A stretch of 64,000 bases of DNA from an uncultured Psychroserpens sp. (GTDB taxonomy: Bacteria; Bacteroidota; Bacteroidia; Flavobacteriales; Flavobacteriaceae), in the NCBI RefSeq assembly GCF_947500255.1, contig NZ_CANMRL010000001.1, forward strand, positions 868,001-932,000. The letters run 5' to 3'. Positions 1-64,000 of this stretch are shown piece after piece; the first letter of the stretch is position 1, and each line of letters starts with the position of its first letter. Under the pieces are notes generated by a model. That model was not told the origin of the DNA. It was given only the letters and a program-made list of their open reading frames with translations, and did no database searches. The position numbers were made by a program, and so were the translations under genes.

Positions 1-1
1 A

Positions 2-1906
2 CTGTTTTCGACAGTATCATTTTCTCAAGATTACAACGAAACCTTAAATACCATCCGTGAAGCCGAAGCAAAATCTGCCTTAAACCGCATCATGCAACGC
101 TCAAACTTAAATACTGGCAATTACGATTTAAAATATCACAGATTGGAATTAGACATAGATCCTGCCGTTTCATTTATCACAGGAGATATCACATCCTATT
201 TTACAGCTAAGAGCAATATGACCACCATAACTTTTGATTTGTCATCAAATATGACCGTTAATCAGGTTTTACAACGTGGTAATCTATTATCATACTCGCA
301 TCTTGGTGATGAACTTATCATTACACTTCCTTCAACTTTAGGTACAGGAACTTTAGATTCTTTAACGGTAAGTTACTCTGGAAATCCTGAGTTTGCTGGA
401 CTAGGTTCATTTGAACAGAATCAACATAATGGTGACCCAATCATCTGGACACTTTCTGAACCATATGGAGCTAAAGCTTGGTGGCCTTGTAAACAAGACC
501 TCATTGACAAAATAGATTCTATAGATGTCTTTATGACGACACCTAGGTTTAACCCATCAAACGAAGAATACATTTCGGTATCAAACGGACTAGAACAAAG
601 TCAGGTTATAAATGGAAACGAAAAAACAACACATTTTAAACACCGCTACCCTATTCCTGCATATCTTATTGCCATTGCCGCAACAAATTATAGTGTGTAC
701 ACTCAAACGGTTCCTAACAACGGAAACCCATTTGAAATTGTGAACTATGTTTATCCCGAAAGTTTAAGTACTGCTCAAGCCGGCACAGCTGTTACAGTAC
801 CTATAATGAATCTTTTTAATGATTTGTTTGAAGAATATCCTTTTGCTAATGAAAAATATGGCCATGCACAATTTGGTTGGGGCGGAGGAATGGAGCATAC
901 TACAGTATCATTTATGGGGAGTTTTGGGCGAAACTTAATTGCTCATGAATTGGCACATCAATGGTTTGGGAATAAAATTACATGTGGTAGTTGGAAAGAT
1001 ATTTGGCTCAACGAAGGTTTTGCAACCTATCTGTCTGGGATTGTCATTGAACATTTAGACGGAAATAATGCATTCACAACCTGGAAACAGCAACGAAATA
1101 GTTCAATTACAGCTGCACCTAATGGAGCCGTTTATCTTTCAGATGCAGATACGACATCCGTTGGAAGAATTTTTAGCGGTCGTCTTTCTTATAACAAAGG
1201 TGCTATGGTATTACATATGCTTAGAAAAAAGCTTGGTGATGTTACCTTTTATCAAGCGCTTCAAGATTATTTAAATACATCTGAGCATGCCTATGATTAT
1301 GCTAAAACTGAGGATTTTATCGCTATTGTTGAAGCAACGTCGGGAGAAGATTTGACCGAATTTTTTAACGATTGGCTTTATAACCAAGGGTATCCTAGCT
1401 ATACAATTACCTGGAATCAACCAACAACTAATCAAGTAGGAATAACCATAGAACAAACACAAAGTCATGCTTCGGTTTCCTATTTTGAAGCACCTGTCCC
1501 TATACGATTAATAGGAACGCTTGGTGAGCAAATGGACCTTGTTTTAGATAATACAACTAATCAGCAAAGCTTTTTGGAAACTGTAAACTTTACGGTACAA
1601 ACTGTTTTATTCGATCCAGAATCTGATTTGATCTCAGCAAATAATAACGTGCTATTAAGCACAGATGAGTTTGACATCAATCCAGAGCTTTTTGTATATC
1701 CTAATCCAACATCTGAGGTACTTCATATTGAAAAACCTCAAGCTACCGAAGTTTCAGAAATTAGAATCTACAATACACTTGGGCAATTAATAAATCAGTT
1801 GCCTTGGAGTTCTACACTAGATACATCCTACTGGTCATCTGGATTATTATTTGTTCAATTTCAAACCAATGAAGGCATCATTACTAAATCGGTGTTAAAA
1901 AATTAG
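2..1906 (+). CDS. M1 family aminopeptidase with T9SS C-terminal domain (5' end outside window)
   Basis: Zinc metallopeptidase that removes N-terminal residues from peptides, probably secreted or on the cell surface. The reading frame is open to the left edge and starts there with the end of a signal peptide (LFSTVSFSQ), so the true start lies outside the window and the ATG at 92 is internal. Seen: the exopeptidase motif GGGMEH near 882-897, the zinc site HELAHQW near 945-965 and the third ligand in NEGFAT about 20 residues later. The last ~75 residues (from FVYPNPTSEVLHIEKP) are a type A T9SS sorting domain. RseP follows 79 bp downstream on the same strand. Family assignment is secure; the substrate is unknown. 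Confidence 0.93.
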   Translation: MFSTVSFSQDYNETLNTIREAEAKSALNRIMQRSNLNTGNYDLKYHRLELDIDPAVSFITGDITSYFTAKSNMTTITFDLSSNMTVNQVLQRGNLLSYSHLGDELIITLPSTLGTGTLDSLTVSYSGNPEFAGLGSFEQNQHNGDPIIWTLSEPYGAKAWWPCKQDLIDKIDSIDVFMTTPRFNPSNEEYISVSNGLEQSQVINGNEKTTHFKHRYPIPAYLIAIAATNYSVYTQTVPNNGNPFEIVNYVYPESLSTAQAGTAVTVPIMNLFNDLFEEYPFANEKYGHAQFGWGGGMEHTTVSFMGSFGRNLIAHELAHQWFGNKITCGSWKDIWLNEGFATYLSGIVIEHLDGNNAFTTWKQQRNSSITAAPNGAVYLSDADTTSVGRIFSGRLSYNKGAMVLHMLRKKLGDVTFYQALQDYLNTSEHAYDYAKTEDFIAIVEATSGEDLTEFFNDWLYNQGYPSYTITWNQPTTNQVGITIEQTQSHASVSYFEAPVPIRLIGTLGEQMDLVLDNTTNQQSFLETVNFTVQTVLFDPESDLISANNNVLLSTDEFDINPELFVYPNPTSEVLHIEKPQATEVSEIRIYNTLGQLINQLPWSSTLDTSYWSSGLLFVQFQTNEGIITKSVLKN

Positions 1907-1947
1907 CCATTAAACCGATTAAAATTTTCTAAATGCTGCTAAAACAC

Positions 1948-1955
1948 TACTTTTG
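1948..1955 (+). promoter_or_regulatory. possible -7 promoter box for rseP
   Basis: TACTTTTG matches the Bacteroidota -7 consensus TAnnTTTG and lies 31 bp upstream of the rseP ATG. No clear TTG -33 element sits 19-21 bp further upstream, so this is only suggestive. Confidence 0.35.
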
Positions 1956-1985
1956 TCGACTAGAATTTTATTTGACTAACGATAC

Positions 1986-3311
1986 ATGGAGTTTGTAATA
2001 AGAATATCTCAATTTTTACTGAGTCTTTCATTACTAATCGTATTACACGAATTAGGACATTTTATACCAGCGAAACTATTTAAAACCAGAGTAGAAAAGT
2101 TTTACCTCTTTTTTGACATTAAGTTTTCTTTATTCAAAAAGAAAATTGGAGAAACTGTTTATGGTATTGGGTGGTTACCACTTGGTGGTTATGTAAAAAT
2201 TGCCGGAATGATTGATGAAAGTATGGACAAAGAGCAAATGGCGCAGCCACCTCAGCCATGGGAATTTCGCTCTAAGCCAGCTTGGCAACGTTTGATTATC
2301 ATGTTAGGTGGTGTCACCGTTAATTTCATATTAGCCTATTTCATTTACGTGTTTGTTGCTTTTGTATACGGAGACAAGACCACTACTATAGAGAGCTTAA
2401 AAGATGGGTATTGGATTGAAAATGAACTATTACAAGACATTGGTTTTAAAACAGGAGATAAGATTATAAAAGTTAATGATGTTGCAGTTGTCAATGATTA
2501 TGACGTTAAGTCTAATATTATTGGAGCTGAAACATTCACCATAAGAAGACATGGTCAAGAGCAAGTAATCACTTTACCTGAAGATTTTCTGGGTCAGTTT
2601 TCATCTGCAAAAAGTAGAGACCTATTTGAACGACGCATTCCATTTATGATTCGTAAAATAGCGGATACATCATTGAACAAAAATGCGGACATTAAACCAA
2701 AAGACATTATTACATCTATTGATGGAAAAGAACTAAGATATTTCGATCAATTAGACTCGTTAATGACTGGTTATAAAAACGAAACCTTAACTGTTCAACT
2801 GCTGCGAGGCGAAGAAGAAATCACCAAGCAATTAAAAGTTGATGGTGAAGGTAAATTTGGATTTCAAGCTGGATATGATGAAGATCGCTTTGTTGAGTTG
2901 GGTTACTTTGATCGTACAATTCAAACCTATACGTTTGGAGAAAGTTTTGGTGCTGGTGCTTTTGATTTTGTGGATACCTTACGAAAGTATGGTGCACAAT
3001 TAAAAGCCATATTTACACCTAGTACTGGAGCTTATAAAGGTGTTGGAGGTTTCAAAGCAATTTATGAAGTATTTCCTCCTTTTTGGAGCTGGCAAGCATT
3101 TTGGGTATTAACTGCCTTTTTATCAATCATGTTAGGCGTACTTAACCTGTTACCTATTCCTGCATTAGATGGTGGTCATGTGATGTTTTTATTATTTGAA
3201 ATCATCTCAGGCAGAAAACCTAGCGAGAAGTTTTTAGAACGTGCCCAGCTTGTTGGATTCGTGATTTTAATCACCTTAGTTCTATTTGCGAATATCAACG
3301 ATTGGATTTAG
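1986..3311 (+). CDS. rseP: RseP-like site-2 metalloprotease (M50)
   Basis: Inner-membrane zinc protease of regulated intramembrane proteolysis, which in other bacteria cleaves anti-sigma factors and remnant signal peptides. Seen: active-site HELGH at residues 21-25 in the first membrane segment; a PDZ-like middle region with a second PDZ copy (about residues 140-300); the second catalytic motif LDGG at 394-397 in a C-terminal membrane helix (NLLPIPALDGG). The length of 441 aa fits the family. The ATG start is preceded by a short AT-rich gap after the aminopeptidase gene. The targets here are not evident from the sequence. Confidence 0.95.
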   Translation: MEFVIRISQFLLSLSLLIVLHELGHFIPAKLFKTRVEKFYLFFDIKFSLFKKKIGETVYGIGWLPLGGYVKIAGMIDESMDKEQMAQPPQPWEFRSKPAWQRLIIMLGGVTVNFILAYFIYVFVAFVYGDKTTTIESLKDGYWIENELLQDIGFKTGDKIIKVNDVAVVNDYDVKSNIIGAETFTIRRHGQEQVITLPEDFLGQFSSAKSRDLFERRIPFMIRKIADTSLNKNADIKPKDIITSIDGKELRYFDQLDSLMTGYKNETLTVQLLRGEEEITKQLKVDGEGKFGFQAGYDEDRFVELGYFDRTIQTYTFGESFGAGAFDFVDTLRKYGAQLKAIFTPSTGAYKGVGGFKAIYEVFPPFWSWQAFWVLTAFLSIMLGVLNLLPIPALDGGHVMFLLFEIISGRKPSEKFLERAQLVGFVILITLVLFANINDWI

Positions 3312-3366
3312 AAAAAAATTAAGCAATTTTTTTAAAAAAATCTTTTTTTAAACCTAAAAAATAATA

Positions 3367-3374
3367 TATATTTG
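3367..3374 (+). promoter_or_regulatory. -7 promoter box of tRNA-Asn
   Basis: TATATTTG fits TAnnTTTG, 22 bp upstream of the tRNA 5' end, in a very A/T-rich stretch. The -33 element is not clear. Confidence 0.55.
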
Positions 3375-3396
3375 CGCTCGCTAAAGCGATAAACAC

Positions 3397-3470
3397 TCCT
3401 CTTTAGCTCAGTTGGTTAGAGCATCTGACTGTTAATCAGAGGGTCCTTGGTTCGAGCCCAAGAAGAGGAG
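3397..3470 (+). tRNA. tRNA-Asn (GTT anticodon)
   Basis: Complete cloverleaf. The acceptor stem TCCTCTT (3397-3403) pairs perfectly with AAGAGGA (3463-3469). The D stem is GCTC/GAGC and the anticodon stem TCTGA/TCAGA has loop CTGTTAA (anticodon GTT at 3431-3433). The T stem CTTGG/CCAAG has loop TTCGAGC. Discriminator is G3470. CCA is not encoded. Confidence 0.97.
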
Positions 3471-3475
3471 CAAAT

Positions 3476-3507
3476 AAAACCTGTCACGAAAGTGATGGGT
3501 TTTTTTG
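3476..3507 (+). terminator. Rho-independent terminator of tRNA-Asn
   Basis: Stem CCTGTCAC (3481-3488), GAAA tetraloop, stem GTGATGGG (3493-3500) with two G-U pairs, followed by seven T residues. It starts about 10 bp after the tRNA. The following 126 bp up to 3633 hold no gene that can be supported. Confidence 0.8.
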
Positions 3508-3633
3508 TACAACGAATTGGGCAAAAAGTTTATCTCGAAAGCGAAGTATTTCGAGGAGCTCAAAGCATGTCCAGAGCACTTTCAGGAAATAGGAGCAAAC
3601 AAAAGTTCAATAATCAATATATTTATGTCTAAA

Positions 3634-4467
3634 CTATTTCGTTTTAATAATCACATTAAATGTTAATCCAATAATAATTAACGACACACCTATAAAACTC
3701 CAAAAAGTATAAATTTCATCAAGCCAAATTGCACCAATTAACATAGTAAAAATAACTTCGATGTATTTTAATGGACCAACTTGATTGACTTCACCTATTA
3801 GAAATGCTTTGGTCATATAATATTGTCCGAAATAACCAAAAACTCCAAGGCTTAAAAGAATTATCCATTCTATACCAACAGGATTATTCCATTCAGAAAT
3901 TGCAAAAAGACCTCCAAGACATGCAGCAATGATCATAAAGTAGTTCACAATCACAATCGGGTGATCGTTATTTCCAATCTTTCTTATTATTACAAATACT
4001 AATCCTGTAAATAAAGCAGATGACATTGCATACAATAAACCTAGTTCATTGATTTGTGCATCAAACCCTTTTAATATAAGTACTCCAAAAAAAGCGATAG
4101 CAAAGCAAACCCATTGTAAATATTTTATTTTTTCTTTTAATAAAACAAGGGCAAATAGCGCTGCAAAAATGGGAGAAAGATACCGTATAGAAACGGCCGA
4201 TCCCATAGAAAGATGTTTAATTGAGGAAAAAAAAAGAGTCATTGCAACAAAACCTACAATACCTCTTAAAACGAGTAAAGTTCTTTTTTTACCAAAAAGA
4301 GAAATCTTATGATGCAATAAAAATGGAATTGTAAAAGCCAAAGAACCTATTGATCTAAAAAACACAATTTGATACACATTAAATTGATTTAGACTTTTGA
4401 CAAATACATTTAAAATAGCAAAAGCAAAAGCACTTATAATCATTAAAACGATTGCTTTTTTAAACAT
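3634..4467 (-). CDS. EamA-family (DMT superfamily) permease
   Basis: Predicted inner-membrane transporter of 277 aa with about ten hydrophobic helices in two EamA repeats (roughly residues 5-135 and 145-275). The second repeat contains the typical GPLKYIEVIFTMLIGAIWL stretch. The start lies 9 bp after the LacI-like stop, so it is probably the last gene of the alginate catabolic operon that begins at 9577. Substrate unknown; EamA proteins export or import small metabolites. A role in moving an alginate-derived metabolite would be inference from position only. Confidence 0.85.
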   Translation of the reverse strand: MFKKAIVLMIISAFAFAILNVFVKSLNQFNVYQIVFFRSIGSLAFTIPFLLHHKISLFGKKRTLLVLRGIVGFVAMTLFFSSIKHLSMGSAVSIRYLSPIFAALFALVLLKEKIKYLQWVCFAIAFFGVLILKGFDAQINELGLLYAMSSALFTGLVFVIIRKIGNNDHPIVIVNYFMIIAACLGGLFAISEWNNPVGIEWIILLSLGVFGYFGQYYMTKAFLIGEVNQVGPLKYIEVIFTMLIGAIWLDEIYTFWSFIGVSLIIIGLTFNVIIKTK

Positions 4468-4476
4468 AGAGTACTT

Positions 4477-5007
4477 TTAACTTTTAAACTTTGTTATCCG
4501 TCTTAGCAAATTACTAAAATGCATTATACTTTCCTTTTTTAATTGAGCTTCGGAAATAATATCATTAATCTTAACATACTCTACAGGTAAGATATTTTTT
4601 TCTTCGGGAGCGATATTAAGTTCTGTACTGCATGAAATTATGATGATCCCATCAACACTACCATCATTACTACTATTTATAAATTCCTTTTCTCTGGAAG
4701 CATCCTGTAAAGACTGAAATAGTATCACTCTATAGCCTCGAGAATATGCAATTTTTTCAATGTTGAACAAAAAGCAACTATAAAAAGATGTATTTACTTG
4801 AGGAACAATGACAGAGATCGCCTTGGTTTTCTTTTTCCTCAGAGCTACAGCAGAAGTATTTGGAATGTAGTTATATTTATTAGCTATCGTTTTAATAACC
4901 TCTCTTGTGTTTTTACTTATATCCGATTTATTGTTAAGTGCTTTAGATACAGTAGATACTGAGTAACCTGATACAAGTGAGAGTTCTTTTAGTGTAATTG
5001 TTGACAC
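4477..5007 (-). CDS. short LacI-family DNA-binding protein, C-terminal half absent
   Basis: Residues 1-60 are a clear LacI helix-turn-helix and hinge (TLKELSLVSGYSVSTVSKAL...). Residues 65-130 resemble the first part of the sugar-binding domain (AISVIVPQVNTSFYSCFLF, DGIIIIS). The protein ends at residue 176, while LacI regulators are usually ~330-345 aa, so most of the effector domain and the dimer-stabilising C-terminal part are missing. No frame continues it before the EamA gene 9 bp downstream. It is either a truncated remnant or a short regulator lacking full ligand control. It sits 7 bp after kdgA in the catabolic operon. Confidence 0.8.
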   Translation of the reverse strand: MSTITLKELSLVSGYSVSTVSKALNNKSDISKNTREVIKTIANKYNYIPNTSAVALRKKKTKAISVIVPQVNTSFYSCFLFNIEKIAYSRGYRVILFQSLQDASREKEFINSSNDGSVDGIIIISCSTELNIAPEEKNILPVEYVKINDIISEAQLKKESIMHFSNLLRRITKFKS

Positions 5008-5014
5008 AATATAA

Positions 5015-5683
5015 TTATTTTCTTATGGCTTCAATTATTTGCAAAGCATCTCGAGTCGTGGTTTCAATACTTTCTAAATCATAGTCTCCATTAGCGTCTT
5101 TCTTAATAAGCTTTGAGCCTATTCCAACACATGTGACTCCTGCATCAAACCATTGACTTAAATTCTCCTTTGTTGGTGACACACCTCCAGTAGGCATTAT
5201 GCTAGTCCAAGGTTGTGGTGCTTTAATTGCCTTTACAAAATCAGGTCCATAAATTCCACCTGGAAAGAGTTTTACAACTTCACAACCAAGCTCTTCGGCT
5301 TTAGCAATCTCAGAAAGAGAACCACAACCAGGAGACCAAAGTACTTTTCTCCTGTTACAAACTATAGCTATATCTTCTCGCAATACTGGAGTCACAATAA
5401 AATTGGCTCCTAATGCCATATACCTCGAGGCCGAAGCAGCATCAGTCACAGAACCTACTCCCAATATCATTCCTGGAAGTTTTGCCAAAGCATAAATATT
5501 AAGTTTGGCAAAGATGTCTTCAGCAAAATCTCCTCTGGCTGTAAACTCTAAGAGCCTTGCTCCTCCTTTGTACAAAGCATTTAATATACTTTTACAATGC
5601 TCTATATCAGAATCATAAAACAATGGCACAAGTCCTGTTTTAGACATTACATTTATAACTTCTAATCTCGAATATTTTGCCAT
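5015..5683 (-). CDS. kdgA: KHG/KDPG aldolase
   Basis: Class I aldolase that splits 2-keto-3-deoxy-6-phosphogluconate into pyruvate and glyceraldehyde 3-phosphate, the last step of the alginate monouronate route. Seen: Schiff-base lysine K138 in VVKLFPG, catalytic glutamate E46 in LLEFTARGD, glycine-rich GVGSVTDA (the GAGT region) and the phosphate-binding MPTGGVSP. The 222 aa length is normal. It follows kdgK by 9 bp in the same operon, which supports the assignment. Confidence 0.95.
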   Translation of the reverse strand: MAKYSRLEVINVMSKTGLVPLFYDSDIEHCKSILNALYKGGARLLEFTARGDFAEDIFAKLNIYALAKLPGMILGVGSVTDAASASRYMALGANFIVTPVLREDIAIVCNRRKVLWSPGCGSLSEIAKAEELGCEVVKLFPGGIYGPDFVKAIKAPQPWTSIMPTGGVSPTKENLSQWFDAGVTCVGIGSKLIKKDANGDYDLESIETTTRDALQIIEAIRK

Positions 5684-5692
5684 ATCTCTAAT

Positions 5693-6712
5693 TTATCTGG
5701 ATACTTTTCCTGTGTTCTCTCCATCTAAGAACTTATTAATATCATCAATTGACACCAAGTTATAATCGCCATATATGGTATGTTTAAGGCAACAAGAAGC
5801 TACAGCAATATTTATTGCACGTTGCTTATCTTCCGAGTTTAGTAATCCATAAATCAATCCACCCATAAAGGCATCTCCACTTCCAACACGGTCAACAACA
5901 GGTGTAACTTCTTTTATATTAGCATCATAAATGTTTTTCCGATCATATAGAATTCCTCCAATTCTTTGATGAGACGCACTAACAGAGTATCTTAGGGTAG
6001 TTGCTATAAGTTCTAGATTTGGGCATTCCTCTATTATTTTATCATAAAGAAGAGGTAGCGATTTTAGGTCTTGATAGTTAGGGTTTTCTTTATGGCGACC
6101 TAGCATAAAATAGGCGGTATCAATATCTCCTAAAATGACATTACTGTACTTGAGGAGTTCTGGCATAATTTCATGAGGCTCTTTGCCGTACTTCCATAAT
6201 TTGGACCTATAATTCAAATCACATGAGATTGTAAGCCCTAATTTATGAGCAGCTTTTACTGCTTCAAGACATTCTTCAGCAGCAGAGTTTGATATGGCAG
6301 GAGTAATTCCGCTCCAGTGAAACCAAGTTGCTCCTTTAAGTATTGTTTCCCAATTAAACGTGCCTTTTTCAATTTTAGCCATAGCACTATGAGCTCTATC
6401 ATAAACGACATTACTTGCTCTAGTTCCGGCACCTGTTTCAAGAAAATAAATCCCTAAACGGTCTTTTCCAAAAAGAACATTTTTAGAAATTACGTTTCGT
6501 TTACGCATTTCCATCAATGCACTTTCTCCTATTTCATTATCAGGTAATTTTGTAACAAATTCAGATGAAACCCCAAAATTAGCTAAAGATACAGCTACAT
6601 TAAACTCTCCTCCTCCATAAGTAGCGTTAAATGATTTGGCTTGAGAAAATCTTAAAAAGCGCTCTGTGGAAAGACGTAACATGATTTCACCAAATGTGAC
6701 AATCTTACTCAT
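5693..6712 (-). CDS. kdgK: 2-keto-3-deoxygluconate kinase (PfkB family)
   Basis: Phosphorylates KDG to KDPG with ATP. 339 aa ribokinase fold: N-terminal GGGEFNVAVSLANFG signature around residues 33-47 and the C-terminal DRVGSGDAFMGG signature (274-285) with catalytic base D280. It lies between the SDR reductase and the aldolase in one operon, so KDG is the natural substrate in context, although PfkB kinases cannot be assigned to a substrate by motif alone. Confidence 0.93.
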   Translation of the reverse strand: MSKIVTFGEIMLRLSTERFLRFSQAKSFNATYGGGEFNVAVSLANFGVSSEFVTKLPDNEIGESALMEMRKRNVISKNVLFGKDRLGIYFLETGAGTRASNVVYDRAHSAMAKIEKGTFNWETILKGATWFHWSGITPAISNSAAEECLEAVKAAHKLGLTISCDLNYRSKLWKYGKEPHEIMPELLKYSNVILGDIDTAYFMLGRHKENPNYQDLKSLPLLYDKIIEECPNLELIATTLRYSVSASHQRIGGILYDRKNIYDANIKEVTPVVDRVGSGDAFMGGLIYGLLNSEDKQRAINIAVASCCLKHTIYGDYNLVSIDDINKFLDGENTGKVSR

Positions 6713-6764
6713 TCTCTAAATTTAAATACTATTTTTATCTTTTTAAATCTAACAGCTTTATTTT

Positions 6765-7529
6765 TTAAATTCCTAAAGCTTGTCCTCCTCCAATTTGAAT
6801 GGTTTCGGCTGTTATGAAAGCAGCATCTTGACTAGCTAAAAATGAAATGACTCCTGCAACATCTTCTGGTTGACCTAACCTTCCTAACATAATATTATTT
6901 GCCCAAGATGCAAAAACTTCTGGTTTAGTGGATTTAATTTGCGCGTGAAATGGTGTGTCAATTGTACCTGGAGATACAGCATTTGCTCTAATTCCATATT
7001 CAGCTAAATCTTTTGCTAAAGCTCTGGTTATAGCATGAACACCAGCTTTAGAGGTTCCGTAAACTCCTGCTCCAGGACCTCCTGCTGTCCATCCAGCATT
7101 AGATGTGTAATTAATTATAGAAGGATGTTCTCCTTTTTTCAGGTAAGGTATTGCTGCTCTTGAAGCAAAAAACACAGAATCTAAGTTAAGTGCCATTACA
7201 AACCTATAAAATTCGGTTGTCATGTCTTCAAATCGAGACCGTCCACCTAATCCACCAGCATTGTTAACTAGCACATCTATTTTTCCATATTTTTCTCCTA
7301 TGTTTTTGATATTAGCTGTTACTTGTTCTTCATTTGTAACATCAAACCCATAGTATTCAGCAGTAATTCCCTGATCTGTAAGCTCTTTTAATCGTTTAGC
7401 TCCTTCATCATCTTGAATACCGTTTAGAACTACTGTATATCCATCTTGACCTAGTCTTTTTGCTACTTCAAAACCAATACCTCCTGTAGCTCCTGTTACT
7501 ATGGCTACTTTTCCTTTATTTTCACTCAT
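6765..7529 (-). CDS. SDR oxidoreductase, probable DEH reductase
   Basis: Classical short-chain dehydrogenase, 254 aa. TGATGGIG cofactor loop at residues 12-19, NNAG at 89-92, catalytic S143, Y157 and K161 (YGTSK), PG motif after the active site. In alginate-degrading bacteria an SDR reduces 4-deoxy-L-erythro-5-hexoseulose uronate (DEH) to KDG. Its place directly upstream of kdgK and kdgA makes that the most likely reaction. The residue pattern after beta-2 (VVLNGIQDD) does not decide between NADH and NADPH. Confidence 0.88.
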   Translation of the reverse strand: MSENKGKVAIVTGATGGIGFEVAKRLGQDGYTVVLNGIQDDEGAKRLKELTDQGITAEYYGFDVTNEEQVTANIKNIGEKYGKIDVLVNNAGGLGGRSRFEDMTTEFYRFVMALNLDSVFFASRAAIPYLKKGEHPSIINYTSNAGWTAGGPGAGVYGTSKAGVHAITRALAKDLAEYGIRANAVSPGTIDTPFHAQIKSTKPEVFASWANNIMLGRLGQPEDVAGVISFLASQDAAFITAETIQIGGGQALGI

Positions 7530-7562
7530 ATTAATTATGGTTATTTTTAAATTTTATATTTA

Positions 7563-8849
7563 TTAATTTTCTTCGTTTATAACTAATTTTACTTTTTTAA
7601 TTAAAATAAGAACTGCTAACACGGCTAATACTACTGACAATGTAATCGTTATTAACGCAGGAGTGTATGATCCTCCTTCTGTGATTCTACCAATAAACCA
7701 ATTCATAATCATAACCGAAAATGCCGCTACAGTTCCGGCTAATCCAGCTAAAGTACCAACAGATGGCCCTCTAAATAAATCACTTGATAGTGTTTGTATA
7801 TTACCAATTGCAAACTGAAATCCAAAAAGTGCTAATCCAGCAAGGTATATGAAGGTCATATAATTAGAATCATTTACAAATAATATAATAGATACAAAAC
7901 CTATAATAATTAAAACGCTTCCTAAAACTATACTCGCTTTTCTTCCAAAATCTGTAGATGTGCGTTTTATTATTTCTTCAGTAAATAGTCCACCTAATAT
8001 TCCTCCAGCAGCTGCCATTAGATAAGAGATCCACATAGTATTTCCAATTTCTTCTATACTTAGACCAAATTTGGAATTTAGGTAAATTGGCATCCAACCA
8101 GCAAAGAACCACCAAATAGGCTCTATAAAAAATCTGCATAGTAAAATTCCCCAAGGTTGTTTGTAACTCAATATTTTGACAACACTTAAACTTTTAGCAC
8201 CTTCAACCTCAACTACGTTATTGGCTAAACGATCATTAAGTAACATGTTTTTTTCACCTTCTGTCATCCAAGGGTGATTTTCTGGCTTAGTTTTTTTGTT
8301 AATAACAAGCCAAGGTAATACCCATATAATACCGGAAAGACCTAATATTACATAAGTAGATTTCCAACCAAATTGCGCGTATAAATAGACGATAATTATT
8401 GGAGCAATTACATTACCAATAGAGGCTCCAGAATTAAATATACCTTGTGCCAAGGCTCTTTGTTTTACAGGAAACCACTCTCCATTATTTTTTACAGCTC
8501 CAGGCCATAAACCTGCCTCTCCTAAACCAAGTAAACCTCTAACTATTGATAAAGACATTACGCCTTTTGCGACTGCATGAAAAGCAGCAGCTAGAGACCA
8601 TACTATTATTGATAAAACAAAACCTATTCTGGTACCAATTTTATCGTATAATCTTCCTGATAAAAATTTACTTGCTGCGTAAGTAAACATGAACACATTA
8701 AGCATTAAAGCATAATCTGTTTTATCCATGCCTAAATCTTTACCCATTTCTGGCCAAAGTAAAGCAAAAGCTGTTCTATCAATATAATTTATTACGGTGG
8801 CAACAAAGATTAAACCTATAATCCACCATCTTAATCCTTTTAATTTCAT
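7563..8849 (-). CDS. MFS transporter, hexuronate (ExuT/UxuT)-like
   Basis: Inner-membrane major facilitator of 428 aa with 12 predicted helices. The N-terminal half carries INYIDRTAFALLWPEMGKDL and the GRLYDKIGTR loop typical of the anion/cation symporter (ACS) family, which includes hexuronate and glucarate transporters. It lies between the GntR regulator and the DEH reductase, so it most likely brings unsaturated monouronate or DEH from periplasm to cytoplasm. The exact substrate is inferred. Confidence 0.88.
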   Translation of the reverse strand: MKLKGLRWWIIGLIFVATVINYIDRTAFALLWPEMGKDLGMDKTDYALMLNVFMFTYAASKFLSGRLYDKIGTRIGFVLSIIVWSLAAAFHAVAKGVMSLSIVRGLLGLGEAGLWPGAVKNNGEWFPVKQRALAQGIFNSGASIGNVIAPIIIVYLYAQFGWKSTYVILGLSGIIWVLPWLVINKKTKPENHPWMTEGEKNMLLNDRLANNVVEVEGAKSLSVVKILSYKQPWGILLCRFFIEPIWWFFAGWMPIYLNSKFGLSIEEIGNTMWISYLMAAAGGILGGLFTEEIIKRTSTDFGRKASIVLGSVLIIIGFVSIILFVNDSNYMTFIYLAGLALFGFQFAIGNIQTLSSDLFRGPSVGTLAGLAGTVAAFSVMIMNWFIGRITEGGSYTPALITITLSVVLAVLAVLILIKKVKLVINEEN

Positions 8850-8875
8850 ATTTGAAAGTTGTGTGTGTTAATTAG

Positions 8876-9577
8876 TTAAACATTGTAACAATACTGATAT
8901 AACACACTAAAGTGTTCTTTCATTTTCTCCTTAGCCAATTGAGGGTTTTGGCTTTTTATAGCTTCAAATATTTCTTGATGTTCTTGAATTCCATTTCGAG
9001 CTAAACTTTTATCACACACATGATATTTTTCAAAATTAGTTATGATCTCTGGTGTGATAATAAGCATAAATGTATTCATTGTACTATTCCCGCTAGCTTT
9101 TGCTATAGCTAAATGAAATAGTAAATCTTCTTGTACTGCATCTTGACCGTCTAACACTTTTTTAGTATAAGCTTCGAGTGCTTCTTTCATTTTTTCAAGA
9201 TCTTCATCTGTTCGTCTTAGAGCAGCCAAACGAACTGTTTTAAGTTCTAATAATATTCTTGTTTCAACCAAAGATTTAAAATCTGGATCTTCTAATCTTA
9301 AAATATCTTCAATCATACCATTCATAGCAATCACTCCAATATTTGCGACAAAAGTTCCGCTTTGCGGAATCGATTTTAATAAGCCATAGAATTCAAGTTT
9401 TTGAATAGCTTCTCTCACATTACTTCGGGTAACTCCAAATTTTTCAGACAGCATTCTTTCAGAAGGCAACTTGTCTCCAGGTTCAAGATTTTTACGATTT
9501 ATAAGCTCTCTTATATTAGATATAATTGTCTTCTGAACACTTTGACTATCCTTTTTTGCTAGTATGTCTATTTTCAT
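8876..9577 (-). CDS. GntR-family (FadR/FCD type) regulator, likely repressor of the alginate locus
   Basis: Residues 1-75 form the winged helix (LEPGDKLPSERMLSEKFGVT, NVREAIQKLEFYGLL). Residues ~80-230 form an all-helical FCD ligand domain whose metal-binding His residues are visible (LLFHLAIA, EHQEIF, KEHFSVL). UxuR/FadR-type proteins bind TGGTNNACCA-like palindromes, which is what is found over three promoters in this locus. The GntR-type alginate repressor AusR of Zobellia galactanivorans is the closest functional precedent known to me. First gene of the MFS-SDR-kdgK-kdgA operon. No complete operator was found in front of this gene itself, only a TGGT half. Confidence 0.9.
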   Translation of the reverse strand: MKIDILAKKDSQSVQKTIISNIRELINRKNLEPGDKLPSERMLSEKFGVTRSNVREAIQKLEFYGLLKSIPQSGTFVANIGVIAMNGMIEDILRLEDPDFKSLVETRILLELKTVRLAALRRTDEDLEKMKEALEAYTKKVLDGQDAVQEDLLFHLAIAKASGNSTMNTFMLIITPEIITNFEKYHVCDKSLARNGIQEHQEIFEAIKSQNPQLAKEKMKEHFSVLYQYCYNV

Positions 9578-9666
9578 AATCTTAAGCTCTTTTTTTGTCT
9601 GCTGGTTTTAATCTAAATTTAGGGAAATAATATGCAAGTCACATTAAATCTTTGTTAGTGTTTAAA

Positions 9667-9701
9667 GAATTCTACTTATCCTTTTGAAATAAGTAGAATT
9701 C
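9667..9701 (-). terminator. hairpin terminator after the SusC operon
   Basis: Perfect 13-bp inverted repeat GAATTCTACTTAT (9667-9679) and ATAAGTAGAATTC (9689-9701) with a 9-nt loop, 28 bp after the PL7 stop. The trailing T run on the minus strand is short (CTTTAAA), so termination strength is uncertain. The rest of 9578-9728 holds the unresolved promoter region of the GntR operon. Confidence 0.65.
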
Positions 9702-9728
9702 AATAAGAGACCAATTCAAATTTTTACA

Positions 9729-10658
9729 TTAATGATTAACTTCTAAACTATAATATTTTACTCGAGCAAAAGCGCCTTCATCTCGCGATTGAAAATAATT
9801 TCCCGCTTTAAAATAGTTTTCAAATATTCCCCATCTTGTCATATGAACATTTTCATAAACTTTATATTCAGTATTATTTAAAATAATAACCATCTTACCT
9901 TCAGATACTTTGACTTCGAGTGTAAACTTTTTAAATCCAACTTTTTCTTCAAAATTAAATCCATCATCATTTCCCCAAGCCTCTTCATGCAAAATATCGG
10001 TATCAGATAAGTTTAAATTTTTCAACACCTTAGTTTTTACCCTTATTTTTCCATTATCCCAATAGATTTTTAATATTGGTGGCGCATTATTATCATCTGC
10101 ACCTATAAGATCACGTTGTTCATTAGTTAATCTACCGTGAATTTGCATGATAATGACACGATGGTATTTACCATTTTTATCTCTTGACACCTCTTCCATG
10201 GCAAGTTTGCCTTTCATAACACCTCCTTGTTTAAAGGTCCAATTGGTATTATTATCACCAGGAATCATTTGCTCTCTTAACTCAGATCTGGAATACTTTG
10301 TATTCCTTGTGGTTGAACTTGTTGGTTTCGCATAAAAAATCAATGCTCCTTTAACTGAATCATTATACATATATGTCTTCAGCTTCTCATTATTTGCATA
10401 ATCCAATATCTCAGGTGCTTCAACTTCATAAGGTTTTCCTTTATCATTAGCAATTGGAATAGTGACTTTCCAATGAGACAAGTCAATATCAGGTAATTTT
10501 ACTTTCTTTTTTTTCTTCTTCTTCTTTCTTTTTTTATCCTGTTTTTCAGTTTTTTTATCCGATTCTGTTACGTTACTACTCTTTTCTTGAGAAGAAACAT
10601 TAACTGATATGAATACCATCAATAGAATTGTTAATATTTCTTTTCGGAAGTTTTTCAT
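9729..10658 (-). CDS. PL7 alginate lyase with poly-lysine linker, secreted
   Basis: Endo-acting alginate lyase (Alginate_lyase2 fold), cutting by beta-elimination. Signal peptide at residues 1-23. Residues 35-54 are an extreme lysine-rich stretch (KKRKKKKKKKK) before the catalytic domain (about 56-309). PL7 motifs: SRSELRE (123-129), MQIHG (171-175) and YFKAGNY (282-288), which hold the catalytic Arg, Gln/His and Tyr. Last gene of the SusC-SusD-PKD operon. Its nearest paralogue in the window (32714-33664) has a poly-glutamate linker at the same place. Confidence 0.93.
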   Translation of the reverse strand: MKNFRKEILTILLMVFISVNVSSQEKSSNVTESDKKTEKQDKKRKKKKKKKKVKLPDIDLSHWKVTIPIANDKGKPYEVEAPEILDYANNEKLKTYMYNDSVKGALIFYAKPTSSTTRNTKYSRSELREQMIPGDNNTNWTFKQGGVMKGKLAMEEVSRDKNGKYHRVIIMQIHGRLTNEQRDLIGADDNNAPPILKIYWDNGKIRVKTKVLKNLNLSDTDILHEEAWGNDDGFNFEEKVGFKKFTLEVKVSEGKMVIILNNTEYKVYENVHMTRWGIFENYFKAGNYFQSRDEGAFARVKYYSLEVNH

Positions 10659-10778
10659 TTTATATATTAATTATTCATAATAATTACGAAGTCAGCTCAT
10701 ATGTCTTCGTCTCAATTGTTTTATAACCACCCAGTAACACATTTAGTTTCTGGGTGGTTTTTAATTTTATGCTTATTT

Positions 10779-12746
10779 CTAATCTGTGATCATTATATTA
10801 TCAAAGAAAGCCTCAGCAACATTATCTATGACATCAACATTCCTAACATAAATAACAATCTCATTCGTAGATGCTGTAAATTGGAATGTATGGGTATTAT
10901 AAGCACCACCATCTGTATCGAAAGTATTTGGAATTGCAAAATAGGCATCAATTGCAGGATCAGAAGTCGAGGCATTAATACCTACCTCATCTGCAATTTC
11001 TGTATTTAATATAAATACTTCGGAAGTTATCCCTCCAGCTGTTGTGCTTGCGTCAATAGAGAACGTGTATGTCTCTCCTACCTGCACTTGAACAACCTGA
11101 TACAATCGACGACCTGTTTCGTCAAGTTTTGCTCCTCTAGTTCCGTTGTTTCCACTAGAAGTAGACCCAGCTTGTTCACTATTATCACCATAAAAGGCGT
11201 CAAGCCATGAATCTAAAGCACCGTTATCCCAAAGCGGATCATACGGGCTTGGAATGTCATTTCCATCACAATCTTTAATGGTAGAGTTTGGTGTCATATC
11301 CCAAGCATCAGCATTATCACCAGTACTTTCACCATCACATCCAGGTGTTGTACCATAAAGGTCAAAAGTTCCATTTAAAACCTGTACGACAAAGCCTTCA
11401 GCTACTATAAGTTCTTCAGTTGCAACACTTATACTTCCCGTAATACTAGTTGCTGTTAAAGTCACTGTATAAATCCCATCTTCAGTATAAGTATGCGAAG
11501 GATTCATGCCTGTAAATTGGAAGCCGTCTCCAAATTCCCACAATAACATTACTGCTCCTTCCGAAGCATCCATAAACTCATAAGTTCTATAGTCAGATCC
11601 ATCAACTAAATAGGTAAAAGCAGCAGTGACCGGTGCTTGTATATCAATGTTCTGGCTTAAAGACGTTGACAGATTTGCATCATTAGTAGCTGTAAGTGTC
11701 ACTGTGTATATATCATGTGTGTCATAAACATGAGTAGGAGATTCTTCTGTTGAAGTATTCCCATCACCAAAATCCCATAGGTAACTTGTCGCACCTGTAG
11801 ATGAGTTATTAAATGTATATTCCAAGTAATTAGTTTCACTCTGAACAGAATTAAATCCTGCAGATGGAGGTACAGCACCTTCAGGTGCTACATCAATCGT
11901 GAAGTCATCAAGTCTAGCTTCAACAGGACCATTGGTGAAATAAATTGCAACGGTATTATTGATTCCAGAATTAAATGTTAAGGTCGATTGAACATATACA
12001 GCAGGTTCCGAATCATCGGTTACAGTTACAGAAGCGATTGTAGCATCAAGAGCTTCTTGTGTAGTCTCAGGAGACCCAAACTCTGTTACACCTAAAATTG
12101 ATACAGTTAATGATGGATTAGAAGAATTATCCAACATTGTATAATAATATCTTAGATCATAGTTTGTGTCTGGTTCGACAGTAATTTCTTGATAACCTAT
12201 ACGATCTCCTGCAGGTAACGGCAACTTAGCTCCTTGATCTCCAAATGTTACTGGACTACCCGTAATTTGAATAACGCCGCCTAAATCACTATTTCTCCAT
12301 GAGTCACGGCCATCGCCACCACCACCAGGCAAGGTATCATCTTCAAAACCTGGTTCTAAAATAATTGGTTGAAATGGACCTTCTGCTACTATAACTTCAA
12401 TAGTTACGGTATCTACAGCACCTAATGCATCGCTAGCAGTTAAAGTGACAGAATATGTACCTTCACCAGCCTCAAACGTATGGGTTGGATCTTGTAGGTC
12501 AGAAGTAGCTCCTCCTCCAAAATCCCATGCAAAGGTAGTTGCTTCAGAAGAAAGATTAGTAAAATTAATCGTTCTAAAATCATTGCTATCAGAAGCATAA
12601 GAAAAGTTAGCTTCAGGTGGCACAGTGTCAGCTTTAGAATTAGCGCCTGGTAAATCGTCTCGAAGTGTACAACCAACTAAAAGACTAGCTATAAAGACAC
12701 TTACCAGTAATGTTGTATTACGGAAAATATTTATTTTATTTTTCAT
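10779..12746 (-). CDS. surface lipoprotein with three PKD domains, probable alginate-binding SGBP
   Basis: Lipoprotein signal with lipobox LLVGC (C26). Three PKD modules with the WDFGDG-type signature: WDFGGG (~residue 74), WDFGDG (~residue 325) and WEFGDG (~residue 400), each followed by the YTVTLTA strand. A ~160-residue beta-rich region lies between PKD 1 and 2 and another of ~200 residues lies at the C-terminus (GTFDLYGTTPGCDG onward), both resembling carbohydrate-binding jelly rolls. Its position right after susD matches the surface glycan-binding protein slot of a PUL. No catalytic motif seen. Confidence 0.8.
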   Translation of the reverse strand: MKNKINIFRNTTLLVSVFIASLLVGCTLRDDLPGANSKADTVPPEANFSYASDSNDFRTINFTNLSSEATTFAWDFGGGATSDLQDPTHTFEAGEGTYSVTLTASDALGAVDTVTIEVIVAEGPFQPIILEPGFEDDTLPGGGGDGRDSWRNSDLGGVIQITGSPVTFGDQGAKLPLPAGDRIGYQEITVEPDTNYDLRYYYTMLDNSSNPSLTVSILGVTEFGSPETTQEALDATIASVTVTDDSEPAVYVQSTLTFNSGINNTVAIYFTNGPVEARLDDFTIDVAPEGAVPPSAGFNSVQSETNYLEYTFNNSSTGATSYLWDFGDGNTSTEESPTHVYDTHDIYTVTLTATNDANLSTSLSQNIDIQAPVTAAFTYLVDGSDYRTYEFMDASEGAVMLLWEFGDGFQFTGMNPSHTYTEDGIYTVTLTATSITGSISVATEELIVAEGFVVQVLNGTFDLYGTTPGCDGESTGDNADAWDMTPNSTIKDCDGNDIPSPYDPLWDNGALDSWLDAFYGDNSEQAGSTSSGNNGTRGAKLDETGRRLYQVVQVQVGETYTFSIDASTTAGGITSEVFILNTEIADEVGINASTSDPAIDAYFAIPNTFDTDGGAYNTHTFQFTASTNEIVIYVRNVDVIDNVAEAFFDNIMITD

Positions 12747-12764
12747 CGTTTAATTATTTAAATA

Positions 12765-14216
12765 TTAATATCCTGGGTTTTGCGTCAAAAGACCACCACT
12801 TAGATTTATTTCTCTTGCTGGAATAGGTAACAGTAAGTCTCTACCAGAAAAAACATATCCTCTGTCTGTTGCATGTGCGCTTAATACTTCTTCTGCAACG
12901 CCAAATCTAAGTAGATCAAACCAACGTTGATTCTCAAATGCTAATTCAACACGTCTTTCCGTAAGCAAGTCGTTTTTTGTAATATTAGAAACTAAATCGG
13001 TTAACCCAGCCCTGTCTCTTACTTCTTGAAAAGAATTCAAAGCGTTTGAATTACTTGTTTGTGAACCTCCTGCCATAATCGCCTCAACATGCATTAAAAG
13101 CACATCGGCATAACGCAATACGATATAATCATTACCAGCATTTCGAGCATTCCCACCATATGAAGGAGGCGAGGTCGTAATATCAGATCCATCAGGTAAA
13201 AATTTTATCACTTCATTATCATCTTGACCAAGAATACCAAGATTAGTTATAGAAGCTGCTGTTCTATTGCCTCCATGTGTTGCAAAATCTAAAAAAAGAT
13301 TTGTATTAACAATGTTTTGACCATCCTCTCTTCCTTGACGGAATGCTGAAGTAAATTCAGAAGAAAAACTTTGGCTTTCTAAAGAATTTCCTGTTTCATA
13401 TTGGATAGCAAAAATAATTTCATTGTTTAATTCTGAATAAAACACATCGCTGAAATTACTTTCTAAATCAAATTCTCCGCTGTTGATAATAGATTCACAT
13501 AATTGCTGTGCTCCAGAATAATTAGGACTTGACTGCGTTAAGTATACTTTTGCTAACAACGCTTGTGCTGCTGCCTTTGATGCTCTTGATTTAAAAGAGT
13601 TATCTAAATTATTAACAGCTTCTTGTAAATCTTCTACAATTTGTACATAAATCTGTGCTACAGGAGTTCTAGTAAAAAGTGCTTCGCTATCTGTTGGACC
13701 AACTACCGAAGTAACTAAAGGCACATCACTATATAATCTAACCAAGTTAAAATACGCATAAGCTCTTAAAAATTTAGCTTCAGCTGCATAACTTGCTTGA
13801 TTACTTTCGTCTGCAACATCAATAAAGCTCAGAACATTATTAACTCTGAAAATAACTTGATACATTGATTGATAAAAATCTTCAGATTCTACATTGTTGG
13901 CATTAACCACATATCTGTGAAAATCAGATTTCGAACCTTCGAGTGTTGCATTTCTAGTATTATCGGTACGGTGTTCTGTTAGAAGATGTAAAAATTGGAC
14001 TCCTCTATTTGCTCTACCAATATTAGTTTGTGTGTTTTCATTAACACCTTGGTAGGAGTCATAAATTCCAATAATTCCAGCTAACACATCTTCATCAGAT
14101 TGGAAAAACGATTCTACTGCAACTGCAGTGTCTGGCAATGGATTTAAAAAATCATCGCTACAGGAAGTAAAAATAAGTCCTGTAATGGCAAAGACTAAAT
14201 ATTTTATATGTTTCAT
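12765..14216 (-). CDS. susD: SusD/RagB-family surface glycan-binding lipoprotein
   Basis: 483 aa lipoprotein (lipobox FTSC, then SDDFLNPLPDTAV, the typical SusD N-terminus). Helical TPR-like core with AEAKFLRAYAYFNLVRLY and the C-terminal RVELAFENQRWFDLLRFG, both hallmarks of SusD. It caps the SusC channel on the outer face and delivers oligosaccharides. Fifteen bp downstream of susC; the substrate alginate is inferred from the surrounding lyases. Confidence 0.95.
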   Translation of the reverse strand: MKHIKYLVFAITGLIFTSCSDDFLNPLPDTAVAVESFFQSDEDVLAGIIGIYDSYQGVNENTQTNIGRANRGVQFLHLLTEHRTDNTRNATLEGSKSDFHRYVVNANNVESEDFYQSMYQVIFRVNNVLSFIDVADESNQASYAAEAKFLRAYAYFNLVRLYSDVPLVTSVVGPTDSEALFTRTPVAQIYVQIVEDLQEAVNNLDNSFKSRASKAAAQALLAKVYLTQSSPNYSGAQQLCESIINSGEFDLESNFSDVFYSELNNEIIFAIQYETGNSLESQSFSSEFTSAFRQGREDGQNIVNTNLFLDFATHGGNRTAASITNLGILGQDDNEVIKFLPDGSDITTSPPSYGGNARNAGNDYIVLRYADVLLMHVEAIMAGGSQTSNSNALNSFQEVRDRAGLTDLVSNITKNDLLTERRVELAFENQRWFDLLRFGVAEEVLSAHATDRGYVFSGRDLLLPIPAREINLSGGLLTQNPGY

Positions 14217-14231
14217 AATAAGTTTTTTTTA

Positions 14232-17200
14232 TTAAAAGTCAACGTTTAGACCAAATGTTATTGTTTTAAATATAGGTGTACCCGCTCTTTGAGAGCCATA
14301 AGCTCTTGGATTATTACCATCTACATGTTCTGGATTAAAACCATGATAATCATCAGCAGTGATGTAAATCAAATTTTGAGCTGTAGCATAAAGTCTTAGA
14401 CCTGTTAAACCTAATTTTGATGTTAAATCATCTGGTAAATTATACCCAAGGCTTACATTTCGCAGTGAAAAGTAGTCTGCACTTGCAATAACTTCACTTG
14501 TTAGCACTTTTTCTTGAATGAAAGATTCATGTGGTACAAGACCATCAGCAACTGCTTGTGCTTCTCCACCACTTCTGGTTCTATTACCAAACCAATTATA
14601 GAAGTATTGATCCCCTATATTATTTACTTGGGCTCCAAGGCTTCCTTGTACCATAAACGAGAAGTCAAAGGCTCCAATTCTAAAGTCATTAGTAAAACTA
14701 TATATTAAATCTGGGTAAGGATCTCCTAAAATAGTTTTATCCTCTTCGGTAATTACACCATCACCATTTAAATCTCTTACTATAGTATCATCGGCTTGAC
14801 CATTAATTCGATTCCAAGGATTGTCAACATAAGTTGTTCTGAAATCAGTATCATTATAAGCTTCGGTATCTACTACATAACCCCAGAAAGATGAAATAGG
14901 TTCACCTATTCGGTTAATCCATTGTGAGTTTCTACCATAAGTATCTTCTATTAGCGCATTATTCGAATCACCAAAACTTAGTAATTCATTTTGGTTAGTA
15001 GATGCTATAAGAGTTGAACTCCAAGAGAAATTCTCTCTTGAGATATTTTTAGTTCTTAACTCTAGTTCCCATCCTCTGTTTTGCACCTCACCTAAATTCA
15101 CAATACCGCTTGTAAATCCAGTAACGTAAGACACAGGATTTTCTAATAATAATTCGTCACTAGTTCTTTGATAATAATCCAACGATCCTGATATTCTATT
15201 ATTTAAAAATCCAAAATCTACTGCAGGATTAAATTCTTCTGAAGCCTCCCATTGTAACAAAGTATTTGCTATGTTAAGTGGTGAAACACCAGGAGTTATA
15301 TTGCCTCCAGTAATAGCATTTGAATTTTGTAACAATGCCAAATAAGGCCATGCATTTACATTACCATCACCTACATTAAAATTCTCAGCACCTGTAAAAC
15401 CATAACTAGCTCTAAACTTTAATCTGCTTATGACATCACTATCTAATAAGAAATCTTCATTGTGTACATTCCAACCTACAGATGCGGCTGGGAAATTACC
15501 CCATTTTGAGTTGATCCCAAAAACAGAACTACCATCACGTCTAAAAGAAGCATTGAATAAATATTTATCCTTATAAGCATAATTAACTCTGGCAAAATAA
15601 CCTACTTTCTTTCTGTTTTCATTCACCTCACCATAATTAGCTATTTGAGTAGCACCTTGCAAGTTTGGAAGCAAATCATTAGTATACCCATTACCGATAA
15701 CACCGCTGTTTTCACTTTTTCTTTGCTGTACGGTCATACCTACCAGTAAATTAAACTCATGATCATTATTAAATATTTTGTTATAGGAAATCGTATTATC
15801 TGAAATCACTCTTGAACGAAATCTATTCTGTAAATCATATTGTGCTCTACTTGCTCCGGATGCATGATAATTTGTACCGTCCCATCTTGTTCTCTTTCTT
15901 TGTTCTAAAGTAATACCGAGAGATGTTTTTGCTGTTAATCCGTCTAAAATTTCATAGCTTAAATATGTAGAACCAAATAACTTAGTATTAAACTCATAAT
16001 GTTCTCTCTCAACATATTGTTGATATGGGTTTGAATCTCCCGAAGTACGAGGTCTTTCGTTGTTACCATCGTTGTCCAAATCCAAGTTTATTAAATGATT
16101 CTCTAAAAAGTAATCTCCTACACCTACATCAGGATATGTATCCGTATTAATAAATTGTAGTGTCTCTTCGGTATGAAATATTGGCAACCATGGTGATTGA
16201 CGTGTAGGATTATGTATTGATGTAGGTAATCTTCTTTGCTCAGTATAAGATGGCGTAGCTCTAACTCCAAACTTAAACCTATCACCTAATTTAGAATCAA
16301 CTTTTAGGGCTGCCGTATACAATTTGTAATCATCGGTTATTACAACACCTTCATCATGAAGGTATCTTAAGGATGTACTAAATTTAGTACTCTTTGATCC
16401 TCCACGCGCTGCAAAGGAATGACTTGTAATAGTACCACCATTAAAAAAAACATCTTGCCAATCTCTATCAATACCTGTGGTAGCAACTAATAATTGTGCA
16501 TATAAAGTTTCTCCTGAAAGTGTACCTGTTGCAGCCTGCTCTATTCTAGCCCAATCTGCTACACTTTTTCTATAATCATCACTTCCATGTGCATCTTTAA
16601 AACCTAGGTAGGTTTGATAGCTAAATCTTGTTTTTCCTTCCTGACCACTTTTTGTAGTAATAAGTATAACACCATTAGAACCTTCACTACCATAAATAGC
16701 AGCTGATGCAGCATCTTTCAACACTTCAAAAGACTCCACATCGTTCATATCAATGTTACCAAGAAATTCAGAGTTAACAACTACACCATCAACTACAACT
16801 GCAGGACCTGAATCTGCTGTAATAGATCCAACACCTCTAATAGTAACGGTAGGTGCACCACCGGCTTCTGCATTTGTTGATTGGATATTAACCCCAGATA
16901 CTTGACCTATCAAGGCATCATCTACCCTTGAAACAGGTATTTGGTCTAATTTTTCATTAGTTACCTTAGAAATCGCTCCTGTTAAATGACTCTTCTTTTG
17001 AGTACCATAACCAATAACTACAACCTCATCAAGTTTACTTGCGTCTTCAACAAGTGAAATGGATACAGTTGTTTGATCTCCAACAATAATTGTTTTTGTC
17101 ACGAAACCTAAATAAGAGAATTGAAGTACATCTCCTTTTGTCACTTGGATTTCAAATTTTCCATCAAAATCCGTTGAAGCCCCTCTTGTAGTTTTTAAAA

Positions 17201-17339
17201 CTAAAATGTTTACACCTGGAATAGGTTGACTATCGACTTCAGAAACAACGCTACCCTTGAGTAGGAAACTGTCTTGGGCAAACATTGTTACGCTGAATAG
17301 TAATAAAACTATTAGCAGCAGTTTGTTTTTTAAATTCAT
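14232..17339 (-). CDS. susC: SusC/RagA TonB-dependent outer-membrane transporter
   Basis: 1035 aa. Signal peptide to about residue 21 (VTMFAQ), carboxypeptidase-regulatory-like domain (~25-100; GVNILVLKTTRGASTDFDGKF), TonB box-like VVIGYGTQKK (~108-117), plug domain with SITADSGPAVVVDGV, then a 22-strand barrel. Energised by TonB, it imports alginate oligomers into the periplasm together with SusD. First gene of the operon susC-susD-PKD lipoprotein-PL7. A promoter and tandem operator lie about 200 bp upstream, leaving a long structured leader. Confidence 0.96.
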   Translation of the reverse strand: MNLKNKLLLIVLLLFSVTMFAQDSFLLKGSVVSEVDSQPIPGVNILVLKTTRGASTDFDGKFEIQVTKGDVLQFSYLGFVTKTIIVGDQTTVSISLVEDASKLDEVVVIGYGTQKKSHLTGAISKVTNEKLDQIPVSRVDDALIGQVSGVNIQSTNAEAGGAPTVTIRGVGSITADSGPAVVVDGVVVNSEFLGNIDMNDVESFEVLKDAASAAIYGSEGSNGVILITTKSGQEGKTRFSYQTYLGFKDAHGSDDYRKSVADWARIEQAATGTLSGETLYAQLLVATTGIDRDWQDVFFNGGTITSHSFAARGGSKSTKFSTSLRYLHDEGVVITDDYKLYTAALKVDSKLGDRFKFGVRATPSYTEQRRLPTSIHNPTRQSPWLPIFHTEETLQFINTDTYPDVGVGDYFLENHLINLDLDNDGNNERPRTSGDSNPYQQYVEREHYEFNTKLFGSTYLSYEILDGLTAKTSLGITLEQRKRTRWDGTNYHASGASRAQYDLQNRFRSRVISDNTISYNKIFNNDHEFNLLVGMTVQQRKSENSGVIGNGYTNDLLPNLQGATQIANYGEVNENRKKVGYFARVNYAYKDKYLFNASFRRDGSSVFGINSKWGNFPAASVGWNVHNEDFLLDSDVISRLKFRASYGFTGAENFNVGDGNVNAWPYLALLQNSNAITGGNITPGVSPLNIANTLLQWEASEEFNPAVDFGFLNNRISGSLDYYQRTSDELLLENPVSYVTGFTSGIVNLGEVQNRGWELELRTKNISRENFSWSSTLIASTNQNELLSFGDSNNALIEDTYGRNSQWINRIGEPISSFWGYVVDTEAYNDTDFRTTYVDNPWNRINGQADDTIVRDLNGDGVITEEDKTILGDPYPDLIYSFTNDFRIGAFDFSFMVQGSLGAQVNNIGDQYFYNWFGNRTRSGGEAQAVADGLVPHESFIQEKVLTSEVIASADYFSLRNVSLGYNLPDDLTSKLGLTGLRLYATAQNLIYITADDYHGFNPEHVDGNNPRAYGSQRAGTPIFKTITFGLNVDF

Positions 17340-17488
17340 AATTAATCTTTTTGAATTGAATTAGTTAGTAATTACAATTACTTGAAGTCAATGCATAGCA
17401 AATTAATATGTTTTTGTACCTTTGCTTATGTATTTACTTTTAAGTAATTACATCATTTTTTTTACTTCGGTTTAAAGAAGTATTTTTT

Positions 17489-17515
17489 AAAAGGATAGGC
17501 CCACCCTGTCCTTTT
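17489..17515 (-). promoter_or_regulatory. leader hairpin upstream of susC (attenuator or terminator)
   Basis: Inverted repeat AAAAGGATAGG (17489-17499) and CCTGTCCTTTT (17505-17515), 11 bp with one G-T pair and a 5-nt loop, followed by A/T runs on both sides. It lies between the susC promoter (17554-17584) and the susC start, so it would be transcribed in the leader. It could instead end the kdgF operon coming from upstream. A second small repeat, TACTTC...GAAGTA, follows at about 17463-17482. Confidence 0.55.
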
Positions 17516-17532
17516 TTTAGTTTAAAAAAAAT

Positions 17533-17555
17533 TGGTTTACCAGATTGGTTTACCA
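17533..17555. promoter_or_regulatory. tandem GntR-type operator of the susC operon
   Basis: Two copies of TGGTTTACCA (17533-17542 and 17546-17555), start-to-start distance 13 bp. Each copy is a dyad TGGT-TT-ACCA. The block is nearly identical to the one at 33688-33710 and overlaps the last two bases of the -7 box, the usual place for a repressor. Confidence 0.8.
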
Positions 17556-17584
17556 AATATATATAAATTTTTGTTAAATCCAAC
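17554..17584 (-). promoter_or_regulatory. promoter of the susC operon
   Basis: On the minus strand: GTTG (17581-17584), 19 bp, then TATATTTG (17554-17561), an exact TAnnTTTG box. The 310-bp gap 17340-17649 thus holds a promoter, an operator and a ~200-nt leader; no gene was found in it. Confidence 0.75.
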
Positions 17585-17649
17585 GATTTCGTAAAATATT
17601 ATACCTAAAAGTCACAAATCGATAAAAAAACTAGCAAAAAATTAAATAT

Positions 17650-17997
17650 TTACTCCATGAAGTCTTCTCGAATAGGGCTAAATACATCAATTAAGACACC
17701 TTCTTCAGTACAAGTTGCGCCATGTAATACATGTGGTGGGATATAAACCGTATCTCCTCCTTTTACGATTTTGGTTTCGTCGCCTATAGAAAACTCAAAA
17801 GCGCCACTTTCTACGTAAGTCACTTGACTATGATAATGTTCATGCTTGTAACCAATTCCTCCTTTATCGAAATGTACTTTTACCAACATAATTTTGTCAT
17901 CATAGCCCATTATTTTTCGCTTTACGCCCTCTCCTACCTTTTCCCATTCAAGGTCTTTGTCTAAGATAAATTCTTTACTTGCTCCAAATGTTTTCAT
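17650..17997 (-). CDS. kdgF: KdgF-type cupin, unsaturated uronate linearisation
   Basis: Single-domain cupin of 115 aa. Metal-binding pattern H52, H54 and Q58 (HEHYHSQ) in the first cupin motif and H92 in PHVLHGA in the second. KdgF converts 4,5-unsaturated monouronates released by lyases into the linear keto sugar DEH. It lies 12 bp after the PL17 gene that makes those monouronates and is the last gene of the PL6-PL17-kdgF operon. Confidence 0.93.
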   Translation of the reverse strand: MKTFGASKEFILDKDLEWEKVGEGVKRKIMGYDDKIMLVKVHFDKGGIGYKHEHYHSQVTYVESGAFEFSIGDETKIVKGGDTVYIPPHVLHGATCTEEGVLIDVFSPIREDFME

Positions 17998-18009
17998 GTG
18001 TTTTAATTT

Positions 18010-20310
18010 TTAGTTGATTTCTTTTAAGATAAAAGGACCTTTCCAGGACACCTCATTGTTATTTATATTTAATTTGTGTTCTATTTCATTATCATTATTT
18101 AGATTAGAAATAACAAACATTACTTTTTTATCTTTATTTGTTATGATTTGAATTGCTGTATAATCTTTAGAATCTAATACAACCTCAATAGATTTTATAT
18201 TACTCTTAGAATTTATAGCTAATTCAGACACTGGGCTATATACACCTGTTGATTCTATAATTGAAGCAAACACCGTGTTTTTTGAATTTCTTTTTCGTAA
18301 AACAAGCGCAGGTTCTTGACGTAAATTAAATTCTGGATCATTCGCGCCAATTTTAGCAAGAATAACTTCGTCTCCTTTTGATGTTACCGCAGTATAATTG
18401 TAAAATTTATTATTTAGCAACCAGTTTAGTTTTATATTTTCGCCTTTAGTTATTGCGTTAGCTTCATTATATAAATGTTGATACCCATTTTTATTACCTA
18501 AAATTTGCGGAACGTCACTTTTTGTATATTCAAAACTTGTTTGTATTAGCTGTCCTAAATAATAGAGTGGTAAATCATACTGATTAGCTGTTTCAGATTC
18601 TACTCTCATAATATCTAAAACATAAGGATTGTCATAATCATTATCTTTTATTGTTACAAAGGTTCGATGCAACTTGGTTCCTGGATATGCATTGTCTTCT
18701 TTTGCACTGGATACTTGCAAGTTTTCATTATCAGCATTAAACACATATTTGTATGAATGGTGCTTACTCCCAATATCATATTTTCCTTGAAAATGAGATG
18801 TTTCATTTTGCACCAATGTGTTATGTGAAATAGATTGTTTGGCCCAAGTTTTATTTTCTTTTAAATAATTACCACCACCTTTTTGTTCGATATTAACGTA
18901 ACGTGACATTCCGTAGTCTTGAATAATTTCTTTACCATCTTCGAAAAGGGCAAACGATAATTTATCATAATGTCCATGGCTTAATCCATGTGCTGTATAT
19001 TTATGTACTAACTCTAAATTACCACTTCTCAAAATAGCTACTGCTCCTTGATCACCATTTGCTCCATCTGATAATTCAATAGATTTTTTATCAAAAGGTT
19101 TTGTCTTCCCTTCTTTTATACCAAGTGCTACTGCTAAACCTGCGTCATCAAGTGTGACTTCACTTTGTTTTTTTGCTATACTTAATAATTCGGGGTTATT
19201 ACCTCCAAAATGGTAGGCAATGTCTACAGCTGATATTAAAGACGTATTATAATAGGACATTCCTTTTTGAGAATCATTCAACAAAAAGAAATCGCCATCA
19301 GCATCAGATAAATTTAATAATGCGTTAACTCCTTTAAGTAATACACCGTCTTTATATTCTAAAACTTTTAAATCTGGTTTTTTGTTTTGAAGTGCTTGAG
19401 CAAATATTAAAAAGGGATACATTGCATAACGCTGATAATAAGGTCCTTCAGTATAATAACCATCTGGAGAAAAAGGTTCATCTAAGTTTGCAAAAAAGCC
19501 CTTTTTCCCATCTTTGTTTATGAAGCCACCGTCATTGTCTTTTAAACTCTTATCTAAATCAATGTTTTTTATACCATATAATGCGCTCTGCAATAAAGCA
19601 TCATCTTCCATTACCAAGGCAATCATTCCAACAGCCACATTTCCCCAGGTGCTATGGTTGTGAACACGATTAAAGAATTGAGGATTATCTTTTGAAATAT
19701 GATCCGCAAAAGGTCTGAACAAGTTTGATTCTAAATTATTACGCTCTTCCTCTGTTAAGTAATCGTATATACAATCATAGGCTTGACTTGTGTATACCAA
19801 CCAATTAGAATCGTTCAGGCATTGCCAAAACAGTTTCCCTCTTGCATAAGATCTTGGTTTAGGGTGAATAGGTAATGTTGGATACATTTTAGCATATTCA
19901 AACAGCATATCCTTTACAAAATTGGCATATTTTTCATCATCAAGAATTTGATACAACACACCAGCTTTTTGCATTAAACTATAGTTTTTTTTATGTGTTG
20001 CATGCGTATAACCTCCAGAATAATCTTTAGGAATTGGGACATCAAAACCATTATTAATTTCAATATCTATCTCTTCTTGAACTTTAGCTAATGTTTGATC
20101 AAAAATTGGAATCTCTCCTAAATTTGCTCTAATAGCTTTAACGCCTTCTTTGGTTAAAATCAAATTTGGATGCTCTTCAGAAGTTATAGTTTCAGAATTA
20201 TTATCTGAAATAGAAGTGTTTTCATTTTTACAAGAAATCATTGTAAAAACAAGAGTTACTATTGCAAATTTTAAAGTTATATTATGTCCTAGTGTCATGG
20301 TTTGTAACAT
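18010..20310 (-). CDS. PL17 exolytic oligoalginate lyase, lipoprotein
   Basis: 766 aa. Lipoprotein signal (FTMISCKN). N-terminal alpha/alpha toroid (about 60-380) with the catalytic Asn-His pair in NRVHNHSTWGNVAVG, then a heparinase II/III-like beta-sheet domain with YTAHGLSHGHYDKLSF. PL17 enzymes release unsaturated monouronates from oligomer ends. The ATG at 20310 overlaps the PL6 stop (TAATG), indicating translational coupling and fixing this start rather than the in-frame ATG four codons later. Confidence 0.94.
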   Translation of the reverse strand: MLQTMTLGHNITLKFAIVTLVFTMISCKNENTSISDNNSETITSEEHPNLILTKEGVKAIRANLGEIPIFDQTLAKVQEEIDIEINNGFDVPIPKDYSGGYTHATHKKNYSLMQKAGVLYQILDDEKYANFVKDMLFEYAKMYPTLPIHPKPRSYARGKLFWQCLNDSNWLVYTSQAYDCIYDYLTEEERNNLESNLFRPFADHISKDNPQFFNRVHNHSTWGNVAVGMIALVMEDDALLQSALYGIKNIDLDKSLKDNDGGFINKDGKKGFFANLDEPFSPDGYYTEGPYYQRYAMYPFLIFAQALQNKKPDLKVLEYKDGVLLKGVNALLNLSDADGDFFLLNDSQKGMSYYNTSLISAVDIAYHFGGNNPELLSIAKKQSEVTLDDAGLAVALGIKEGKTKPFDKKSIELSDGANGDQGAVAILRSGNLELVHKYTAHGLSHGHYDKLSFALFEDGKEIIQDYGMSRYVNIEQKGGGNYLKENKTWAKQSISHNTLVQNETSHFQGKYDIGSKHHSYKYVFNADNENLQVSSAKEDNAYPGTKLHRTFVTIKDNDYDNPYVLDIMRVESETANQYDLPLYYLGQLIQTSFEYTKSDVPQILGNKNGYQHLYNEANAITKGENIKLNWLLNNKFYNYTAVTSKGDEVILAKIGANDPEFNLRQEPALVLRKRNSKNTVFASIIESTGVYSPVSELAINSKSNIKSIEVVLDSKDYTAIQIITNKDKKVMFVISNLNNDNEIEHKLNINNNEVSWKGPFILKEIN

Positions 20311-22877
20311 TAATTTGAAATAACTATCATTTTTGATATGATCTGATTTCTATTTGATAAGCTAAGAATGTATGCTCCATTAATCAATGATGATGTATCT
20401 ATACTTAATTCTTCAGAGGCTGTATGTATAGTTTTCTCAATAACTTTTCTACCATCTAAACTATATACTTGAATAAAATCAATCTGGTTATTTATGTCTT
20501 TAATATACAATTTATCCTTAGCAGGAACAGGATAAAGTGATATGCTATTTTGTAAATCAACTTCACTAATTGATAACCTTTGATTACCAAAGAACTCTAT
20601 TTCTGTAATATTCGTCCATACGCTTACTCTAGTATCGCCTGCACTATTAAATCTTCCATAACCCATTAATTTCACATAGCGTGCATTAGCAGTTATCTCA
20701 TATTGATCAAAAGCATCATTTACGCCAGTTGTTGTAGTAATTAATAAATCTCCAGTTGTTGGTAATACCATTGTGAAATCTGAAGCATTTGTTCCCGTTG
20801 TAGACAGCCAGACTTGTAAACCATAAGGATCATTCTTGTCATCTGTAGCGATTTGTATTAAATCAAGCTCATATTCACTACCTAAATCGTAAATAACATA
20901 TTCTCCATCGCCTTTGTTATCTCCTGGTAAAATAGCACCATCTTGGGCTGTCCAATGTGTTTCAGTATCTTTATCTAATGTGTTTGATGCGTAGTTAAAT
21001 TTATTATTAGCAGGCTCTACTTGTTCTTGCGAAAAAGAGTGAATGGTAACAGGGTCATCAATTAGACCTGTATTAATTAGGTCGTATAACTCTGTTAAAT
21101 CTGCACCTTCTTGTGTAACATTTAAGATTCTTACAATATCATCACCTCCAGGGTCTTGCATAAAAGTTACGGTACCTGCTCTACTGTTTACATCTGTATT
21201 TTCAGCAACTGTCACTGAAACAATTGCACTAGCAGTTCCTGAGCTAATATCAATAGATATCCAAGCGTCATTAGATACAGCTGTCCAACTTACGTTTGCA
21301 TTTACAGAAACATCATTACTACCAGCATTAAAGGTAAACTCTGGCAAGCTACTAACAGTTAAGGTTTCTGATACACTAATGGTGCAATCACCATCCAAAA
21401 TGCTAGCGCCTAAATTATCAACAAAACATGCTCCTATTCCATAACCAACCATAGCGTCGGTTGTTGGTTCATAAGTACCCATATCAGCACCTTTTCCGGA
21501 AGAACCAGGTCCAGAAAACGTAAAAATTTCACCATTTGCTGTTGCTGCTATTCCAGTCTCTTCAGAGAAGCCTGTATTGGTTTCACCTAAAACAGTTCCT
21601 TTATAAACGTTTCCTGTGTACATTAAAGTTGTACCCAGATTAGCATAGGACGTAGGTGTATCACCAGAAATAATATCTGATATATTTGGATTGGCCGCAG
21701 CGAAATAAATTAAATTATCAGAAACAGTTCCTGTTGGATCGGTTGACCCTTTATCGGTGTTATAAAACAATGGTGCATTAGTGTTTATTATGGTATTATT
21801 TGACAGGTTAATATTTTCAGATTTTTGGTATCCATTTGTAGTATTAGTAGATGTACAAGGAACTGCATTATTATCATTACCACCTAAAAATGTTATACCG
21901 TTATTCCATTTGGCCTGGCTATTTACTGTAATACAATCTTGAATGTAATTATTCGTAATGTCATGGTTGCTATCGGTAATTCTGATTCCTCCAGTGCCTT
22001 CAACGTCTTCACCTAAAAAGTAGTTTCCATCAACCGTCGCATCAGAACCATGACGCAATACTAAAGACCCTCTGCATCTTCTAAAAGTGTTATTAATAAA
22101 TATGTTGTTTTTACTTTTATTGGTGATGATTTCATTTTCACCATCAGCCTCAACAAAATAGTTATTGATTACAGCAACATTACTATTTACATTTTGATTT
22201 CCACTAGAACCAATACGAATAGTCTCACTATCACCAGAATTACTTAACGTATTATCAATTTTTTCATAGTTATAGAAATAATTATTACTTATGGTGTGCC
22301 CAACTGTTGCACAAGGATCATTTTCAGCATTATACTGGTATTCTGCTAATATTAGGGCACCTGCACTTGATTTATTCATAAAAGAGCAGTTAATCACATT
22401 GTTGTAAGTTCCGTAAAGTACAATCCATCTATGTTTTGTAATAGAATTGTTCGCCATATCATCGGCTACATCATCAGGGTGTATTGCTAAACCATCAATC
22501 GCACAATTTTGAATTGTACTATAATTAGCATAATCAGTCCCATTTCTAAATTGAATAAAATTGCTAGCTCCAAAACCTCCTTGCCAATGAAAGCCATCCA
22601 CGATAACATAATCACCACCAATATTCATTTGTAAACCACCAGTAAAAATAACGCCTCCAGGTGTTTCTGCTCTAAAAACAATAGGTTCACTTGCAGTTCC
22701 ATTACCAATAAAGTCTATTCGTTCTTCAGTATTGTATGTTCCATTTGCTAAAATAATTACATCTCCTGGTCCATAAACCTCATTCTCTAATGCTTCAGGG
22801 CTAGTGATATTATAAGTCGTTTGGCTTATTACTAATGAAGAAAAAAGTAATAAAGAACAAAGTAAAATATTTTTCAT
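20310..22877 (-). CDS. PL6 alginate lyase with BACON, F5/8-type C and T9SS domains
   Basis: Secreted multi-domain lyase, 855 aa. Signal peptide (MKNILLCSLLLFSSLVISQ), a right-handed beta-helix PL6 domain (~20-420) with NKSKNN and GSLVLRHG holding the catalytic Lys and Arg, a BACON domain (~510-595; VSWTAVSNDAWISI), a discoidin/CBM32-like domain (~605-765) and a T9SS sorting domain (from LYPVPAKDKLYI). The ATG at 22877 is chosen over the in-frame TTG at 22907 because it starts the signal peptide and because 22907 lies inside the operator. First gene of the PL6-PL17-kdgF operon. Confidence 0.93.
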   Translation of the reverse strand: MKNILLCSLLLFSSLVISQTTYNITSPEALENEVYGPGDVIILANGTYNTEERIDFIGNGTASEPIVFRAETPGGVIFTGGLQMNIGGDYVIVDGFHWQGGFGASNFIQFRNGTDYANYSTIQNCAIDGLAIHPDDVADDMANNSITKHRWIVLYGTYNNVINCSFMNKSSAGALILAEYQYNAENDPCATVGHTISNNYFYNYEKIDNTLSNSGDSETIRIGSSGNQNVNSNVAVINNYFVEADGENEIITNKSKNNIFINNTFRRCRGSLVLRHGSDATVDGNYFLGEDVEGTGGIRITDSNHDITNNYIQDCITVNSQAKWNNGITFLGGNDNNAVPCTSTNTTNGYQKSENINLSNNTIINTNAPLFYNTDKGSTDPTGTVSDNLIYFAAANPNISDIISGDTPTSYANLGTTLMYTGNVYKGTVLGETNTGFSEETGIAATANGEIFTFSGPGSSGKGADMGTYEPTTDAMVGYGIGACFVDNLGASILDGDCTISVSETLTVSSLPEFTFNAGSNDVSVNANVSWTAVSNDAWISIDISSGTASAIVSVTVAENTDVNSRAGTVTFMQDPGGDDIVRILNVTQEGADLTELYDLINTGLIDDPVTIHSFSQEQVEPANNKFNYASNTLDKDTETHWTAQDGAILPGDNKGDGEYVIYDLGSEYELDLIQIATDDKNDPYGLQVWLSTTGTNASDFTMVLPTTGDLLITTTTGVNDAFDQYEITANARYVKLMGYGRFNSAGDTRVSVWTNITEIEFFGNQRLSISEVDLQNSISLYPVPAKDKLYIKDINNQIDFIQVYSLDGRKVIEKTIHTASEELSIDTSSLINGAYILSLSNRNQIISKMIVISN

Positions 22878-22896
22878 TTTAAATGTATTGTTAAAC

Positions 22897-22919
22897 TGGT
22901 TAACCAAACTGGTTAACCA
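22897..22919. promoter_or_regulatory. tandem GntR-type operator of the PL6-PL17-kdgF operon
   Basis: Two perfect palindromes TGGTTAACCA (22897-22906 and 22910-22919), again 13 bp apart. They lie 20-42 bp upstream of the ATG and run into the -7 box. Confidence 0.8.
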
Positions 22920-22925
22920 AATATA
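22918..22925 (-). promoter_or_regulatory. -7 box of the PL6-PL17-kdgF operon
   Basis: TATATTTG on the minus strand, overlapping the outer operator copy by two bases exactly as at the two other operators. A good -33 TTG is not visible at the usual distance; TTCG occurs at 22943-22946. Confidence 0.6.
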
Positions 22926-23037
22926 AGAATAATTTTTGAAATCGAATATTTACGTTGAATGTACTTAGTTAGTATATGTTTTTTTAACGAGTAATTAGTT
23001 CTGATTTGTATTTAACCACATCAACTTTAATGACGAA

Positions 23038-23808
23038 CTACATGTTGTAAACACCTCCATTAATATCGAGAGTAGCACCAGTAATAAAACCGTCATATTC
23101 AGATGCGAGATATAAGACTGCTCGAGCTACATCTGCAGCATTACCTGCTCTTTGAATTGGAATACCAGAAATTGTTGCAGCTGCTGATTCTTTTGTTGTG
23201 TGTGTGTCATGAAATGAAGTGCCAAGAATTAAACCTGGAGCTACTGCATTAACTCGAGTCCCTTGAGTACCAAACTCGGTTGCAAGTGCTCTTGTATAAG
23301 TTAAGATAGCACCTTTACTAGTAGCATAGGCTAAAGAACCTGGGTGGCCTCCTTTTCTTCCTGCCAATGATGCCAAATTAACGATACTACTATTGATGTT
23401 TTTTGCTAAATAAGGTGATGCAGCTCTTGTAACAAACATCATAGATGTGAGATTGATATCCATGACTTTATTCCAAAATTCAGTTTCCATTTCATTTAGC
23501 AATTTACGTGCAACTAGTGATCCGGCATTATTAATTAGTATATCTAAACCATCTAATGCCTCTGCCGATTTTTTAACTAGCGCATTGGCATCGTCTTCCT
23601 TTGTTAAATCACCACTTATAGCAATCGCTTTTTGTCCTTTGCCTTTTGCATATTCAACCAATTGATTTGCAGTATTTGCGCTAGAAAAATAGTGGACAGC
23701 CACATGGGCACCATTATCAATAAAGTGTTTAGTAATAGACTCACCAATACCTTGAGCTCCAGCAGTAATGAGCACTTTTTTCCCAGTTAATTTTTTATAT
23801 ATTTTCAT
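23038..23808 (-). CDS. second SDR oxidoreductase of the alginate locus
   Basis: 256 aa short-chain dehydrogenase with NNAG (93-96), S147 and YATSK (Y161, K165). The cofactor loop reads TAGAQGIG rather than the common TGxxxGIG, a variant seen in some SDRs. It ends an operon of lyases, the Nramp-like transporter and the gluconokinase/6PGDH fusion. It could be a second DEH reductase with a different cofactor preference, as known in some alginate degraders, or an oxidoreductase for a related sugar acid. Substrate not shown by sequence. Confidence 0.85.
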   Translation of the reverse strand: MKIYKKLTGKKVLITAGAQGIGESITKHFIDNGAHVAVHYFSSANTANQLVEYAKGKGQKAIAISGDLTKEDDANALVKKSAEALDGLDILINNAGSLVARKLLNEMETEFWNKVMDINLTSMMFVTRAASPYLAKNINSSIVNLASLAGRKGGHPGSLAYATSKGAILTYTRALATEFGTQGTRVNAVAPGLILGTSFHDTHTTKESAAATISGIPIQRAGNAADVARAVLYLASEYDGFITGATLDINGGVYNM

Positions 23809-23817
23809 ATCATTGAA

Positions 23818-24906
23818 TTAATCATTTTTAGTAAAATAGCCTTGATTAGATACTGATGTATCACTTACAGTTATACTTGCTTTTTTAAACCAAACCTCAG
23901 CGTAATTTCCATCTTTATATTGTTTATGTATATCTCCACCATGTGTCTCAGCACCAGAACACCAGTTTTTATTTACGTCTGGTGACTTTCCATTGGTTTG
24001 GTTATATGACCCTAATTTAAAAAAACAGCCTTCACCAGCATAGGCGTTCTTGCGCTCTAACCCATCTTGTCCTATTGGTACAAACAAGCTTTGGGTTTGT
24101 TCAGGTATGTCATCTTTTGTAGTATATTCTGATTCGATTAAGTTCTTTGTAAATGTTTTAGTCTTATGTTCTTTACTGGTAAATGTCAAGTTCATAATAC
24201 CATTTTTAACTTCAATTTTATAACTAAATTCTTCCCCTAATTCAATACCATCTTTAGGTTCTTCTGGATAGGTGTTTTCGCTAGTACCAACTACAGAAAA
24301 GTCATGACCCCAAACAGCAGTAGAGTAATCCCATCGTCCAGAATTATCGTCACCAGCTGTATTAATCTCATAGTGCCAAAAAACCGACCCTTTACTATGA
24401 CCTGGGAATTTCTTGTAAAATATTTTAAGTGGCTCATTCTCATGCCCATCGGCACTATGAATCTGGCCAATAACTACGGAATAAGAAGCTGCTACGCGAG
24501 CATCACCTGTTGATGATACATTCATGACCTTGAGCGTCGCTGATAGTTTATCATCAGCAATTGCTGGATACCATTTTTTTACTTGAGCTAATTCGGTTCT
24601 ACAATTATTTGAAGTCCCGTGGGTATTTCCTGCATTGGGTGCTTTATAAACTACCCAATCTTCTTTACCATCATTTGCTGTATAAAAGAAATCTTCATGT
24701 TCAAAATTATTTGCATGACCAACATTTGAGCCATCTCCTAAAATTAAATTCCAATCGTTAAAAAATGGAATAACATCACTTGCGTAAACGGTTTTTTGCC
24801 CTTCTTTTTTATTTGACTTTTTTTCAGTGTTGTTACAACTACTTAGTATTAAAAAAACACCAAGAGTAAAAACTGTTACTAATGATATGATATGTTTTTT
24901 ATTCAT
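23818..24906 (-). CDS. PL7 alginate lyase, lipoprotein (copy A of a paralogous pair)
   Basis: 362 aa with lipobox ILSSC. PL7 motifs: NNCRTELAQV (catalytic Arg), VVIGQIHS (Gln/His) and CFFKLGSYNQ (Tyr region; phenylalanine stands where the usual YFK tyrosine is). The closest relative in the window is 28159-29184, with which it shares most of its length (FPGHSKGSVFWHYEINT, DGIELGEEFSYKIEV). Nine bp upstream of the SDR gene. Probably anchored on the outer membrane; oligomer length preference cannot be told. Confidence 0.92.
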   Translation of the reverse strand: MNKKHIISLVTVFTLGVFLILSSCNNTEKKSNKKEGQKTVYASDVIPFFNDWNLILGDGSNVGHANNFEHEDFFYTANDGKEDWVVYKAPNAGNTHGTSNNCRTELAQVKKWYPAIADDKLSATLKVMNVSSTGDARVAASYSVVIGQIHSADGHENEPLKIFYKKFPGHSKGSVFWHYEINTAGDDNSGRWDYSTAVWGHDFSVVGTSENTYPEEPKDGIELGEEFSYKIEVKNGIMNLTFTSKEHKTKTFTKNLIESEYTTKDDIPEQTQSLFVPIGQDGLERKNAYAGEGCFFKLGSYNQTNGKSPDVNKNWCSGAETHGGDIHKQYKDGNYAEVWFKKASITVSDTSVSNQGYFTKND

Positions 24907-24928
24907 TTCTTTATGTATTTGAATGCTA

Positions 24929-26203
24929 TTAAAAATACTCTAGTAATGCTATTATACCGTTATAAGAAATCACTAAAGAAAAGAACAATGCTGCATACAT
25001 CCCAATATAAACACCAAGATGCGTCTTATAACCTTTCATCACCTTTTTGCTACTTAACATTAGTATAATTCCTAATATTACAATTGGCAATACAAATACA
25101 TTAAACACCTGTGATAATATTTGAATTTCTATAGGATTTGCGCCAAATGCCGGACCAATTAAAGCTACCAAACATGCTATAGCTGTTATAATTCTAAACT
25201 GGCGTGAATTGGTATCTATCGTTCCAGATTGATAATCTGCAACCAAAAGTGGCGCTATTAGCAAACAAGGAAAAATAGAAGATAAACCAGCACTCAAAGC
25301 CCCGAAAAAGAAAATAGTGACTGCCCATTTGCCTGCAACGGGCTCCAAAGTGTTTGCCATATCTAGTACATGGTTAACCTCTATGCCTTTATAAAATAAA
25401 GCACCAGCAGCAACTGCCATTATGGTACCACTGATTATAAATATTAAAATAGCAGCTGTAATGGCGTCTTTTTTTTGCTGCTTTAAGTTTTTAATCGTCC
25501 AACCTTTTCCTTTAACAAATAATGGGCGAGATAAAAACGTCGCTGCAGCCATAGTAGTGCCAACAAAAGCAGCAACTAACATTTTACCGCCTGGCACATC
25601 TGGAATAGTAGGTATTAAACCTTTAACAACATCTATTGGAAGTGGCTGTACAAAAAATAATGAAAGCAAAAATGACATGCCCATTAGTGTAACAAATATG
25701 ATCAATATCTTTTCGAAAAAAGTGTACTTACCAACTAGCATCAACAGGTAAAACGTAACAATTATTATAATTGCTATCGTTAAAACAGTTCCATATTCAT
25801 GAGTACTTAATCCTTCAAAATTAAGTACCAGAATTTCGAAAATAATATTTGATGAAATTCCTAAAATTCCCATGAGTGAATTCCATTGTCCAAATGTAAT
25901 ACCGACAATAATTAAGATAGCCAATACTTTACCAAACTTCAAATGCTTTTTAAATCCGTATAGTGCTGTTTCTCCTGTTATTAATGCAAAGTTTCCGTAT
26001 GCAAACATTAAAATTCCAGAGAATAAACAACTTAAAAAAAGCACCCAAAGTAATTGCATATTAAATTTACTTCCCGCAACTATCATTGAAGTTACACTAC
26101 CTGTACCTATAGTATAACCTATTGCAAAAATCCCTGGACCAAAACCTAATATTATGGTAATTATCTTTTTGAGAAAAGTTTTTTTAATTGTTGGTGCTTC
26201 CAT
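24929..26203 (-). CDS. Nramp-fold transporter lacking canonical metal-binding motifs
   Basis: 424 aa, 11 predicted helices with overall Nramp similarity (GFGPGIFAIGY at the start of helix 1). The metal-binding DPGN of helix 1 is replaced by TIGT (31-34), and the helix 6 MPH motif by MAAA (218-221). These residues bind Mn/Fe in true Nramp proteins, so divalent metal uptake is doubtful. It lies 15 bp after the gluconokinase/6PGDH fusion and 22 bp before a PL7 lyase, so a role in alginate or sugar-acid metabolism is possible. Function not established. Confidence 0.8.
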   Translation of the reverse strand: MEAPTIKKTFLKKIITIILGFGPGIFAIGYTIGTGSVTSMIVAGSKFNMQLLWVLFLSCLFSGILMFAYGNFALITGETALYGFKKHLKFGKVLAILIIVGITFGQWNSLMGILGISSNIIFEILVLNFEGLSTHEYGTVLTIAIIIIVTFYLLMLVGKYTFFEKILIIFVTLMGMSFLLSLFFVQPLPIDVVKGLIPTIPDVPGGKMLVAAFVGTTMAAATFLSRPLFVKGKGWTIKNLKQQKKDAITAAILIFIISGTIMAVAAGALFYKGIEVNHVLDMANTLEPVAGKWAVTIFFFGALSAGLSSIFPCLLIAPLLVADYQSGTIDTNSRQFRIITAIACLVALIGPAFGANPIEIQILSQVFNVFVLPIVILGIILMLSSKKVMKGYKTHLGVYIGMYAALFFSLVISYNGIIALLEYF

Positions 26204-26218
26204 AATAATAGTTGGTTT

Positions 26219-28105
26219 TTATTTCCAGTTTGTATGATAATTTTTTCCTGAGTTATCATCTAATCTCTGATATGTATGAGCACCAAAGTAATCACGTTGT
26301 GCTTGTATGATATTTGCAGAGGAATATGCTGTAGTTATTCCATTAAAAAATTGAATTGCTTCACTCAATGCAGGAATTGAAACATCATTAAGAATAGATT
26401 GTAAAACGACAGTCTTTGTCGAAGATTTATATTGATTAAGTGTTTCTATAATCTTTTTATGAGTCAATAGATTAGATGTATTCTTAAAGATTTCAACTAA
26501 ATCTTTCATAAGTTTAGATTTAATAATACACCCACTTGTCCAGATTCTTGCAATTTCACTAAGGTTCAAATTCCATGCATAAGACTTTGAAGCTTCAGTT
26601 ATGAGTTTAAATCCTTGATAATGATTTATAATTCTCGCAAATTGATATGCTTCAAATAATTCGTTAAACGTTATTTTAAATTTCACATAACTTCCCTTTT
26701 TAAAACTCTTGTTCAATTGAAGCCGCTCTTCTTTATAAAATGACATATATCTTGTAAATAAAGCTGATGCTATTAATGTACTTGGAACTCCTAGTTCTGC
26801 AGAAGCAATTGCAGTCCAATTTCCTGTTCCCTTATTTCCTGCTTTATCTAAAACTTTATTTACCAACCAATCATTACCTTCTTTTTTTCTAAAGATTGAA
26901 GTTGTTATATCCAATAAGTAACTACTTGCTTGACCCTTCCAACTTTCTAAAGTATCAGCAATCTCGCTTGGGTTTTGACCTAAGGCTTCTAAAATAGTAG
27001 ATACCTCAGCTAACAATTGCATTTCAACATACTCGATACCATTATGAACCATTTTTATAAAATGACCACTACCGTCTGGTCCAATATAAGTACAACATGG
27101 TAAATTGTCTTTATCTTTAGCTGAAATAGCTTCTAGATAAAGCTTTACTTTTTTATAGGCTTCTTTAGCTCCACTTGGCATAATAGATGGTCCCTTTAAA
27201 GCGCCTTCTTCACCTCCTGAAACTCCTGCGCCTACGAGGTGAATGTTCTTTGTTTTTAAATACTCGTAGCGTTCTTTTGTTTTCTTATAATTTGAATTTC
27301 CACAATCAATTAAAATATCGCTTTCAGACAAATAAGGTAAAAGATCTTCTATGACATCATCTATTGCTTTTCCAGCATTGACCATTAGCATTATCTTTTT
27401 TGGCTGTTGCAAAGAATTAACAAAAGCTGCAATATCATCAAAAGCTGCAGCTTGAGACAATTCTTTAAATTGCGTTTTAAAGTTTGTGGCTATATCTTCT
27501 TCTAAACCTTCAACATGTCTATTAAACATAGATATCTTGAAACCATTATTAGCTAAATTTCTGCAAAGGCTTTTTCCCATCACTCCTAAACCAAAAACTC
27601 CAAATTCTGATGCATCCATTAATTCATGTTTGATTGTTCTTATAATATTTTGTGGAGTTTTACTAACATCTATTTGCAATGCTTCTGTAGGATTTTCTAA
27701 AATATCAAATTGTGATTGGAGTAATTCTGAAGGCATAAAATGCTTAGTCCTGCTATTCATTCTTTCGCAAATTTGCTCATATGATCCTGATAAATGGACC
27801 CATTTTGTCTTGCTTTCAATTTCTTTACTCACAATATCACGATACTTTTGCTTTAATGCAGAACAAACAATAATACAACTGTTTTTAATGAGTTCTTTTT
27901 TTGCTAAAGCATTTAAAGTTTCTAACCAAGGTTGCCTATCATCATCATTTAAAGGTTGACCTGAAGACATTTTAGTAATATTGCTTTCAGGATGAAAATC
28001 ATCACCATCAAAAAAAGGAATATTTAAGTCTTGAGCTAGTAATTTTCCTATGGTACTTTTACCAACTCCTGAAACTCCCATTATGAATACTACCTTATTT
28101 TTCAT
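26219..28105 (-). CDS. fused gluconokinase / 6-phosphogluconate dehydrogenase
   Basis: One 628 aa frame with two complete enzymes. Residues 1-163: gluconokinase with P-loop GVSGVGKST (10-18), DGDDFHP, PLNDDDRQPW and CSALKQKYRD. Residues 168-628: decarboxylating 6PGDH with GLGVMG (172-177), GVSGGEEGALKGPS (294-307), KMVHNGIEY (351-359), GNKGTGNW and the C-terminal RDYFGAHTYQR. Together they would turn gluconate into ribulose 5-phosphate, CO2 and NADPH without releasing the intermediate. Such a fusion inside an alginate locus is unexpected; it may supply reductant for DEH reduction or handle an aldonate. Confidence 0.93.
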   Translation of the reverse strand: MKNKVVFIMGVSGVGKSTIGKLLAQDLNIPFFDGDDFHPESNITKMSSGQPLNDDDRQPWLETLNALAKKELIKNSCIIVCSALKQKYRDIVSKEIESKTKWVHLSGSYEQICERMNSRTKHFMPSELLQSQFDILENPTEALQIDVSKTPQNIIRTIKHELMDASEFGVFGLGVMGKSLCRNLANNGFKISMFNRHVEGLEEDIATNFKTQFKELSQAAAFDDIAAFVNSLQQPKKIMLMVNAGKAIDDVIEDLLPYLSESDILIDCGNSNYKKTKERYEYLKTKNIHLVGAGVSGGEEGALKGPSIMPSGAKEAYKKVKLYLEAISAKDKDNLPCCTYIGPDGSGHFIKMVHNGIEYVEMQLLAEVSTILEALGQNPSEIADTLESWKGQASSYLLDITTSIFRKKEGNDWLVNKVLDKAGNKGTGNWTAIASAELGVPSTLIASALFTRYMSFYKEERLQLNKSFKKGSYVKFKITFNELFEAYQFARIINHYQGFKLITEASKSYAWNLNLSEIARIWTSGCIIKSKLMKDLVEIFKNTSNLLTHKKIIETLNQYKSSTKTVVLQSILNDVSIPALSEAIQFFNGITTAYSSANIIQAQRDYFGAHTYQRLDDNSGKNYHTNWK

Positions 28106-28158
28106 GATTCAAAAATGATACTATTGCACTTGAAGTGTTGGTATTATGACCCGAGAAC

Positions 28159-29184
28159 TTATTCTTTAGGCATAGTACCAGAACCTACAGTTGCATCTTT
28201 AAACCAAACTTCGGCATAACTTCCGTTAGCATATTGTTTTGCTATGTCACCTCCATAAACCTTGGATTTAGTAGATTTTGCATTAGCTTGATTATAAGCG
28301 CCTTGTTTAAAATAGTTTAGTTCACCAGCATATGCTATTTCTCTTTCAACGCCTCCTCCTTTTTCTCTATTTGCATATACTTTTAATACTTGTTCAGGAA
28401 TATCTGCTTTTGTTGCAAATTCTGATTTTATTAAACTCTTTGTAAATTTTACTGTTTCATGGTTTTTACTAGTAAAAGTGAGGTACATAACACCTTGGTA
28501 TACATTAACTTCGTAACTAAATTCTTCACCTAGCTCAATACCATTTTCTGGCTCTTTTGGGTAATCTGTAGGGTTAGAACCGACTATTGAAAAATCATAA
28601 CCCCAAACTGCTGTTGAAAAATCAAATCTTCCAATATTGTCTCCTTTTGTGTTGATTTCATAATTCCAAAACACAGAACCTTTTGCGTGACCAGGAAATT
28701 TTTTATAATAGATTTTAAGCGGTTCATTTTCATGACCTTCATCACTATGAATTTGTCCAATAACTACAGAATAAGAAGAAGATGCAGTCGCATCTCCAGT
28801 TGTTGAGACATGCATTACTTTTAGCGTTCCTGTTAATTTACCTCCTTCTTCAGGAATCCAATGCTTTTTTTCTCCTAATTCTGTTCTGGTATTGCTTGAC
28901 GTTCTTGAAGTGACTCCAGAATTAGGTGTTTTATAAACTACCCAATCTATACCCTCTTCACTTTCTACATAAAAAAAGTCATCCTTTTGAAACTTAACTA
29001 AACTGTCAGATCGTGTCCCATCACCTAAAAGAATCTTCCATTTATCCATAAAAGGAATAACATCGCTTGGATATTTTTTAACAGCTTCTGATTCATTTAC
29101 AATCTCTGAAACGGCTTCTTTAGAATTCTTTTTACAAGAAAGAATTACTAAAAATGCAACTATTACAATTAATGCTTTTTTCAT
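28159..29184 (-). CDS. PL7 alginate lyase, lipoprotein (copy B of a paralogous pair)
   Basis: 341 aa, lipobox VILSC. Motifs NTRTELGEK, VVIGQIHS and YFKQGAYNQ carry the PL7 catalytic Arg, Gln/His and Tyr. Highly similar in order and sequence to the protein at 23818-24906, so the pair arose by duplication within the operon with two genes in between. Lies 23 bp after the PL6 gene. Confidence 0.92.
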   Translation of the reverse strand: MKKALIVIVAFLVILSCKKNSKEAVSEIVNESEAVKKYPSDVIPFMDKWKILLGDGTRSDSLVKFQKDDFFYVESEEGIDWVVYKTPNSGVTSRTSSNTRTELGEKKHWIPEEGGKLTGTLKVMHVSTTGDATASSSYSVVIGQIHSDEGHENEPLKIYYKKFPGHAKGSVFWNYEINTKGDNIGRFDFSTAVWGYDFSIVGSNPTDYPKEPENGIELGEEFSYEVNVYQGVMYLTFTSKNHETVKFTKSLIKSEFATKADIPEQVLKVYANREKGGGVEREIAYAGELNYFKQGAYNQANAKSTKSKVYGGDIAKQYANGSYAEVWFKDATVGSGTMPKE

Positions 29185-29207
29185 ATTGCTGATTCATTTT
29201 TATTAGA

Positions 29208-31532
29208 TTAATACATCAACTTCATTTTTAAGTTTTCCTCTGTTTTTATTTGTCCAGAATTATCTAAAGTGTTTTCTGATTCTACATTATTTTTTGCTCC
29301 CCATAAGATTGAAACAAACTGCACTGGATTATTTTTAAATGTGTTTTTAGTAATATTTACATTTATAATTCCTCTGTGATTTAAGAGCATTTTGTTTTTC
29401 TCGTTTTTACCACAGTTTGTAAATGTGCTGTTGGTTACTAGAAGGTTTCCTCCTATTGTAGACTCATCATAACCTCCTCTGTAATAATCAATAACATTTG
29501 CTTTTACATTATTGAAATCGCAGTTACTTATCGTTAAGTATTCTGTATTATAATCGCCTTTATCGTTCGTTTCTTCAGACAATTCAATGCCATTTTCACA
29601 GTCAGAAATTAATGTCTCTTTAAAAGTAATTCGTTCTGCAAATGATTCCTTATAGGCTTTTAGCACATAACCAAAATTGCTTATTTCAGAATTAGAAACT
29701 GTCAACCCAAAATGGTTAGACATGTTTTCTTTGAGACTTGCAAAGGCATAATTTGAATTATTTCCTTTTAAGTTTAAATTAGATATTGTTAGTTTTCCGT
29801 AAGATTGCAAAGAGAATAAAGGTGTATTAGATTCTCCTGAATATACAAGTTGTGCTTTTTCATTTCCTTGAGATTGGATAAAAAGCGTTTTGTTAATTGT
29901 TAGAGATTTATCCACATTATAAACACCTTGAGCCAATGCAATTATATCTCCATTATTTGCTTCGTTTATTTTAGCTTCTAACTCATTTATATTAGTAACC
30001 TTATATGTTACGGGTTCTTTAACTTCTACTTCATTGGAAAACCATGTTGTCCCATATTTAGATTTATCTAAAATATTTGGATTAGAAACATCTTTACCTA
30101 TTACTGCACCGACACTCTTACTGTCTTTTCTAGATACACCTAACAAATCGTTTTCAATAGTATTAAAATCAAACCCATTATAGGCTTCAAAATCTGTAGG
30201 AATTCCTACGGGAATATAAATATTATCTGATAATTTTCGTAGCTCTAATGGTGCTTCAACGATACCTTTATTAAATCCGTTAAAGCCTATACCTTGATTA
30301 TTAATGATGTTGTTTTTAAACGTAACACCATCTGCTTTGTCATTTTCTACAACGATGCTTTCTAATCCTTTTTCGTTATATACTATATTATTAGCAACTG
30401 TTGTTCTTATGGCTCTTGCTGAGCGAATTTCAGATTTTGGCAATACATCTGCTTGAGCTAAATTTTGTCCTACACCAAACTGCCAAGGCGAGCTACAATT
30501 CACATAGGTATTATAAGCTACTACAACATCTGTGACTTGGTTGTAACGGTTTAAAGGTGATTTTGGAATACCATTCATAACCGCTAAAGGGCTTCTAAAA
30601 CTTTTCCCTTTAAGGCCATAAAAATAGTTGTTGACGACCCAATGCCCTGTATTTATTATTCTAATGCCTCCATAGTTTTCGTTCACTCCATCACCTATAA
30701 AATAATTACCATCTACAGTTACATAATTACCATGTCGTGTAACTAAAGAGCCTTCGCTTTTATAAAACACGTTGTTTTTAAATACGTTAAAATTTGTTTT
30801 ACTTGAAATGACTTCTACTTCTCCATTACACTCTTCAAACAAATTATTAGCGACCATTGTGTAACTTGGCGACATTGAGGTATAGCTGTCTCCTAATTGA
30901 ATGGTTTCACCACTTGGGCCACCTTTGACTGGTCTTGGTCCAAAATGATTATTAACGATTTGATGGTAATTGTTTATACTTTCTATTCCTGCAATACTAA
31001 CTCTTACCGTTGGTCCTCTGTTAGTTTTTCCTGCAATGTAACAATTACTTAATTCATTATGTCGTCCCCAAAACTGAACCCATAAATCGCTTTTATCGCG
31101 TTTGGGTTTATTAAAATCTTCAATTACACAATTGGTGACTTTGCAATTATTGGAAATTTCATCTGGCGCATCTTTATGTCCAATTTTGAAATCAATCACT
31201 GCATTAGAAGGAGAAAAGCCATTTTTAAAATGTAAGCCTTCTACTATTAAATATTCTCCTCCAAATTTTAAATAAGATTGTCCTTCAATACTAACTTTAC
31301 CAGCTGTTTCGGCTCTCAAGGTTATAGGATTATCTTTAGTGCCTTTGCCTCTAAACTTTATTTCTACATCGTTCCAAATCCCATTAGTCAAAATAATTTC
31401 ATCTCCAGCCTTACAATTCTCAATAGCGTTATTAAGTTCTTTAGCATTGGAAACTGAAATTGAACGGATATCAGACTTCTGCTCACAAGCAAAAATCACT
31501 AGAATAATACATAGAAGAAGACTCTTTTTCAT
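29208..31532 (-). CDS. two-domain PL6 alginate lyase, lipoprotein
   Basis: 774 aa, lipobox IFAC. N-terminal beta-helix (about 25-390) with SSKTNFN and GSLVTRHGN, the Lys/Arg catalytic region of PL6 (chondroitinase B-like fold). A second parallel beta-helix follows (about 505-765; NINELEAKINEANNGDIIAL). This two-helix layout matches the AlyGC-type PL6. First gene of the run PL6-PL7-GntK/Gnd-Nramp-PL7-SDR. No tandem operator precedes it, only a hairpin 34 bp upstream. Confidence 0.93.
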   Translation of the reverse strand: MKKSLLLCIILVIFACEQKSDIRSISVSNAKELNNAIENCKAGDEIILTNGIWNDVEIKFRGKGTKDNPITLRAETAGKVSIEGQSYLKFGGEYLIVEGLHFKNGFSPSNAVIDFKIGHKDAPDEISNNCKVTNCVIEDFNKPKRDKSDLWVQFWGRHNELSNCYIAGKTNRGPTVRVSIAGIESINNYHQIVNNHFGPRPVKGGPSGETIQLGDSYTSMSPSYTMVANNLFEECNGEVEVISSKTNFNVFKNNVFYKSEGSLVTRHGNYVTVDGNYFIGDGVNENYGGIRIINTGHWVVNNYFYGLKGKSFRSPLAVMNGIPKSPLNRYNQVTDVVVAYNTYVNCSSPWQFGVGQNLAQADVLPKSEIRSARAIRTTVANNIVYNEKGLESIVVENDKADGVTFKNNIINNQGIGFNGFNKGIVEAPLELRKLSDNIYIPVGIPTDFEAYNGFDFNTIENDLLGVSRKDSKSVGAVIGKDVSNPNILDKSKYGTTWFSNEVEVKEPVTYKVTNINELEAKINEANNGDIIALAQGVYNVDKSLTINKTLFIQSQGNEKAQLVYSGESNTPLFSLQSYGKLTISNLNLKGNNSNYAFASLKENMSNHFGLTVSNSEISNFGYVLKAYKESFAERITFKETLISDCENGIELSEETNDKGDYNTEYLTISNCDFNNVKANVIDYYRGGYDESTIGGNLLVTNSTFTNCGKNEKNKMLLNHRGIINVNITKNTFKNNPVQFVSILWGAKNNVESENTLDNSGQIKTEENLKMKLMY

Positions 31533-31565
31533 AAAAACTATTTTGTAAAAAATTATAAGATATAA

Positions 31566-31600
31566 AACAAAAAGCTTTTCGTAATAAAAAGCTTTTTGTT
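31566..31600 (-). terminator. hairpin between the T9SS protein and the PL6 gene
   Basis: Perfect 14-bp inverted repeat AACAAAAAGCTTTT (31566-31579) and AAAAGCTTTTTGTT (31587-31600), followed on the minus strand by a T-rich tail. It may end the 33664-31617 transcript fully or only partly, since no independent promoter for the PL6 gene is evident in the 34 bp left. Confidence 0.65.
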
Positions 31601-31616
31601 AGAGGCCAATTTAAAC

Positions 31617-32702
31617 TTACTCAATAATAAGTTTTTTTGTAATACTGTTTCCACTAGATTCAATCTTAACAAAATACAAACCCGAGTTAAAATCTGAAAC
31701 ATTAATACGATTATTAGTTAGCTCACTTTGAGCAAATACATTTTTACCTAATATGTCATACATAACAATTGAAGTTATTGCAACATTGTTCGTTTCAATA
31801 GTAATATAATCTTTTGCTGGATTAGGATATATTTTAAAATTTGATAAGGCAAACTCATCATTTGATAGTGTATTCTGACTTGGATTTGGACCTCCAATAT
31901 GATTTAATTCTGAACCTTCAAAACTTTCCGGATAAGCACGTAGTGCGCTACTACTAGAACTCATTACCCAAAAATCTCCAGCCATAGAAGGAGTAGCTGA
32001 AGAAGGCAAATCAGAACCAACCCAATCAGAAGTTAGTGCATCATTAGTTAATGCATCTCCTGTAGAATTACCTATTCTACCTGCATAATCGAACTGAGTA
32101 CCTGGAGTACTTATGATAGTAGCTCCAACAGGAGCAATTACTGTTGGTGTAGTTGCCTCATTATTCTCTAAAAATACAACTGTTGAATAAGCAACTGCTG
32201 TTGTTGTAGATTGACTATTATCTTTAAGAAGCGTAACGCTATCTAACACAGTCCATCCATCCCAAATTGAACCATCTGGCGTACCGTCTTCGTCAGGATC
32301 AATATCATTTCCAGTAGATGGCGGAGTGGCAGTTTGAATTAACATAATAGTATGCGATTGGCTTTCTACATCACCCGAAAACAAATCTAGTGCTACCGTT
32401 GCATCTGGATTTATATTATAAAAATTTCCTGTTTGTGCAGCCACAAAATAGCCATTTGTTCCAGTTGAAAAAGTACTTATATCTATAACTTCATCGACTC
32501 TTCCCTCATCACTATCTCCGTCACCTTCAATTGTAACAATGTACATGTTTGTAAGAGGAGTTGAAGCAGCACCTCTAATCTCTATAAAGTTATGTGGTGC
32601 ATCTGGAGTACCAGGTGGATCCAACATAACCTCGTTTAAATAAAATTGTGCACTTGCTAATTGACAGGTAAGTAAAAAAATAAAAAGTAATTTTGTTTTC
32701 AT
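31617..32702 (-). CDS. secreted T9SS protein with N-terminal LTD-like domain
   Basis: 361 aa. Signal peptide (LLTCQLASAQ). The start of the mature protein (FYLNEVMLDPPGTPDAPHNF, then IEIRG) resembles lamin-tail-domain (LTD) modules found on secreted bacterial proteins. The C-terminus (IYPNPAKDYITIETNN...) is a T9SS sorting domain. No catalytic motif was recognised. It lies 11 bp after a PL7 gene in the same operator-controlled transcript, so it may be a surface adhesin or alginate-binding partner; that role is inference. Confidence 0.7.
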   Translation of the reverse strand: MKTKLLFIFLLTCQLASAQFYLNEVMLDPPGTPDAPHNFIEIRGAASTPLTNMYIVTIEGDGDSDEGRVDEVIDISTFSTGTNGYFVAAQTGNFYNINPDATVALDLFSGDVESQSHTIMLIQTATPPSTGNDIDPDEDGTPDGSIWDGWTVLDSVTLLKDNSQSTTTAVAYSTVVFLENNEATTPTVIAPVGATIISTPGTQFDYAGRIGNSTGDALTNDALTSDWVGSDLPSSATPSMAGDFWVMSSSSSALRAYPESFEGSELNHIGGPNPSQNTLSNDEFALSNFKIYPNPAKDYITIETNNVAITSIVMYDILGKNVFAQSELTNNRINVSDFNSGLYFVKIESSGNSITKKLIIE

Positions 32703-32713
32703 AATTAATATTT

Positions 32714-33664
32714 TTAATGAGTAATACTCAAATTGTAATATTTCACATAGGAGAAAGCATTTTCATCTGTTGATGTTAGATAATTGCCTGCTTTAAAATA
32801 ATTCTCATATGGCCATTTATCAAGGCTTATATCTTGATAAACATAAGGGGTTTCATTATTAAGTTGTATTTCTATTCTTGCATCTGTGGCAGAAATTCTA
32901 AAATCAAAAGCATCAAAACCAACATATCCTAAGTTTACCTTAATATCATACCATGTATTATTAGATGTTTCAAGCAAATCATCACCATCTGTATCCTCAT
33001 CAATAAGTGATTTTTTGTGAGACCAGACATAACCATCTTTCCAATAGATTTTAATTAATGGTGGACCGTTATTAGATGAAAAACCATGGATATCCATATC
33101 TTCTTCTGAAATAATCCCATGAATTTGCATGACGATAACCTTATGATAATCATCACTAGATTGGTTGTTTTGAGAGACCTCAGAAACTTTAAGTCGTCCA
33201 ATCATTTCTCCTCCTTCAAGTAATGTCCAATTTTCACGTGCATTATCTGGGTTTATAAGTTCTCTTAATTCTGTTCTGGAATATGAACTATTGGTAGTAG
33301 ATACATCTGGATAGGTATAAAAAACAAGAGACGAATCAATGGTATCATCATACATAAATGGTTGAACCGGCTCTAGCGTTTGATATCCAAAATTCATTAA
33401 TTCATCAGGTTGATACTCGTCTGGACTTCCGTTATTATTTGCATCAATAGGTAGTGTGACTTTCCAATTAGAAAAATCGATATCTGCATAAACAGGTGTT
33501 TCCTCTTGCTCTTCTTCTTCCTCCTCCTCTTCTTCATTTTCAACAACCTCATCTAAAACATCAACATCATTAGGTGTATCGTTTTCGCTTGAACACCCAA
33601 CTATGACTAAAAGGAAAAGAAAAAAGACTAATCTAGAGCTATCTGTTTTTATTGTTAATCTCAT
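32714..33664 (-). CDS. PL7 alginate lyase with poly-glutamate linker, lipoprotein
   Basis: 316 aa, lipobox VGCSSEN. Residues ~40-55 are almost pure glutamate (EEEEEEEEQEE), then the PL7 domain: SRTELREL, VMQIHGI and YFKAGNYLT. Paralogue of 9729-10658, in which the same linker position is poly-lysine. First gene after a promoter with a tandem GntR-type operator 24-46 bp upstream. Confidence 0.93.
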   Translation of the reverse strand: MRLTIKTDSSRLVFFLFLLVIVGCSSENDTPNDVDVLDEVVENEEEEEEEEEQEETPVYADIDFSNWKVTLPIDANNNGSPDEYQPDELMNFGYQTLEPVQPFMYDDTIDSSLVFYTYPDVSTTNSSYSRTELRELINPDNARENWTLLEGGEMIGRLKVSEVSQNNQSSDDYHKVIVMQIHGIISEEDMDIHGFSSNNGPPLIKIYWKDGYVWSHKKSLIDEDTDGDDLLETSNNTWYDIKVNLGYVGFDAFDFRISATDARIEIQLNNETPYVYQDISLDKWPYENYFKAGNYLTSTDENAFSYVKYYNLSITH

Positions 33665-33687
33665 GAGTCATTCGTGAATTATAAAAT

Positions 33688-33710
33688 TGGTTTACCAGAT
33701 TGGTTTACCA
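33688..33710. promoter_or_regulatory. tandem GntR-type operator of the PL7/T9SS operon
   Basis: TGGTTTACCA at 33688-33697 and 33701-33710 (13-bp period). Together with its AT flanks it is nearly identical to the susC operator block at 17531-17560, showing shared control. Confidence 0.82.
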
Positions 33711-33739
33711 AATATAAATATATTTTTGAATTGAACAAA
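33709..33739 (-). promoter_or_regulatory. promoter of the PL7/T9SS operon
   Basis: Minus strand: TTTG (33736-33739), 19 bp, TATATTTG (33709-33716). This is a textbook Bacteroidota promoter; the operator starts inside its -7 box. Confidence 0.82.
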
Positions 33740-33905
33740 CTTTGCTCCCATAATTAACAGGTCTTGTCTTACGAATACGTTGATGCTTGATCTTATTCGC
33801 TACAGACACTAATGTTACAAATTCTGTCTACCATCAAAACTTCCTGTTTTTGGGAACATAGACCCCAAAAACGTGTATATTTATCTCCATATAACCAGTT
33901 ATATG
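33740..33905 (+). other. left boundary of the cassette array (site 0, attI- or attC-like)
   Basis: Gene-free stretch. At its right end is a perfect palindrome CATATAAC-CA-GTTATATG (33888-33905), whose right arm is the R'-like end (GTTATAT, 33898-33904) of the first cassette. A 9-bp hairpin GTTTTTGGG (33846-33854) with CCCAAAAAC (33864-33872) lies just upstream, and ACGAATACGTTGATG near 33771-33785 resembles the 3' end of the other attC-like sites. Could be a degenerate attC or an insertion site. Confidence 0.45.
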
Positions 33906-33921
33906 TCATTACTAAAAAAAA

Positions 33922-34860
33922 ATGTCTAGAAGAAAAATATATATTCCAGAGCAAGTAAAAGAAGATATTCGTAACCATCTAAATATCAAATATAAAGTTG
34001 CCCTTGACGGATATTTTTCAGCAAACGAAGATGAAGACACATTAACTGGTGACTTCGGAGGAACTCTACGAGCTCGTAACCGGAAAGTTGAAGTAACTCA
34101 GGACGAGATTAAAGGGGTTTGGTCTTGGTCTTTAAATTATACTAAATTCCGTGGAAGAGGAATCAATGCGACCGAGAATCGTGTTGGCGCAGATGGGATA
34201 ATTGAACTCGAATTAAATAGAGGTTATCGAGTTGAAAAAAAATCAATTCTATTTCAATCCAAACAAAACTGGGTTAGTGATAGCAAATTAATTGAACAAT
34301 GTGTTCTTTTATCAACTTGGAGAGAAGCGGCATTTGTATTAAATTTTGAACCAGACAAATATGAAGCTTTTGAACTAGATTTTATACTCAATAATAAAGG
34401 TAAAAAGCCAAATGAATATGAATCAAGATCTGTTGATGATTTTTTAGGCAATGAATTTTTAAATTGTGATATCGGTGACTCAGATTTACTTTACGATGCA
34501 AGAAGGCGATTACTAAAATGGCGAAGCCAAGAAGGTTTAGTTGTTGGTACAAAATTTTCAATTCCACAAAGATTAGCTTTGAAAATTAAAGCTCCTATTC
34601 CAGGAACAGAAACAAGTTATGATAAAGAAATTTCCAATAATGAAATACATAATCACCGAATGGATTCTAGAGTTGATGAAATATTATCATTACCAAAAAA
34701 TTACACAATGGATCAATTAAACAAATCTAGAAAAAAAATGGCTGCCCTCTATCATCCTGACAAATACAGTCATTTAAGTGATTTAGAACAGGCTATACTT
34801 AATAGACGTATGCAAGAAATTAACATGGCATTTGAAGAATTGAAAAACCGTAAATCGTAA
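33922..34860 (+). CDS. J-domain protein with uncharacterised N-terminal region (cassette 0)
   Basis: 312 aa. The C-terminal ~60 residues form a J domain (MDQLNKSRKKMAALYHPDKY) with the HPD triad at 278-280, which stimulates Hsp70/DnaK ATPase. Residues 1-245 match no family I recognise; they contain charged beta-like segments (GDFGGTLRARNRKVEV, WSWSLNYTKF). No signal peptide or membrane helix, so probably cytoplasmic. The stop codon lies inside the complementary end of the cassette. Likely recruits DnaK to an unknown client; a DNA- or phage-related role cannot be shown. Confidence 0.8.
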   Translation: MSRRKIYIPEQVKEDIRNHLNIKYKVALDGYFSANEDEDTLTGDFGGTLRARNRKVEVTQDEIKGVWSWSLNYTKFRGRGINATENRVGADGIIELELNRGYRVEKKSILFQSKQNWVSDSKLIEQCVLLSTWREAAFVLNFEPDKYEAFELDFILNNKGKKPNEYESRSVDDFLGNEFLNCDIGDSDLLYDARRRLLKWRSQEGLVVGTKFSIPQRLALKIKAPIPGTETSYDKEISNNEIHNHRMDSRVDEILSLPKNYTMDQLNKSRKKMAALYHPDKYSHLSDLEQAILNRRMQEINMAFEELKNRKS

Positions 34861-34864
34861 CGTC

Positions 34865-34997
34865 ATATAACAACGTGTATAGTTAATTACTCGTTCTGTG
34901 TGTACTCGGAAAATCCTATGGATCTCCCTAATGATTCGTTCCCTTTTACTATCTTAGATCTAACCAACATAACTAGCCATACACGAACACGTTGAGC
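34865..34997 (+). repeat. attC-like site A
   Basis: R'' end ATATAAC-AACG (34865-34875), R' end GTTGAGC (34991-34997, fits GTTRRRY). The terminal arms CAACGTG and CACGTTG are complementary. Internal GGAAAATCC (34908-34916) with a partly decayed partner GGATCTCC. 133 bp. Confidence 0.75.
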
Positions 34998-35018
34998 ATA
35001 ATATCCGAAATCACGAGA

Positions 35019-35753
35019 ATGAAGAAAATAACAATTATAATTTTGACTTTAATAAGTCTGACAAGTTTCGCTCAAAGCATTGAAACGATTACCGAAAAAA
35101 TATCGGACAAAATCTGTCAATGTATGAGTGACGAACTAAAAGAATACTCAGAAATAAAACCTGAATTCAATAGGTGCTATGACAAGGAATTTAATTTCAT
35201 ATTTAACATTGTTGACTCGACTGAACATAAAATATTAGTTCAAAAAGGAGCTTTAGAAAAAGTGAAAAATGGAATTATACCAAAGTTAAATGAAAAGTGC
35301 GAAAAAATCAGAAAGCTAATCAAAACTGACGTAGAAAATTCGGCTGAATCCACAACTAATAACCCTTGTCCAACAAATTTCGAGAGTAAAGACTTGAAAA
35401 AAATTAAAAAACGAAATGGGGAAATAGTTGCGCTTAATGGATTAGTTACAAAAGTTCAAAATGCTCATAATGACAAACTTTACTATCAAGTCAAATTGGA
35501 AGGCGGAAAAACCATTTGGATAGCTTCATTAGTAAAAAGTGGATATGAAAAAGAAGGGAAAATATTGAGGCTATTGGGATATGTTTCAGAAGTAGGAAAT
35601 GACGAAATAGCAAAAAAATATAATAATTCGGACTTTCACATACTTGCTTTTTGTGTTATTGAAATGGAAACCAAACAAATGGCAATGCTTCCAGGTTCAG
35701 AACTTCAAATTAAGGAATGGATGAATGGAAAAATTCCGAAGGCAGAAAAATAA
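35019..35753 (+). CDS. secreted protein with C-terminal OB-like domain (cassette 1)
   Basis: 244 aa. The ATG at 35019 is preferred over an in-frame TTG at 34992 because it begins a signal peptide (MKKITIIILTLISLTSFAQS) and the TTG lies in the recombination site. Residues ~20-105 are helical with two cysteines (KICQC...); residues ~125-215 look like a beta-barrel OB fold (IVALNGLVTKVQNAH, KILRLLGYVSEV). No family name can be given. Bounded by complementary ends at 34991 and 35769. Confidence 0.72.
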   Translation: MKKITIIILTLISLTSFAQSIETITEKISDKICQCMSDELKEYSEIKPEFNRCYDKEFNFIFNIVDSTEHKILVQKGALEKVKNGIIPKLNEKCEKIRKLIKTDVENSAESTTNNPCPTNFESKDLKKIKKRNGEIVALNGLVTKVQNAHNDKLYYQVKLEGGKTIWIASLVKSGYEKEGKILRLLGYVSEVGNDEIAKKYNNSDFHILAFCVIEMETKQMAMLPGSELQIKEWMNGKIPKAEK

Positions 35754-35762
35754 AAATACTAT

Positions 35763-35893
35763 GCACAACAATAGCTATAAGTAATTGTTTGTTCTCGCTT
35801 ACTTCTGAAAATCCTAGCGGATTTTCAGCTCGGTGTGAACTTGCAAAGTTAAGTGCTAACCCACGCAACTACTCATGCACAAACACGTTAGCT
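35763..35893 (+). repeat. attC-like site B
   Basis: R'' end GCACAAC (35763-35769), R' end GTTAGCT (35887-35893). Best-preserved central hairpin: CTGAAAATCC (35805-35814), loop TAGC, GGATTTTCAG (35819-35828), 10 perfect pairs. 131 bp. Confidence 0.75.
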
Positions 35894-35917
35894 TGCATTT
35901 AAAACCAACATCGAGAA

Positions 35918-37456
35918 TTGAACAATATTAAAACAAAACTTCAAGAAGTATATATTCCATTTTTAATAGTTTCGATAGGAACTATTCTTTTTTACAACAT
36001 ATTTCGTTGGACTTTAGATATCAAACTCGGAATTTTACCCATAAAAGAAAACTTATTGAATTTTTGGATTCCTTTCGCTCTTCCTTGGATTCCAATACTT
36101 ATTTGGTTACGAAGAAGAATTCGAATTTTAAATGTTAGAGGCAAAAGAGATAATGGATATTTTGGATATCAATTTGCTATGGCAGCAGCAATGGCTGTAC
36201 CAATAATAATAAGTCAAAACTACATTGAGAAAAGTTCTTTTGACTTAAACGAAATATCTTCAATCTCAAAAATTAAAGAATTAAAAAACGAAAAATATTT
36301 TAAAATAACCTCATTTAATATAGACCATAACTCAAGTCTTCCATATGTAACTGCTAGAACTTCTGGTCGAAATAATGAGAATCTGAACTTTTACTTATAT
36401 CTCGCTTGTCCGTTTGAAGAAACAAGCTCTGTTTGGTACGGAGTTGAGTATAAAAAGAATTTAAGTAATCATATTAATGAACAAAGGAAAAATTCAGATT
36501 ACAGAACTTTTTTAAACAAATCAGAACAAGAATTTAAAACCTATAATTTTCAAGATGTAGAATATTTTGAACGTCTAGGATATTCAGACGACAGAGATGG
36601 ATTTATAGAAGCAATAAAAGAAAGAAACGCTAATCTAAACGAAAAAGAACAAATAATACTTGTACCTAAAAATGATGTTTTTGAAGAAAGACTCGGCAAT
36701 TCATTTCCTTGGATTTTTGGGTCTTTTGGAATTGGAGCATTAGCTCTTTTGCTAATGGTAGTAATTCCAAAAATTGACGAAAAGGAATTAAACGATTTTA
36801 AAAAGAACAACCCACTAAAAGAAGATGATTTAAAAGATATGATTGGCTTTTTAAATCCAATGGGCGAAAATAAAGCCACAGCAATTTTATTGCTTCTAAA
36901 TATTATTGTTTTTCTAATTATGACATTTGACGGACTAAACATAGTTTCGCCTACACCAAAAGAATTACTCGAAATTGGAGGGAATAGAAGATTTGAAGTT
37001 ATGAATGGCGAGTATTGGAGGTTATTTTCTTCGATGTTTATTCACGGTGGACTATTACACTTGTTTATGAACTTAATAGGTCTTGGACTTGGAAGCAGTT
37101 TATTGGAAAACATTCTTGGTTCGGTAAAATTAATAATTACCTACATTGTTTGCGGAATACTTGCAAGTTTAGCGAGTATTTATTGGCACGAAAACACAGT
37201 TAGTGTTGGAGCATCTGGGGCAATTTTTGGACTTTATGGTCTAATTTTGGCTTTTACAGTTTTTAAAATTTACCCAAATTATATGAGAGGAATGACTTGG
37301 ATGCTATTAGGACTTTACGCAGGAGTAAGTTTGTTATTTGGATTTTTAGGCGGAATTGATAATGCAGCTCATTTTGGTGGACTGATAAGCGGATTTGTGA
37401 TTGGAGGAATTTTAATATTGACAAATAAAGAACAACTGAAAAAAAACGCAAGCTAA
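35918..37456 (+). CDS. rhomboid intramembrane serine protease with large N-terminal region (cassette 2)
   Basis: 512 aa. TTG start at 35918; the cassette begins at 35887 and the next ATG would cut into the protein. N-terminal ~110 residues hold two or three membrane helices, then a ~130-residue soluble segment and another helix. Residues ~325-505 are a rhomboid domain with HGGLLHLFMN, catalytic serine S433 in GASGAIFG and histidine H485 in NAAHFGG. Rhomboids cleave membrane proteins within the bilayer. The stop codon is inside the R'' core of site C. At ~1.7 kb with its site this is a long cassette. Confidence 0.88.
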   Translation: MNNIKTKLQEVYIPFLIVSIGTILFYNIFRWTLDIKLGILPIKENLLNFWIPFALPWIPILIWLRRRIRILNVRGKRDNGYFGYQFAMAAAMAVPIIISQNYIEKSSFDLNEISSISKIKELKNEKYFKITSFNIDHNSSLPYVTARTSGRNNENLNFYLYLACPFEETSSVWYGVEYKKNLSNHINEQRKNSDYRTFLNKSEQEFKTYNFQDVEYFERLGYSDDRDGFIEAIKERNANLNEKEQIILVPKNDVFEERLGNSFPWIFGSFGIGALALLLMVVIPKIDEKELNDFKKNNPLKEDDLKDMIGFLNPMGENKATAILLLLNIIVFLIMTFDGLNIVSPTPKELLEIGGNRRFEVMNGEYWRLFSSMFIHGGLLHLFMNLIGLGLGSSLLENILGSVKLIITYIVCGILASLASIYWHENTVSVGASGAIFGLYGLILAFTVFKIYPNYMRGMTWMLLGLYAGVSLLFGFLGGIDNAAHFGGLISGFVIGGILILTNKEQLKKNAS

Positions 37457-37605
37457 CAACGTTTATAAAAAATAACGGTTAAATCGCTTAATCGAAAGAA
37501 AATGAATAAATTAGAAGTCAGTTATAGTCCGAAAAGTTAGTGATAAAAATCCGTTACTTTTTATATACCAGACCGTTCTAAACCATTAAAAACAAGGTGT
37601 TAGAT
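37451..37605 (+). repeat. attC-like site C (divergent, 155 bp)
   Basis: R'' AGCTAAC-AACG (37451-37461) and R' GTTAGAT (37599-37605, fits GTTRRRY). The body differs from A, B and E but keeps a long stem: TATAAAAAATAACGG (37464-37478) pairs with CCGTTACTTTTTATA (37551-37565), 14 of 15. The TAGC hairpin block is absent. Confidence 0.65.
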
Positions 37606-37666
37606 GATTAAAATCATTTCATAAGGAGACTCACTTCAGTAATTTGCTCTCAAAACATATTATATC

Positions 37667-38221
37667 ATGAGAGCAATAATCTTATCTGTCTGTTTTGCAC
37701 TACTTTTTAATTACTCCTTTGGTCAAGCAGATAATCAATCAACAAAAAATATTAGTATAGGTTTTGAACTAGATGCTGTACCATATATATTCCAAGGGTA
37801 TTATGCCTCAGTCTGGGTTGGTCACAATCATTTTAGATATAGAGCGGTAATTACAAAAATAGATACACCAGACTTTATCTTAGACGACGGTTTTACCAAT
37901 AATGAAATTAGAGTTTATGCAACTATAGTAGATTACTTTTTTAAACCTGACTTCAAAGGTTGGTGGATTGGGCCTGGCTTAGAGTATTGGGACGCCAAGA
38001 TACAGACCGATGCCAAGTTAAATACTTCAAAATACAACAACGTGATATTTACATTAGGTGGTGGTTACGTATGGAAGTTTTACAAAAACTTCTATTTAAA
38101 TCCATGGGTGGCTGGACATTTAAGAATCGCTGGAGACAAAGATGTTATAGTTGATGGAAGTACGTTTGAAACCCCAGTAATTATCCCTGAAATATCTGTG
38201 AAGTTAGGTTGGCATTTCTAA
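37667..38221 (+). CDS. predicted outer-membrane beta-barrel protein (cassette 3)
   Basis: 184 aa with signal peptide (ILSVCFALLFNYSFG). Alternating aromatic/polar strands (YYASVWVGHNHFRYRAVI, WWIGPGLEYWDAKI, VIFTLGGGYVWKFYKNFYL) and a C-terminal aromatic residue (KLGWHF) are typical of small outer-membrane barrels. No specific family recognised. An AAGGAG stretch lies ~40 bp upstream. Start of the cassette is at 37599. Confidence 0.75.
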   Translation: MRAIILSVCFALLFNYSFGQADNQSTKNISIGFELDAVPYIFQGYYASVWVGHNHFRYRAVITKIDTPDFILDDGFTNNEIRVYATIVDYFFKPDFKGWWIGPGLEYWDAKIQTDAKLNTSKYNNVIFTLGGGYVWKFYKNFYLNPWVAGHLRIAGDKDVIVDGSTFETPVIIPEISVKLGWHF

Positions 38222-38227
38222 TAGTAA

Positions 38228-38317
38228 ATGATAAAAAAGTGTATTGCTTTTGTGGGAGCTGTAGCAATAGGGCTGAATGCTTTAGTAGAATATTTGTTTA
38301 ATGTAAATGTCGGTTAA
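38228..38317 (+). CDS. possible 29-residue hydrophobic peptide
   Basis: ATG at 38228 to TAA at 38317 encodes a small protein with a lysine start and one membrane-like helix (MIKKCIAFVGAVAIGLNALV). It starts 4 bp after the stop of the barrel protein, where the left half of attC-like site D should be. Could be a real small membrane peptide or chance; no homology is recalled. Confidence 0.3.
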   Translation: MIKKCIAFVGAVAIGLNALVEYLFNVNVG

Positions 38318-38325
38318 AATACTGC

Positions 38326-38429
38326 AGATTTTCCTCAGGTTCGTTTTCTTTTGCTAACTTAGTTCCTAGCCAACGTAACACACGAGTGCAGCGAACTGGC
38401 TAAGCAAACCATACACGAACACATTGTAT
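38326..38429 (+). repeat. attC-like site D, left half missing
   Basis: From GATTTTCC (38327-38334) onward it parallels site E (GGTTCGTTTTCTTTT, CTAACTTAGTTC), but the R'' end and the left hairpin arm are absent. Contains two attC-end-like blocks (GTAACACACGAGTG and ATACACGAACAC). Ends in ATTGTAT instead of GTTRRRY. Confidence 0.6.
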
Positions 38430-38463
38430 CCAATGTGATAAAACTTTGGAAGAAAATCAAAAA

Positions 38464-39045
38464 ATGAGAAAACTTGCACTTTTAACTTTCATTACACTTG
38501 ACGGAGTAATGCAAGCTCCTAAACTACCCGAAGAAGACACCTCTAATGGTTTTAAACTTGGTGGTTGGGCAGATAAATATTGGGATGAGGTAATGGAACA
38601 AGTCAAAAGCGAAGCAATGTCAGAGCCATATGATTTACTTCTGGGGCGAAAGACTTATGATATTTTTGCATCTGCTCATAAATCAAACATGAATGGAAAT
38701 TCAGATGAAAGCCCAATGGACAAAGCAACAAAATATGTTGTAACCAATTCGGATAACAAGTTAGAATGGAAAAATTCAATAGCTATTACAGGAAATGTTG
38801 CAGAAGAAATTTCTAAACTTAAATCTCAAGATGGTTTATTATTGCAAGTTCATGGAAGTTGGGATTTGATTCAAACACTACTTTTAAATGACCTTGTTGA
38901 TGAATTTAGAATTTGGACTTTCCCTGTTGTTCTTGGCAAAGGAAAGCGCTTATTTTCTAAAGATTTCGTGCCAAAAAACCTGACTTTAGTTAAATCGGAA
39001 TCAACCTCTAATGGAGTAGTAATGAGTATCTACAAATGTGAATAA
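38464..39045 (+). CDS. RibD C-terminal / DHFR-like reductase domain protein (cassette 4)
   Basis: 193 aa with the RibD_C-type dihydrofolate-reductase-like fold: N-terminal LALLTFITLDGVMQAP, LLLGRKTYDIFA (~55-66), KYVVTNSD and C-terminal PVVLGKGKRLF. ATG 38464 chosen over TTG 38446 because family members begin MRKL..LDG. Such proteins are common in cassettes and mobile DNA; the reaction (NAD(P)H reduction of an unknown substrate) is not known. Starts 35 bp after site D. Confidence 0.85.
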   Translation: MRKLALLTFITLDGVMQAPKLPEEDTSNGFKLGGWADKYWDEVMEQVKSEAMSEPYDLLLGRKTYDIFASAHKSNMNGNSDESPMDKATKYVVTNSDNKLEWKNSIAITGNVAEEISKLKSQDGLLLQVHGSWDLIQTLLLNDLVDEFRIWTFPVVLGKGKRLFSKDFVPKNLTLVKSESTSNGVVMSIYKCE

Positions 39046-39053
39046 ATCACTGG

Positions 39054-39177
39054 CTACAACAACGTAAATAGTTAATTGCTTGATCTGTGTTTATTCGGGA
39101 AAGTCCTAGCGGATTTTCCTCTGGTTCGTTTTCTTTTACTAACTTAGTTCTAACCACTATACACAAATACGCTATAC
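39054..39177 (+). repeat. attC-like site E
   Basis: R'' CTACAAC-AACG (39054-39064), R'-like GCTATAC (39171-39177). Central hairpin GGAAAGTCC (39098-39106), loop TAGC, GGATTTTCC (39111-39119), 9 pairs including one G-T. 124 bp. After it, 39178-39291 is gene-free and contains CAACAACAACGTGCATAAT (~39216-39234), a possible remnant of another site start. Confidence 0.75.
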
Positions 39178-39291
39178 AACATTACACACTCATGCCTATA
39201 AAAGAAGTAAGCCTCAACAACAACAACGTGCATAATACCTTACTCAAGTTGGTTAAGATTGTGAAGCGTTACATTAAAAACCAATTAAAAA

Positions 39292-39714
39292 ATGGAAAGT
39301 AAATCAAATCATAATCAACTTTCTGATAGTAAATTTATTGATCAATTTGCAAATGGGTCTTTAAATCCTGAAATATTTAATCACGAAGCTCATTTACGTT
39401 TGGCTTGGTTATACATTTACAGGCTTGGAATAAAACAAGCCGAACAGGATATACAAGATCAACTTCAGAGTTTTGTTGAAACTGTTGGAGCCAAAGACAA
39501 ATATCATAAGACTTTAACCATAGTTGCCACTAGAATTGTGAACCACTTTATGCAAAAATCTAAGTCGGAGAATTTTACCGACTTCATTAACGAATTTCCA
39601 CAATTAAAATCGGAATTTAAAGAATTGGTAAATACGCATTACAGTTTCAATATTTTCACCTCTGAATTAGCAAAAAGAGAATTTTTAAAACCAGACTTGC
39701 TAGCTTTTGAATAA
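39292..39714 (+). CDS. conserved hypothetical protein (cassette 5)
   Basis: 140 aa, mostly helical, soluble, no signal peptide. Conspicuous FNHEAHLRLAWLYI (~30-43), a motif of small uncharacterised proteins, and a second His-containing segment (ATRIVNHFMQ). Function unknown. No intact attC-like site follows it before the convergent gene at 39755, so it is the last recognisable unit of the array or a host gene at its edge. Confidence 0.65.
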   Translation: MESKSNHNQLSDSKFIDQFANGSLNPEIFNHEAHLRLAWLYIYRLGIKQAEQDIQDQLQSFVETVGAKDKYHKTLTIVATRIVNHFMQKSKSENFTDFINEFPQLKSEFKELVNTHYSFNIFTSELAKREFLKPDLLAFE

Positions 39715-39754
39715 AAACAGTGACTGCACCAAACCGTATAATTAACAATCTTCA

Positions 39755-41881
39755 CTACCAAAAATAAACCTCATCAACAAAAAGCCAAGATGGGTTACCA
39801 GCACTTGGATGCCAGCTAGGTAAGGCGTCATGATTATTAACAACAATCTTAAAGTACCTTGCCGTGGTCTCTGGCAATGCTATAGTGAATTTTTCTTTTC
39901 GAGGGTCTACATTTTTGGTGCTAGGTGCATTTTTTAGGTCTCCCACTTTTTTGTAAATGCCTTTTTCGGTAGTGGATGTAAAAACAGTAATATCTGTTGG
40001 GTATAAAATCCAACTCCCAATATCTTCAAGACAACTAACAGAAATATGATTTACAGTTTGCTTCTCTTTTAGGTCAATAGTAATCTGCAAATCATTACCA
40101 AAATAACCTATCCAATGACCATCTCTAAAATCGGTACTGCCTTCTTTCATATCAAACACCTTTAAAGGATCTGGGTAGCGATCGTCAGGCATTTCTTCTA
40201 TTATAAAATCTGTCACAGCATACTGGACCTTTGCATAGTGTCGTGTAATCACATCACTCGGCTCCCAACCATCTTTAAACGCAGCAATTTTGAGTGTTTT
40301 TGAAGTGTTTAAAATTAGTTTTCTATCAAAAATTTTAGACGTAGAATCTGGCACATCTCCATTGAGCGTATACCGTATGTCTACATTTTTTAATCGACTC
40401 AACACATTAACATGAATTGTATCATTAAACAAGGTTTTACTCGGACTTATTAGTGGTGGTTCTAACTGACTTCTATCTACAAAACCAACAATATCATTTT
40501 GAATGCTAACTCCAAAGGTGTTGGCTAGTCGTTGCGCATTATCATTATCAACATTAGTATTCCATGAGTAAATACGCTTAGGTTGTATTGTCGTTAATAG
40601 GTTTTCAAGTCCTTCTTCGGAAATAGCAGTATTGTGAATATTAAGCACTTCGAGATGCTCCATTGCTTTAAGGTTTTCAATAGTTTTATCTGAAATTGCC
40701 GTACCCTGTAAGCGTAGTGATTTGAGGTTTTTGAACTTTTTAAACCCTGAAGTCATCTCATCTGTTATTCCCGAATTACCAAAATCTAATTCAATGATTT
40801 GTTCATTTAAAGCCAAAAGGGTTTCCATCGTATTTTTAGTTGGAACACTATCTAAATATTTGACATTAAGTTCTGCTTGACCCGGAACCAATTCAAGCAC
40901 ACGAAATCCTGCAGCTTTTACGTCATCAATATCATCTTGAGATGCTTTAGGAATATTTACTTTGTTAAAAACGAGATACTTGTTTAGTTTCTTTTTTAAG
41001 GTGTCATTTTCTGAATTAACAGTCGCATAATTTTCAAAATCTAACCCATTTTCTATCCAATGTTCAATTAACCAAATCTCATCTTTTGTTAATTGCTCCT
41101 TCCCTTCTGGAGGCATATGCTCCTCATCGGAAATAGGAAGCAACACTCTTGAATACAATAAACTTTCCGAAGCATTTCCACTAATAACACTCAACCCGCT
41201 CGCACCACCTTTTAAGATCTGCTCTTTTGTAACTAGTGACAATTCTCCTTTTTGCTTTGATGCATTATGACATTGAATACATTTTTTATCCAAAATCTTT
41301 GCAACGACATCATTGTATAGCTTTAAACTATCAATGTCTTCAATCGTGCGTTCTTTTTTCGAAACACTTATGTATTCGGTTAAATACTGATCACCATGTG
41401 TTAAAACACTTCCATAATGACCAGCAACACTAATACTAATTACAGTTGCTATAAACAATGGAAGAAAGATCTTATTCGACTTAAAAGACGGCTTTAAACT
41501 CATAAAGAAAAGAACAACAGCTAATAGTGCTGTAGCAATTCCTGTATAAAAATGAAGGTCTAAGGTCTCCTTTTGATAACCGCCTTCTAAAGATAAAAAG
41601 TAACCCAAAAAACAGGTGATGATTGCAAAAAGTGAAGTAAAACCGAGCAAACTCTTTATGGTGTTTTCTGGATAGTTCTTCTGAAATCTTCCTAAAACAT
41701 CAATAAAAAAAGTGACTATCAATGCACCAATTGGTAAATGTAAAAGCAATGGATGAAAACGTCCTAAGGCTAAAATAAATCGAGGTGCTTCATCTGTTTT
41801 TATACCATACAATGTTAGTACTCCAAATAGGAGTAGTATTATTAAAAAAACACTTTTATATATCTGATTATTATTTGTCAT
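39755..41881 (-). CDS. membrane c-type cytochrome with LRR and C-terminal discoidin-like region
   Basis: 708 aa. N-terminal ~160 residues: five membrane helices with the DUF2231-like FHPLLLHLPIGALIVTFF. Planctomycete-type cytochrome domain with one CxxCH haem site (C201-H205, CIQCH). Leucine-rich repeats (~355-440). A chitobiase C-terminal-like segment (DIRYTLNGDVPDS) and a C-terminal galactose-binding-like domain. Last gene of the five-gene operon from 47519. ATG overlaps the preceding stop (TAATG). Role unknown; haem suggests periplasmic electron transfer or sensing. Confidence 0.82.
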   Translation of the reverse strand: MTNNNQIYKSVFLIILLLFGVLTLYGIKTDEAPRFILALGRFHPLLLHLPIGALIVTFFIDVLGRFQKNYPENTIKSLLGFTSLFAIITCFLGYFLSLEGGYQKETLDLHFYTGIATALLAVVLFFMSLKPSFKSNKIFLPLFIATVISISVAGHYGSVLTHGDQYLTEYISVSKKERTIEDIDSLKLYNDVVAKILDKKCIQCHNASKQKGELSLVTKEQILKGGASGLSVISGNASESLLYSRVLLPISDEEHMPPEGKEQLTKDEIWLIEHWIENGLDFENYATVNSENDTLKKKLNKYLVFNKVNIPKASQDDIDDVKAAGFRVLELVPGQAELNVKYLDSVPTKNTMETLLALNEQIIELDFGNSGITDEMTSGFKKFKNLKSLRLQGTAISDKTIENLKAMEHLEVLNIHNTAISEEGLENLLTTIQPKRIYSWNTNVDNDNAQRLANTFGVSIQNDIVGFVDRSQLEPPLISPSKTLFNDTIHVNVLSRLKNVDIRYTLNGDVPDSTSKIFDRKLILNTSKTLKIAAFKDGWEPSDVITRHYAKVQYAVTDFIIEEMPDDRYPDPLKVFDMKEGSTDFRDGHWIGYFGNDLQITIDLKEKQTVNHISVSCLEDIGSWILYPTDITVFTSTTEKGIYKKVGDLKNAPSTKNVDPRKEKFTIALPETTARYFKIVVNNHDALPSWHPSAGNPSWLFVDEVYFW

Positions 41882-42666
41882 TAATTAAAAATCCATTCGT
41901 CCATAAACAGCCATGCTTTGAGTCCTTTTCCTGCATGCCATTCTGGTAATTCTTTGGTATTACTTATCATTACCGATAGTGATTCAACATTTTTTTCTAT
42001 TAAAATTCGAACATCATCTAATGCCAAAACCTCTTTGTTTTCTGGTTTAGGTGTTTTTGCTTGTACTGTATCTGTTTTATTAATTATTACAGAGACGACC
42101 TCTGGCGGAAAAATCCAAGATTTTGTGTCCACCAAATAGCCTACAGTAATACTTTTAATATACGTGTCTTTTGCAAAATGAACATTGGCTTTCACAATAG
42201 TATCAAAACCTACCCATTGTTGATCTCTAAAATTTAACTCTGCTTTTTGATGGTTCACAAGTGTTGAGTCACCTAAGCCTGGATAGGTACTATGTGCTTT
42301 GGTCTTCCAGTCGATACTAAGAGGCGTAATTCCTTTTTGATAAACTCTCAATTCTGAAACAGTACTAGGTTTCCAATCGGGATGAAAGGCTTTAAACTTA
42401 TAACGCCCTTCTTCACTTACTACTAAAGCCGATTTATAGGCCTCTGAGGATTTAGATGGTTCGGAACCATCAGATGTATAAAATATCTCAACCCCTTTCA
42501 TACGTAATTCTGAAGTGATTACAACTGAAGAATCAATAATCGTATTTGATGCTTTTACTCTGGGCTGCTCCAATTGAATATCTTGCTGTTGAACATACGG
42601 ACTCTTATCTTTTTTAGCACAACCAAAAAAGCAAAGCATGACCAAAACCACAATGTTCACTTTCAT
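41881..42666 (-). CDS. lipoprotein with chitobiase-C-terminal-like and discoidin-like regions
   Basis: 261 aa. ATG at 42666 begins a lipoprotein signal (VLVMLCFFGC) and overlaps the upstream stop as ATGA; an in-frame start at 42708 would add 14 residues before the signal and is rejected. Residues ~45-105 resemble the Fn3-like chitobiase C-terminal domain (GVEIFYTSDGSEPS), the rest a galactose-binding-like domain. Shares this two-part layout with the C-terminus of the next gene, so the two may derive from one another. Confidence 0.8.
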   Translation of the reverse strand: MKVNIVVLVMLCFFGCAKKDKSPYVQQQDIQLEQPRVKASNTIIDSSVVITSELRMKGVEIFYTSDGSEPSKSSEAYKSALVVSEEGRYKFKAFHPDWKPSTVSELRVYQKGITPLSIDWKTKAHSTYPGLGDSTLVNHQKAELNFRDQQWVGFDTIVKANVHFAKDTYIKSITVGYLVDTKSWIFPPEVVSVIINKTDTVQAKTPKPENKEVLALDDVRILIEKNVESLSVMISNTKELPEWHAGKGLKAWLFMDEWIFN

Positions 42667-43706
42667 ACTCGCATTAATTTTATGGGATAGGTTTGACCCG
42701 AATTCCATTGTGCCACATACATATTCTCATCATCATCAATACACACATCATGAGGATGTTGAAATAATCGAATAGTTTGATATAGCTCTTCTAGGTTGTC
42801 ATTTTTATAAGAAGGAGCTGTAGCTCCAGGACAAGATATGACTTCATTATTCTCATTCATAATTAAAATAAAGCCAGAGTTTGAGCGCAATGAATTTTTA
42901 GACCTCAACACGGCAAAATAAATGTCCTTTTTATGAATCACAGGACGACAAATTAAAGCGCCAGGTACATTTATAGTTTCTAAAAATTCACCCTTCAAAC
43001 TAAATCGTTTTAATTGATTTAATTCTCTTGCAGATATTAAAAGTGACGGATTTTGTTTGTCTCTATCATCATAACAAATCCCATGAGCATTTAAAAACTG
43101 TCTGTTTCCAGTTCCTTGTCCTCCAAAAATATTCAATAACTCTCCTTTGTGATTATAATGTAAAATATGCTGCTTACCATAACCATCTGCAACATAAAAA
43201 TCACCATTCTCAACCACAGTGGTCTCCGTTGGTTTGAACTCCTCTTTTGTCGAGTACTTTCCTGTTTCCGAAGGAAAATCTAAAGTAAATACAACCTTAC
43301 CGTCTATAGTAGTTTTAATGATTTGGTGACGTTCATAATCGGTAATTAATAAAAAATCTGTTCCATTTTCTTTCACTAAAGTTAATCCATGTGCGCCAGG
43401 ATACTCTGTTCCCCAAGTTTCTAATAACGTTCCAGATTTATCATAGATAATCACATTATTCTTAATATGATTGGTCAATAACACAATTCGTCCCTTCGAA
43501 TCTTGAACCATCTCATGACAATCATTAACAGGTGTTTTTAATGAATTAAGCTGTCCCCAATTAAGATTGACTTTATACTTATGAGAGTTGTGTCCAACAA
43601 TAATATCTTCGGTCTTACTAAACGAAAAAGCACTACTATACATAGGATACGTTAATAATCCCATAGCAAGACATGACGATTGCTTTAGAAATTTCCTCCT
43701 ACTCAT
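42663..43706 (-). CDS. NHL-repeat beta-propeller protein, Tat-exported
   Basis: 347 aa. Twin-arginine signal (SRRKFLKQSS). Six-bladed propeller repeats such as GAHGLTLVKENG, GDFYVADGYGK, NAHGICYDD and HPHDVCIDDDENMYVAQWN. NHL propellers bind partners or act on small substrates; no catalytic site can be pointed to. One bp separates it from the DUF1501 gene. Confidence 0.85.
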   Translation of the reverse strand: MSRRKFLKQSSCLAMGLLTYPMYSSAFSFSKTEDIIVGHNSHKYKVNLNWGQLNSLKTPVNDCHEMVQDSKGRIVLLTNHIKNNVIIYDKSGTLLETWGTEYPGAHGLTLVKENGTDFLLITDYERHQIIKTTIDGKVVFTLDFPSETGKYSTKEEFKPTETTVVENGDFYVADGYGKQHILHYNHKGELLNIFGGQGTGNRQFLNAHGICYDDRDKQNPSLLISARELNQLKRFSLKGEFLETINVPGALICRPVIHKKDIYFAVLRSKNSLRSNSGFILIMNENNEVISCPGATAPSYKNDNLEELYQTIRLFQHPHDVCIDDDENMYVAQWNSGQTYPIKLMRV

Positions 43707-43707
43707 A

Positions 43708-45168
43708 TTAGCTTATCAAATCATTAATAACATGTCCAGAAACGTCAGTAAGTCTAAAACGTCTTCCTTGATGTTTGTACGTAAACTTGGTATGATCTAT
43801 TCCCATTAAATGCATCATTGTGGCTTGTAAATCGTGAACATGTACTGGGTCTTTTGCAATATTATAACCAAAATCATCTGTTTCCCCATATGTAAATCCT
43901 GGCTTTACGCCTCCTCCTGCCATAAACATGGTAAAGCATTTTGGATGATGATCTCTGCCGTAATTTGTATCGGTTAATGTGCCTTGACTATAATTGGTTC
44001 GGCCAAATTCTCCTCCCCAAACTACAAGTGTATCTTCTAATAATCCTCGTTGTTTTAAATCCATAATCAATGCAGCAGTAGCTTGATCGATATCTTTAGC
44101 TTGTTTTTCAATTTGAGATGGTAAATTTTCATGTTGATCCCAACCCATATGATACAACTGCACAAATCTTACATCCTTTTCTACTAAGCGCCTTGCTAAC
44201 AAACAATTTGCAGCATAGGTTCCAGGTATTGCCGCATTAGAGCCATACATTTGAAGAATATGGTCTGGTTCGTCTTCAATATTCATAGTATCTGGCACAG
44301 ATGTTTGCATTCTATAAGCCATTTCATATTGCGCAATTCTACTATTAATATCAGGATCACCAAATTCACGCTCTTGCTTCTCATTTAATTCACTAATATG
44401 ATCGAGCATTTTACGACGTTCAGACCTTGTCATTCCTTCAGGATCTTTTAGATATAGTACTGGATCTTTACCTGAACGAAACTGCACACCTTGATGTAAT
44501 GAACTTAAAAAACCATTTCCCCAAAGTCTTGAATATAAAGGTTGCGCAAGAGGTCGTCCAGTTCCTCTCGATAACAATACTGTAAATGTAGGTAAGTTAT
44601 CATTTAAGCTACCTAAACCGTAACTCATCCAAGAACCTATACTTGGTCGTCCTGCCTGCTGAGATCCTGTTTGGAAGAATGTTATTGCTGGATCATGGTT
44701 AATAGCTTCAGTATGCATAGACTTCACAAAACAAAGCTCATCTACAATTTTGGCAGTATAAGGCATTAAATCACTAACCCAAGCTCTGGATTCACCATAC
44801 TGATTGAATTTAAACTGACTACCAACTAAAGGGAAACTATCTTGACCAGAAGTCATCCCTGTTAAACGCTGACCTTGCCTCACAGAATCTGGTAGATCTT
44901 GACCACGCATTTTATCAAGTAAAGGTTTGTAATCAAATAATTCTAATTGCGATGGACCACCACTTTGAAACAGATATATCACTCGCTTTGCTTTTGGTGC
45001 AAAATGAGGTAAATTCATGCCAGCTAAAGGAGACCCTTCGGCTTCAACAATTGAAGAGAAAGGATCTAGCATAGACGCCGCAGCCAATCCACCAATACCT
45101 AAACCCAATTTTTTGATAAATTGTCGCCTGTTATTATTCAAAAAATGTTTTGAAACTTCATCTTCCAT
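43708..45168 (-). CDS. DUF1501 protein (sulfatase-like fold), Tat-exported
   Basis: 486 aa with twin-arginine signal (NNRRQFIKKLGLGIGG). DUF1501 features: KRVIYLFQSGGPSQLELFDYKP (split: start ~65), HTEAINHDPAITFFQTG, LARRLVEKDVRFVQLYH, VVWGGEFGRT. The fold is related to alkaline phosphatase/sulfatase. Nearly always paired with a DUF1549/DUF1553 cytochrome protein, as here. Biochemical role not established. Confidence 0.9.
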   Translation of the reverse strand: MEDEVSKHFLNNNRRQFIKKLGLGIGGLAAASMLDPFSSIVEAEGSPLAGMNLPHFAPKAKRVIYLFQSGGPSQLELFDYKPLLDKMRGQDLPDSVRQGQRLTGMTSGQDSFPLVGSQFKFNQYGESRAWVSDLMPYTAKIVDELCFVKSMHTEAINHDPAITFFQTGSQQAGRPSIGSWMSYGLGSLNDNLPTFTVLLSRGTGRPLAQPLYSRLWGNGFLSSLHQGVQFRSGKDPVLYLKDPEGMTRSERRKMLDHISELNEKQEREFGDPDINSRIAQYEMAYRMQTSVPDTMNIEDEPDHILQMYGSNAAIPGTYAANCLLARRLVEKDVRFVQLYHMGWDQHENLPSQIEKQAKDIDQATAALIMDLKQRGLLEDTLVVWGGEFGRTNYSQGTLTDTNYGRDHHPKCFTMFMAGGGVKPGFTYGETDDFGYNIAKDPVHVHDLQATMMHLMGIDHTKFTYKHQGRRFRLTDVSGHVINDLIS

Positions 45169-45173
45169 AGTTA

Positions 45174-47519
45174 CTATCCTTTTACAATGGCTTCGTCTAA
45201 ATTGAAAATCAAACTTGTTAATGTGCTCAATGCATATAATTTTTCTTCTGAAATATCTTCTTGTTTTTCCGTTAACTGAATCCGTTTTGTATCATCATAA
45301 TTTGCTTCTGAGTCAGATAGAAAGTTTAGAAGGTTATCAACTTCAAATTCCTCTGGAGCTCTAGATGTAATTTTTCTAAAAATAATCTGGATTCGTTTTT
45401 TATCTGTTAAATTCTTATCCTTAAGTAAATGAGTGGCCAGAACAGTTGAAGCTTCAATAAGCTGAGGATCATTAAGCATTACTAAAGCTTGCAATGGTGT
45501 ACTTGTTTTTTGGCGTTCTATGGTACAAAAATCTCTAGTTGCTGCATCAAAAGTGAGCATTGCCGGAGGAGGAACCGTTCGTTTCCAAAAGGTATACAAA
45601 CTTCTTCTATATAAATTCTCGCCTGTGTCCATAATATATTCTGTAAGTCCTTGTCCTGATGTCGTTTCAGCCCAAAGCCCCTTGGGTTGATATGGTTTCA
45701 CACTTGGCCCACCAACTTTTTCTACCAATAACCCACTAACAGCAAGTGCATTATCTCGTATCATTTCTGCAGTTAATTTTTGTCTTGAGCTTCGAGCCAG
45801 CCATTTATTATAAGGATCAATTTCTAATAATTCAGGAGTAGCTTTTGATGTTTGTTGATAAGTGCTAGACATGACCATTCGCCTCATCATCTTTTTCATG
45901 TCCCATCCACCTTCCCTAAATGTAATCGCTAACCAATCTAATAATTCGGGATGCGATGGTAGTGCGCCCTGATTCCCAAAATCTGAACTGGAAGCGACAA
46001 TACCAACTCCAAAAATTTGTTGCCATAACCTATTGACAGCGACTCTAGCTGTCAATGTATTTTTCTCATCAAAAAACCAATTTGCTAATCCTAATCTGTT
46101 TTTTTTAAAACCATCAAAAGGAAGCACCGCTTTTGGTGTTGCAGGTTCGACTTCTTCACCATGTGCATCATAAGCACCTCTTTTGAGTACATATGTTTTT
46201 CTATTAGGCGCATCATCTCGCATAACCATCAAATCAATCTCTGGAATCGAGTCTGGTTTATTTATAAATGACAGTACCTCATCAATTTCTTTTTCAGTAA
46301 TCTTAATATTAGGTTCTGGGATTTCACCATAATCCATTCGCCCTTTTTCCTTAACTTTATTAAAGAAGCTGTAAAAACTAAAATATTCCTTTTGAGAAAT
46401 AGGATCGTATTTATGATCATGGCATTGGGCGCATTCCATAGTTAATCCTAATAAAGATTTTGAAACTGTATTAGTTCGATCTAAAACATACTCTACACGA
46501 TATTCTTCATCTATCACACCACCTTCTTGAGTAATCTTATGATTTCTATTAAATCCTGTCGCTAGAATTTGCTCTAATGTAGCATCGGGTAATAAATCGC
46601 CAGCAAGTTGCCATTTAATGAATTCATCATAGGGTATATTTCTATTAAAAGCACTAATAACCCAATCGCGCCAAGGCCACATAACACGCTCTAAGTCATC
46701 TTGGTAACCATGTGTGTCTGAATATCTAGAAACATCCAACCAACTTGCAGTCATATGTTCTCCATATTGTGTCGAGTTGAGTAAGCGATCAACTATTTTT
46801 TCATAGGCAGTATTAGAATTATCAGCTAAAAAAGCATCAATATCTTCTAGGCTCGGAGGTAAACCTGTTAAATCAAAATAAACCCGTCTTATTAACTTTT
46901 CCTTACTAGCTTTTTCAGAAAGTGACAATCCTTGTTCTTCTAACTTTTGGATGATAAAATTATCAATTTCATTTACAACAAGGTTGCTATTTTTTACCTC
47001 AGGAATCTTTGATTTCTCAGGAGGAACAAATGCCCAATGATCTTTCCAAATTGCACCTTGAGCAATCCATTTTGTAAGCACTGCTTTTTCATAAGTATTT
47101 AGTGACAAATTAGAATCTTCAGGAGGCATCATTTTTAAGGGATTAGTGGAATTAATCCTATGAGCCATTTGACTCAAAAGTGTATCTCCTGGGACGACAG
47201 CAAATCGGTCTAAATTTTCACCAATAGCCGCATAAGCACCTTCCTTAGTATCTAATCTTAAATTCGCTTCACGTGTACCATTATCTGGGCCATGACACAA
47301 ATAGCAGCGATCAGATAAAATAGGTTTTACGTCGAAAATATAATCGATAGTTTTGGGTACTTCTTTAGTAGAATTAGCATTGGTTAAATCTGCCGAATCA
47401 ACAGTAACATAGTCGCTTTTAGACGTCTTTGAAATGTATTTATAACACAGGACCAAAACAAACGGTATTGCAAAATACAATACCCATTTAAATGGTTTGT
47501 TCTGTTCTTTCTTTTTCAA
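45174..47519 (-). CDS. PSCyt1-DUF1549-DUF1553 haem protein
   Basis: 781 aa. One N-terminal membrane helix, then a planctomycete cytochrome domain with C72-H76 (CYLCH), DUF1549 (~175-390) with TGLPPSLEDID and a second CxxCH (CAQCHDHKYD), and DUF1553 (~480-740) with FPFDGF-like GLANWFFDEKN, RVAVNRLWQQIFG and TPLQALVMLNDP. First gene of a five-gene operon. Common in planctomycetes and some marine Bacteroidota near polysaccharide genes; function unknown. Confidence 0.92.
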   Translation of the reverse strand: MKKKEQNKPFKWVLYFAIPFVLVLCYKYISKTSKSDYVTVDSADLTNANSTKEVPKTIDYIFDVKPILSDRCYLCHGPDNGTREANLRLDTKEGAYAAIGENLDRFAVVPGDTLLSQMAHRINSTNPLKMMPPEDSNLSLNTYEKAVLTKWIAQGAIWKDHWAFVPPEKSKIPEVKNSNLVVNEIDNFIIQKLEEQGLSLSEKASKEKLIRRVYFDLTGLPPSLEDIDAFLADNSNTAYEKIVDRLLNSTQYGEHMTASWLDVSRYSDTHGYQDDLERVMWPWRDWVISAFNRNIPYDEFIKWQLAGDLLPDATLEQILATGFNRNHKITQEGGVIDEEYRVEYVLDRTNTVSKSLLGLTMECAQCHDHKYDPISQKEYFSFYSFFNKVKEKGRMDYGEIPEPNIKITEKEIDEVLSFINKPDSIPEIDLMVMRDDAPNRKTYVLKRGAYDAHGEEVEPATPKAVLPFDGFKKNRLGLANWFFDEKNTLTARVAVNRLWQQIFGVGIVASSSDFGNQGALPSHPELLDWLAITFREGGWDMKKMMRRMVMSSTYQQTSKATPELLEIDPYNKWLARSSRQKLTAEMIRDNALAVSGLLVEKVGGPSVKPYQPKGLWAETTSGQGLTEYIMDTGENLYRRSLYTFWKRTVPPPAMLTFDAATRDFCTIERQKTSTPLQALVMLNDPQLIEASTVLATHLLKDKNLTDKKRIQIIFRKITSRAPEEFEVDNLLNFLSDSEANYDDTKRIQLTEKQEDISEEKLYALSTLTSLIFNLDEAIVKG

Positions 47520-47603
47520 TTTTTAGCTGCTTACAAAGCCTTTAGGGGCAATATTAAACTAATGCCCTACAAGATAGTAATCTGTACTAGTAAAACCAAA
47601 ATA

Positions 47604-48677
47604 TTAGAACAATCGCATCTGTCCATCTTTAAAAGGTTCGTGTAACTCAATATTTAATTTAGGCATTGTTTTTTCCTTGAAGTATTTGAGTCGAGCTAAT
47701 TTGACTAGATCATGAATTTGTTTTGCTATTTGGCCTTCACCACTCATTCGTTTTCCAAAGCGAGACTCATTTAGTGTTCCTCCATGACAATTTTCTATTT
47801 GATGTAATACTTTCTCTGCACGATCGGGAAGTGCTTTATAAATCCAATCTGTAAAGATTTCGCCAATAGCTCCATTTAATCGTACAATTGTATGTGCTAT
47901 ACTTAATGCACCAGCATCAGAAACAGATTTAGCCATTGGTAAGATCTCATGACTATTAATTGAAGGAATAATTGGTGCTAGCATCACATTAACAGGAACA
48001 CCATGTTCGCTCAACATTTTTACGGTCTTTAATCGTTTCTTAATGGATGCCGTTCTAGGTTCTAAGATTCGTCTTGTTGTTTCAGATAGCGATGTTATGG
48101 ATATATTTACACTAACTAGATTGTCTTTAGCTAATTCTTGTAGAATATCTAGATCACGTAGAATCAAAGCGTTTTTAGTAATGATCCCTACTGGATGTTT
48201 ATACTTCAAAAACACCTCTAAGCATTGTCTAGTAATTTTAAATTTTTTCTCTGCAGGTTGATAACAATCTGTATTACCAGACATCACTATAGGATAGGCT
48301 TTCCAACTTTTACGCTTTATAAAAGCTTCCAATAACTTTGGTGCATCCTTTTTAATTAAAATACGACGTTCAAAATCCAATCCAGCACTAAAGCCCCAAT
48401 ACTCATGACTATTTCGTGCATAACAATAAATGCAACCATGTTCACAGCCTTGATACATATTCATAGAATAAGCCATTCCTACATCTGGACTTGTGACTTT
48501 ATTGACAATCGTTTTTGGAAAAACAGGAAGGTATAATGTTTTATTTTGATCGGCTTGCTCACCTTCTTTTGCACAATATTCTAAAAAATCATCGCGTTGC
48601 TCATGACTCAATTCAAAAAAACGATTGTGTACATTCTGCTGAGCACCTCGGCCTTTTATGATTGATTTTTTAAACAT
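47604..48677 (-). CDS. PA0069-family radical SAM protein
   Basis: 357 aa. Radical SAM cluster motif CEHGCIYC (CxxxCxxC) and typical family strings IVMSGNTDCYQPAEKKF, PVGIITKNALILRD and VMLAPIIPSINSHE. Related by sequence to spore photoproduct lyase-like proteins (SplB); the reaction is unknown. A long inverted repeat overlaps its start codon (48676-48709). Confidence 0.9.
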   Translation of the reverse strand: MFKKSIIKGRGAQQNVHNRFFELSHEQRDDFLEYCAKEGEQADQNKTLYLPVFPKTIVNKVTSPDVGMAYSMNMYQGCEHGCIYCYARNSHEYWGFSAGLDFERRILIKKDAPKLLEAFIKRKSWKAYPIVMSGNTDCYQPAEKKFKITRQCLEVFLKYKHPVGIITKNALILRDLDILQELAKDNLVSVNISITSLSETTRRILEPRTASIKKRLKTVKMLSEHGVPVNVMLAPIIPSINSHEILPMAKSVSDAGALSIAHTIVRLNGAIGEIFTDWIYKALPDRAEKVLHQIENCHGGTLNESRFGKRMSGEGQIAKQIHDLVKLARLKYFKEKTMPKLNIELHEPFKDGQMRLF

Positions 48678-48709
48678 ATTTTGTATTTTTTTGTAAAATT
48701 ACAAAATAT
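48676..48709. promoter_or_regulatory. AT-rich inverted repeat over the radical SAM gene start
   Basis: ATATTTTGTA (48676-48685) and TACAAAATAT (48700-48709), perfect 10-bp arms 14 bp apart. Could be an operator or a 5' hairpin; in AT-rich DNA chance cannot be excluded. Confidence 0.35.
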
Positions 48710-48760
48710 TTATAAATCTTAAAGCTTAAGAGTTAATACTTTTTAAAAGTAATAATAGGT

Positions 48761-49054
48761 TTATTTGTTATTGGGTTTTAACCAAATTGCTATGTTTATA
48801 AATAGTAATGTATTGAGTCCAAAAACTAGAGAAACTACAAACCAACTATTTATACTTAGTCTATGTTTTTTGCATATTTCAACAATACCAATGGCAACAG
48901 CTAATCTTTCAGCAAGAATAAATAGTACAAAGAAAACCCAAAAATCTGATGTGAAATTTTCCGTAAAGAAAGGCCTTAAAAAGATATAGACAACAAACAA
49001 AGATGAAAACCAAACTAGTATGGGTAAAAAAACGAACGTTGTTTTGTTGCTCAT
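48761..49054 (-). CDS. small integral membrane protein
   Basis: 97 aa, three hydrophobic helices (FVFLPILVWFSSLFVVYIFL, FWVFFVLFILAE, WFVVSLVFGLNTLLFINIAI). No family recognised. Eight bp after the crotonase gene, so probably co-transcribed. Confidence 0.7.
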   Translation of the reverse strand: MSNKTTFVFLPILVWFSSLFVVYIFLRPFFTENFTSDFWVFFVLFILAERLAVAIGIVEICKKHRLSINSWFVVSLVFGLNTLLFINIAIWLKPNNK

Positions 49055-49062
49055 TTAACTCA

Positions 49063-49845
49063 CTATTTCCCTGGGAAATCTGCTTTACGCTTTTCTAAGA
49101 ATGCTGTTGTTCCTTCTGTGAAGTCTTCGGTACCAAAGCATTTTCCAAATTGTTTGACTTCGGTTTTATAACCATTAACACCATCTTTATAATTAGCATT
49201 AATGGATTTAATTGCAGCTTTAATAGCCACTGAAGAATTACGCATGATTTTACTTGCAATCTTTTCGGCCAAGGCAATTAATTCACCTTCAGCAGTGACA
49301 TGATTTACCAAACCATACTGTAATGCTTGATTGGCATCGATCATTCCTGCAGTCATCACTATTTCCATAGCACGACCTTTACCTACTAACTGAGGCAAAC
49401 GCTGGGTTCCACCATATCCTGGAATAACTCCAAGTGAAACTTCAGGCAATCCCATTTTAGCATTAGCACTGGCGATTCTAAAATGACAAGCCATAGCCAA
49501 TTCTAAACCTCCTCCTAGCGCAAAACCATTAACAGCCGCTATGACTGGAGTTCCTAAGTTTTCGATGTAATCAAATAAAAGTTCTTGCCCTTTAGCAGCT
49601 AATTTCTCCCCATTCTTAACATCAAAATCTGCAAATTCGCTAATATCTGCACCTGCAACAAATGCTTTTTCTCCACTACCAGTAATAATAATAACTTTTG
49701 TGTCACCACTTTTGTTAGCTATTTTAAGTGCATCGTGCAACTCCTGTATGGTTGCTTTATTTAGAGCATTAAGTTTACTCGGTCTATTAATTGTAATTGT
49801 TGTAATTCCGTTATAGGTGTTCGATAAGATATTTTCGTAACTCAT
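49063..49845 (-). CDS. enoyl-CoA hydratase/isomerase (crotonase family)
   Basis: 260 aa. Oxyanion-hole strands AFVAGADISEF (~61-71) and FALGGGLELAMACHFRIAS (~105-123), and the acidic catalytic pair in LPEVSLGVIPGYGGTQRL (Glu/Glu region). The length and motifs match short-chain enoyl-CoA hydratase (3-hydroxybutyryl-CoA dehydratase-like). Follows the histidine kinase gene by 14 bp. The pathway is not shown by neighbours. Confidence 0.93.
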   Translation of the reverse strand: MSYENILSNTYNGITTITINRPSKLNALNKATIQELHDALKIANKSGDTKVIIITGSGEKAFVAGADISEFADFDVKNGEKLAAKGQELLFDYIENLGTPVIAAVNGFALGGGLELAMACHFRIASANAKMGLPEVSLGVIPGYGGTQRLPQLVGKGRAMEIVMTAGMIDANQALQYGLVNHVTAEGELIALAEKIASKIMRNSSVAIKAAIKSINANYKDGVNGYKTEVKQFGKCFGTEDFTEGTTAFLEKRKADFPGK

Positions 49846-49859
49846 GATGTTTTGTATTG

Positions 49860-51314
49860 TTATAACTTCGGAAATGTAACAGAAAACGTTGTTCCATCTC
49901 CTTGTTGAGATGTAAAGGTAATATTTCCTTTATAAGTTTCAACAATATTTTTAACCATAGCTAAACCTAATCCCATTCCACTTGTTTTTGTCGTAAATTT
50001 AGGTTCGAAGATCAATGGTTTATTCTCTTCAGTAATTCCAACCCCATTGTCTTCTACAGTAATTTTAACCATATCATTTTCAGAAGTGACTTTTACTTCA
50101 ATTCTTGGGTTTTCTTTATCCTCAGGAATGGCTTGAATTCCATTCTTAACTAAATTGGTAACAACACGTATTAATTGTGTGCGATCAAAATTAGCTACAA
50201 TATCTTCATCTTCGGAAGAAAAAATAATATAATCTTCACTAAAAATATCCAGTCCCAATTTTACAATATTGGTAACGTTTAATGTTTCATTTTTTTGAGC
50301 AGGCATTTTGGCAAAATTTGAAAATGCTGAGGCTATAGAACTCATTGTATCTATTTGCTGAATGAGTGTCTGACTATATTCGTCTACTTTTTGATGAATA
50401 TTTTCATCATCTGGATTAAACTTACGCTGAAAACTTTGCACACTCAAACGCATTGGTGTTAACGGGTTTTTAATCTCATGAGCGACTTGTTTTGCCATTT
50501 CTCTCCATGCTTGCTCACGTTCACTTGTTGCTAATTTCACAGCGCTTTCCTCCAACTCGTCTATCATACTATTGTACGAGTTAATTAGCGTCGAAATTTC
50601 TTCGCTAGAGGATGCAATATCAATTTTCTTATTCCGCTTTTCTAATCGAGTTTCATTTATTTTATCTGCAATAGTTTTTAAGGTTCTTGTGATGTATTTT
50701 GATAACAACAATGCAAGAATAATGGCGATGAGCATCATAAACAAATATGCGTAAGCAAGTCGCTCTAAAAACTCATCTAACTCTTTATTTAGGAAATCAT
50801 CATTCTCGAGATACGGTAAATTTAAAATAGCTAGAGGTTTCGATTTAGAATCAACAATATATCGATAAGACGATTGAAACGTCTCACCATTTTTTTGGAT
50901 TTTTTCTACAAAACGATGTTCCGCAGTATTTGAAATTTCGTTTAAAACATTAGTATCTATACATTGAGATATTGAGTCATTGGTAAAGCTTGCTTTAGAC
51001 GTAATGAGCAAAGTTCCATCTAAATCATACAAATTAATTCTTAAACTGTGAATTTCTGCAATTCTATAGATTTCATCTTTAAAAATCAAAGGCACCTTTT
51101 CTGTTTCAACGAGATAGGTTGTTTCTTTAATCACATAGTCTATATCACTAATTATAGCCTGTTCTTTTCGTTCTAAACGACCCTTATGATAATCTCTAGC
51201 TTCTTCATTATATTGGTAAATAGTGACACCTGCAATAAGTATAGATGCAATAAGCACCAATAATATCATGGCAAAAAATATGCGGACTCGTAAAGACAGT
51301 TTGTTTAACTTCAT
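49860..51314 (-). CDS. sensor histidine kinase, NtrY-like, no adjacent response regulator
   Basis: 484 aa. Membrane helices at ~11-32 and ~185-205 flank a periplasmic sensor (~35-180). HAMP (~207-260), then HisKA with phospho-acceptor H279 in AHEIKNPLTPMRLS, followed by HATPase_c with N box NLVKNGIQAI, G1 EDNGVGI and G2 GMGLGLAMVKN. The HEIKNPLTP form is that of NtrY-type kinases. No receiver-domain gene lies nearby. Confidence 0.93.
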   Translation of the reverse strand: MKLNKLSLRVRIFFAMILLVLIASILIAGVTIYQYNEEARDYHKGRLERKEQAIISDIDYVIKETTYLVETEKVPLIFKDEIYRIAEIHSLRINLYDLDGTLLITSKASFTNDSISQCIDTNVLNEISNTAEHRFVEKIQKNGETFQSSYRYIVDSKSKPLAILNLPYLENDDFLNKELDEFLERLAYAYLFMMLIAIILALLLSKYITRTLKTIADKINETRLEKRNKKIDIASSSEEISTLINSYNSMIDELEESAVKLATSEREQAWREMAKQVAHEIKNPLTPMRLSVQSFQRKFNPDDENIHQKVDEYSQTLIQQIDTMSSIASAFSNFAKMPAQKNETLNVTNIVKLGLDIFSEDYIIFSSEDEDIVANFDRTQLIRVVTNLVKNGIQAIPEDKENPRIEVKVTSENDMVKITVEDNGVGITEENKPLIFEPKFTTKTSGMGLGLAMVKNIVETYKGNITFTSQQGDGTTFSVTFPKL

Positions 51315-51359
51315 CTCAATTTTTGTAGTGCGATAAATGTAACAATAATTAAGCCAATA

Positions 51360-51908
51360 TTAAGCTTCAGGATTTTTGCGTCTAATATTCTTATAAATCT
51401 TGAAACCTAACATCAATAAAACAGCTAGCACAACAATCCCTATAACGCCAAAGATCCAATTAATAGCATTCTTCAGAATAACTAAAAATACTACAGCAAA
51501 TAAAATAAAGGTTGCACCTTCATTCCATAACCGCATAAAGTTTGAGGTTTTCTTTACCTCATCACGTTGTAATTGCTTATAAAACTGATGTGTTTTTAAA
51601 TGGTATAAAAGTAGCAGCACAACAAAAGTAAGCTTAACATGCATCCAAGGTTGTTCTAACCAAACAGGTTGCAATACAATGAGCCAAATAGCAAATAGTG
51701 TCGCTAAAATCGCAGATGGCCATGTAATGATATTCCATAATCGTTTAGCCATTAGTTTTAATTGTTTTCCCAAGATTTCCTTTTCAGGAGATGGCTTATG
51801 GAACGCTTCAATTTGATACACAAATAATCTAGGAATATAGAATAGACCTGCAAACCACGTTACAACAAAAATAAGATGAAGGGCTTTTATATAGTTGTAA
51901 TACTCCAT
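51360..51908 (-). CDS. hemJ: protoporphyrinogen oxidase HemJ
   Basis: 182 aa, four to five helices. Family hallmarks: KALHLIFVVTWFAGLFYIPR (~8-27), conserved His in HL and H in PWMHVKLTFV, and KLMAKRLWNIITWP. Oxidises protoporphyrinogen IX to protoporphyrin IX, the step before HemH, whose gene is 4.5 kb upstream in the same gene run. Its ATG overlaps the BNR protein stop (TAATG). Confidence 0.9.
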   Translation of the reverse strand: MEYYNYIKALHLIFVVTWFAGLFYIPRLFVYQIEAFHKPSPEKEILGKQLKLMAKRLWNIITWPSAILATLFAIWLIVLQPVWLEQPWMHVKLTFVVLLLLYHLKTHQFYKQLQRDEVKKTSNFMRLWNEGATFILFAVVFLVILKNAINWIFGVIGIVVLAVLLMLGFKIYKNIRRKNPEA

Positions 51909-54900
51909 TAATCCTCGACAAATAAATAGTTTAAGTTCTTAGCATTAAAGTCTGCATTAAACTGTTTGATTTTATTGGATATCAATGTGTTAAATGCATT
52001 TAATTGTTCATCTATTTTAGCCGTCAGTTCATTTTTTACAGCTATATCCTGATCGGTTGGCGGAAAATCTCCCATACTTACTAAAGAGTTCAAATGCCCT
52101 AATTTGTTTGTCAACCTAATTGGGAAGTTTAAAGGGTCTTGACCACTTCTGTTTTTGGTTTGATACAAGGCTTCTTCAATTGCTGTAAATTCTTCCTTGA
52201 GCTTTTTTGCGTCTTCCAATAACTGTTTCAGATTATCATTTCCTTTGTATTGTGCTTCAAAAGCTGAAAGCTGTTTTTTAATTTTTCTAATGGACTTGAT
52301 AGACTTATGAGCATCATCCATGGTTTTATTGACATCTTTTATAAAATCAAATTGCTTTTGCATATCGGCTTGTGAACTTTCTGCACGAGGATCTGCGACA
52401 ATATTAAACGACTGTGGAATTGCTGTTCCATTCACGTTAAGATGTACTTTATAAGTTCCTGGAATTGCTCTTGGACCATTTAAGCTTGCCCACCACAAAA
52501 TCATACCATCTAAACGTTCGGCGCCCTCATAAGTCATATTCCACACAAATTGATTCATCCCTTGTTTAACTTCGAGTTTATCCTTTTTTTTGTTTTTAGT
52601 TGAAAACGTCTTAATCGTATCGCCCTTAGTATCAAAATAAGTAAGTGACACTTCATCATTTTTTGCGTCATAGCTTTTTAGATTGAAATACGTTACCACA
52701 CCGTTTGGATGGTTCGTTCCATCTGTCTTACTTCCTTTGCGACTACCACCACGCATTCTATAGGTGTCTTTAGGTTTAAATAACCTGTTGTCTTCCGTAT
52801 TGGAACTGTACAATTGATGTATAACAGTCAAGTCATCAATAATCCAAAGACTTCTTCCTTGCGTTGCAACAATTAGGTTGTTGTCTTTTAGTGTTATATC
52901 AGTAATTGGGACTATTGGAAGATTTAATTGAAAAGGCTTCCAATTCTTTCCATCATCAAACGAAATATACATCCCTGTTTCAGTTCCAGCATATAACAAC
53001 CCTTTTTGTTTTGGGTCTTCGCGCAGTACTCTTGTGAAATGTTCTGGATTAATCCCATTAGTAATTTTCTTCCACGTTTTACCGTAATCGGTTGTTTTAT
53101 AAAGGTAAGGTGTAAAATCACCCGTTTTATATTTTGTTCCAGCCACATAACATGTTCCAGCATCAAAAGCACTAGGTTCTATACTATTAATCATCATCCA
53201 CTCTGGCATCCCTTTAGGTGTAACATTATCCCAATTTTGTCCACCATCTCTTGTGATATGAATTAAACCATCATCACTACCAACCCATAGTAAACCTTCA
53301 GTAATAGGCGATTCTTGAGCGGCAAAAATTGTACAATAATACTCTACAGAAGTATTGTCTTGTGTGATTGGTCCTCCTGAAGATTTTAATTTTTCGGGAT
53401 CGTTTCTAGTCAAATCCGGACTAATAATTTTCCAAGACTGTCCTTCATTTTCAGTAACGTGAACATGCTGAGAAAATGTATACAATCGATCAGGATTGTG
53501 CTTAGAGAAAATAATAGGAAAGTTCCACTGAAAGCGGTACTTCATCCCTTCAGCACCATGACCCATTGGATTGTCTGGCCAAACATTAATAGCTCTTACT
53601 GTACCTGTTTTATGATTCACTCTGGTTAAAAACCCATCATAACTTCCTCCATAAACAATATCATTGTCTTCTGGGTCTACAGCAATATGAGCCGATTCTC
53701 CTCCCGCTGTACTTTCCCAGTCGTCTTCAGAAATCGATCTACCATCTGTTCTATGCGGTATTCTAATAGTAGAGTTATCTTGTTGTGCTGCATAAATACG
53801 GTAAGGAAAATGATTATCTGTCGTGACACGATAAAACTGAGAGGTTGGTTGATTTCTATAGGTACTCCATGTATCTCCTCCATCATAAGTCACTTGAGCT
53901 CCACCATCATCACCAATAATCATTCGATTTGGGTCTTCAGGTGCAATCCATAAATCGTGATGATCTCCATGTGGCGCATTATAAGTGCTAAATGTTTTTC
54001 CTCCATCTGTACTTTTATGATAACGTACATTTAAAACATAGACCACATCTACATCTTTAGTATCTGCATACACTCTGGTATAGTACCATGCGCGCTGGCG
54101 CAATTTACGTTCGCTATTAACCTGTTTCCAAGTTTCGCCTCCATCTTCGCTTCTATATAAACCACCCTTATCTTTATTTTCTACGATAGCCCAAACACGT
54201 TGATTATTTACAGGTGATACTGTAACACCTATAATTCCTAAAGTTCCTTCTGGAAATCCTTTTTTAGTTGAAATCTCGCTCCAGGTTTCGCCTTTATCTG
54301 TACTTTTCCATAACGCAGAACCATCACCACCAGAACTTAGACTGTAAGGCGTGCGCTGAACGCGCCATGTTGATGCATACAATATTCTAGGATTTGTTGG
54401 ATCTATGATTAAATCAACAACGCCAGCATGTTCGTTAGAAAATAATGTTTTTTTCCATGTCTTTCCACCATCTATACTTTTATAAACACCGCGTTCTTGA
54501 GTTGGTTTGTAGATGTTTCCGAGAACACCTGCATATACAATATTATGATCTGTTGGGTCAACTGCAATTCGAGGTATATGGCGTGAATTTTTCAAACCTG
54601 AAGATGCCCATGTTTTTCCTGCATCAACACTTTTCCAAATTCCATAACCTGAAGACACATTTCCACGAACTGTTTTCTCTCCTCCACCAACGTACATTAC
54701 ATTAGGATCACTTTTTGATACTGTAATTGCACCGATACTTCCACCAAAAAATCCGTCAGAAATATTATCCCAAGACCGTCCGCCATCTAATGTTTTCCAT
54801 ATTCCTCCACCTGTTGCTCCAAAGTAATAGAGGTTGGGTTTATTGGGGACACCTGTTACTGCAGCACTTCGTCCACCTCTAAAAGGGCCTAAAAGTCGAT

Positions 54901-55000
54901 ACTCCAGCGCATCGTATTGTGATTCATTAAAAGATTGGGCTTCAAGTTGTGCTGTATTTCCGAAGAAAAAAAGACACAACAATACAGTAATTAGTCTCAT
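51908..55000 (-). CDS. large secreted BNR/VPS10-like beta-propeller protein
   Basis: 1030 aa from ATG 55000, which begins a signal peptide (MRLITVLLCLFFFGNTAQLE); an in-frame ATG at 55039 is too far upstream of it. About ten Asp-box/BNR-type repeats (GGRSWDNIS, AGKTWASSG, GGKTWKKT, GGETWKQV, GGDTWSTY and similar) forming one or two propellers as in sortilin/VPS10 and the WD40/YVTN glycosyl-hydrolase-like group, then a helical C-terminal region (~900-1030). No glycosidase catalytic residues can be assigned. Often annotated glycosyl hydrolase without proof. Confidence 0.85.
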   Translation of the reverse strand: MRLITVLLCLFFFGNTAQLEAQSFNESQYDALEYRLLGPFRGGRSAAVTGVPNKPNLYYFGATGGGIWKTLDGGRSWDNISDGFFGGSIGAITVSKSDPNVMYVGGGEKTVRGNVSSGYGIWKSVDAGKTWASSGLKNSRHIPRIAVDPTDHNIVYAGVLGNIYKPTQERGVYKSIDGGKTWKKTLFSNEHAGVVDLIIDPTNPRILYASTWRVQRTPYSLSSGGDGSALWKSTDKGETWSEISTKKGFPEGTLGIIGVTVSPVNNQRVWAIVENKDKGGLYRSEDGGETWKQVNSERKLRQRAWYYTRVYADTKDVDVVYVLNVRYHKSTDGGKTFSTYNAPHGDHHDLWIAPEDPNRMIIGDDGGAQVTYDGGDTWSTYRNQPTSQFYRVTTDNHFPYRIYAAQQDNSTIRIPHRTDGRSISEDDWESTAGGESAHIAVDPEDNDIVYGGSYDGFLTRVNHKTGTVRAINVWPDNPMGHGAEGMKYRFQWNFPIIFSKHNPDRLYTFSQHVHVTENEGQSWKIISPDLTRNDPEKLKSSGGPITQDNTSVEYYCTIFAAQESPITEGLLWVGSDDGLIHITRDGGQNWDNVTPKGMPEWMMINSIEPSAFDAGTCYVAGTKYKTGDFTPYLYKTTDYGKTWKKITNGINPEHFTRVLREDPKQKGLLYAGTETGMYISFDDGKNWKPFQLNLPIVPITDITLKDNNLIVATQGRSLWIIDDLTVIHQLYSSNTEDNRLFKPKDTYRMRGGSRKGSKTDGTNHPNGVVTYFNLKSYDAKNDEVSLTYFDTKGDTIKTFSTKNKKKDKLEVKQGMNQFVWNMTYEGAERLDGMILWWASLNGPRAIPGTYKVHLNVNGTAIPQSFNIVADPRAESSQADMQKQFDFIKDVNKTMDDAHKSIKSIRKIKKQLSAFEAQYKGNDNLKQLLEDAKKLKEEFTAIEEALYQTKNRSGQDPLNFPIRLTNKLGHLNSLVSMGDFPPTDQDIAVKNELTAKIDEQLNAFNTLISNKIKQFNADFNAKNLNYLFVED

Positions 55001-55048
55001 TTTGTTGGTGGTTTTATTAGTAGCTTTAAAAATAAGCATAAAAAAATA

Positions 55049-56401
55049 TTATGCCATTGTCTTATTCAATTTTAACGTCACTTCTCGACGTAAAAAGAAG
55101 GCTGTTACGATTGTTGATAATACATCTGAAATTGGAAATGACATCCAAACCCCTAACTCGCCATAATAAGTTGGCAGAATAAAAATTAGAGGAATAAAAA
55201 ATATTCCTTGTCGTGTTAGGGTTAGTAATAAAGCTGGAATAGCCTTTCCCACAGCTTGAAAATAAGCAGCTCCAATAAGTTGGATCGCTATAATTGGTGT
55301 TGCAGCAAATACCCAACGCATAGCTGATGGTGTTTCTTTAATAACTTCGGCATCTGTGGTAAATAATTTAGTGATACCTTCTGGAAAAATCATAAGCATT
55401 ATAAAGATCAAAGTTGCTAAACCTGCAGCATACTTCAAAGCTGTATAAATCGTTTGTTTTACACGATCGTATTTTTCGGCTCCATAATTAAAACCTGCTA
55501 TTGGGAGAAATCCTTGAGTAATTCCATAAACAGGAAAAAGTGCAAACATCAACATACGACCAACAATTGCATAGGCAGTTACCGAAGTTTCCCCTCCAAG
55601 ATCAAATAAAATATTATTCATAAATAAGTAAGTAACACTTACAATAGCTTGTCTAGAAAGTGTTACAAAACCTAATGAGCTTATTTCTTTAACAATAGGT
55701 AGTCGTAATTTAAAATAGCAGTTCGTTAGTTTTAATTCAGAGTTTTTAGAAAGAAAAAACCATAAAATAAATACAAAACACAAAAGGTATGATCCTGTAG
55801 TAGCCCAAGCAGCTCCTTCCATTCCCAGATCCATAACATTGATAAACACATAATCTAAAATCAAATTTCCTATAGACGGAATCATCATAGCATACATGGC
55901 AAACTTTGGTTTCCCTTCAGCTCTTATGACTGTATTTCCCATCATACAAAATGCTAGAAAAGGAATACCATAAAGCACGATCGTGTAATAAATTTTAGCA
56001 GGTTCGAAAATCCCACCTTTTCCTCCAAAAGCAGGTATGATATCGTTAACAAAATACAGCCCTGGTACAACCAATGCCACTGTGAGTAGTAATGTTAATG
56101 TAATTTGATTACCAAATGTTTGAAGTGCTTTGGTCTCATTATTTGCGCCCAAAGCTCTTGAGATAATAGACGACCCTCCTATACCAATAGCCATACCTAA
56201 GGCAGCAATAAAAAAGGACACTGGAAGCACAACATTAATAGCTGCAATAGCCGTAGCACCAATCCATTGTCCTACAAAAATTGTATCGACTAATATATTG
56301 AGTGACATCACTAAGATTCCAATTGAAGCAGGAACAGCCTGCTTAATTAGTAATTTGCCAATAGGCTGAGTTCCTAAATCTTGTGATGATACTTTAGTCA
56401 T
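55049..56401 (-). CDS. MATE-family efflux transporter
   Basis: 450 aa, twelve predicted helices in two MatE halves (LGTQPIGKLLIKQAVPASIG at the start; ALGMAIGIGGSSIISRALGA; LPIAGFNYGA near the middle). Exports cationic or other compounds by Na+ or H+ antiport. ATG shares a base with the hemH stop (TAATG), so the two are translationally coupled; a link to porphyrin export would be speculation. Confidence 0.92.
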   Translation of the reverse strand: MTKVSSQDLGTQPIGKLLIKQAVPASIGILVMSLNILVDTIFVGQWIGATAIAAINVVLPVSFFIAALGMAIGIGGSSIISRALGANNETKALQTFGNQITLTLLLTVALVVPGLYFVNDIIPAFGGKGGIFEPAKIYYTIVLYGIPFLAFCMMGNTVIRAEGKPKFAMYAMMIPSIGNLILDYVFINVMDLGMEGAAWATTGSYLLCFVFILWFFLSKNSELKLTNCYFKLRLPIVKEISSLGFVTLSRQAIVSVTYLFMNNILFDLGGETSVTAYAIVGRMLMFALFPVYGITQGFLPIAGFNYGAEKYDRVKQTIYTALKYAAGLATLIFIMLMIFPEGITKLFTTDAEVIKETPSAMRWVFAATPIIAIQLIGAAYFQAVGKAIPALLLTLTRQGIFFIPLIFILPTYYGELGVWMSFPISDVLSTIVTAFFLRREVTLKLNKTMA

Positions 56402-57435
56402 TACACAACAACGGTTTCAGTTGTTGCCCACTGGTTGATCCATTTTGATATCAAATCAACAAACTCTTGATCGTCATTTAAACATGGAACAGTTGTAAAT
56501 TCCTTTCCACCCATTTCATGGAAAATCTCTTCTCCTTCCATTGCGATTTCTTCAAGGGTTTCTAAACAATCACTAACAAATGCTGGTGTAACAATGGCCA
56601 TTTTTTTCACACCTTCTTTACCCAAGCGCTCAATGGTTCTATCTGTGTAAGGTCTTAACCATGGGTCAAACCCTAATCGTGATTGAAAGGATGTAGAATA
56701 CGTGTCTTCTTTGAGGTTTAGTTTTTCAGCAACCAATCGTGTCACTTCTTTACATTGGTGCCTGTAACAAAATTCATGAGCAGGTGATGCAGTTGCACAG
56801 CAGCTTCCATCTATTTTACAATGCGACTTTGTGATATCGCTCTTTCTAATGTGTCGCTCTGGAACACCATGATACGAGAATAGTAAATGCTCGTAATCTT
56901 TACCTTTTAAATGCTTAGCAATAGAGTTAGACAACACTTCTATATAATTTGAATCGTTGTAGAAAGCCTTTAGATCTTGGATTTGTATCTGCGGAAAATG
57001 TGCTTGACGTATCTCTTCGGCCAACACCAAAATCGTTTCAGTCGTTGCCATAGCAAACTGAGGATACAAAGGAATCAAAAACACCTCATCAACGCCCTTA
57101 TCAACCAATTCTTGGAGTCCTTTTTTTATGGTCATGCTTCCATAACGCATGGCTAAACTTACAGGTAAATCTGTTTTTTTCTGAATTGATTTTTGCAATC
57201 GTTCGGAAATAACAATTAATGGCGAACCTTCGTCCCACCAAATTTTTTGATACGCCTTAGCCGATGCTTTAGGTCGTGTATTTAGTATAATGCCTTTAAC
57301 AAGTAATGTCCTTGCCCAAAGTGGCACATCTATCACACGTTCATCCATTAAAAATTCACCTAAATACTTTTTTACATCTTTAGGTTCTGGGCTATCTGGA
57401 GAACCAAGATTTACGAGTAAAACTCCTTTTTTCAT
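56401..57435 (-). CDS. hemH: ferrochelatase
   Basis: 344 aa. GVLLVNLGSPDSPEP at the N-terminus, catalytic histidine region LLFSYHGVPERHI (~189-201), FQSRLGFDPWLRPYTD and the FVSDCLETLEEI signature. Inserts Fe2+ into protoporphyrin IX in the last step of haem synthesis. In the same gene run as hemJ, with hemA at the right edge. Confidence 0.95.
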   Translation of the reverse strand: MKKGVLLVNLGSPDSPEPKDVKKYLGEFLMDERVIDVPLWARTLLVKGIILNTRPKASAKAYQKIWWDEGSPLIVISERLQKSIQKKTDLPVSLAMRYGSMTIKKGLQELVDKGVDEVFLIPLYPQFAMATTETILVLAEEIRQAHFPQIQIQDLKAFYNDSNYIEVLSNSIAKHLKGKDYEHLLFSYHGVPERHIRKSDITKSHCKIDGSCCATASPAHEFCYRHQCKEVTRLVAEKLNLKEDTYSTSFQSRLGFDPWLRPYTDRTIERLGKEGVKKMAIVTPAFVSDCLETLEEIAMEGEEIFHEMGGKEFTTVPCLNDDQEFVDLISKWINQWATTETVVV

Positions 57436-57568
57436 TTACATATTTTTTGTAGCAAGTCATTAAAACCTGTAATTCGACACTAATTGTTTGAAAATTCACA
57501 TTACTCGTCATTCCAAAACAAGATATAGCATCACATGCTTTTGCATAAACACATCAACAAAGCCAGGG

Positions 57569-58171
57569 TTACTTCTTTTCTTTAAGCAATGCTGTTCTTA
57601 CACTTTCTGGAATTATTGAATTTACTAATTCTTTCATTGTGTCATCATTACCTATAAACTTCCAACCATCATACTTTGGGTCTTTTATAGCGAACATATT
57701 GGCATCCATATTAATCAATAATGACACTGTTTTTAAATCAGATGTGACATTAGTCTCTCCAAATTGAGTTTTCATGATTCCTTCCATAAATTCTAAAAAG
57801 CTTTTTTGCTCCTCTTCTGATTTGTCTTTTTCAGAAATAAATGTCATTCTCATTTTACTATTATAAAAAATAGCTGCATAGGTTATATTTTCCACTTCCA
57901 TCTTATCCGTAACATCAGTTACAGTGTTTGACACAAACTCTATTTTCATATCAGGCGAATTGAACATTTGTTCCATTCCAGCTTTCATTTGTTCTTTAGA
58001 TGCTGTATCAAATACCTTTGGGTACATATAATCCAAAACTCCATCAAAGTTTTGATTGGTCATATACTCATAATAAGTCTCAGCATTTTTAGTGATTTCT
58101 TCTTTGTGAGATTGAGAGAAACTTGAAAATGTAACTAATAAGGCGAATAATAATGTTGAGAATAATTTCAT
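57569..58171 (-). CDS. secreted protein of unknown function
   Basis: 200 aa with signal peptide (LLFALLVTFSSFSQ). The mature part has a helical start (EITKNAETYYEYMTNQNFDG) and alternating strands, loosely like an NTF2/SnoaL-type cone fold, but this is uncertain. Separated from hemH by 133 bp. Confidence 0.7.
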   Translation of the reverse strand: MKLFSTLLFALLVTFSSFSQSHKEEITKNAETYYEYMTNQNFDGVLDYMYPKVFDTASKEQMKAGMEQMFNSPDMKIEFVSNTVTDVTDKMEVENITYAAIFYNSKMRMTFISEKDKSEEEQKSFLEFMEGIMKTQFGETNVTSDLKTVSLLINMDANMFAIKDPKYDGWKFIGNDDTMKELVNSIIPESVRTALLKEKK

Positions 58172-58322
58172 AATTGTGTTTTAATTTGTTTTTGCAAAAA
58201 TACGACAGTATTTCATAATAGACAGAATATTTGGACGTTCACTATTTAAAAAGGGGAGTTTACTCATTATAATTTTCACTACTAGTCATCTTATTCTATA
58301 TTTACAATTCTAATTAAGCTTT

Positions 58323-61300
58323 ATGAAAAAAATAATACTTTCAGTCCTAATCACTTTTTTTACAACTTTAGGCTTTGCTCAAAATAACAGTTTACTCTGG
58401 GAGATTTCAGGCAATGGCTTATTAGAGAGCTCTTACATTTACGGTACAATGCATGTTAGTAAAAAAGTAGCTTTTAGATTAGATGATGTATTCTATGAAG
58501 CCTTAGAAAAAAGTGAATGCGTGGCTTTAGAATCTGATCCAACGCAATGGCTTGAGTATTCTTATGAAGATTTAAACATGATGTATAATGACTACAATGG
58601 TTCTTATGGCGATAATTTTTATTCAAGATTATTTAAGTTGAAACCTGTTGATGAACTCATGGTTAGAAATATTATCCGTTTTGACAACAATCTTATAAAT
58701 GGCTACTTGTATAGAAAAAATTCATTTTCTGATAATTTTGAAGAAGAAACCTATCTCGACATGTTTATTTTTCAGGCTGGAAAGAAAAACAACAAACAAA
58801 TTGTAGGTCTTGAGGATATTAACGAATCTCGCTTTTTAACTACTAAAGCAGCATACAACCCTATCAAAAAGGAACCTGATGCATGGTTTAGTAAGCTTAT
58901 AAAAACTGAAAACCCATATTTACTTCAAGAGAATGTTTACAGAGAGCGAAATATTGCTTTACTAGATTCTATTGGATCTGCTACCAATACAGAATTTTAT
59001 AGAGAGCATATGCTTTTTAAGCGAAATGAAAATATGGTAATTGTTCTTGACTCTCTCATGCACAAAAAGACTGTTTTTTCTGGTGTTGGTGCTGCACATT
59101 TAGCTGGAGAAAAAGGAATGTTACAAATGCTTAAAGATAGAGGTTACACAGTAAAACCATTAACATCTAAGCAGACAGATTTTGCAAAAAATGAAAAAGA
59201 GAAATTAGAAAACTTATTCACTAAACCCGAGTTATCTTACCACTCAACTCCAGATCAATTTATTGAAATTAAAAGCTTTGATAAGTTAAGAGAGTTCACA
59301 TTCAATAGAGTAAAATATTATATAGCACCAGATATGACTAATGGTGCTTACTTAACCATTAACAGACTAAGTACTTACGAATATTTACCTAGTGAAAAAG
59401 AAAAAGTAAGTCTTGATTATATTAAAAACTTACTATATGAGGATATTCCAGGAGATATTATCGAAAAAAAAGAATTTGATCTGCCTTTTCCAGGTATTAG
59501 TATTTTAAACAAAACCAAAAAAGGTGATTATCAAAAGTATCATATTTATAAAACCCCATTAGAGATTATAGTTGTAAAATTTGGTGGCAAAAAAGATTTT
59601 GTTTTGAACTATCATGAAGAAATCTTTAATTCTATCAAATTCAAAACAACATCTTCAGAATATATTAATTTTACAGATCCTCTTAAAAAATACACCTTTA
59701 AGTTTCCCGAATATTATATTACAGATAACTTAAAAAACTCTGGGAAAAAATCAGTTCAAGGTTATGTTGATTCTGACTACTATTTCTTTCAAGAATCACC
59801 AAATCACGATACTCAATATATCGAAGAAGATGACTTTGAGGCAAAATTTATTCACACCAATTTTTATAAAGAATTAGATATTGAGGAGATTGAGGGAACT
59901 CTAAAAAAAGGGGCATACAGCAGCTATGAGTCTTCGGCAGAAATCGACTCTATAAGTCGTAAAAAAATATGGTTGAAATCTGTAGTCAAGGATGGAAGTT
60001 ACTATCTGCTTGGTTATGCAGGAATGCAAGAAGATAATGCCAATGCATATTTTGATTCTTTTGTAGTTAATACGGCACAATATGAACCATTTGAAACAGT
60101 CACAGACACAACCTTATTGTTTACCGTGAAATCACCTACTAAAGCACCTTTGGTGTTCACAGGATATACCATGCGTAAAAACAAGCCCTATGAACAAAAT
60201 ATTAAAAGAAATACGTTTACCTCAAAATCTAATGAAGAAATATACGTCTCAAGAACTAAATTTCATGATTTAGAAATGCATGAAAATATTGATAGTCTAT
60301 GGAATAGAATTAATAGAAAAAAATACGCATATAACTACTACAATAAAGGAAGGAAAAAGCTCACGGTTCATGATGAAAAACGTTACACCAAAAACGGTAA
60401 TAATGTATATACATTCAAATATCGCGATTCTCTGAGTAGCAAAGAAATATGGATTAAATACATTCAGAAAAAAGGAACGCTTTTTAAATTATCTACCCTT
60501 AAAGACAGTATCGCTAAGCCTTCTAAATTTGTAACAGAATTTTACGAATCGTTCACACCAATGGACTCTTTATTAGGTGAAGATATTTTTGCTGACAAAA
60601 CAGCCAGATTCTTTGAGGCTCTTAAGGCAAATGACAGTATTGTTTTTAAAGGTTACACCAAAATAAACTTTAATAAATCTCATGCTTCAGCAATTAAAGA
60701 TATTATCGAAAATCATGACTTTCCCGAAGACAAAGAAAACATAAAAACAAATCTTGTAGGTCAGCTTATAAGAATTGACCAAAGCCCAGCAACAATAGAT
60801 TTTATAAAGAAGCTTTATGAAAATTCATATGCCAAACCTTCAATTCAAAACAAAATTATAAGCACCTTATTATCTAGAACTTCAAAATCTTCTAACGAAC
60901 TCATTAAAGAGTTAATGCAAATAGACATTCCTTTAGGTAGTCGATATTCTGGATTTAGTTTTTACGACATTAGTTCAGATTCATTGAAAGTGATGAAACA
61001 GTTGTATCCTGATATGTTGCAATACGCCTCTATTCAAGAATACAAAAAACCTGTTTACGGACTATTAGTTAGGCTTCTAGACAGTAATATTGTGAAACCA
61101 AAGGTTTACAAGTCAACTAAAAAGCAACTTATTAATGATGCTAAAATTGAAATCAAACGAAGTTTAAATAAAAGTAAATATGCTAGACTAGATGAAAATG
61201 ATATGCTAGATGGTTATACCAAACTCCTATTTCCGTTTAGAGAAGAAAAATCGGTGGTAGCATTTTATAACAAACTTGTTCTTAGTAAAAATATTCAGGC

Positions 61301-61835
61301 ACTAACAACCTATTATGCACTTCTTAAAAAAGAGAGAGCTAGCATTCCTGAACAGCTAAAAAAGGAAACCATTTACAATGAAAAGGCTCAAGCGATGCTA
61401 GTTGCCAAATTGCATTTTTTAAAACTATTGACTACCGATGTTCTAAAAACAGTAGATTTAGAGACTTATGCTAAGTCTGGGCTCTTAATTAGTAACAACA
61501 GTATTAAGAAAAAAGATTCTATTGTGTTATTTGAAAAACGTCAATTGGAAACAGATACCAAAAAATCATTAACCGTATTTATTTTTAAAAGAACAAGAGC
61601 TAATGAGTCTAGAGAGTCTGAGTATTTACATTTTGTAGCTTTTGAAACACCTACTAATGATCGATACAATGTAGAACCATATTACACGTCTAGAAATAGT
61701 GGACGTTTTATTAATAATGGTACAACTGAAGAAGATATCATTGAAGATGTGTTGTTGTTAATTAAACATAAAACACGAAAGCGGGTAAGCATTAATAGAG
61801 ATGAATATCTTGGCGGTTTAGATCTCGACTTTTAG
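58323..61835 (+). CDS. TraB/GumN-family protein with very large C-terminal extension
   Basis: 1170 aa. Signal peptide to ~19. Residues ~20-285 are a TraB/GumN domain: LLWEISGNGLLESSYIYGTM, ALESDPTQWL, GVGAAHLAGEKGML. This family has a putative metalloprotease-like fold; usual length is ~290 aa. The other ~880 residues match nothing I can name: repeated beta-rich blocks (~330-800) and a helical C-terminal region (~830-1170). Gene ends 4 bp inside the convergent AraC gene. Confidence 0.82.
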   Translation: MKKIILSVLITFFTTLGFAQNNSLLWEISGNGLLESSYIYGTMHVSKKVAFRLDDVFYEALEKSECVALESDPTQWLEYSYEDLNMMYNDYNGSYGDNFYSRLFKLKPVDELMVRNIIRFDNNLINGYLYRKNSFSDNFEEETYLDMFIFQAGKKNNKQIVGLEDINESRFLTTKAAYNPIKKEPDAWFSKLIKTENPYLLQENVYRERNIALLDSIGSATNTEFYREHMLFKRNENMVIVLDSLMHKKTVFSGVGAAHLAGEKGMLQMLKDRGYTVKPLTSKQTDFAKNEKEKLENLFTKPELSYHSTPDQFIEIKSFDKLREFTFNRVKYYIAPDMTNGAYLTINRLSTYEYLPSEKEKVSLDYIKNLLYEDIPGDIIEKKEFDLPFPGISILNKTKKGDYQKYHIYKTPLEIIVVKFGGKKDFVLNYHEEIFNSIKFKTTSSEYINFTDPLKKYTFKFPEYYITDNLKNSGKKSVQGYVDSDYYFFQESPNHDTQYIEEDDFEAKFIHTNFYKELDIEEIEGTLKKGAYSSYESSAEIDSISRKKIWLKSVVKDGSYYLLGYAGMQEDNANAYFDSFVVNTAQYEPFETVTDTTLLFTVKSPTKAPLVFTGYTMRKNKPYEQNIKRNTFTSKSNEEIYVSRTKFHDLEMHENIDSLWNRINRKKYAYNYYNKGRKKLTVHDEKRYTKNGNNVYTFKYRDSLSSKEIWIKYIQKKGTLFKLSTLKDSIAKPSKFVTEFYESFTPMDSLLGEDIFADKTARFFEALKANDSIVFKGYTKINFNKSHASAIKDIIENHDFPEDKENIKTNLVGQLIRIDQSPATIDFIKKLYENSYAKPSIQNKIISTLLSRTSKSSNELIKELMQIDIPLGSRYSGFSFYDISSDSLKVMKQLYPDMLQYASIQEYKKPVYGLLVRLLDSNIVKPKVYKSTKKQLINDAKIEIKRSLNKSKYARLDENDMLDGYTKLLFPFREEKSVVAFYNKLVLSKNIQALTTYYALLKKERASIPEQLKKETIYNEKAQAMLVAKLHFLKLLTTDVLKTVDLETYAKSGLLISNNSIKKKDSIVLFEKRQLETDTKKSLTVFIFKRTRANESRESEYLHFVAFETPTNDRYNVEPYYTSRNSGRFINNGTTEEDIIEDVLLLIKHKTRKRVSINRDEYLGGLDLDF

Positions 61836-62752
61836 CCCAAGGTCATTAAGTATTTTTTTGGTGTAGTACCATATTTCTTTTTGAATGCAGAAATGAAATG
61901 GCTCGATGTACTATAGCCTACTTTAAGTCCAACTTCATTTACATTATGATCACCAGCCTCTAACAATTTTCTAGCTACTTCCATCTTATAATCAAATAAA
62001 AAACTAAACACAGAGTCTCCATAGATTTGTTTGAAGCCCTCTTTTAGCTTTTTAAGACTTAAGCCTATGTCTTCCGAAAGTTCTTGAAGAGTAGGTGGTT
62101 CTGCCATACGGGCAATGATAATATCCTTGGCTTTTCGTATTTTAATCACGTTAGTTTCATCAACAAGAAACGGACATTGTTCAATATCTGCATCTTCACT
62201 TCTATTAAAATACAAACTCAACAATTCTAAAGCTTTTCCTTTGAAGTATAGATTTTTAATAGAAGAATTCAAATTATAATTGATCAATTGATTGAGAACA
62301 ATTGCCATAGATGGCGAAATCTTACCGTCCTTGTAATATTTCTTATCCTTATTGTCCTCACTTAAAAATGTAATATAATCTGCTTCTTGAGAAAACAAAC
62401 CATGAAACTCTTTAATGGAAACCAAAACAGAAACCAACCATGAATTTGGGTGGACTTCTAAATGAATGGGTAAATCACGCTGAGGGTTGTACAACAATAG
62501 TGAGTTTTCCTCTTCAATCTTTAAACGGTAATTCCCATTATTGAAAACAAACTCGCTTGAACCTTTAATACAAAAATGAAATTGAATGAAATTGCTATCA
62601 ATCTCACGTTCAAGGGTTTGAATATGAGGCGCTTCATTTTGATAGGCTAGTACGAAAAATCCGTCGTCTAATTTTGTTTCATCAAATGAACCTCTAGCGA
62701 TATTTTTTGAGCCCTGAAAATTAGAATTATTTTTGTTGTTATTTAGATTCAT
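61832..62752 (-). CDS. AraC-family transcriptional regulator
   Basis: 306 aa. N-terminal ~200 residues form a cupin-like/sensor region (FHFCIKGSSEFVFNNG). C-terminal ~95 residues hold two helix-turn-helix motifs (TLQELSEDIGLSLKKLKEGF; VNEVGLKVGYSTSSHFISAF) ending FKKKYGTTPKKY. Divergent from hemA, so it may regulate hemA; evidence is position only. Confidence 0.92.
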   Translation of the reverse strand: MNLNNNKNNSNFQGSKNIARGSFDETKLDDGFFVLAYQNEAPHIQTLEREIDSNFIQFHFCIKGSSEFVFNNGNYRLKIEEENSLLLYNPQRDLPIHLEVHPNSWLVSVLVSIKEFHGLFSQEADYITFLSEDNKDKKYYKDGKISPSMAIVLNQLINYNLNSSIKNLYFKGKALELLSLYFNRSEDADIEQCPFLVDETNVIKIRKAKDIIIARMAEPPTLQELSEDIGLSLKKLKEGFKQIYGDSVFSFLFDYKMEVARKLLEAGDHNVNEVGLKVGYSTSSHFISAFKKKYGTTPKKYLMTLG

Positions 62753-62866
62753 TCTAAACTAATAGCTTTTAAAGTACTGTTATTACTACAAAAGTATGAC
62801 ATTTATCATATAATATTAAGAAATGAGTTTAAAAAACCACAAACGATACTTAAAGTTCTTCTAGCG

Positions 62867-62898
62867 TTGTTTTTTTTCGATTGTCCTTTTTATTTTTG
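62867..62898 (+). promoter_or_regulatory. promoter of hemA
   Basis: TTG (62867-62869), 21 bp, TATTTTTG (62891-62898), matching TTG-N19-21-TAnnTTTG, 24 bp before the ATG. Confidence 0.65.
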
Positions 62899-62922
62899 CT
62901 ATCGTAATTTTCCAAATCAGGT

Positions 62923-64000
62923 ATGGAGCACTACAATATGTCGAAAGGCACAACATTTTATGCAATTGGTCTCAGCTATAAAAAAGCAGATGCCGAAGTG
63001 CGTGGTCATTTTAGTTTAGATGAAACGTCTAAACTTGCCGTTTTAGAACAGGCAAAACAAAATGGTATCGACAGCTTAATTGTGACCTCAACATGTAATA
63101 GAACCGAAATCTACGGTTTTGCTCAACATCCTTTTCAACTCATTCAATTGCTTTGCGATAACACTAAAGGTACAGTTGAAGAGTTTCAAAAAGTAGCATA
63201 TGTCTACAAAAATAAGGATGCTATTTCTCATATTTTCAGAGTTGGTTCAGGTCTAGACAGTCAAATTCTTGGTGATTTTGAAATTATTAGCCAGTTAAAA
63301 GTCAGTGCAAAGCTGTCTAAGAAACACCAATTATTCAATCCGTTTTTAGAACGTTTAGTTAATGCCGTTATTCAAGCATCAAAACGAATAAAAACAGAAA
63401 CCGATATTTCATCTGGTGCAACATCTGTTTCATTTGCTTCTGTTCAATACATCATGAACACGATTAAAAATGTTTCAGAAAAGAACATTTTATTATTCGG
63501 AACTGGTAAAATTGGAAGAAACACGTGTGAAAACTTAGTAAAACACACTAAAAATGAACATATCACTTTAATCAACAGAACTAAAGATAAAGCCGAAGCA
63601 GTTGCTGGAAAGTTCAATTTATTGGTTAAAGATTATGCAAATCTTCAGGAAGAAATCAATTCATCAGATATTTTGATTGTTGCTACTGGAGCTCAAAACC
63701 CAACAGTAGACAAATATTGTATTCAAACTACAAAACCACTATTAATTTTAGATTTATCCATTCCGAAGAATGTTAATGATAATGTGACAGATTTAGATAA
63801 TGTGACATTAGTTCATCTTGATGATCTATCTCAAATTACCGATGAAACTCTAGAACGCAGAAAAGCACATATTCCTGTTGCCGAAACTATTATTGAAGAG
63901 ATTAAAACCGACTTTAATGCTTGGTTGGCAACTCGAAAATTTGCACCAACAATAAAAGCATTAAAACATAAGCTTACCAATTTTGCTACTGCCGAATTGG
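62923..64000 (+). CDS. hemA: glutamyl-tRNA reductase, 3' end outside window
   Basis: Reduces glutamyl-tRNA to glutamate-1-semialdehyde, the first step of C5-type haem synthesis. 359 codons are visible and the frame is open at the right edge; the family is ~410-420 aa. Seen: FYAIGLSYKKADAEVRG, catalytic cysteine C58 in STCNRTEIYG, SGLDSQILGDFEI, NADPH loop GTGKIGR and the dimerisation helix start. ATG 62923 is chosen because of its spacing from the promoter; ATG 62938, five codons later, is possible. Confidence 0.94.
   Translation, partial: MEHYNMSKGTTFYAIGLSYKKADAEVRGHFSLDETSKLAVLEQAKQNGIDSLIVTSTCNRTEIYGFAQHPFQLIQLLCDNTKGTVEEFQKVAYVYKNKDAISHIFRVGSGLDSQILGDFEIISQLKVSAKLSKKHQLFNPFLERLVNAVIQASKRIKTETDISSGATSVSFASVQYIMNTIKNVSEKNILLFGTGKIGRNTCENLVKHTKNEHITLINRTKDKAEAVAGKFNLLVKDYANLQEEINSSDILIVATGAQNPTVDKYCIQTTKPLLILDLSIPKNVNDNVTDLDNVTLVHLDDLSQITDETLERRKAHIPVAETIIEEIKTDFNAWLATRKFAPTIKALKHKLTNFATAEL

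Follow-up and report, generated by a model that had tools for sequence, protein, structure and literature searches.

The window, a stretch of 64,000 nucleotides from an uncultured Psychroserpens sp., a marine flavobacterium, contains a run of six plus-strand genes flanked by minus-strand neighbours, and the coordinates in the list of open reading frames agree with the initial annotation in making these six one-gene units (for two of the six the gene start was set to an inner ATG). Related repeats (repeat families D1-D7) separate the genes. Cassette 1 (33899..34991, plus strand, as are all features described here) carries a gene of 312 aa at 33922-34860 with a C-terminal J-domain match that, at 26.1 bits, lies under the Pfam cut-off of 27.8 for DnaJ. 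The gene of cassette 2 (34992..35887; gene 35019-35753) gave zero family matches in Pfam and NCBIfam searches; its N-terminus resembles a signal peptide by eye. A rhomboid protease domain (PF01694, E 6e-28) is encoded by cassette 3 (35888..37599; gene 35918-37456) and a RibD C-terminal domain (PF01872, E 1.8e-18) by cassette 5 (38424..39171; gene 38464-39045). Cassette 4 (37600..38423) holds a gene without a family match (37667-38221, 184 aa) and the remains of the 3' part of a VIT1-family gene (~38254-38317); the reverse is found in P. luteolus, where the VIT1 gene is intact and it is the homologue of the 184-aa gene that is the remnant. The last unit is a gene of 140 aa taken from the reading frame list (39292..39714), again without a family match; no attC site was found 3' of it, and homology between the window and P. 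luteolus resumes at 39744, past this gene. PADLOC matched none of eight cassette proteins (0/8), and a search of Rfam with 33800-39800 gave one sub-threshold match only, of no meaning.

Five attC sites were located in the array. Sites A (34869..34993, with AAC at 34869 and GTT at 34991), B (35767..35889) and E (39058..39173) score 123.6, 103.2 and 104.7 bits against covariance model R1 (matches at 34860-35001, 35758-35897 and 39049-39181), all three being among the nine training sites of that model, two of which come from a duplicated cassette. Sites C and D were excluded from the training set and score 20.1 bits (site C, divergent, 37455..37601; match 37446-37582) and 36.2 bits (site D, 38294..38425; match 38294-38378). 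Site D covers model positions 30-115 of 142, its 5' half missing, and at 38423 reads ATT, not GTT; site E has GCT at 39171 instead of this triplet, and GTT is kept in A, B and C. At 39222..39245 the 5' half of one more attC (repeat family D5) stands by itself. In site C the AAC, at 37455, shares bases with the gene 3 stop codon, in keeping with the earlier remark that several stop codons lie inside or next to the repeats. A detector based on architecture alone detected no linked cassette in the window. The repeats had initially been described as structured. DNA-fold z values (top/bottom strand) are 0.0/-0.6 for A, -2.0/-1.7 for B, -0.7/-0.8 for C and -0.2/+0.5 for E, and those of seven integrase-linked repeat copies range from -2.4 to -4.8. 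Taken alone the window repeats are hardly structured, and the window attC fold no better than shuffled sequence, an outcome that the initial annotation had named as one that would count against its reading. The cassette reading is kept on account of the evidence from relatives.

The array begins with a feature that had been missed. A module at 33818..33900, with the core TATATTTATCTCCATATAACCA^GTT at 33876-33900, scores 35.5 bits against a matrix of integrase-linked attI sites from other genomes, the next best match in the window reaching 13.5 bits; the matrix was built from those 15 of 50 integrase loci that fit a regular expression. By this measure the left edge of the array is an attI. The attI is intact and two of the five attC sites are without GTT; the array is ageing. 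In P. luteolus, the nearest relative, the flank is 95.5% identical to that of the window up to GTT, and beyond it stand other cassettes. The two sequences break exactly at GTT, as predicted for breakpoints at G^TT, and on this alignment the same attI locus carries different cassettes in the two species, bearing out the expected replacement of single units between relatives.

The cassette as a unit can be recognised by the pairing of its ends. Complementarity between the bases that follow GTT and the end of the same cassette amounts to 5.96 of 7 positions (n = 368, of which 269 are from one genome), compared with 2.64 for the neighbour (n = 391) and 2.58 for shuffled sequence; without the dominant genome the values are 5.51 (n = 99) and 2.57 (n = 120). 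In the window the own-end pairing of cassettes 1, 2, 3 and 5 is 6, 6, 7 and 6 of 7, and the neighbour pairing 0, 0, 3 and 2. Repeated cassettes in one relative (G002) are identical at 0.60 of positions before GTT and 0.99 after it (26 pairs, GTT set by the site caller), and in 16/16 families tested the cassette's own attC moves with it. Among 280 cassettes of that genome the longest reading frame is forward in 211 and reverse in six, with none of 60 aa in 63. The window's own genome has one exact cassette duplication, of 712 bp. Across 61 stretches searched, every one of the 49 with matches has a single orientation. Tandem one-gene cassettes in one orientation are a mark of an integron defined by function, and the proposal of integron-like cassettes is upheld by the own-end pairing and the GTT breakpoints. 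Dispersed palindromic repeats of the MITE or REP kind, or terminators, standing by chance behind unrelated genes, would also be short, palindromic and intergenic, and the weak folding of the window copies would suit them, but they would leave unexplained the own-end pairing, the GTT breakpoints, the integrase and attI at the head of arrays and the single orientation, and the probability of such an origin is negligible.

As in classical attC, the sites carry R''/R' boxes with AAC/GTT, and their stem extends further in the circular form of the excised cassette (both boxes were recognised in 392 of 506 sites; locus L071 was dropped as a copy of L079). An unpaired central spacer is present, of 2/5 nt in the new-type attC and 2/6 nt in the IntI-type; spacer asymmetry was considered as a difference from classical attC and dropped, since IntI-type sites share the 2-nt 5' spacer. 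Extrahelical bases on the R''-L'' arm are given for classical attC in the relevant part of PMC2727003. Such an extra base was seen in 1/64 new-type sites (in register 51, ties 10, other arm 2) and in 16/22 IntI-type sites of the phylum (in register 2, ties 4), the former drawn from 21 chosen loci (sites from 16) and the latter from 15 IntI loci (sites from 7), with 17 of the 22 sites from two arrays; the grid test covered 18 chosen new-type loci. G.T wobbles favour the bottom-strand fold by 1352 to 41, and that fold is favoured in 351/358 sites. L-stem pairs 2 to 9 lie inside the search patterns, and the bias was therefore recounted on pairs outside them, which gave 329 versus 5 sites. The bottom strand of attC is presumably the substrate. 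The suggestion that Bacteroidota might have their own form of attC has been borne out.

There is no integrase among the window reading frames listed at 31000-43000, and, in agreement with the initial placement of any integrase outside the window, a tyrosine recombinase of 375 aa is encoded on another contig of the same genome, where an array built of the same repeats follows immediately downstream. An integrase and an attI at the head of an array again mark an integron defined by function. Across loci, 169/191 sites lie downstream of the integrase and on its strand; one locus (L092) has an array divergent from the integrase, and at three distant loci (L199, L203 and L207) no array was found within 15 kb downstream. 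The initial annotation had looked to an IntI-type recombinase, which this protein is not. It scores 202.8 bits against the integron-integrase model TIGR02249, with a cut-off of 265, and passes the NCBI model NF040815 (226.1 versus 220). An additional domain around patch III is the IntI-defining feature according to the pertinent section of PMC9668308; among the rows shown of the alignment, the three of IntI have this insertion and the five of the new type lack it. In a quick tree without bootstrap, in which the archaeal row L077 was unplaced and N_L053 was omitted for its long branch, IntI forms a clade of 18 rows (SH-aLRT 100) and the 58 new-type rows a separate one (98). The cassette integrase apparently represents a lineage separate from IntI. 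Its N-terminal domain of ~100 aa has a fold nearest, in a weak match, to the damage-recognition domain of XPB (HARP/XPB), the closest solved folds to the integrase are XerA (5hxy) and IntI4 (2a3v), and a C-terminal PLD motif is seen by eye, as in IntI.

An ordinary CALIN, that is a classical IntI array minus intI, would match the general architecture, including the 2-nt 5' spacer that IntI-type attC of the phylum have. It is nevertheless very unlikely here: the extrahelical base is absent, the array-adjoining integrase lacks the IntI domain and falls outside the IntI clade, and none of the 85 genomes in the phylum that gave an IntI match belongs to the family of the window genome, 30 genomes of which were in the sample. 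A cluster of attC sites with no integrase nearby, some of them decayed, is what the window array has in common with CALINs; unlike them it starts with an attI, in a genome that encodes a cassette integrase at another place. The description as an integrase-less CALIN accordingly holds for the absence of a nearby integrase and fails as the best account, given the attI at the head, the six attI copies and the integrase in the genome; the window array is not simply an integrase-less leftover, the 375-aa recombinase being encoded beside another array of these repeats. Movement of the modules by housekeeping XerC/XerD at dif-like sites has in its favour that XerC- and XerD-like proteins are present and that the cassette integrase is itself Xer-like, sharing the catalytic domain of XerA/XerC/XerD. 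Unlike those enzymes it has the ~100-aa N-terminal domain, the PLD motif and an adjoining cassette array. In this genome more than 100 kb separate the XerD-like gene from the closest site detected on the same contig, and the XerC contig yielded no site, whereas a site lies 0.9 kb from the 375-aa integrase; this explanation is extremely unlikely.

The integrase of the window genome is of type 1 and has a different attI of its own; the window attI is of type 2. In its 5' part the window module is similar to integrase genes of type 2 at their 3' end, and modules, about 71-83 bp in size, overlap that 3' end; in most of the 50 loci listed, as judged by eye, the GTT insertion point is at most ~150 bp from the integrase stop. 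The attI pattern has six exact copies in the window's own genome, each followed by attC-like sites, and three smaller site clusters there have no attI by this pattern. A complete relative genome has 14 attI matches with up to two mismatches, and in 13/14 cases attC-like sites follow on the strand of the match. Among 23 genomes of the genus the pattern gave 61 matches versus 4 in the control; with a spacer one base longer there were 16 versus 16, background only.

It is possible, if rather improbable, that the satellites involve no copied docking sites and are old complete integrons whose attI and cassettes outlasted the deletion of their type-2 integrase gene. Integrases of type 2 occur widely in the genus, a stretch of the integrase 3' end is contained in the module, and the draft genomes of the window organism and of P. 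luteolus yielded no integrase of this type. Independent deletions should, however, differ in their ends, and 11 copies from these two genomes are conserved from a shared left boundary near -54 up to GTT. Linked and satellite copies in three relatives (G010, G020 and G021) match over 71-80 bp only, the genome G003 has 14 attI matches yet one type-2 integrase, and tblastn upstream of the window attI revealed no integrase remnant (best E 0.15). The window array is, with high probability, a satellite platform of a chromosomal, flavobacterial integron-like system on which a non-IntI integrase would act in trans. A distributed integron, in which one integrase serves many dispersed attI modules of ~80 bp, each growing its own array, is favoured with less assurance; its integrase, without the IntI domain and with an N-terminal domain of a junction-reading type, and its attC, without an extrahelical base and with strand choice by G.T wobbles, would solve single-strand recombination unlike IntI. 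The window array itself may be a frozen relic.

The sequences themselves show the parts, the cassette as a unit, its breakpoint, an asymmetry between the strands, different cassettes at one attI locus in two species and the exact duplication of a cassette, and they suggest the following course of events. A tyrosine recombinase encoded elsewhere in the genome would act in trans on the window array, its substrate being the bottom strand of attC, probably folded as a single strand in the cell into a cassette-specific R stem ending in AAC/GTT, spacers of 2 and 5 nt and a long L stem held by G.T wobbles. The N-terminal domain, with its weak XPB-like fold, may help to read this structure. Recombination at G^TT would excise the cassette as a circle or insert it behind attI. 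The attI module would itself spread as a unit, and since it occurs in further copies one genome could hold several docking sites with a separate array at each.

Integrons of the IntI type and superintegrons (sedentary chromosomal integrons) share with this system cassettes of a single gene that all point the same way and each carry an attC in the form of an imperfect palindrome, as well as the G^TT breakpoint, the cassette-specific R stem, the short 5' spacer, the attI, the tyrosine recombinase leading the array and the capacity for hundreds of cassettes (G002 has 284 sites over 266 kb). In contrast to them the present integrase lies outside the IntI clade and is without the IntI-specific domain, the attC is without the extrahelical base and has bottom-strand G.T wobbles, the attI is found on the 3' side of the integrase gene and the array runs in the direction of the integrase, and further attI copies occur elsewhere in the genome. 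The joint lack of the additional domain and the extrahelical bases would offer a natural test of their purpose, and several attI per genome would allow cassettes to be placed in more than one chromosomal setting, an option closed to an integron with a single platform.

For Bacteroidetes a 2022 survey (PMC9024848) records, in the passages concerned, integrases without cassettes and one complete integron, in Salinibacter ruber. An integron-like subgroup of tyrosine recombinases is treated in PMC8138268, the relevant sections of which do not describe Bacteroidota arrays, attC or attI; nothing comparable to the present system was found in searches of one open-access library, which is no proof of absence. 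The lineage would add cassette sites in each of the 21 relatives from the same genus that made up the first set (3 to at least 92 per genome) and homologous integrases in 92/296 genomes of the phylum; the site counts are lower bounds, as the R1 scans scored only the best 150 candidates in the window's own genome and the best 92 in each relative. In other families the same architecture, with unrelated sequences, was found beside homologous integrases by the architecture detector in its second version, with shuffles of one strand, a version demanding a perfect 7-bp stem having missed known arrays.

The six plus-strand genes of the window adjoin a minus-strand alginate-utilisation block and are separated by related repeats (sites A-E), which the initial annotation had described as structured. 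The repeats are indeed present between the genes, but the window copies fold poorly on their own and the case for cassettes therefore had to rest on relatives. The array lies at the edge of a polysaccharide (alginate) utilisation locus (12765-33664, minus strand) encoding a SusC/SusD pair, a Hepar_II_III/alginate lyase, two Alginate_lyase2 (PF08787) proteins and a chondroitinase B-like protein. A whole-genome search revealed three tyrosine recombinases, one XerD-like and one XerC-like. The third, on contig C4, is 375 aa long, and cassettes with window-type repeats start directly downstream of it; that an integrase, if any, would lie outside the window had been correctly expected. This integrase has its nearest named relative, at 93%, in Psychroserpens luteolus, and one cassette of the C4 array is an exact 712-bp tandem duplicate. 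With E <= 1, an attC covariance model (R1) built from nine sites on the bottom strand gave at least 59 sites in the window genome, grouped in several single-orientation clusters (scoring covered the best 150 of 1574 candidates). At E <= 0.001 it had hits in at least 23 of 35 relatives, all 21 congeners among them. In the one-contig relative G002, 284 sites extend across ~266 kb, beginning just 3' of the integrase. A weak R1 match inside a coding gene of the window (26904-27041, minus strand, 16.4 bits, E 0.11) is probably due to chance.

The anatomy of the arrays, the cassette unit and its breakpoint, the strand asymmetry of the sites and the presence of attI copies can all be read directly from sequence. 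Circular cassettes closed at G^TT would be expected to show pairing between the bases that follow the starting GTT and those that precede the AAC at the cassette's own end. Such pairing reached 5.96 of 7 (368 cassettes, 269 of them from G002), compared with 2.64 of 7 when both arms of one site are taken in their array position (n=391) and 2.58 (sd 0.08) after shuffling; without G002, own-end pairing was 5.51 (n=99) and pairing in array position 2.57 (n=120). Window cassettes 1, 2, 3 and 5 pair with their own ends at 6, 6, 7 and 6 of 7 positions, against 0, 0, 3 and 2 for the sites in place. Repeated cassettes in G002 have like attC sites of their own (0.986) and less similar preceding ones (0.763) in 16 of 16 families (one pair each), and identity is 0.60 immediately ahead of GTT but 0.99 beyond it (26 pairs, the GTT itself being set by the site caller). 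The longest ORF was forward in 211 and reverse in 6 of 280 G002 cassettes, with no ORF of 60 aa in 63. Only 5 pairs of cassettes from different loci match over their full length; the top two, at 88%, link G002 to the window genome's own array (L101). In arrays generally the flanks outside the variable R-stem bases are conserved as AC-N6-YAAC, with A and T again 10-11 bases past GTT. A short attC-like site of very different sequence, ending CAAACC^GTT, lies within the own array (L010 13374-13434); the start and end of its cassette pair, and the odd attC suggests that this cassette came from another taxon.

In the majority of 50 loci inspected by eye, a GTT insertion point follows the integrase stop codon at a distance of no more than ~150 bp. 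Many type-1 integrases, the kind to which the 375-aa protein belongs, have a palindrome ahead of AATT^GTT, and the attI of type-2 integrases is TATATTTR-N5-ATATAACNA^GTT. By a matrix of 15 type-2 sites (leave-one-out scores 21.6-39.2) the left edge of the window array (33876-33900) scores 35.5 bits, against 13.5 for the next best position in the 64 kb, which places the start of the array at an attI. The proposal of an integrase-less, CALIN-like array stands as regards cassettes, but CALIN is not the most fitting label for an array headed by an attI. Six copies of the motif without mismatch occur in this genome, and attC-like sites of matching orientation come after each of them, though just one precedes the integrase array in the case of C4:132509; the motif was not matched at three smaller clusters (C2:502-505 kb, C6 and C3:81 kb). 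Allowing up to two mismatches there were 61 matches in 20 of 23 genus genomes, compared with 4 for a reversed control, and a spacer one base longer gave 16 matches in both pattern and control.

The flanks of the window array, 95.5% and 96% identical, recur in P. luteolus. On the left the two species are alike to 33900, the end of GTT, after which the cassettes differ, in keeping with the G^TT breakpoint that had been anticipated; judged by these flanks, different cassettes occupy one locus in two species. In cassette 4 the window keeps a 184-aa gene and has a remnant of VIT1, and P. luteolus keeps VIT1 (PF01988) and has a remnant of the 184-aa gene, reciprocal remnants that tell of a common past for the two arrays. 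Satellite attI copies, away from an integrase gene, were compared with integrase-linked copies in G010, G020 and G021, where the two are the same over 71-80 bp, starting within the 3'-terminal part of the integrase gene and ending at GTT or one base past; the match found in G003 was 42 bp. Eleven copies from the window genome and P. luteolus have ~83 bp in common with a single left boundary, and four of the six in the former occupy the same loci in the latter. The single contig of G003 has 14 attI matches (7 exact, one adjoining a type-2 integrase), 13 of them with same-strand attC-like sites within 6 kb and none with opposite ones (E <= 0.05), three copies within 5 kb of one another sharing such sites. 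The shared boundaries and recurrent copies point to a module that would spread as a unit. The satellites are presumably served in trans by an integrase encoded elsewhere, a view that is weakest for the window genome because the integrase there is of type 1, unlike the type-2 attI of the window. We infer that the 375-aa integrase carries out cassette recombination.

The search for an IntI-type recombinase that had been advocated led instead to a separate lineage. The 375-aa protein passes the NCBI XerA/integron model NF040815 (226.1 vs 220) and falls short of TIGR02249 (202.8 vs 265); it is without the insertion present in IntI, and in a quick tree, with an archaeal row unplaced, 18 IntI rows (SH-aLRT 100) stand apart from 58 new-type rows in one clade (98). 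Invariant residues include R235, K260, H324, R327, H350 and Y359, which we take to be the expected catalytic positions. IntI exceeds the cut-off in 84 of 296 phylum genomes, and the 85 with an IntI match among the 296 searched include none from the window genome's family and one from its class; the new type occurs at E <= 1e-70 in 92 of 296, and in 22 of 30 of the own family. Within the L stem of 358 distinct attC there were 1352 top A.C (bottom G.T) positions against 41 top G.T, the fold favouring the bottom strand in 351 and the top in 2. For pairs outside the search patterns the counts were 711 vs 29 positions (188 vs 10 without G002) and 329 bottom vs 5 top sites; the bottom strand presumably folds in the cell. 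The new-type stem is in register in 51 of 64 sites, with an extra 5'-arm base in one, whereas IntI-type arrays of the phylum are in register in 2 of 22 and have the extra base in 16 (17 of the 22 sites coming from two arrays). Bouvier et al. (PMC2727003) count extrahelical bases among the features shared by all known attC. Both types share a short 5' spacer. The new-type attI is 3' of the integrase gene and the array runs in the integrase's direction, with 169 of 191 sites downstream on its strand and 5 upstream on it. The 17 opposite sites are all in L092 of G014, which resembles divergent integrons and was the one locus of this kind in the scan.

A detector based on architecture only (AAC, 2-3 nt, stem, 4-6 nt, GTT, and pairing of own ends) identified cassettes linked to homologous integrases from other families, with differing attC sequences: 7 in L205, 3 in L202, 2 each in L201, L208, L204 and L209, and 1 each in L120 and L121, all in the integrase's direction. 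It found no linked cassette in L199, L203, L207 or the window slice; two matches ran against array direction in genus loci (L084, 1 of 6; L102, 1 of 1), and 222 shuffled sequences gave ten in total. The L077 recombinase, from a Pacearchaeota MAG, is a relative at 43% across residues 103-375; R1 found no site in the 11 kb searched there.

GGA-N5-TCC, the SOS motif reported for Flavobacteriaceae (PMC8565304), occurs in the 350 bp preceding the integrase gene at 4 of 21 loci (L080, L082, L075 and L193), all type 1 and all GGAT-N3-ATCC, and some new-type integrases may be under SOS control; CTAA-N5-TTAG was found upstream at 0 of 21. The window genome's integrase has no SOS motif within 350 bp upstream; directly upstream of its gene is a palindrome, ATATTATTCGAATAATAT (L010, about 9758-9786), a possible operator. 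G006 has two integrase copies ~40 kb apart (L085 and L086), each with an in-frame stop and an array beside it, and an intact type-2-like integrase elsewhere.
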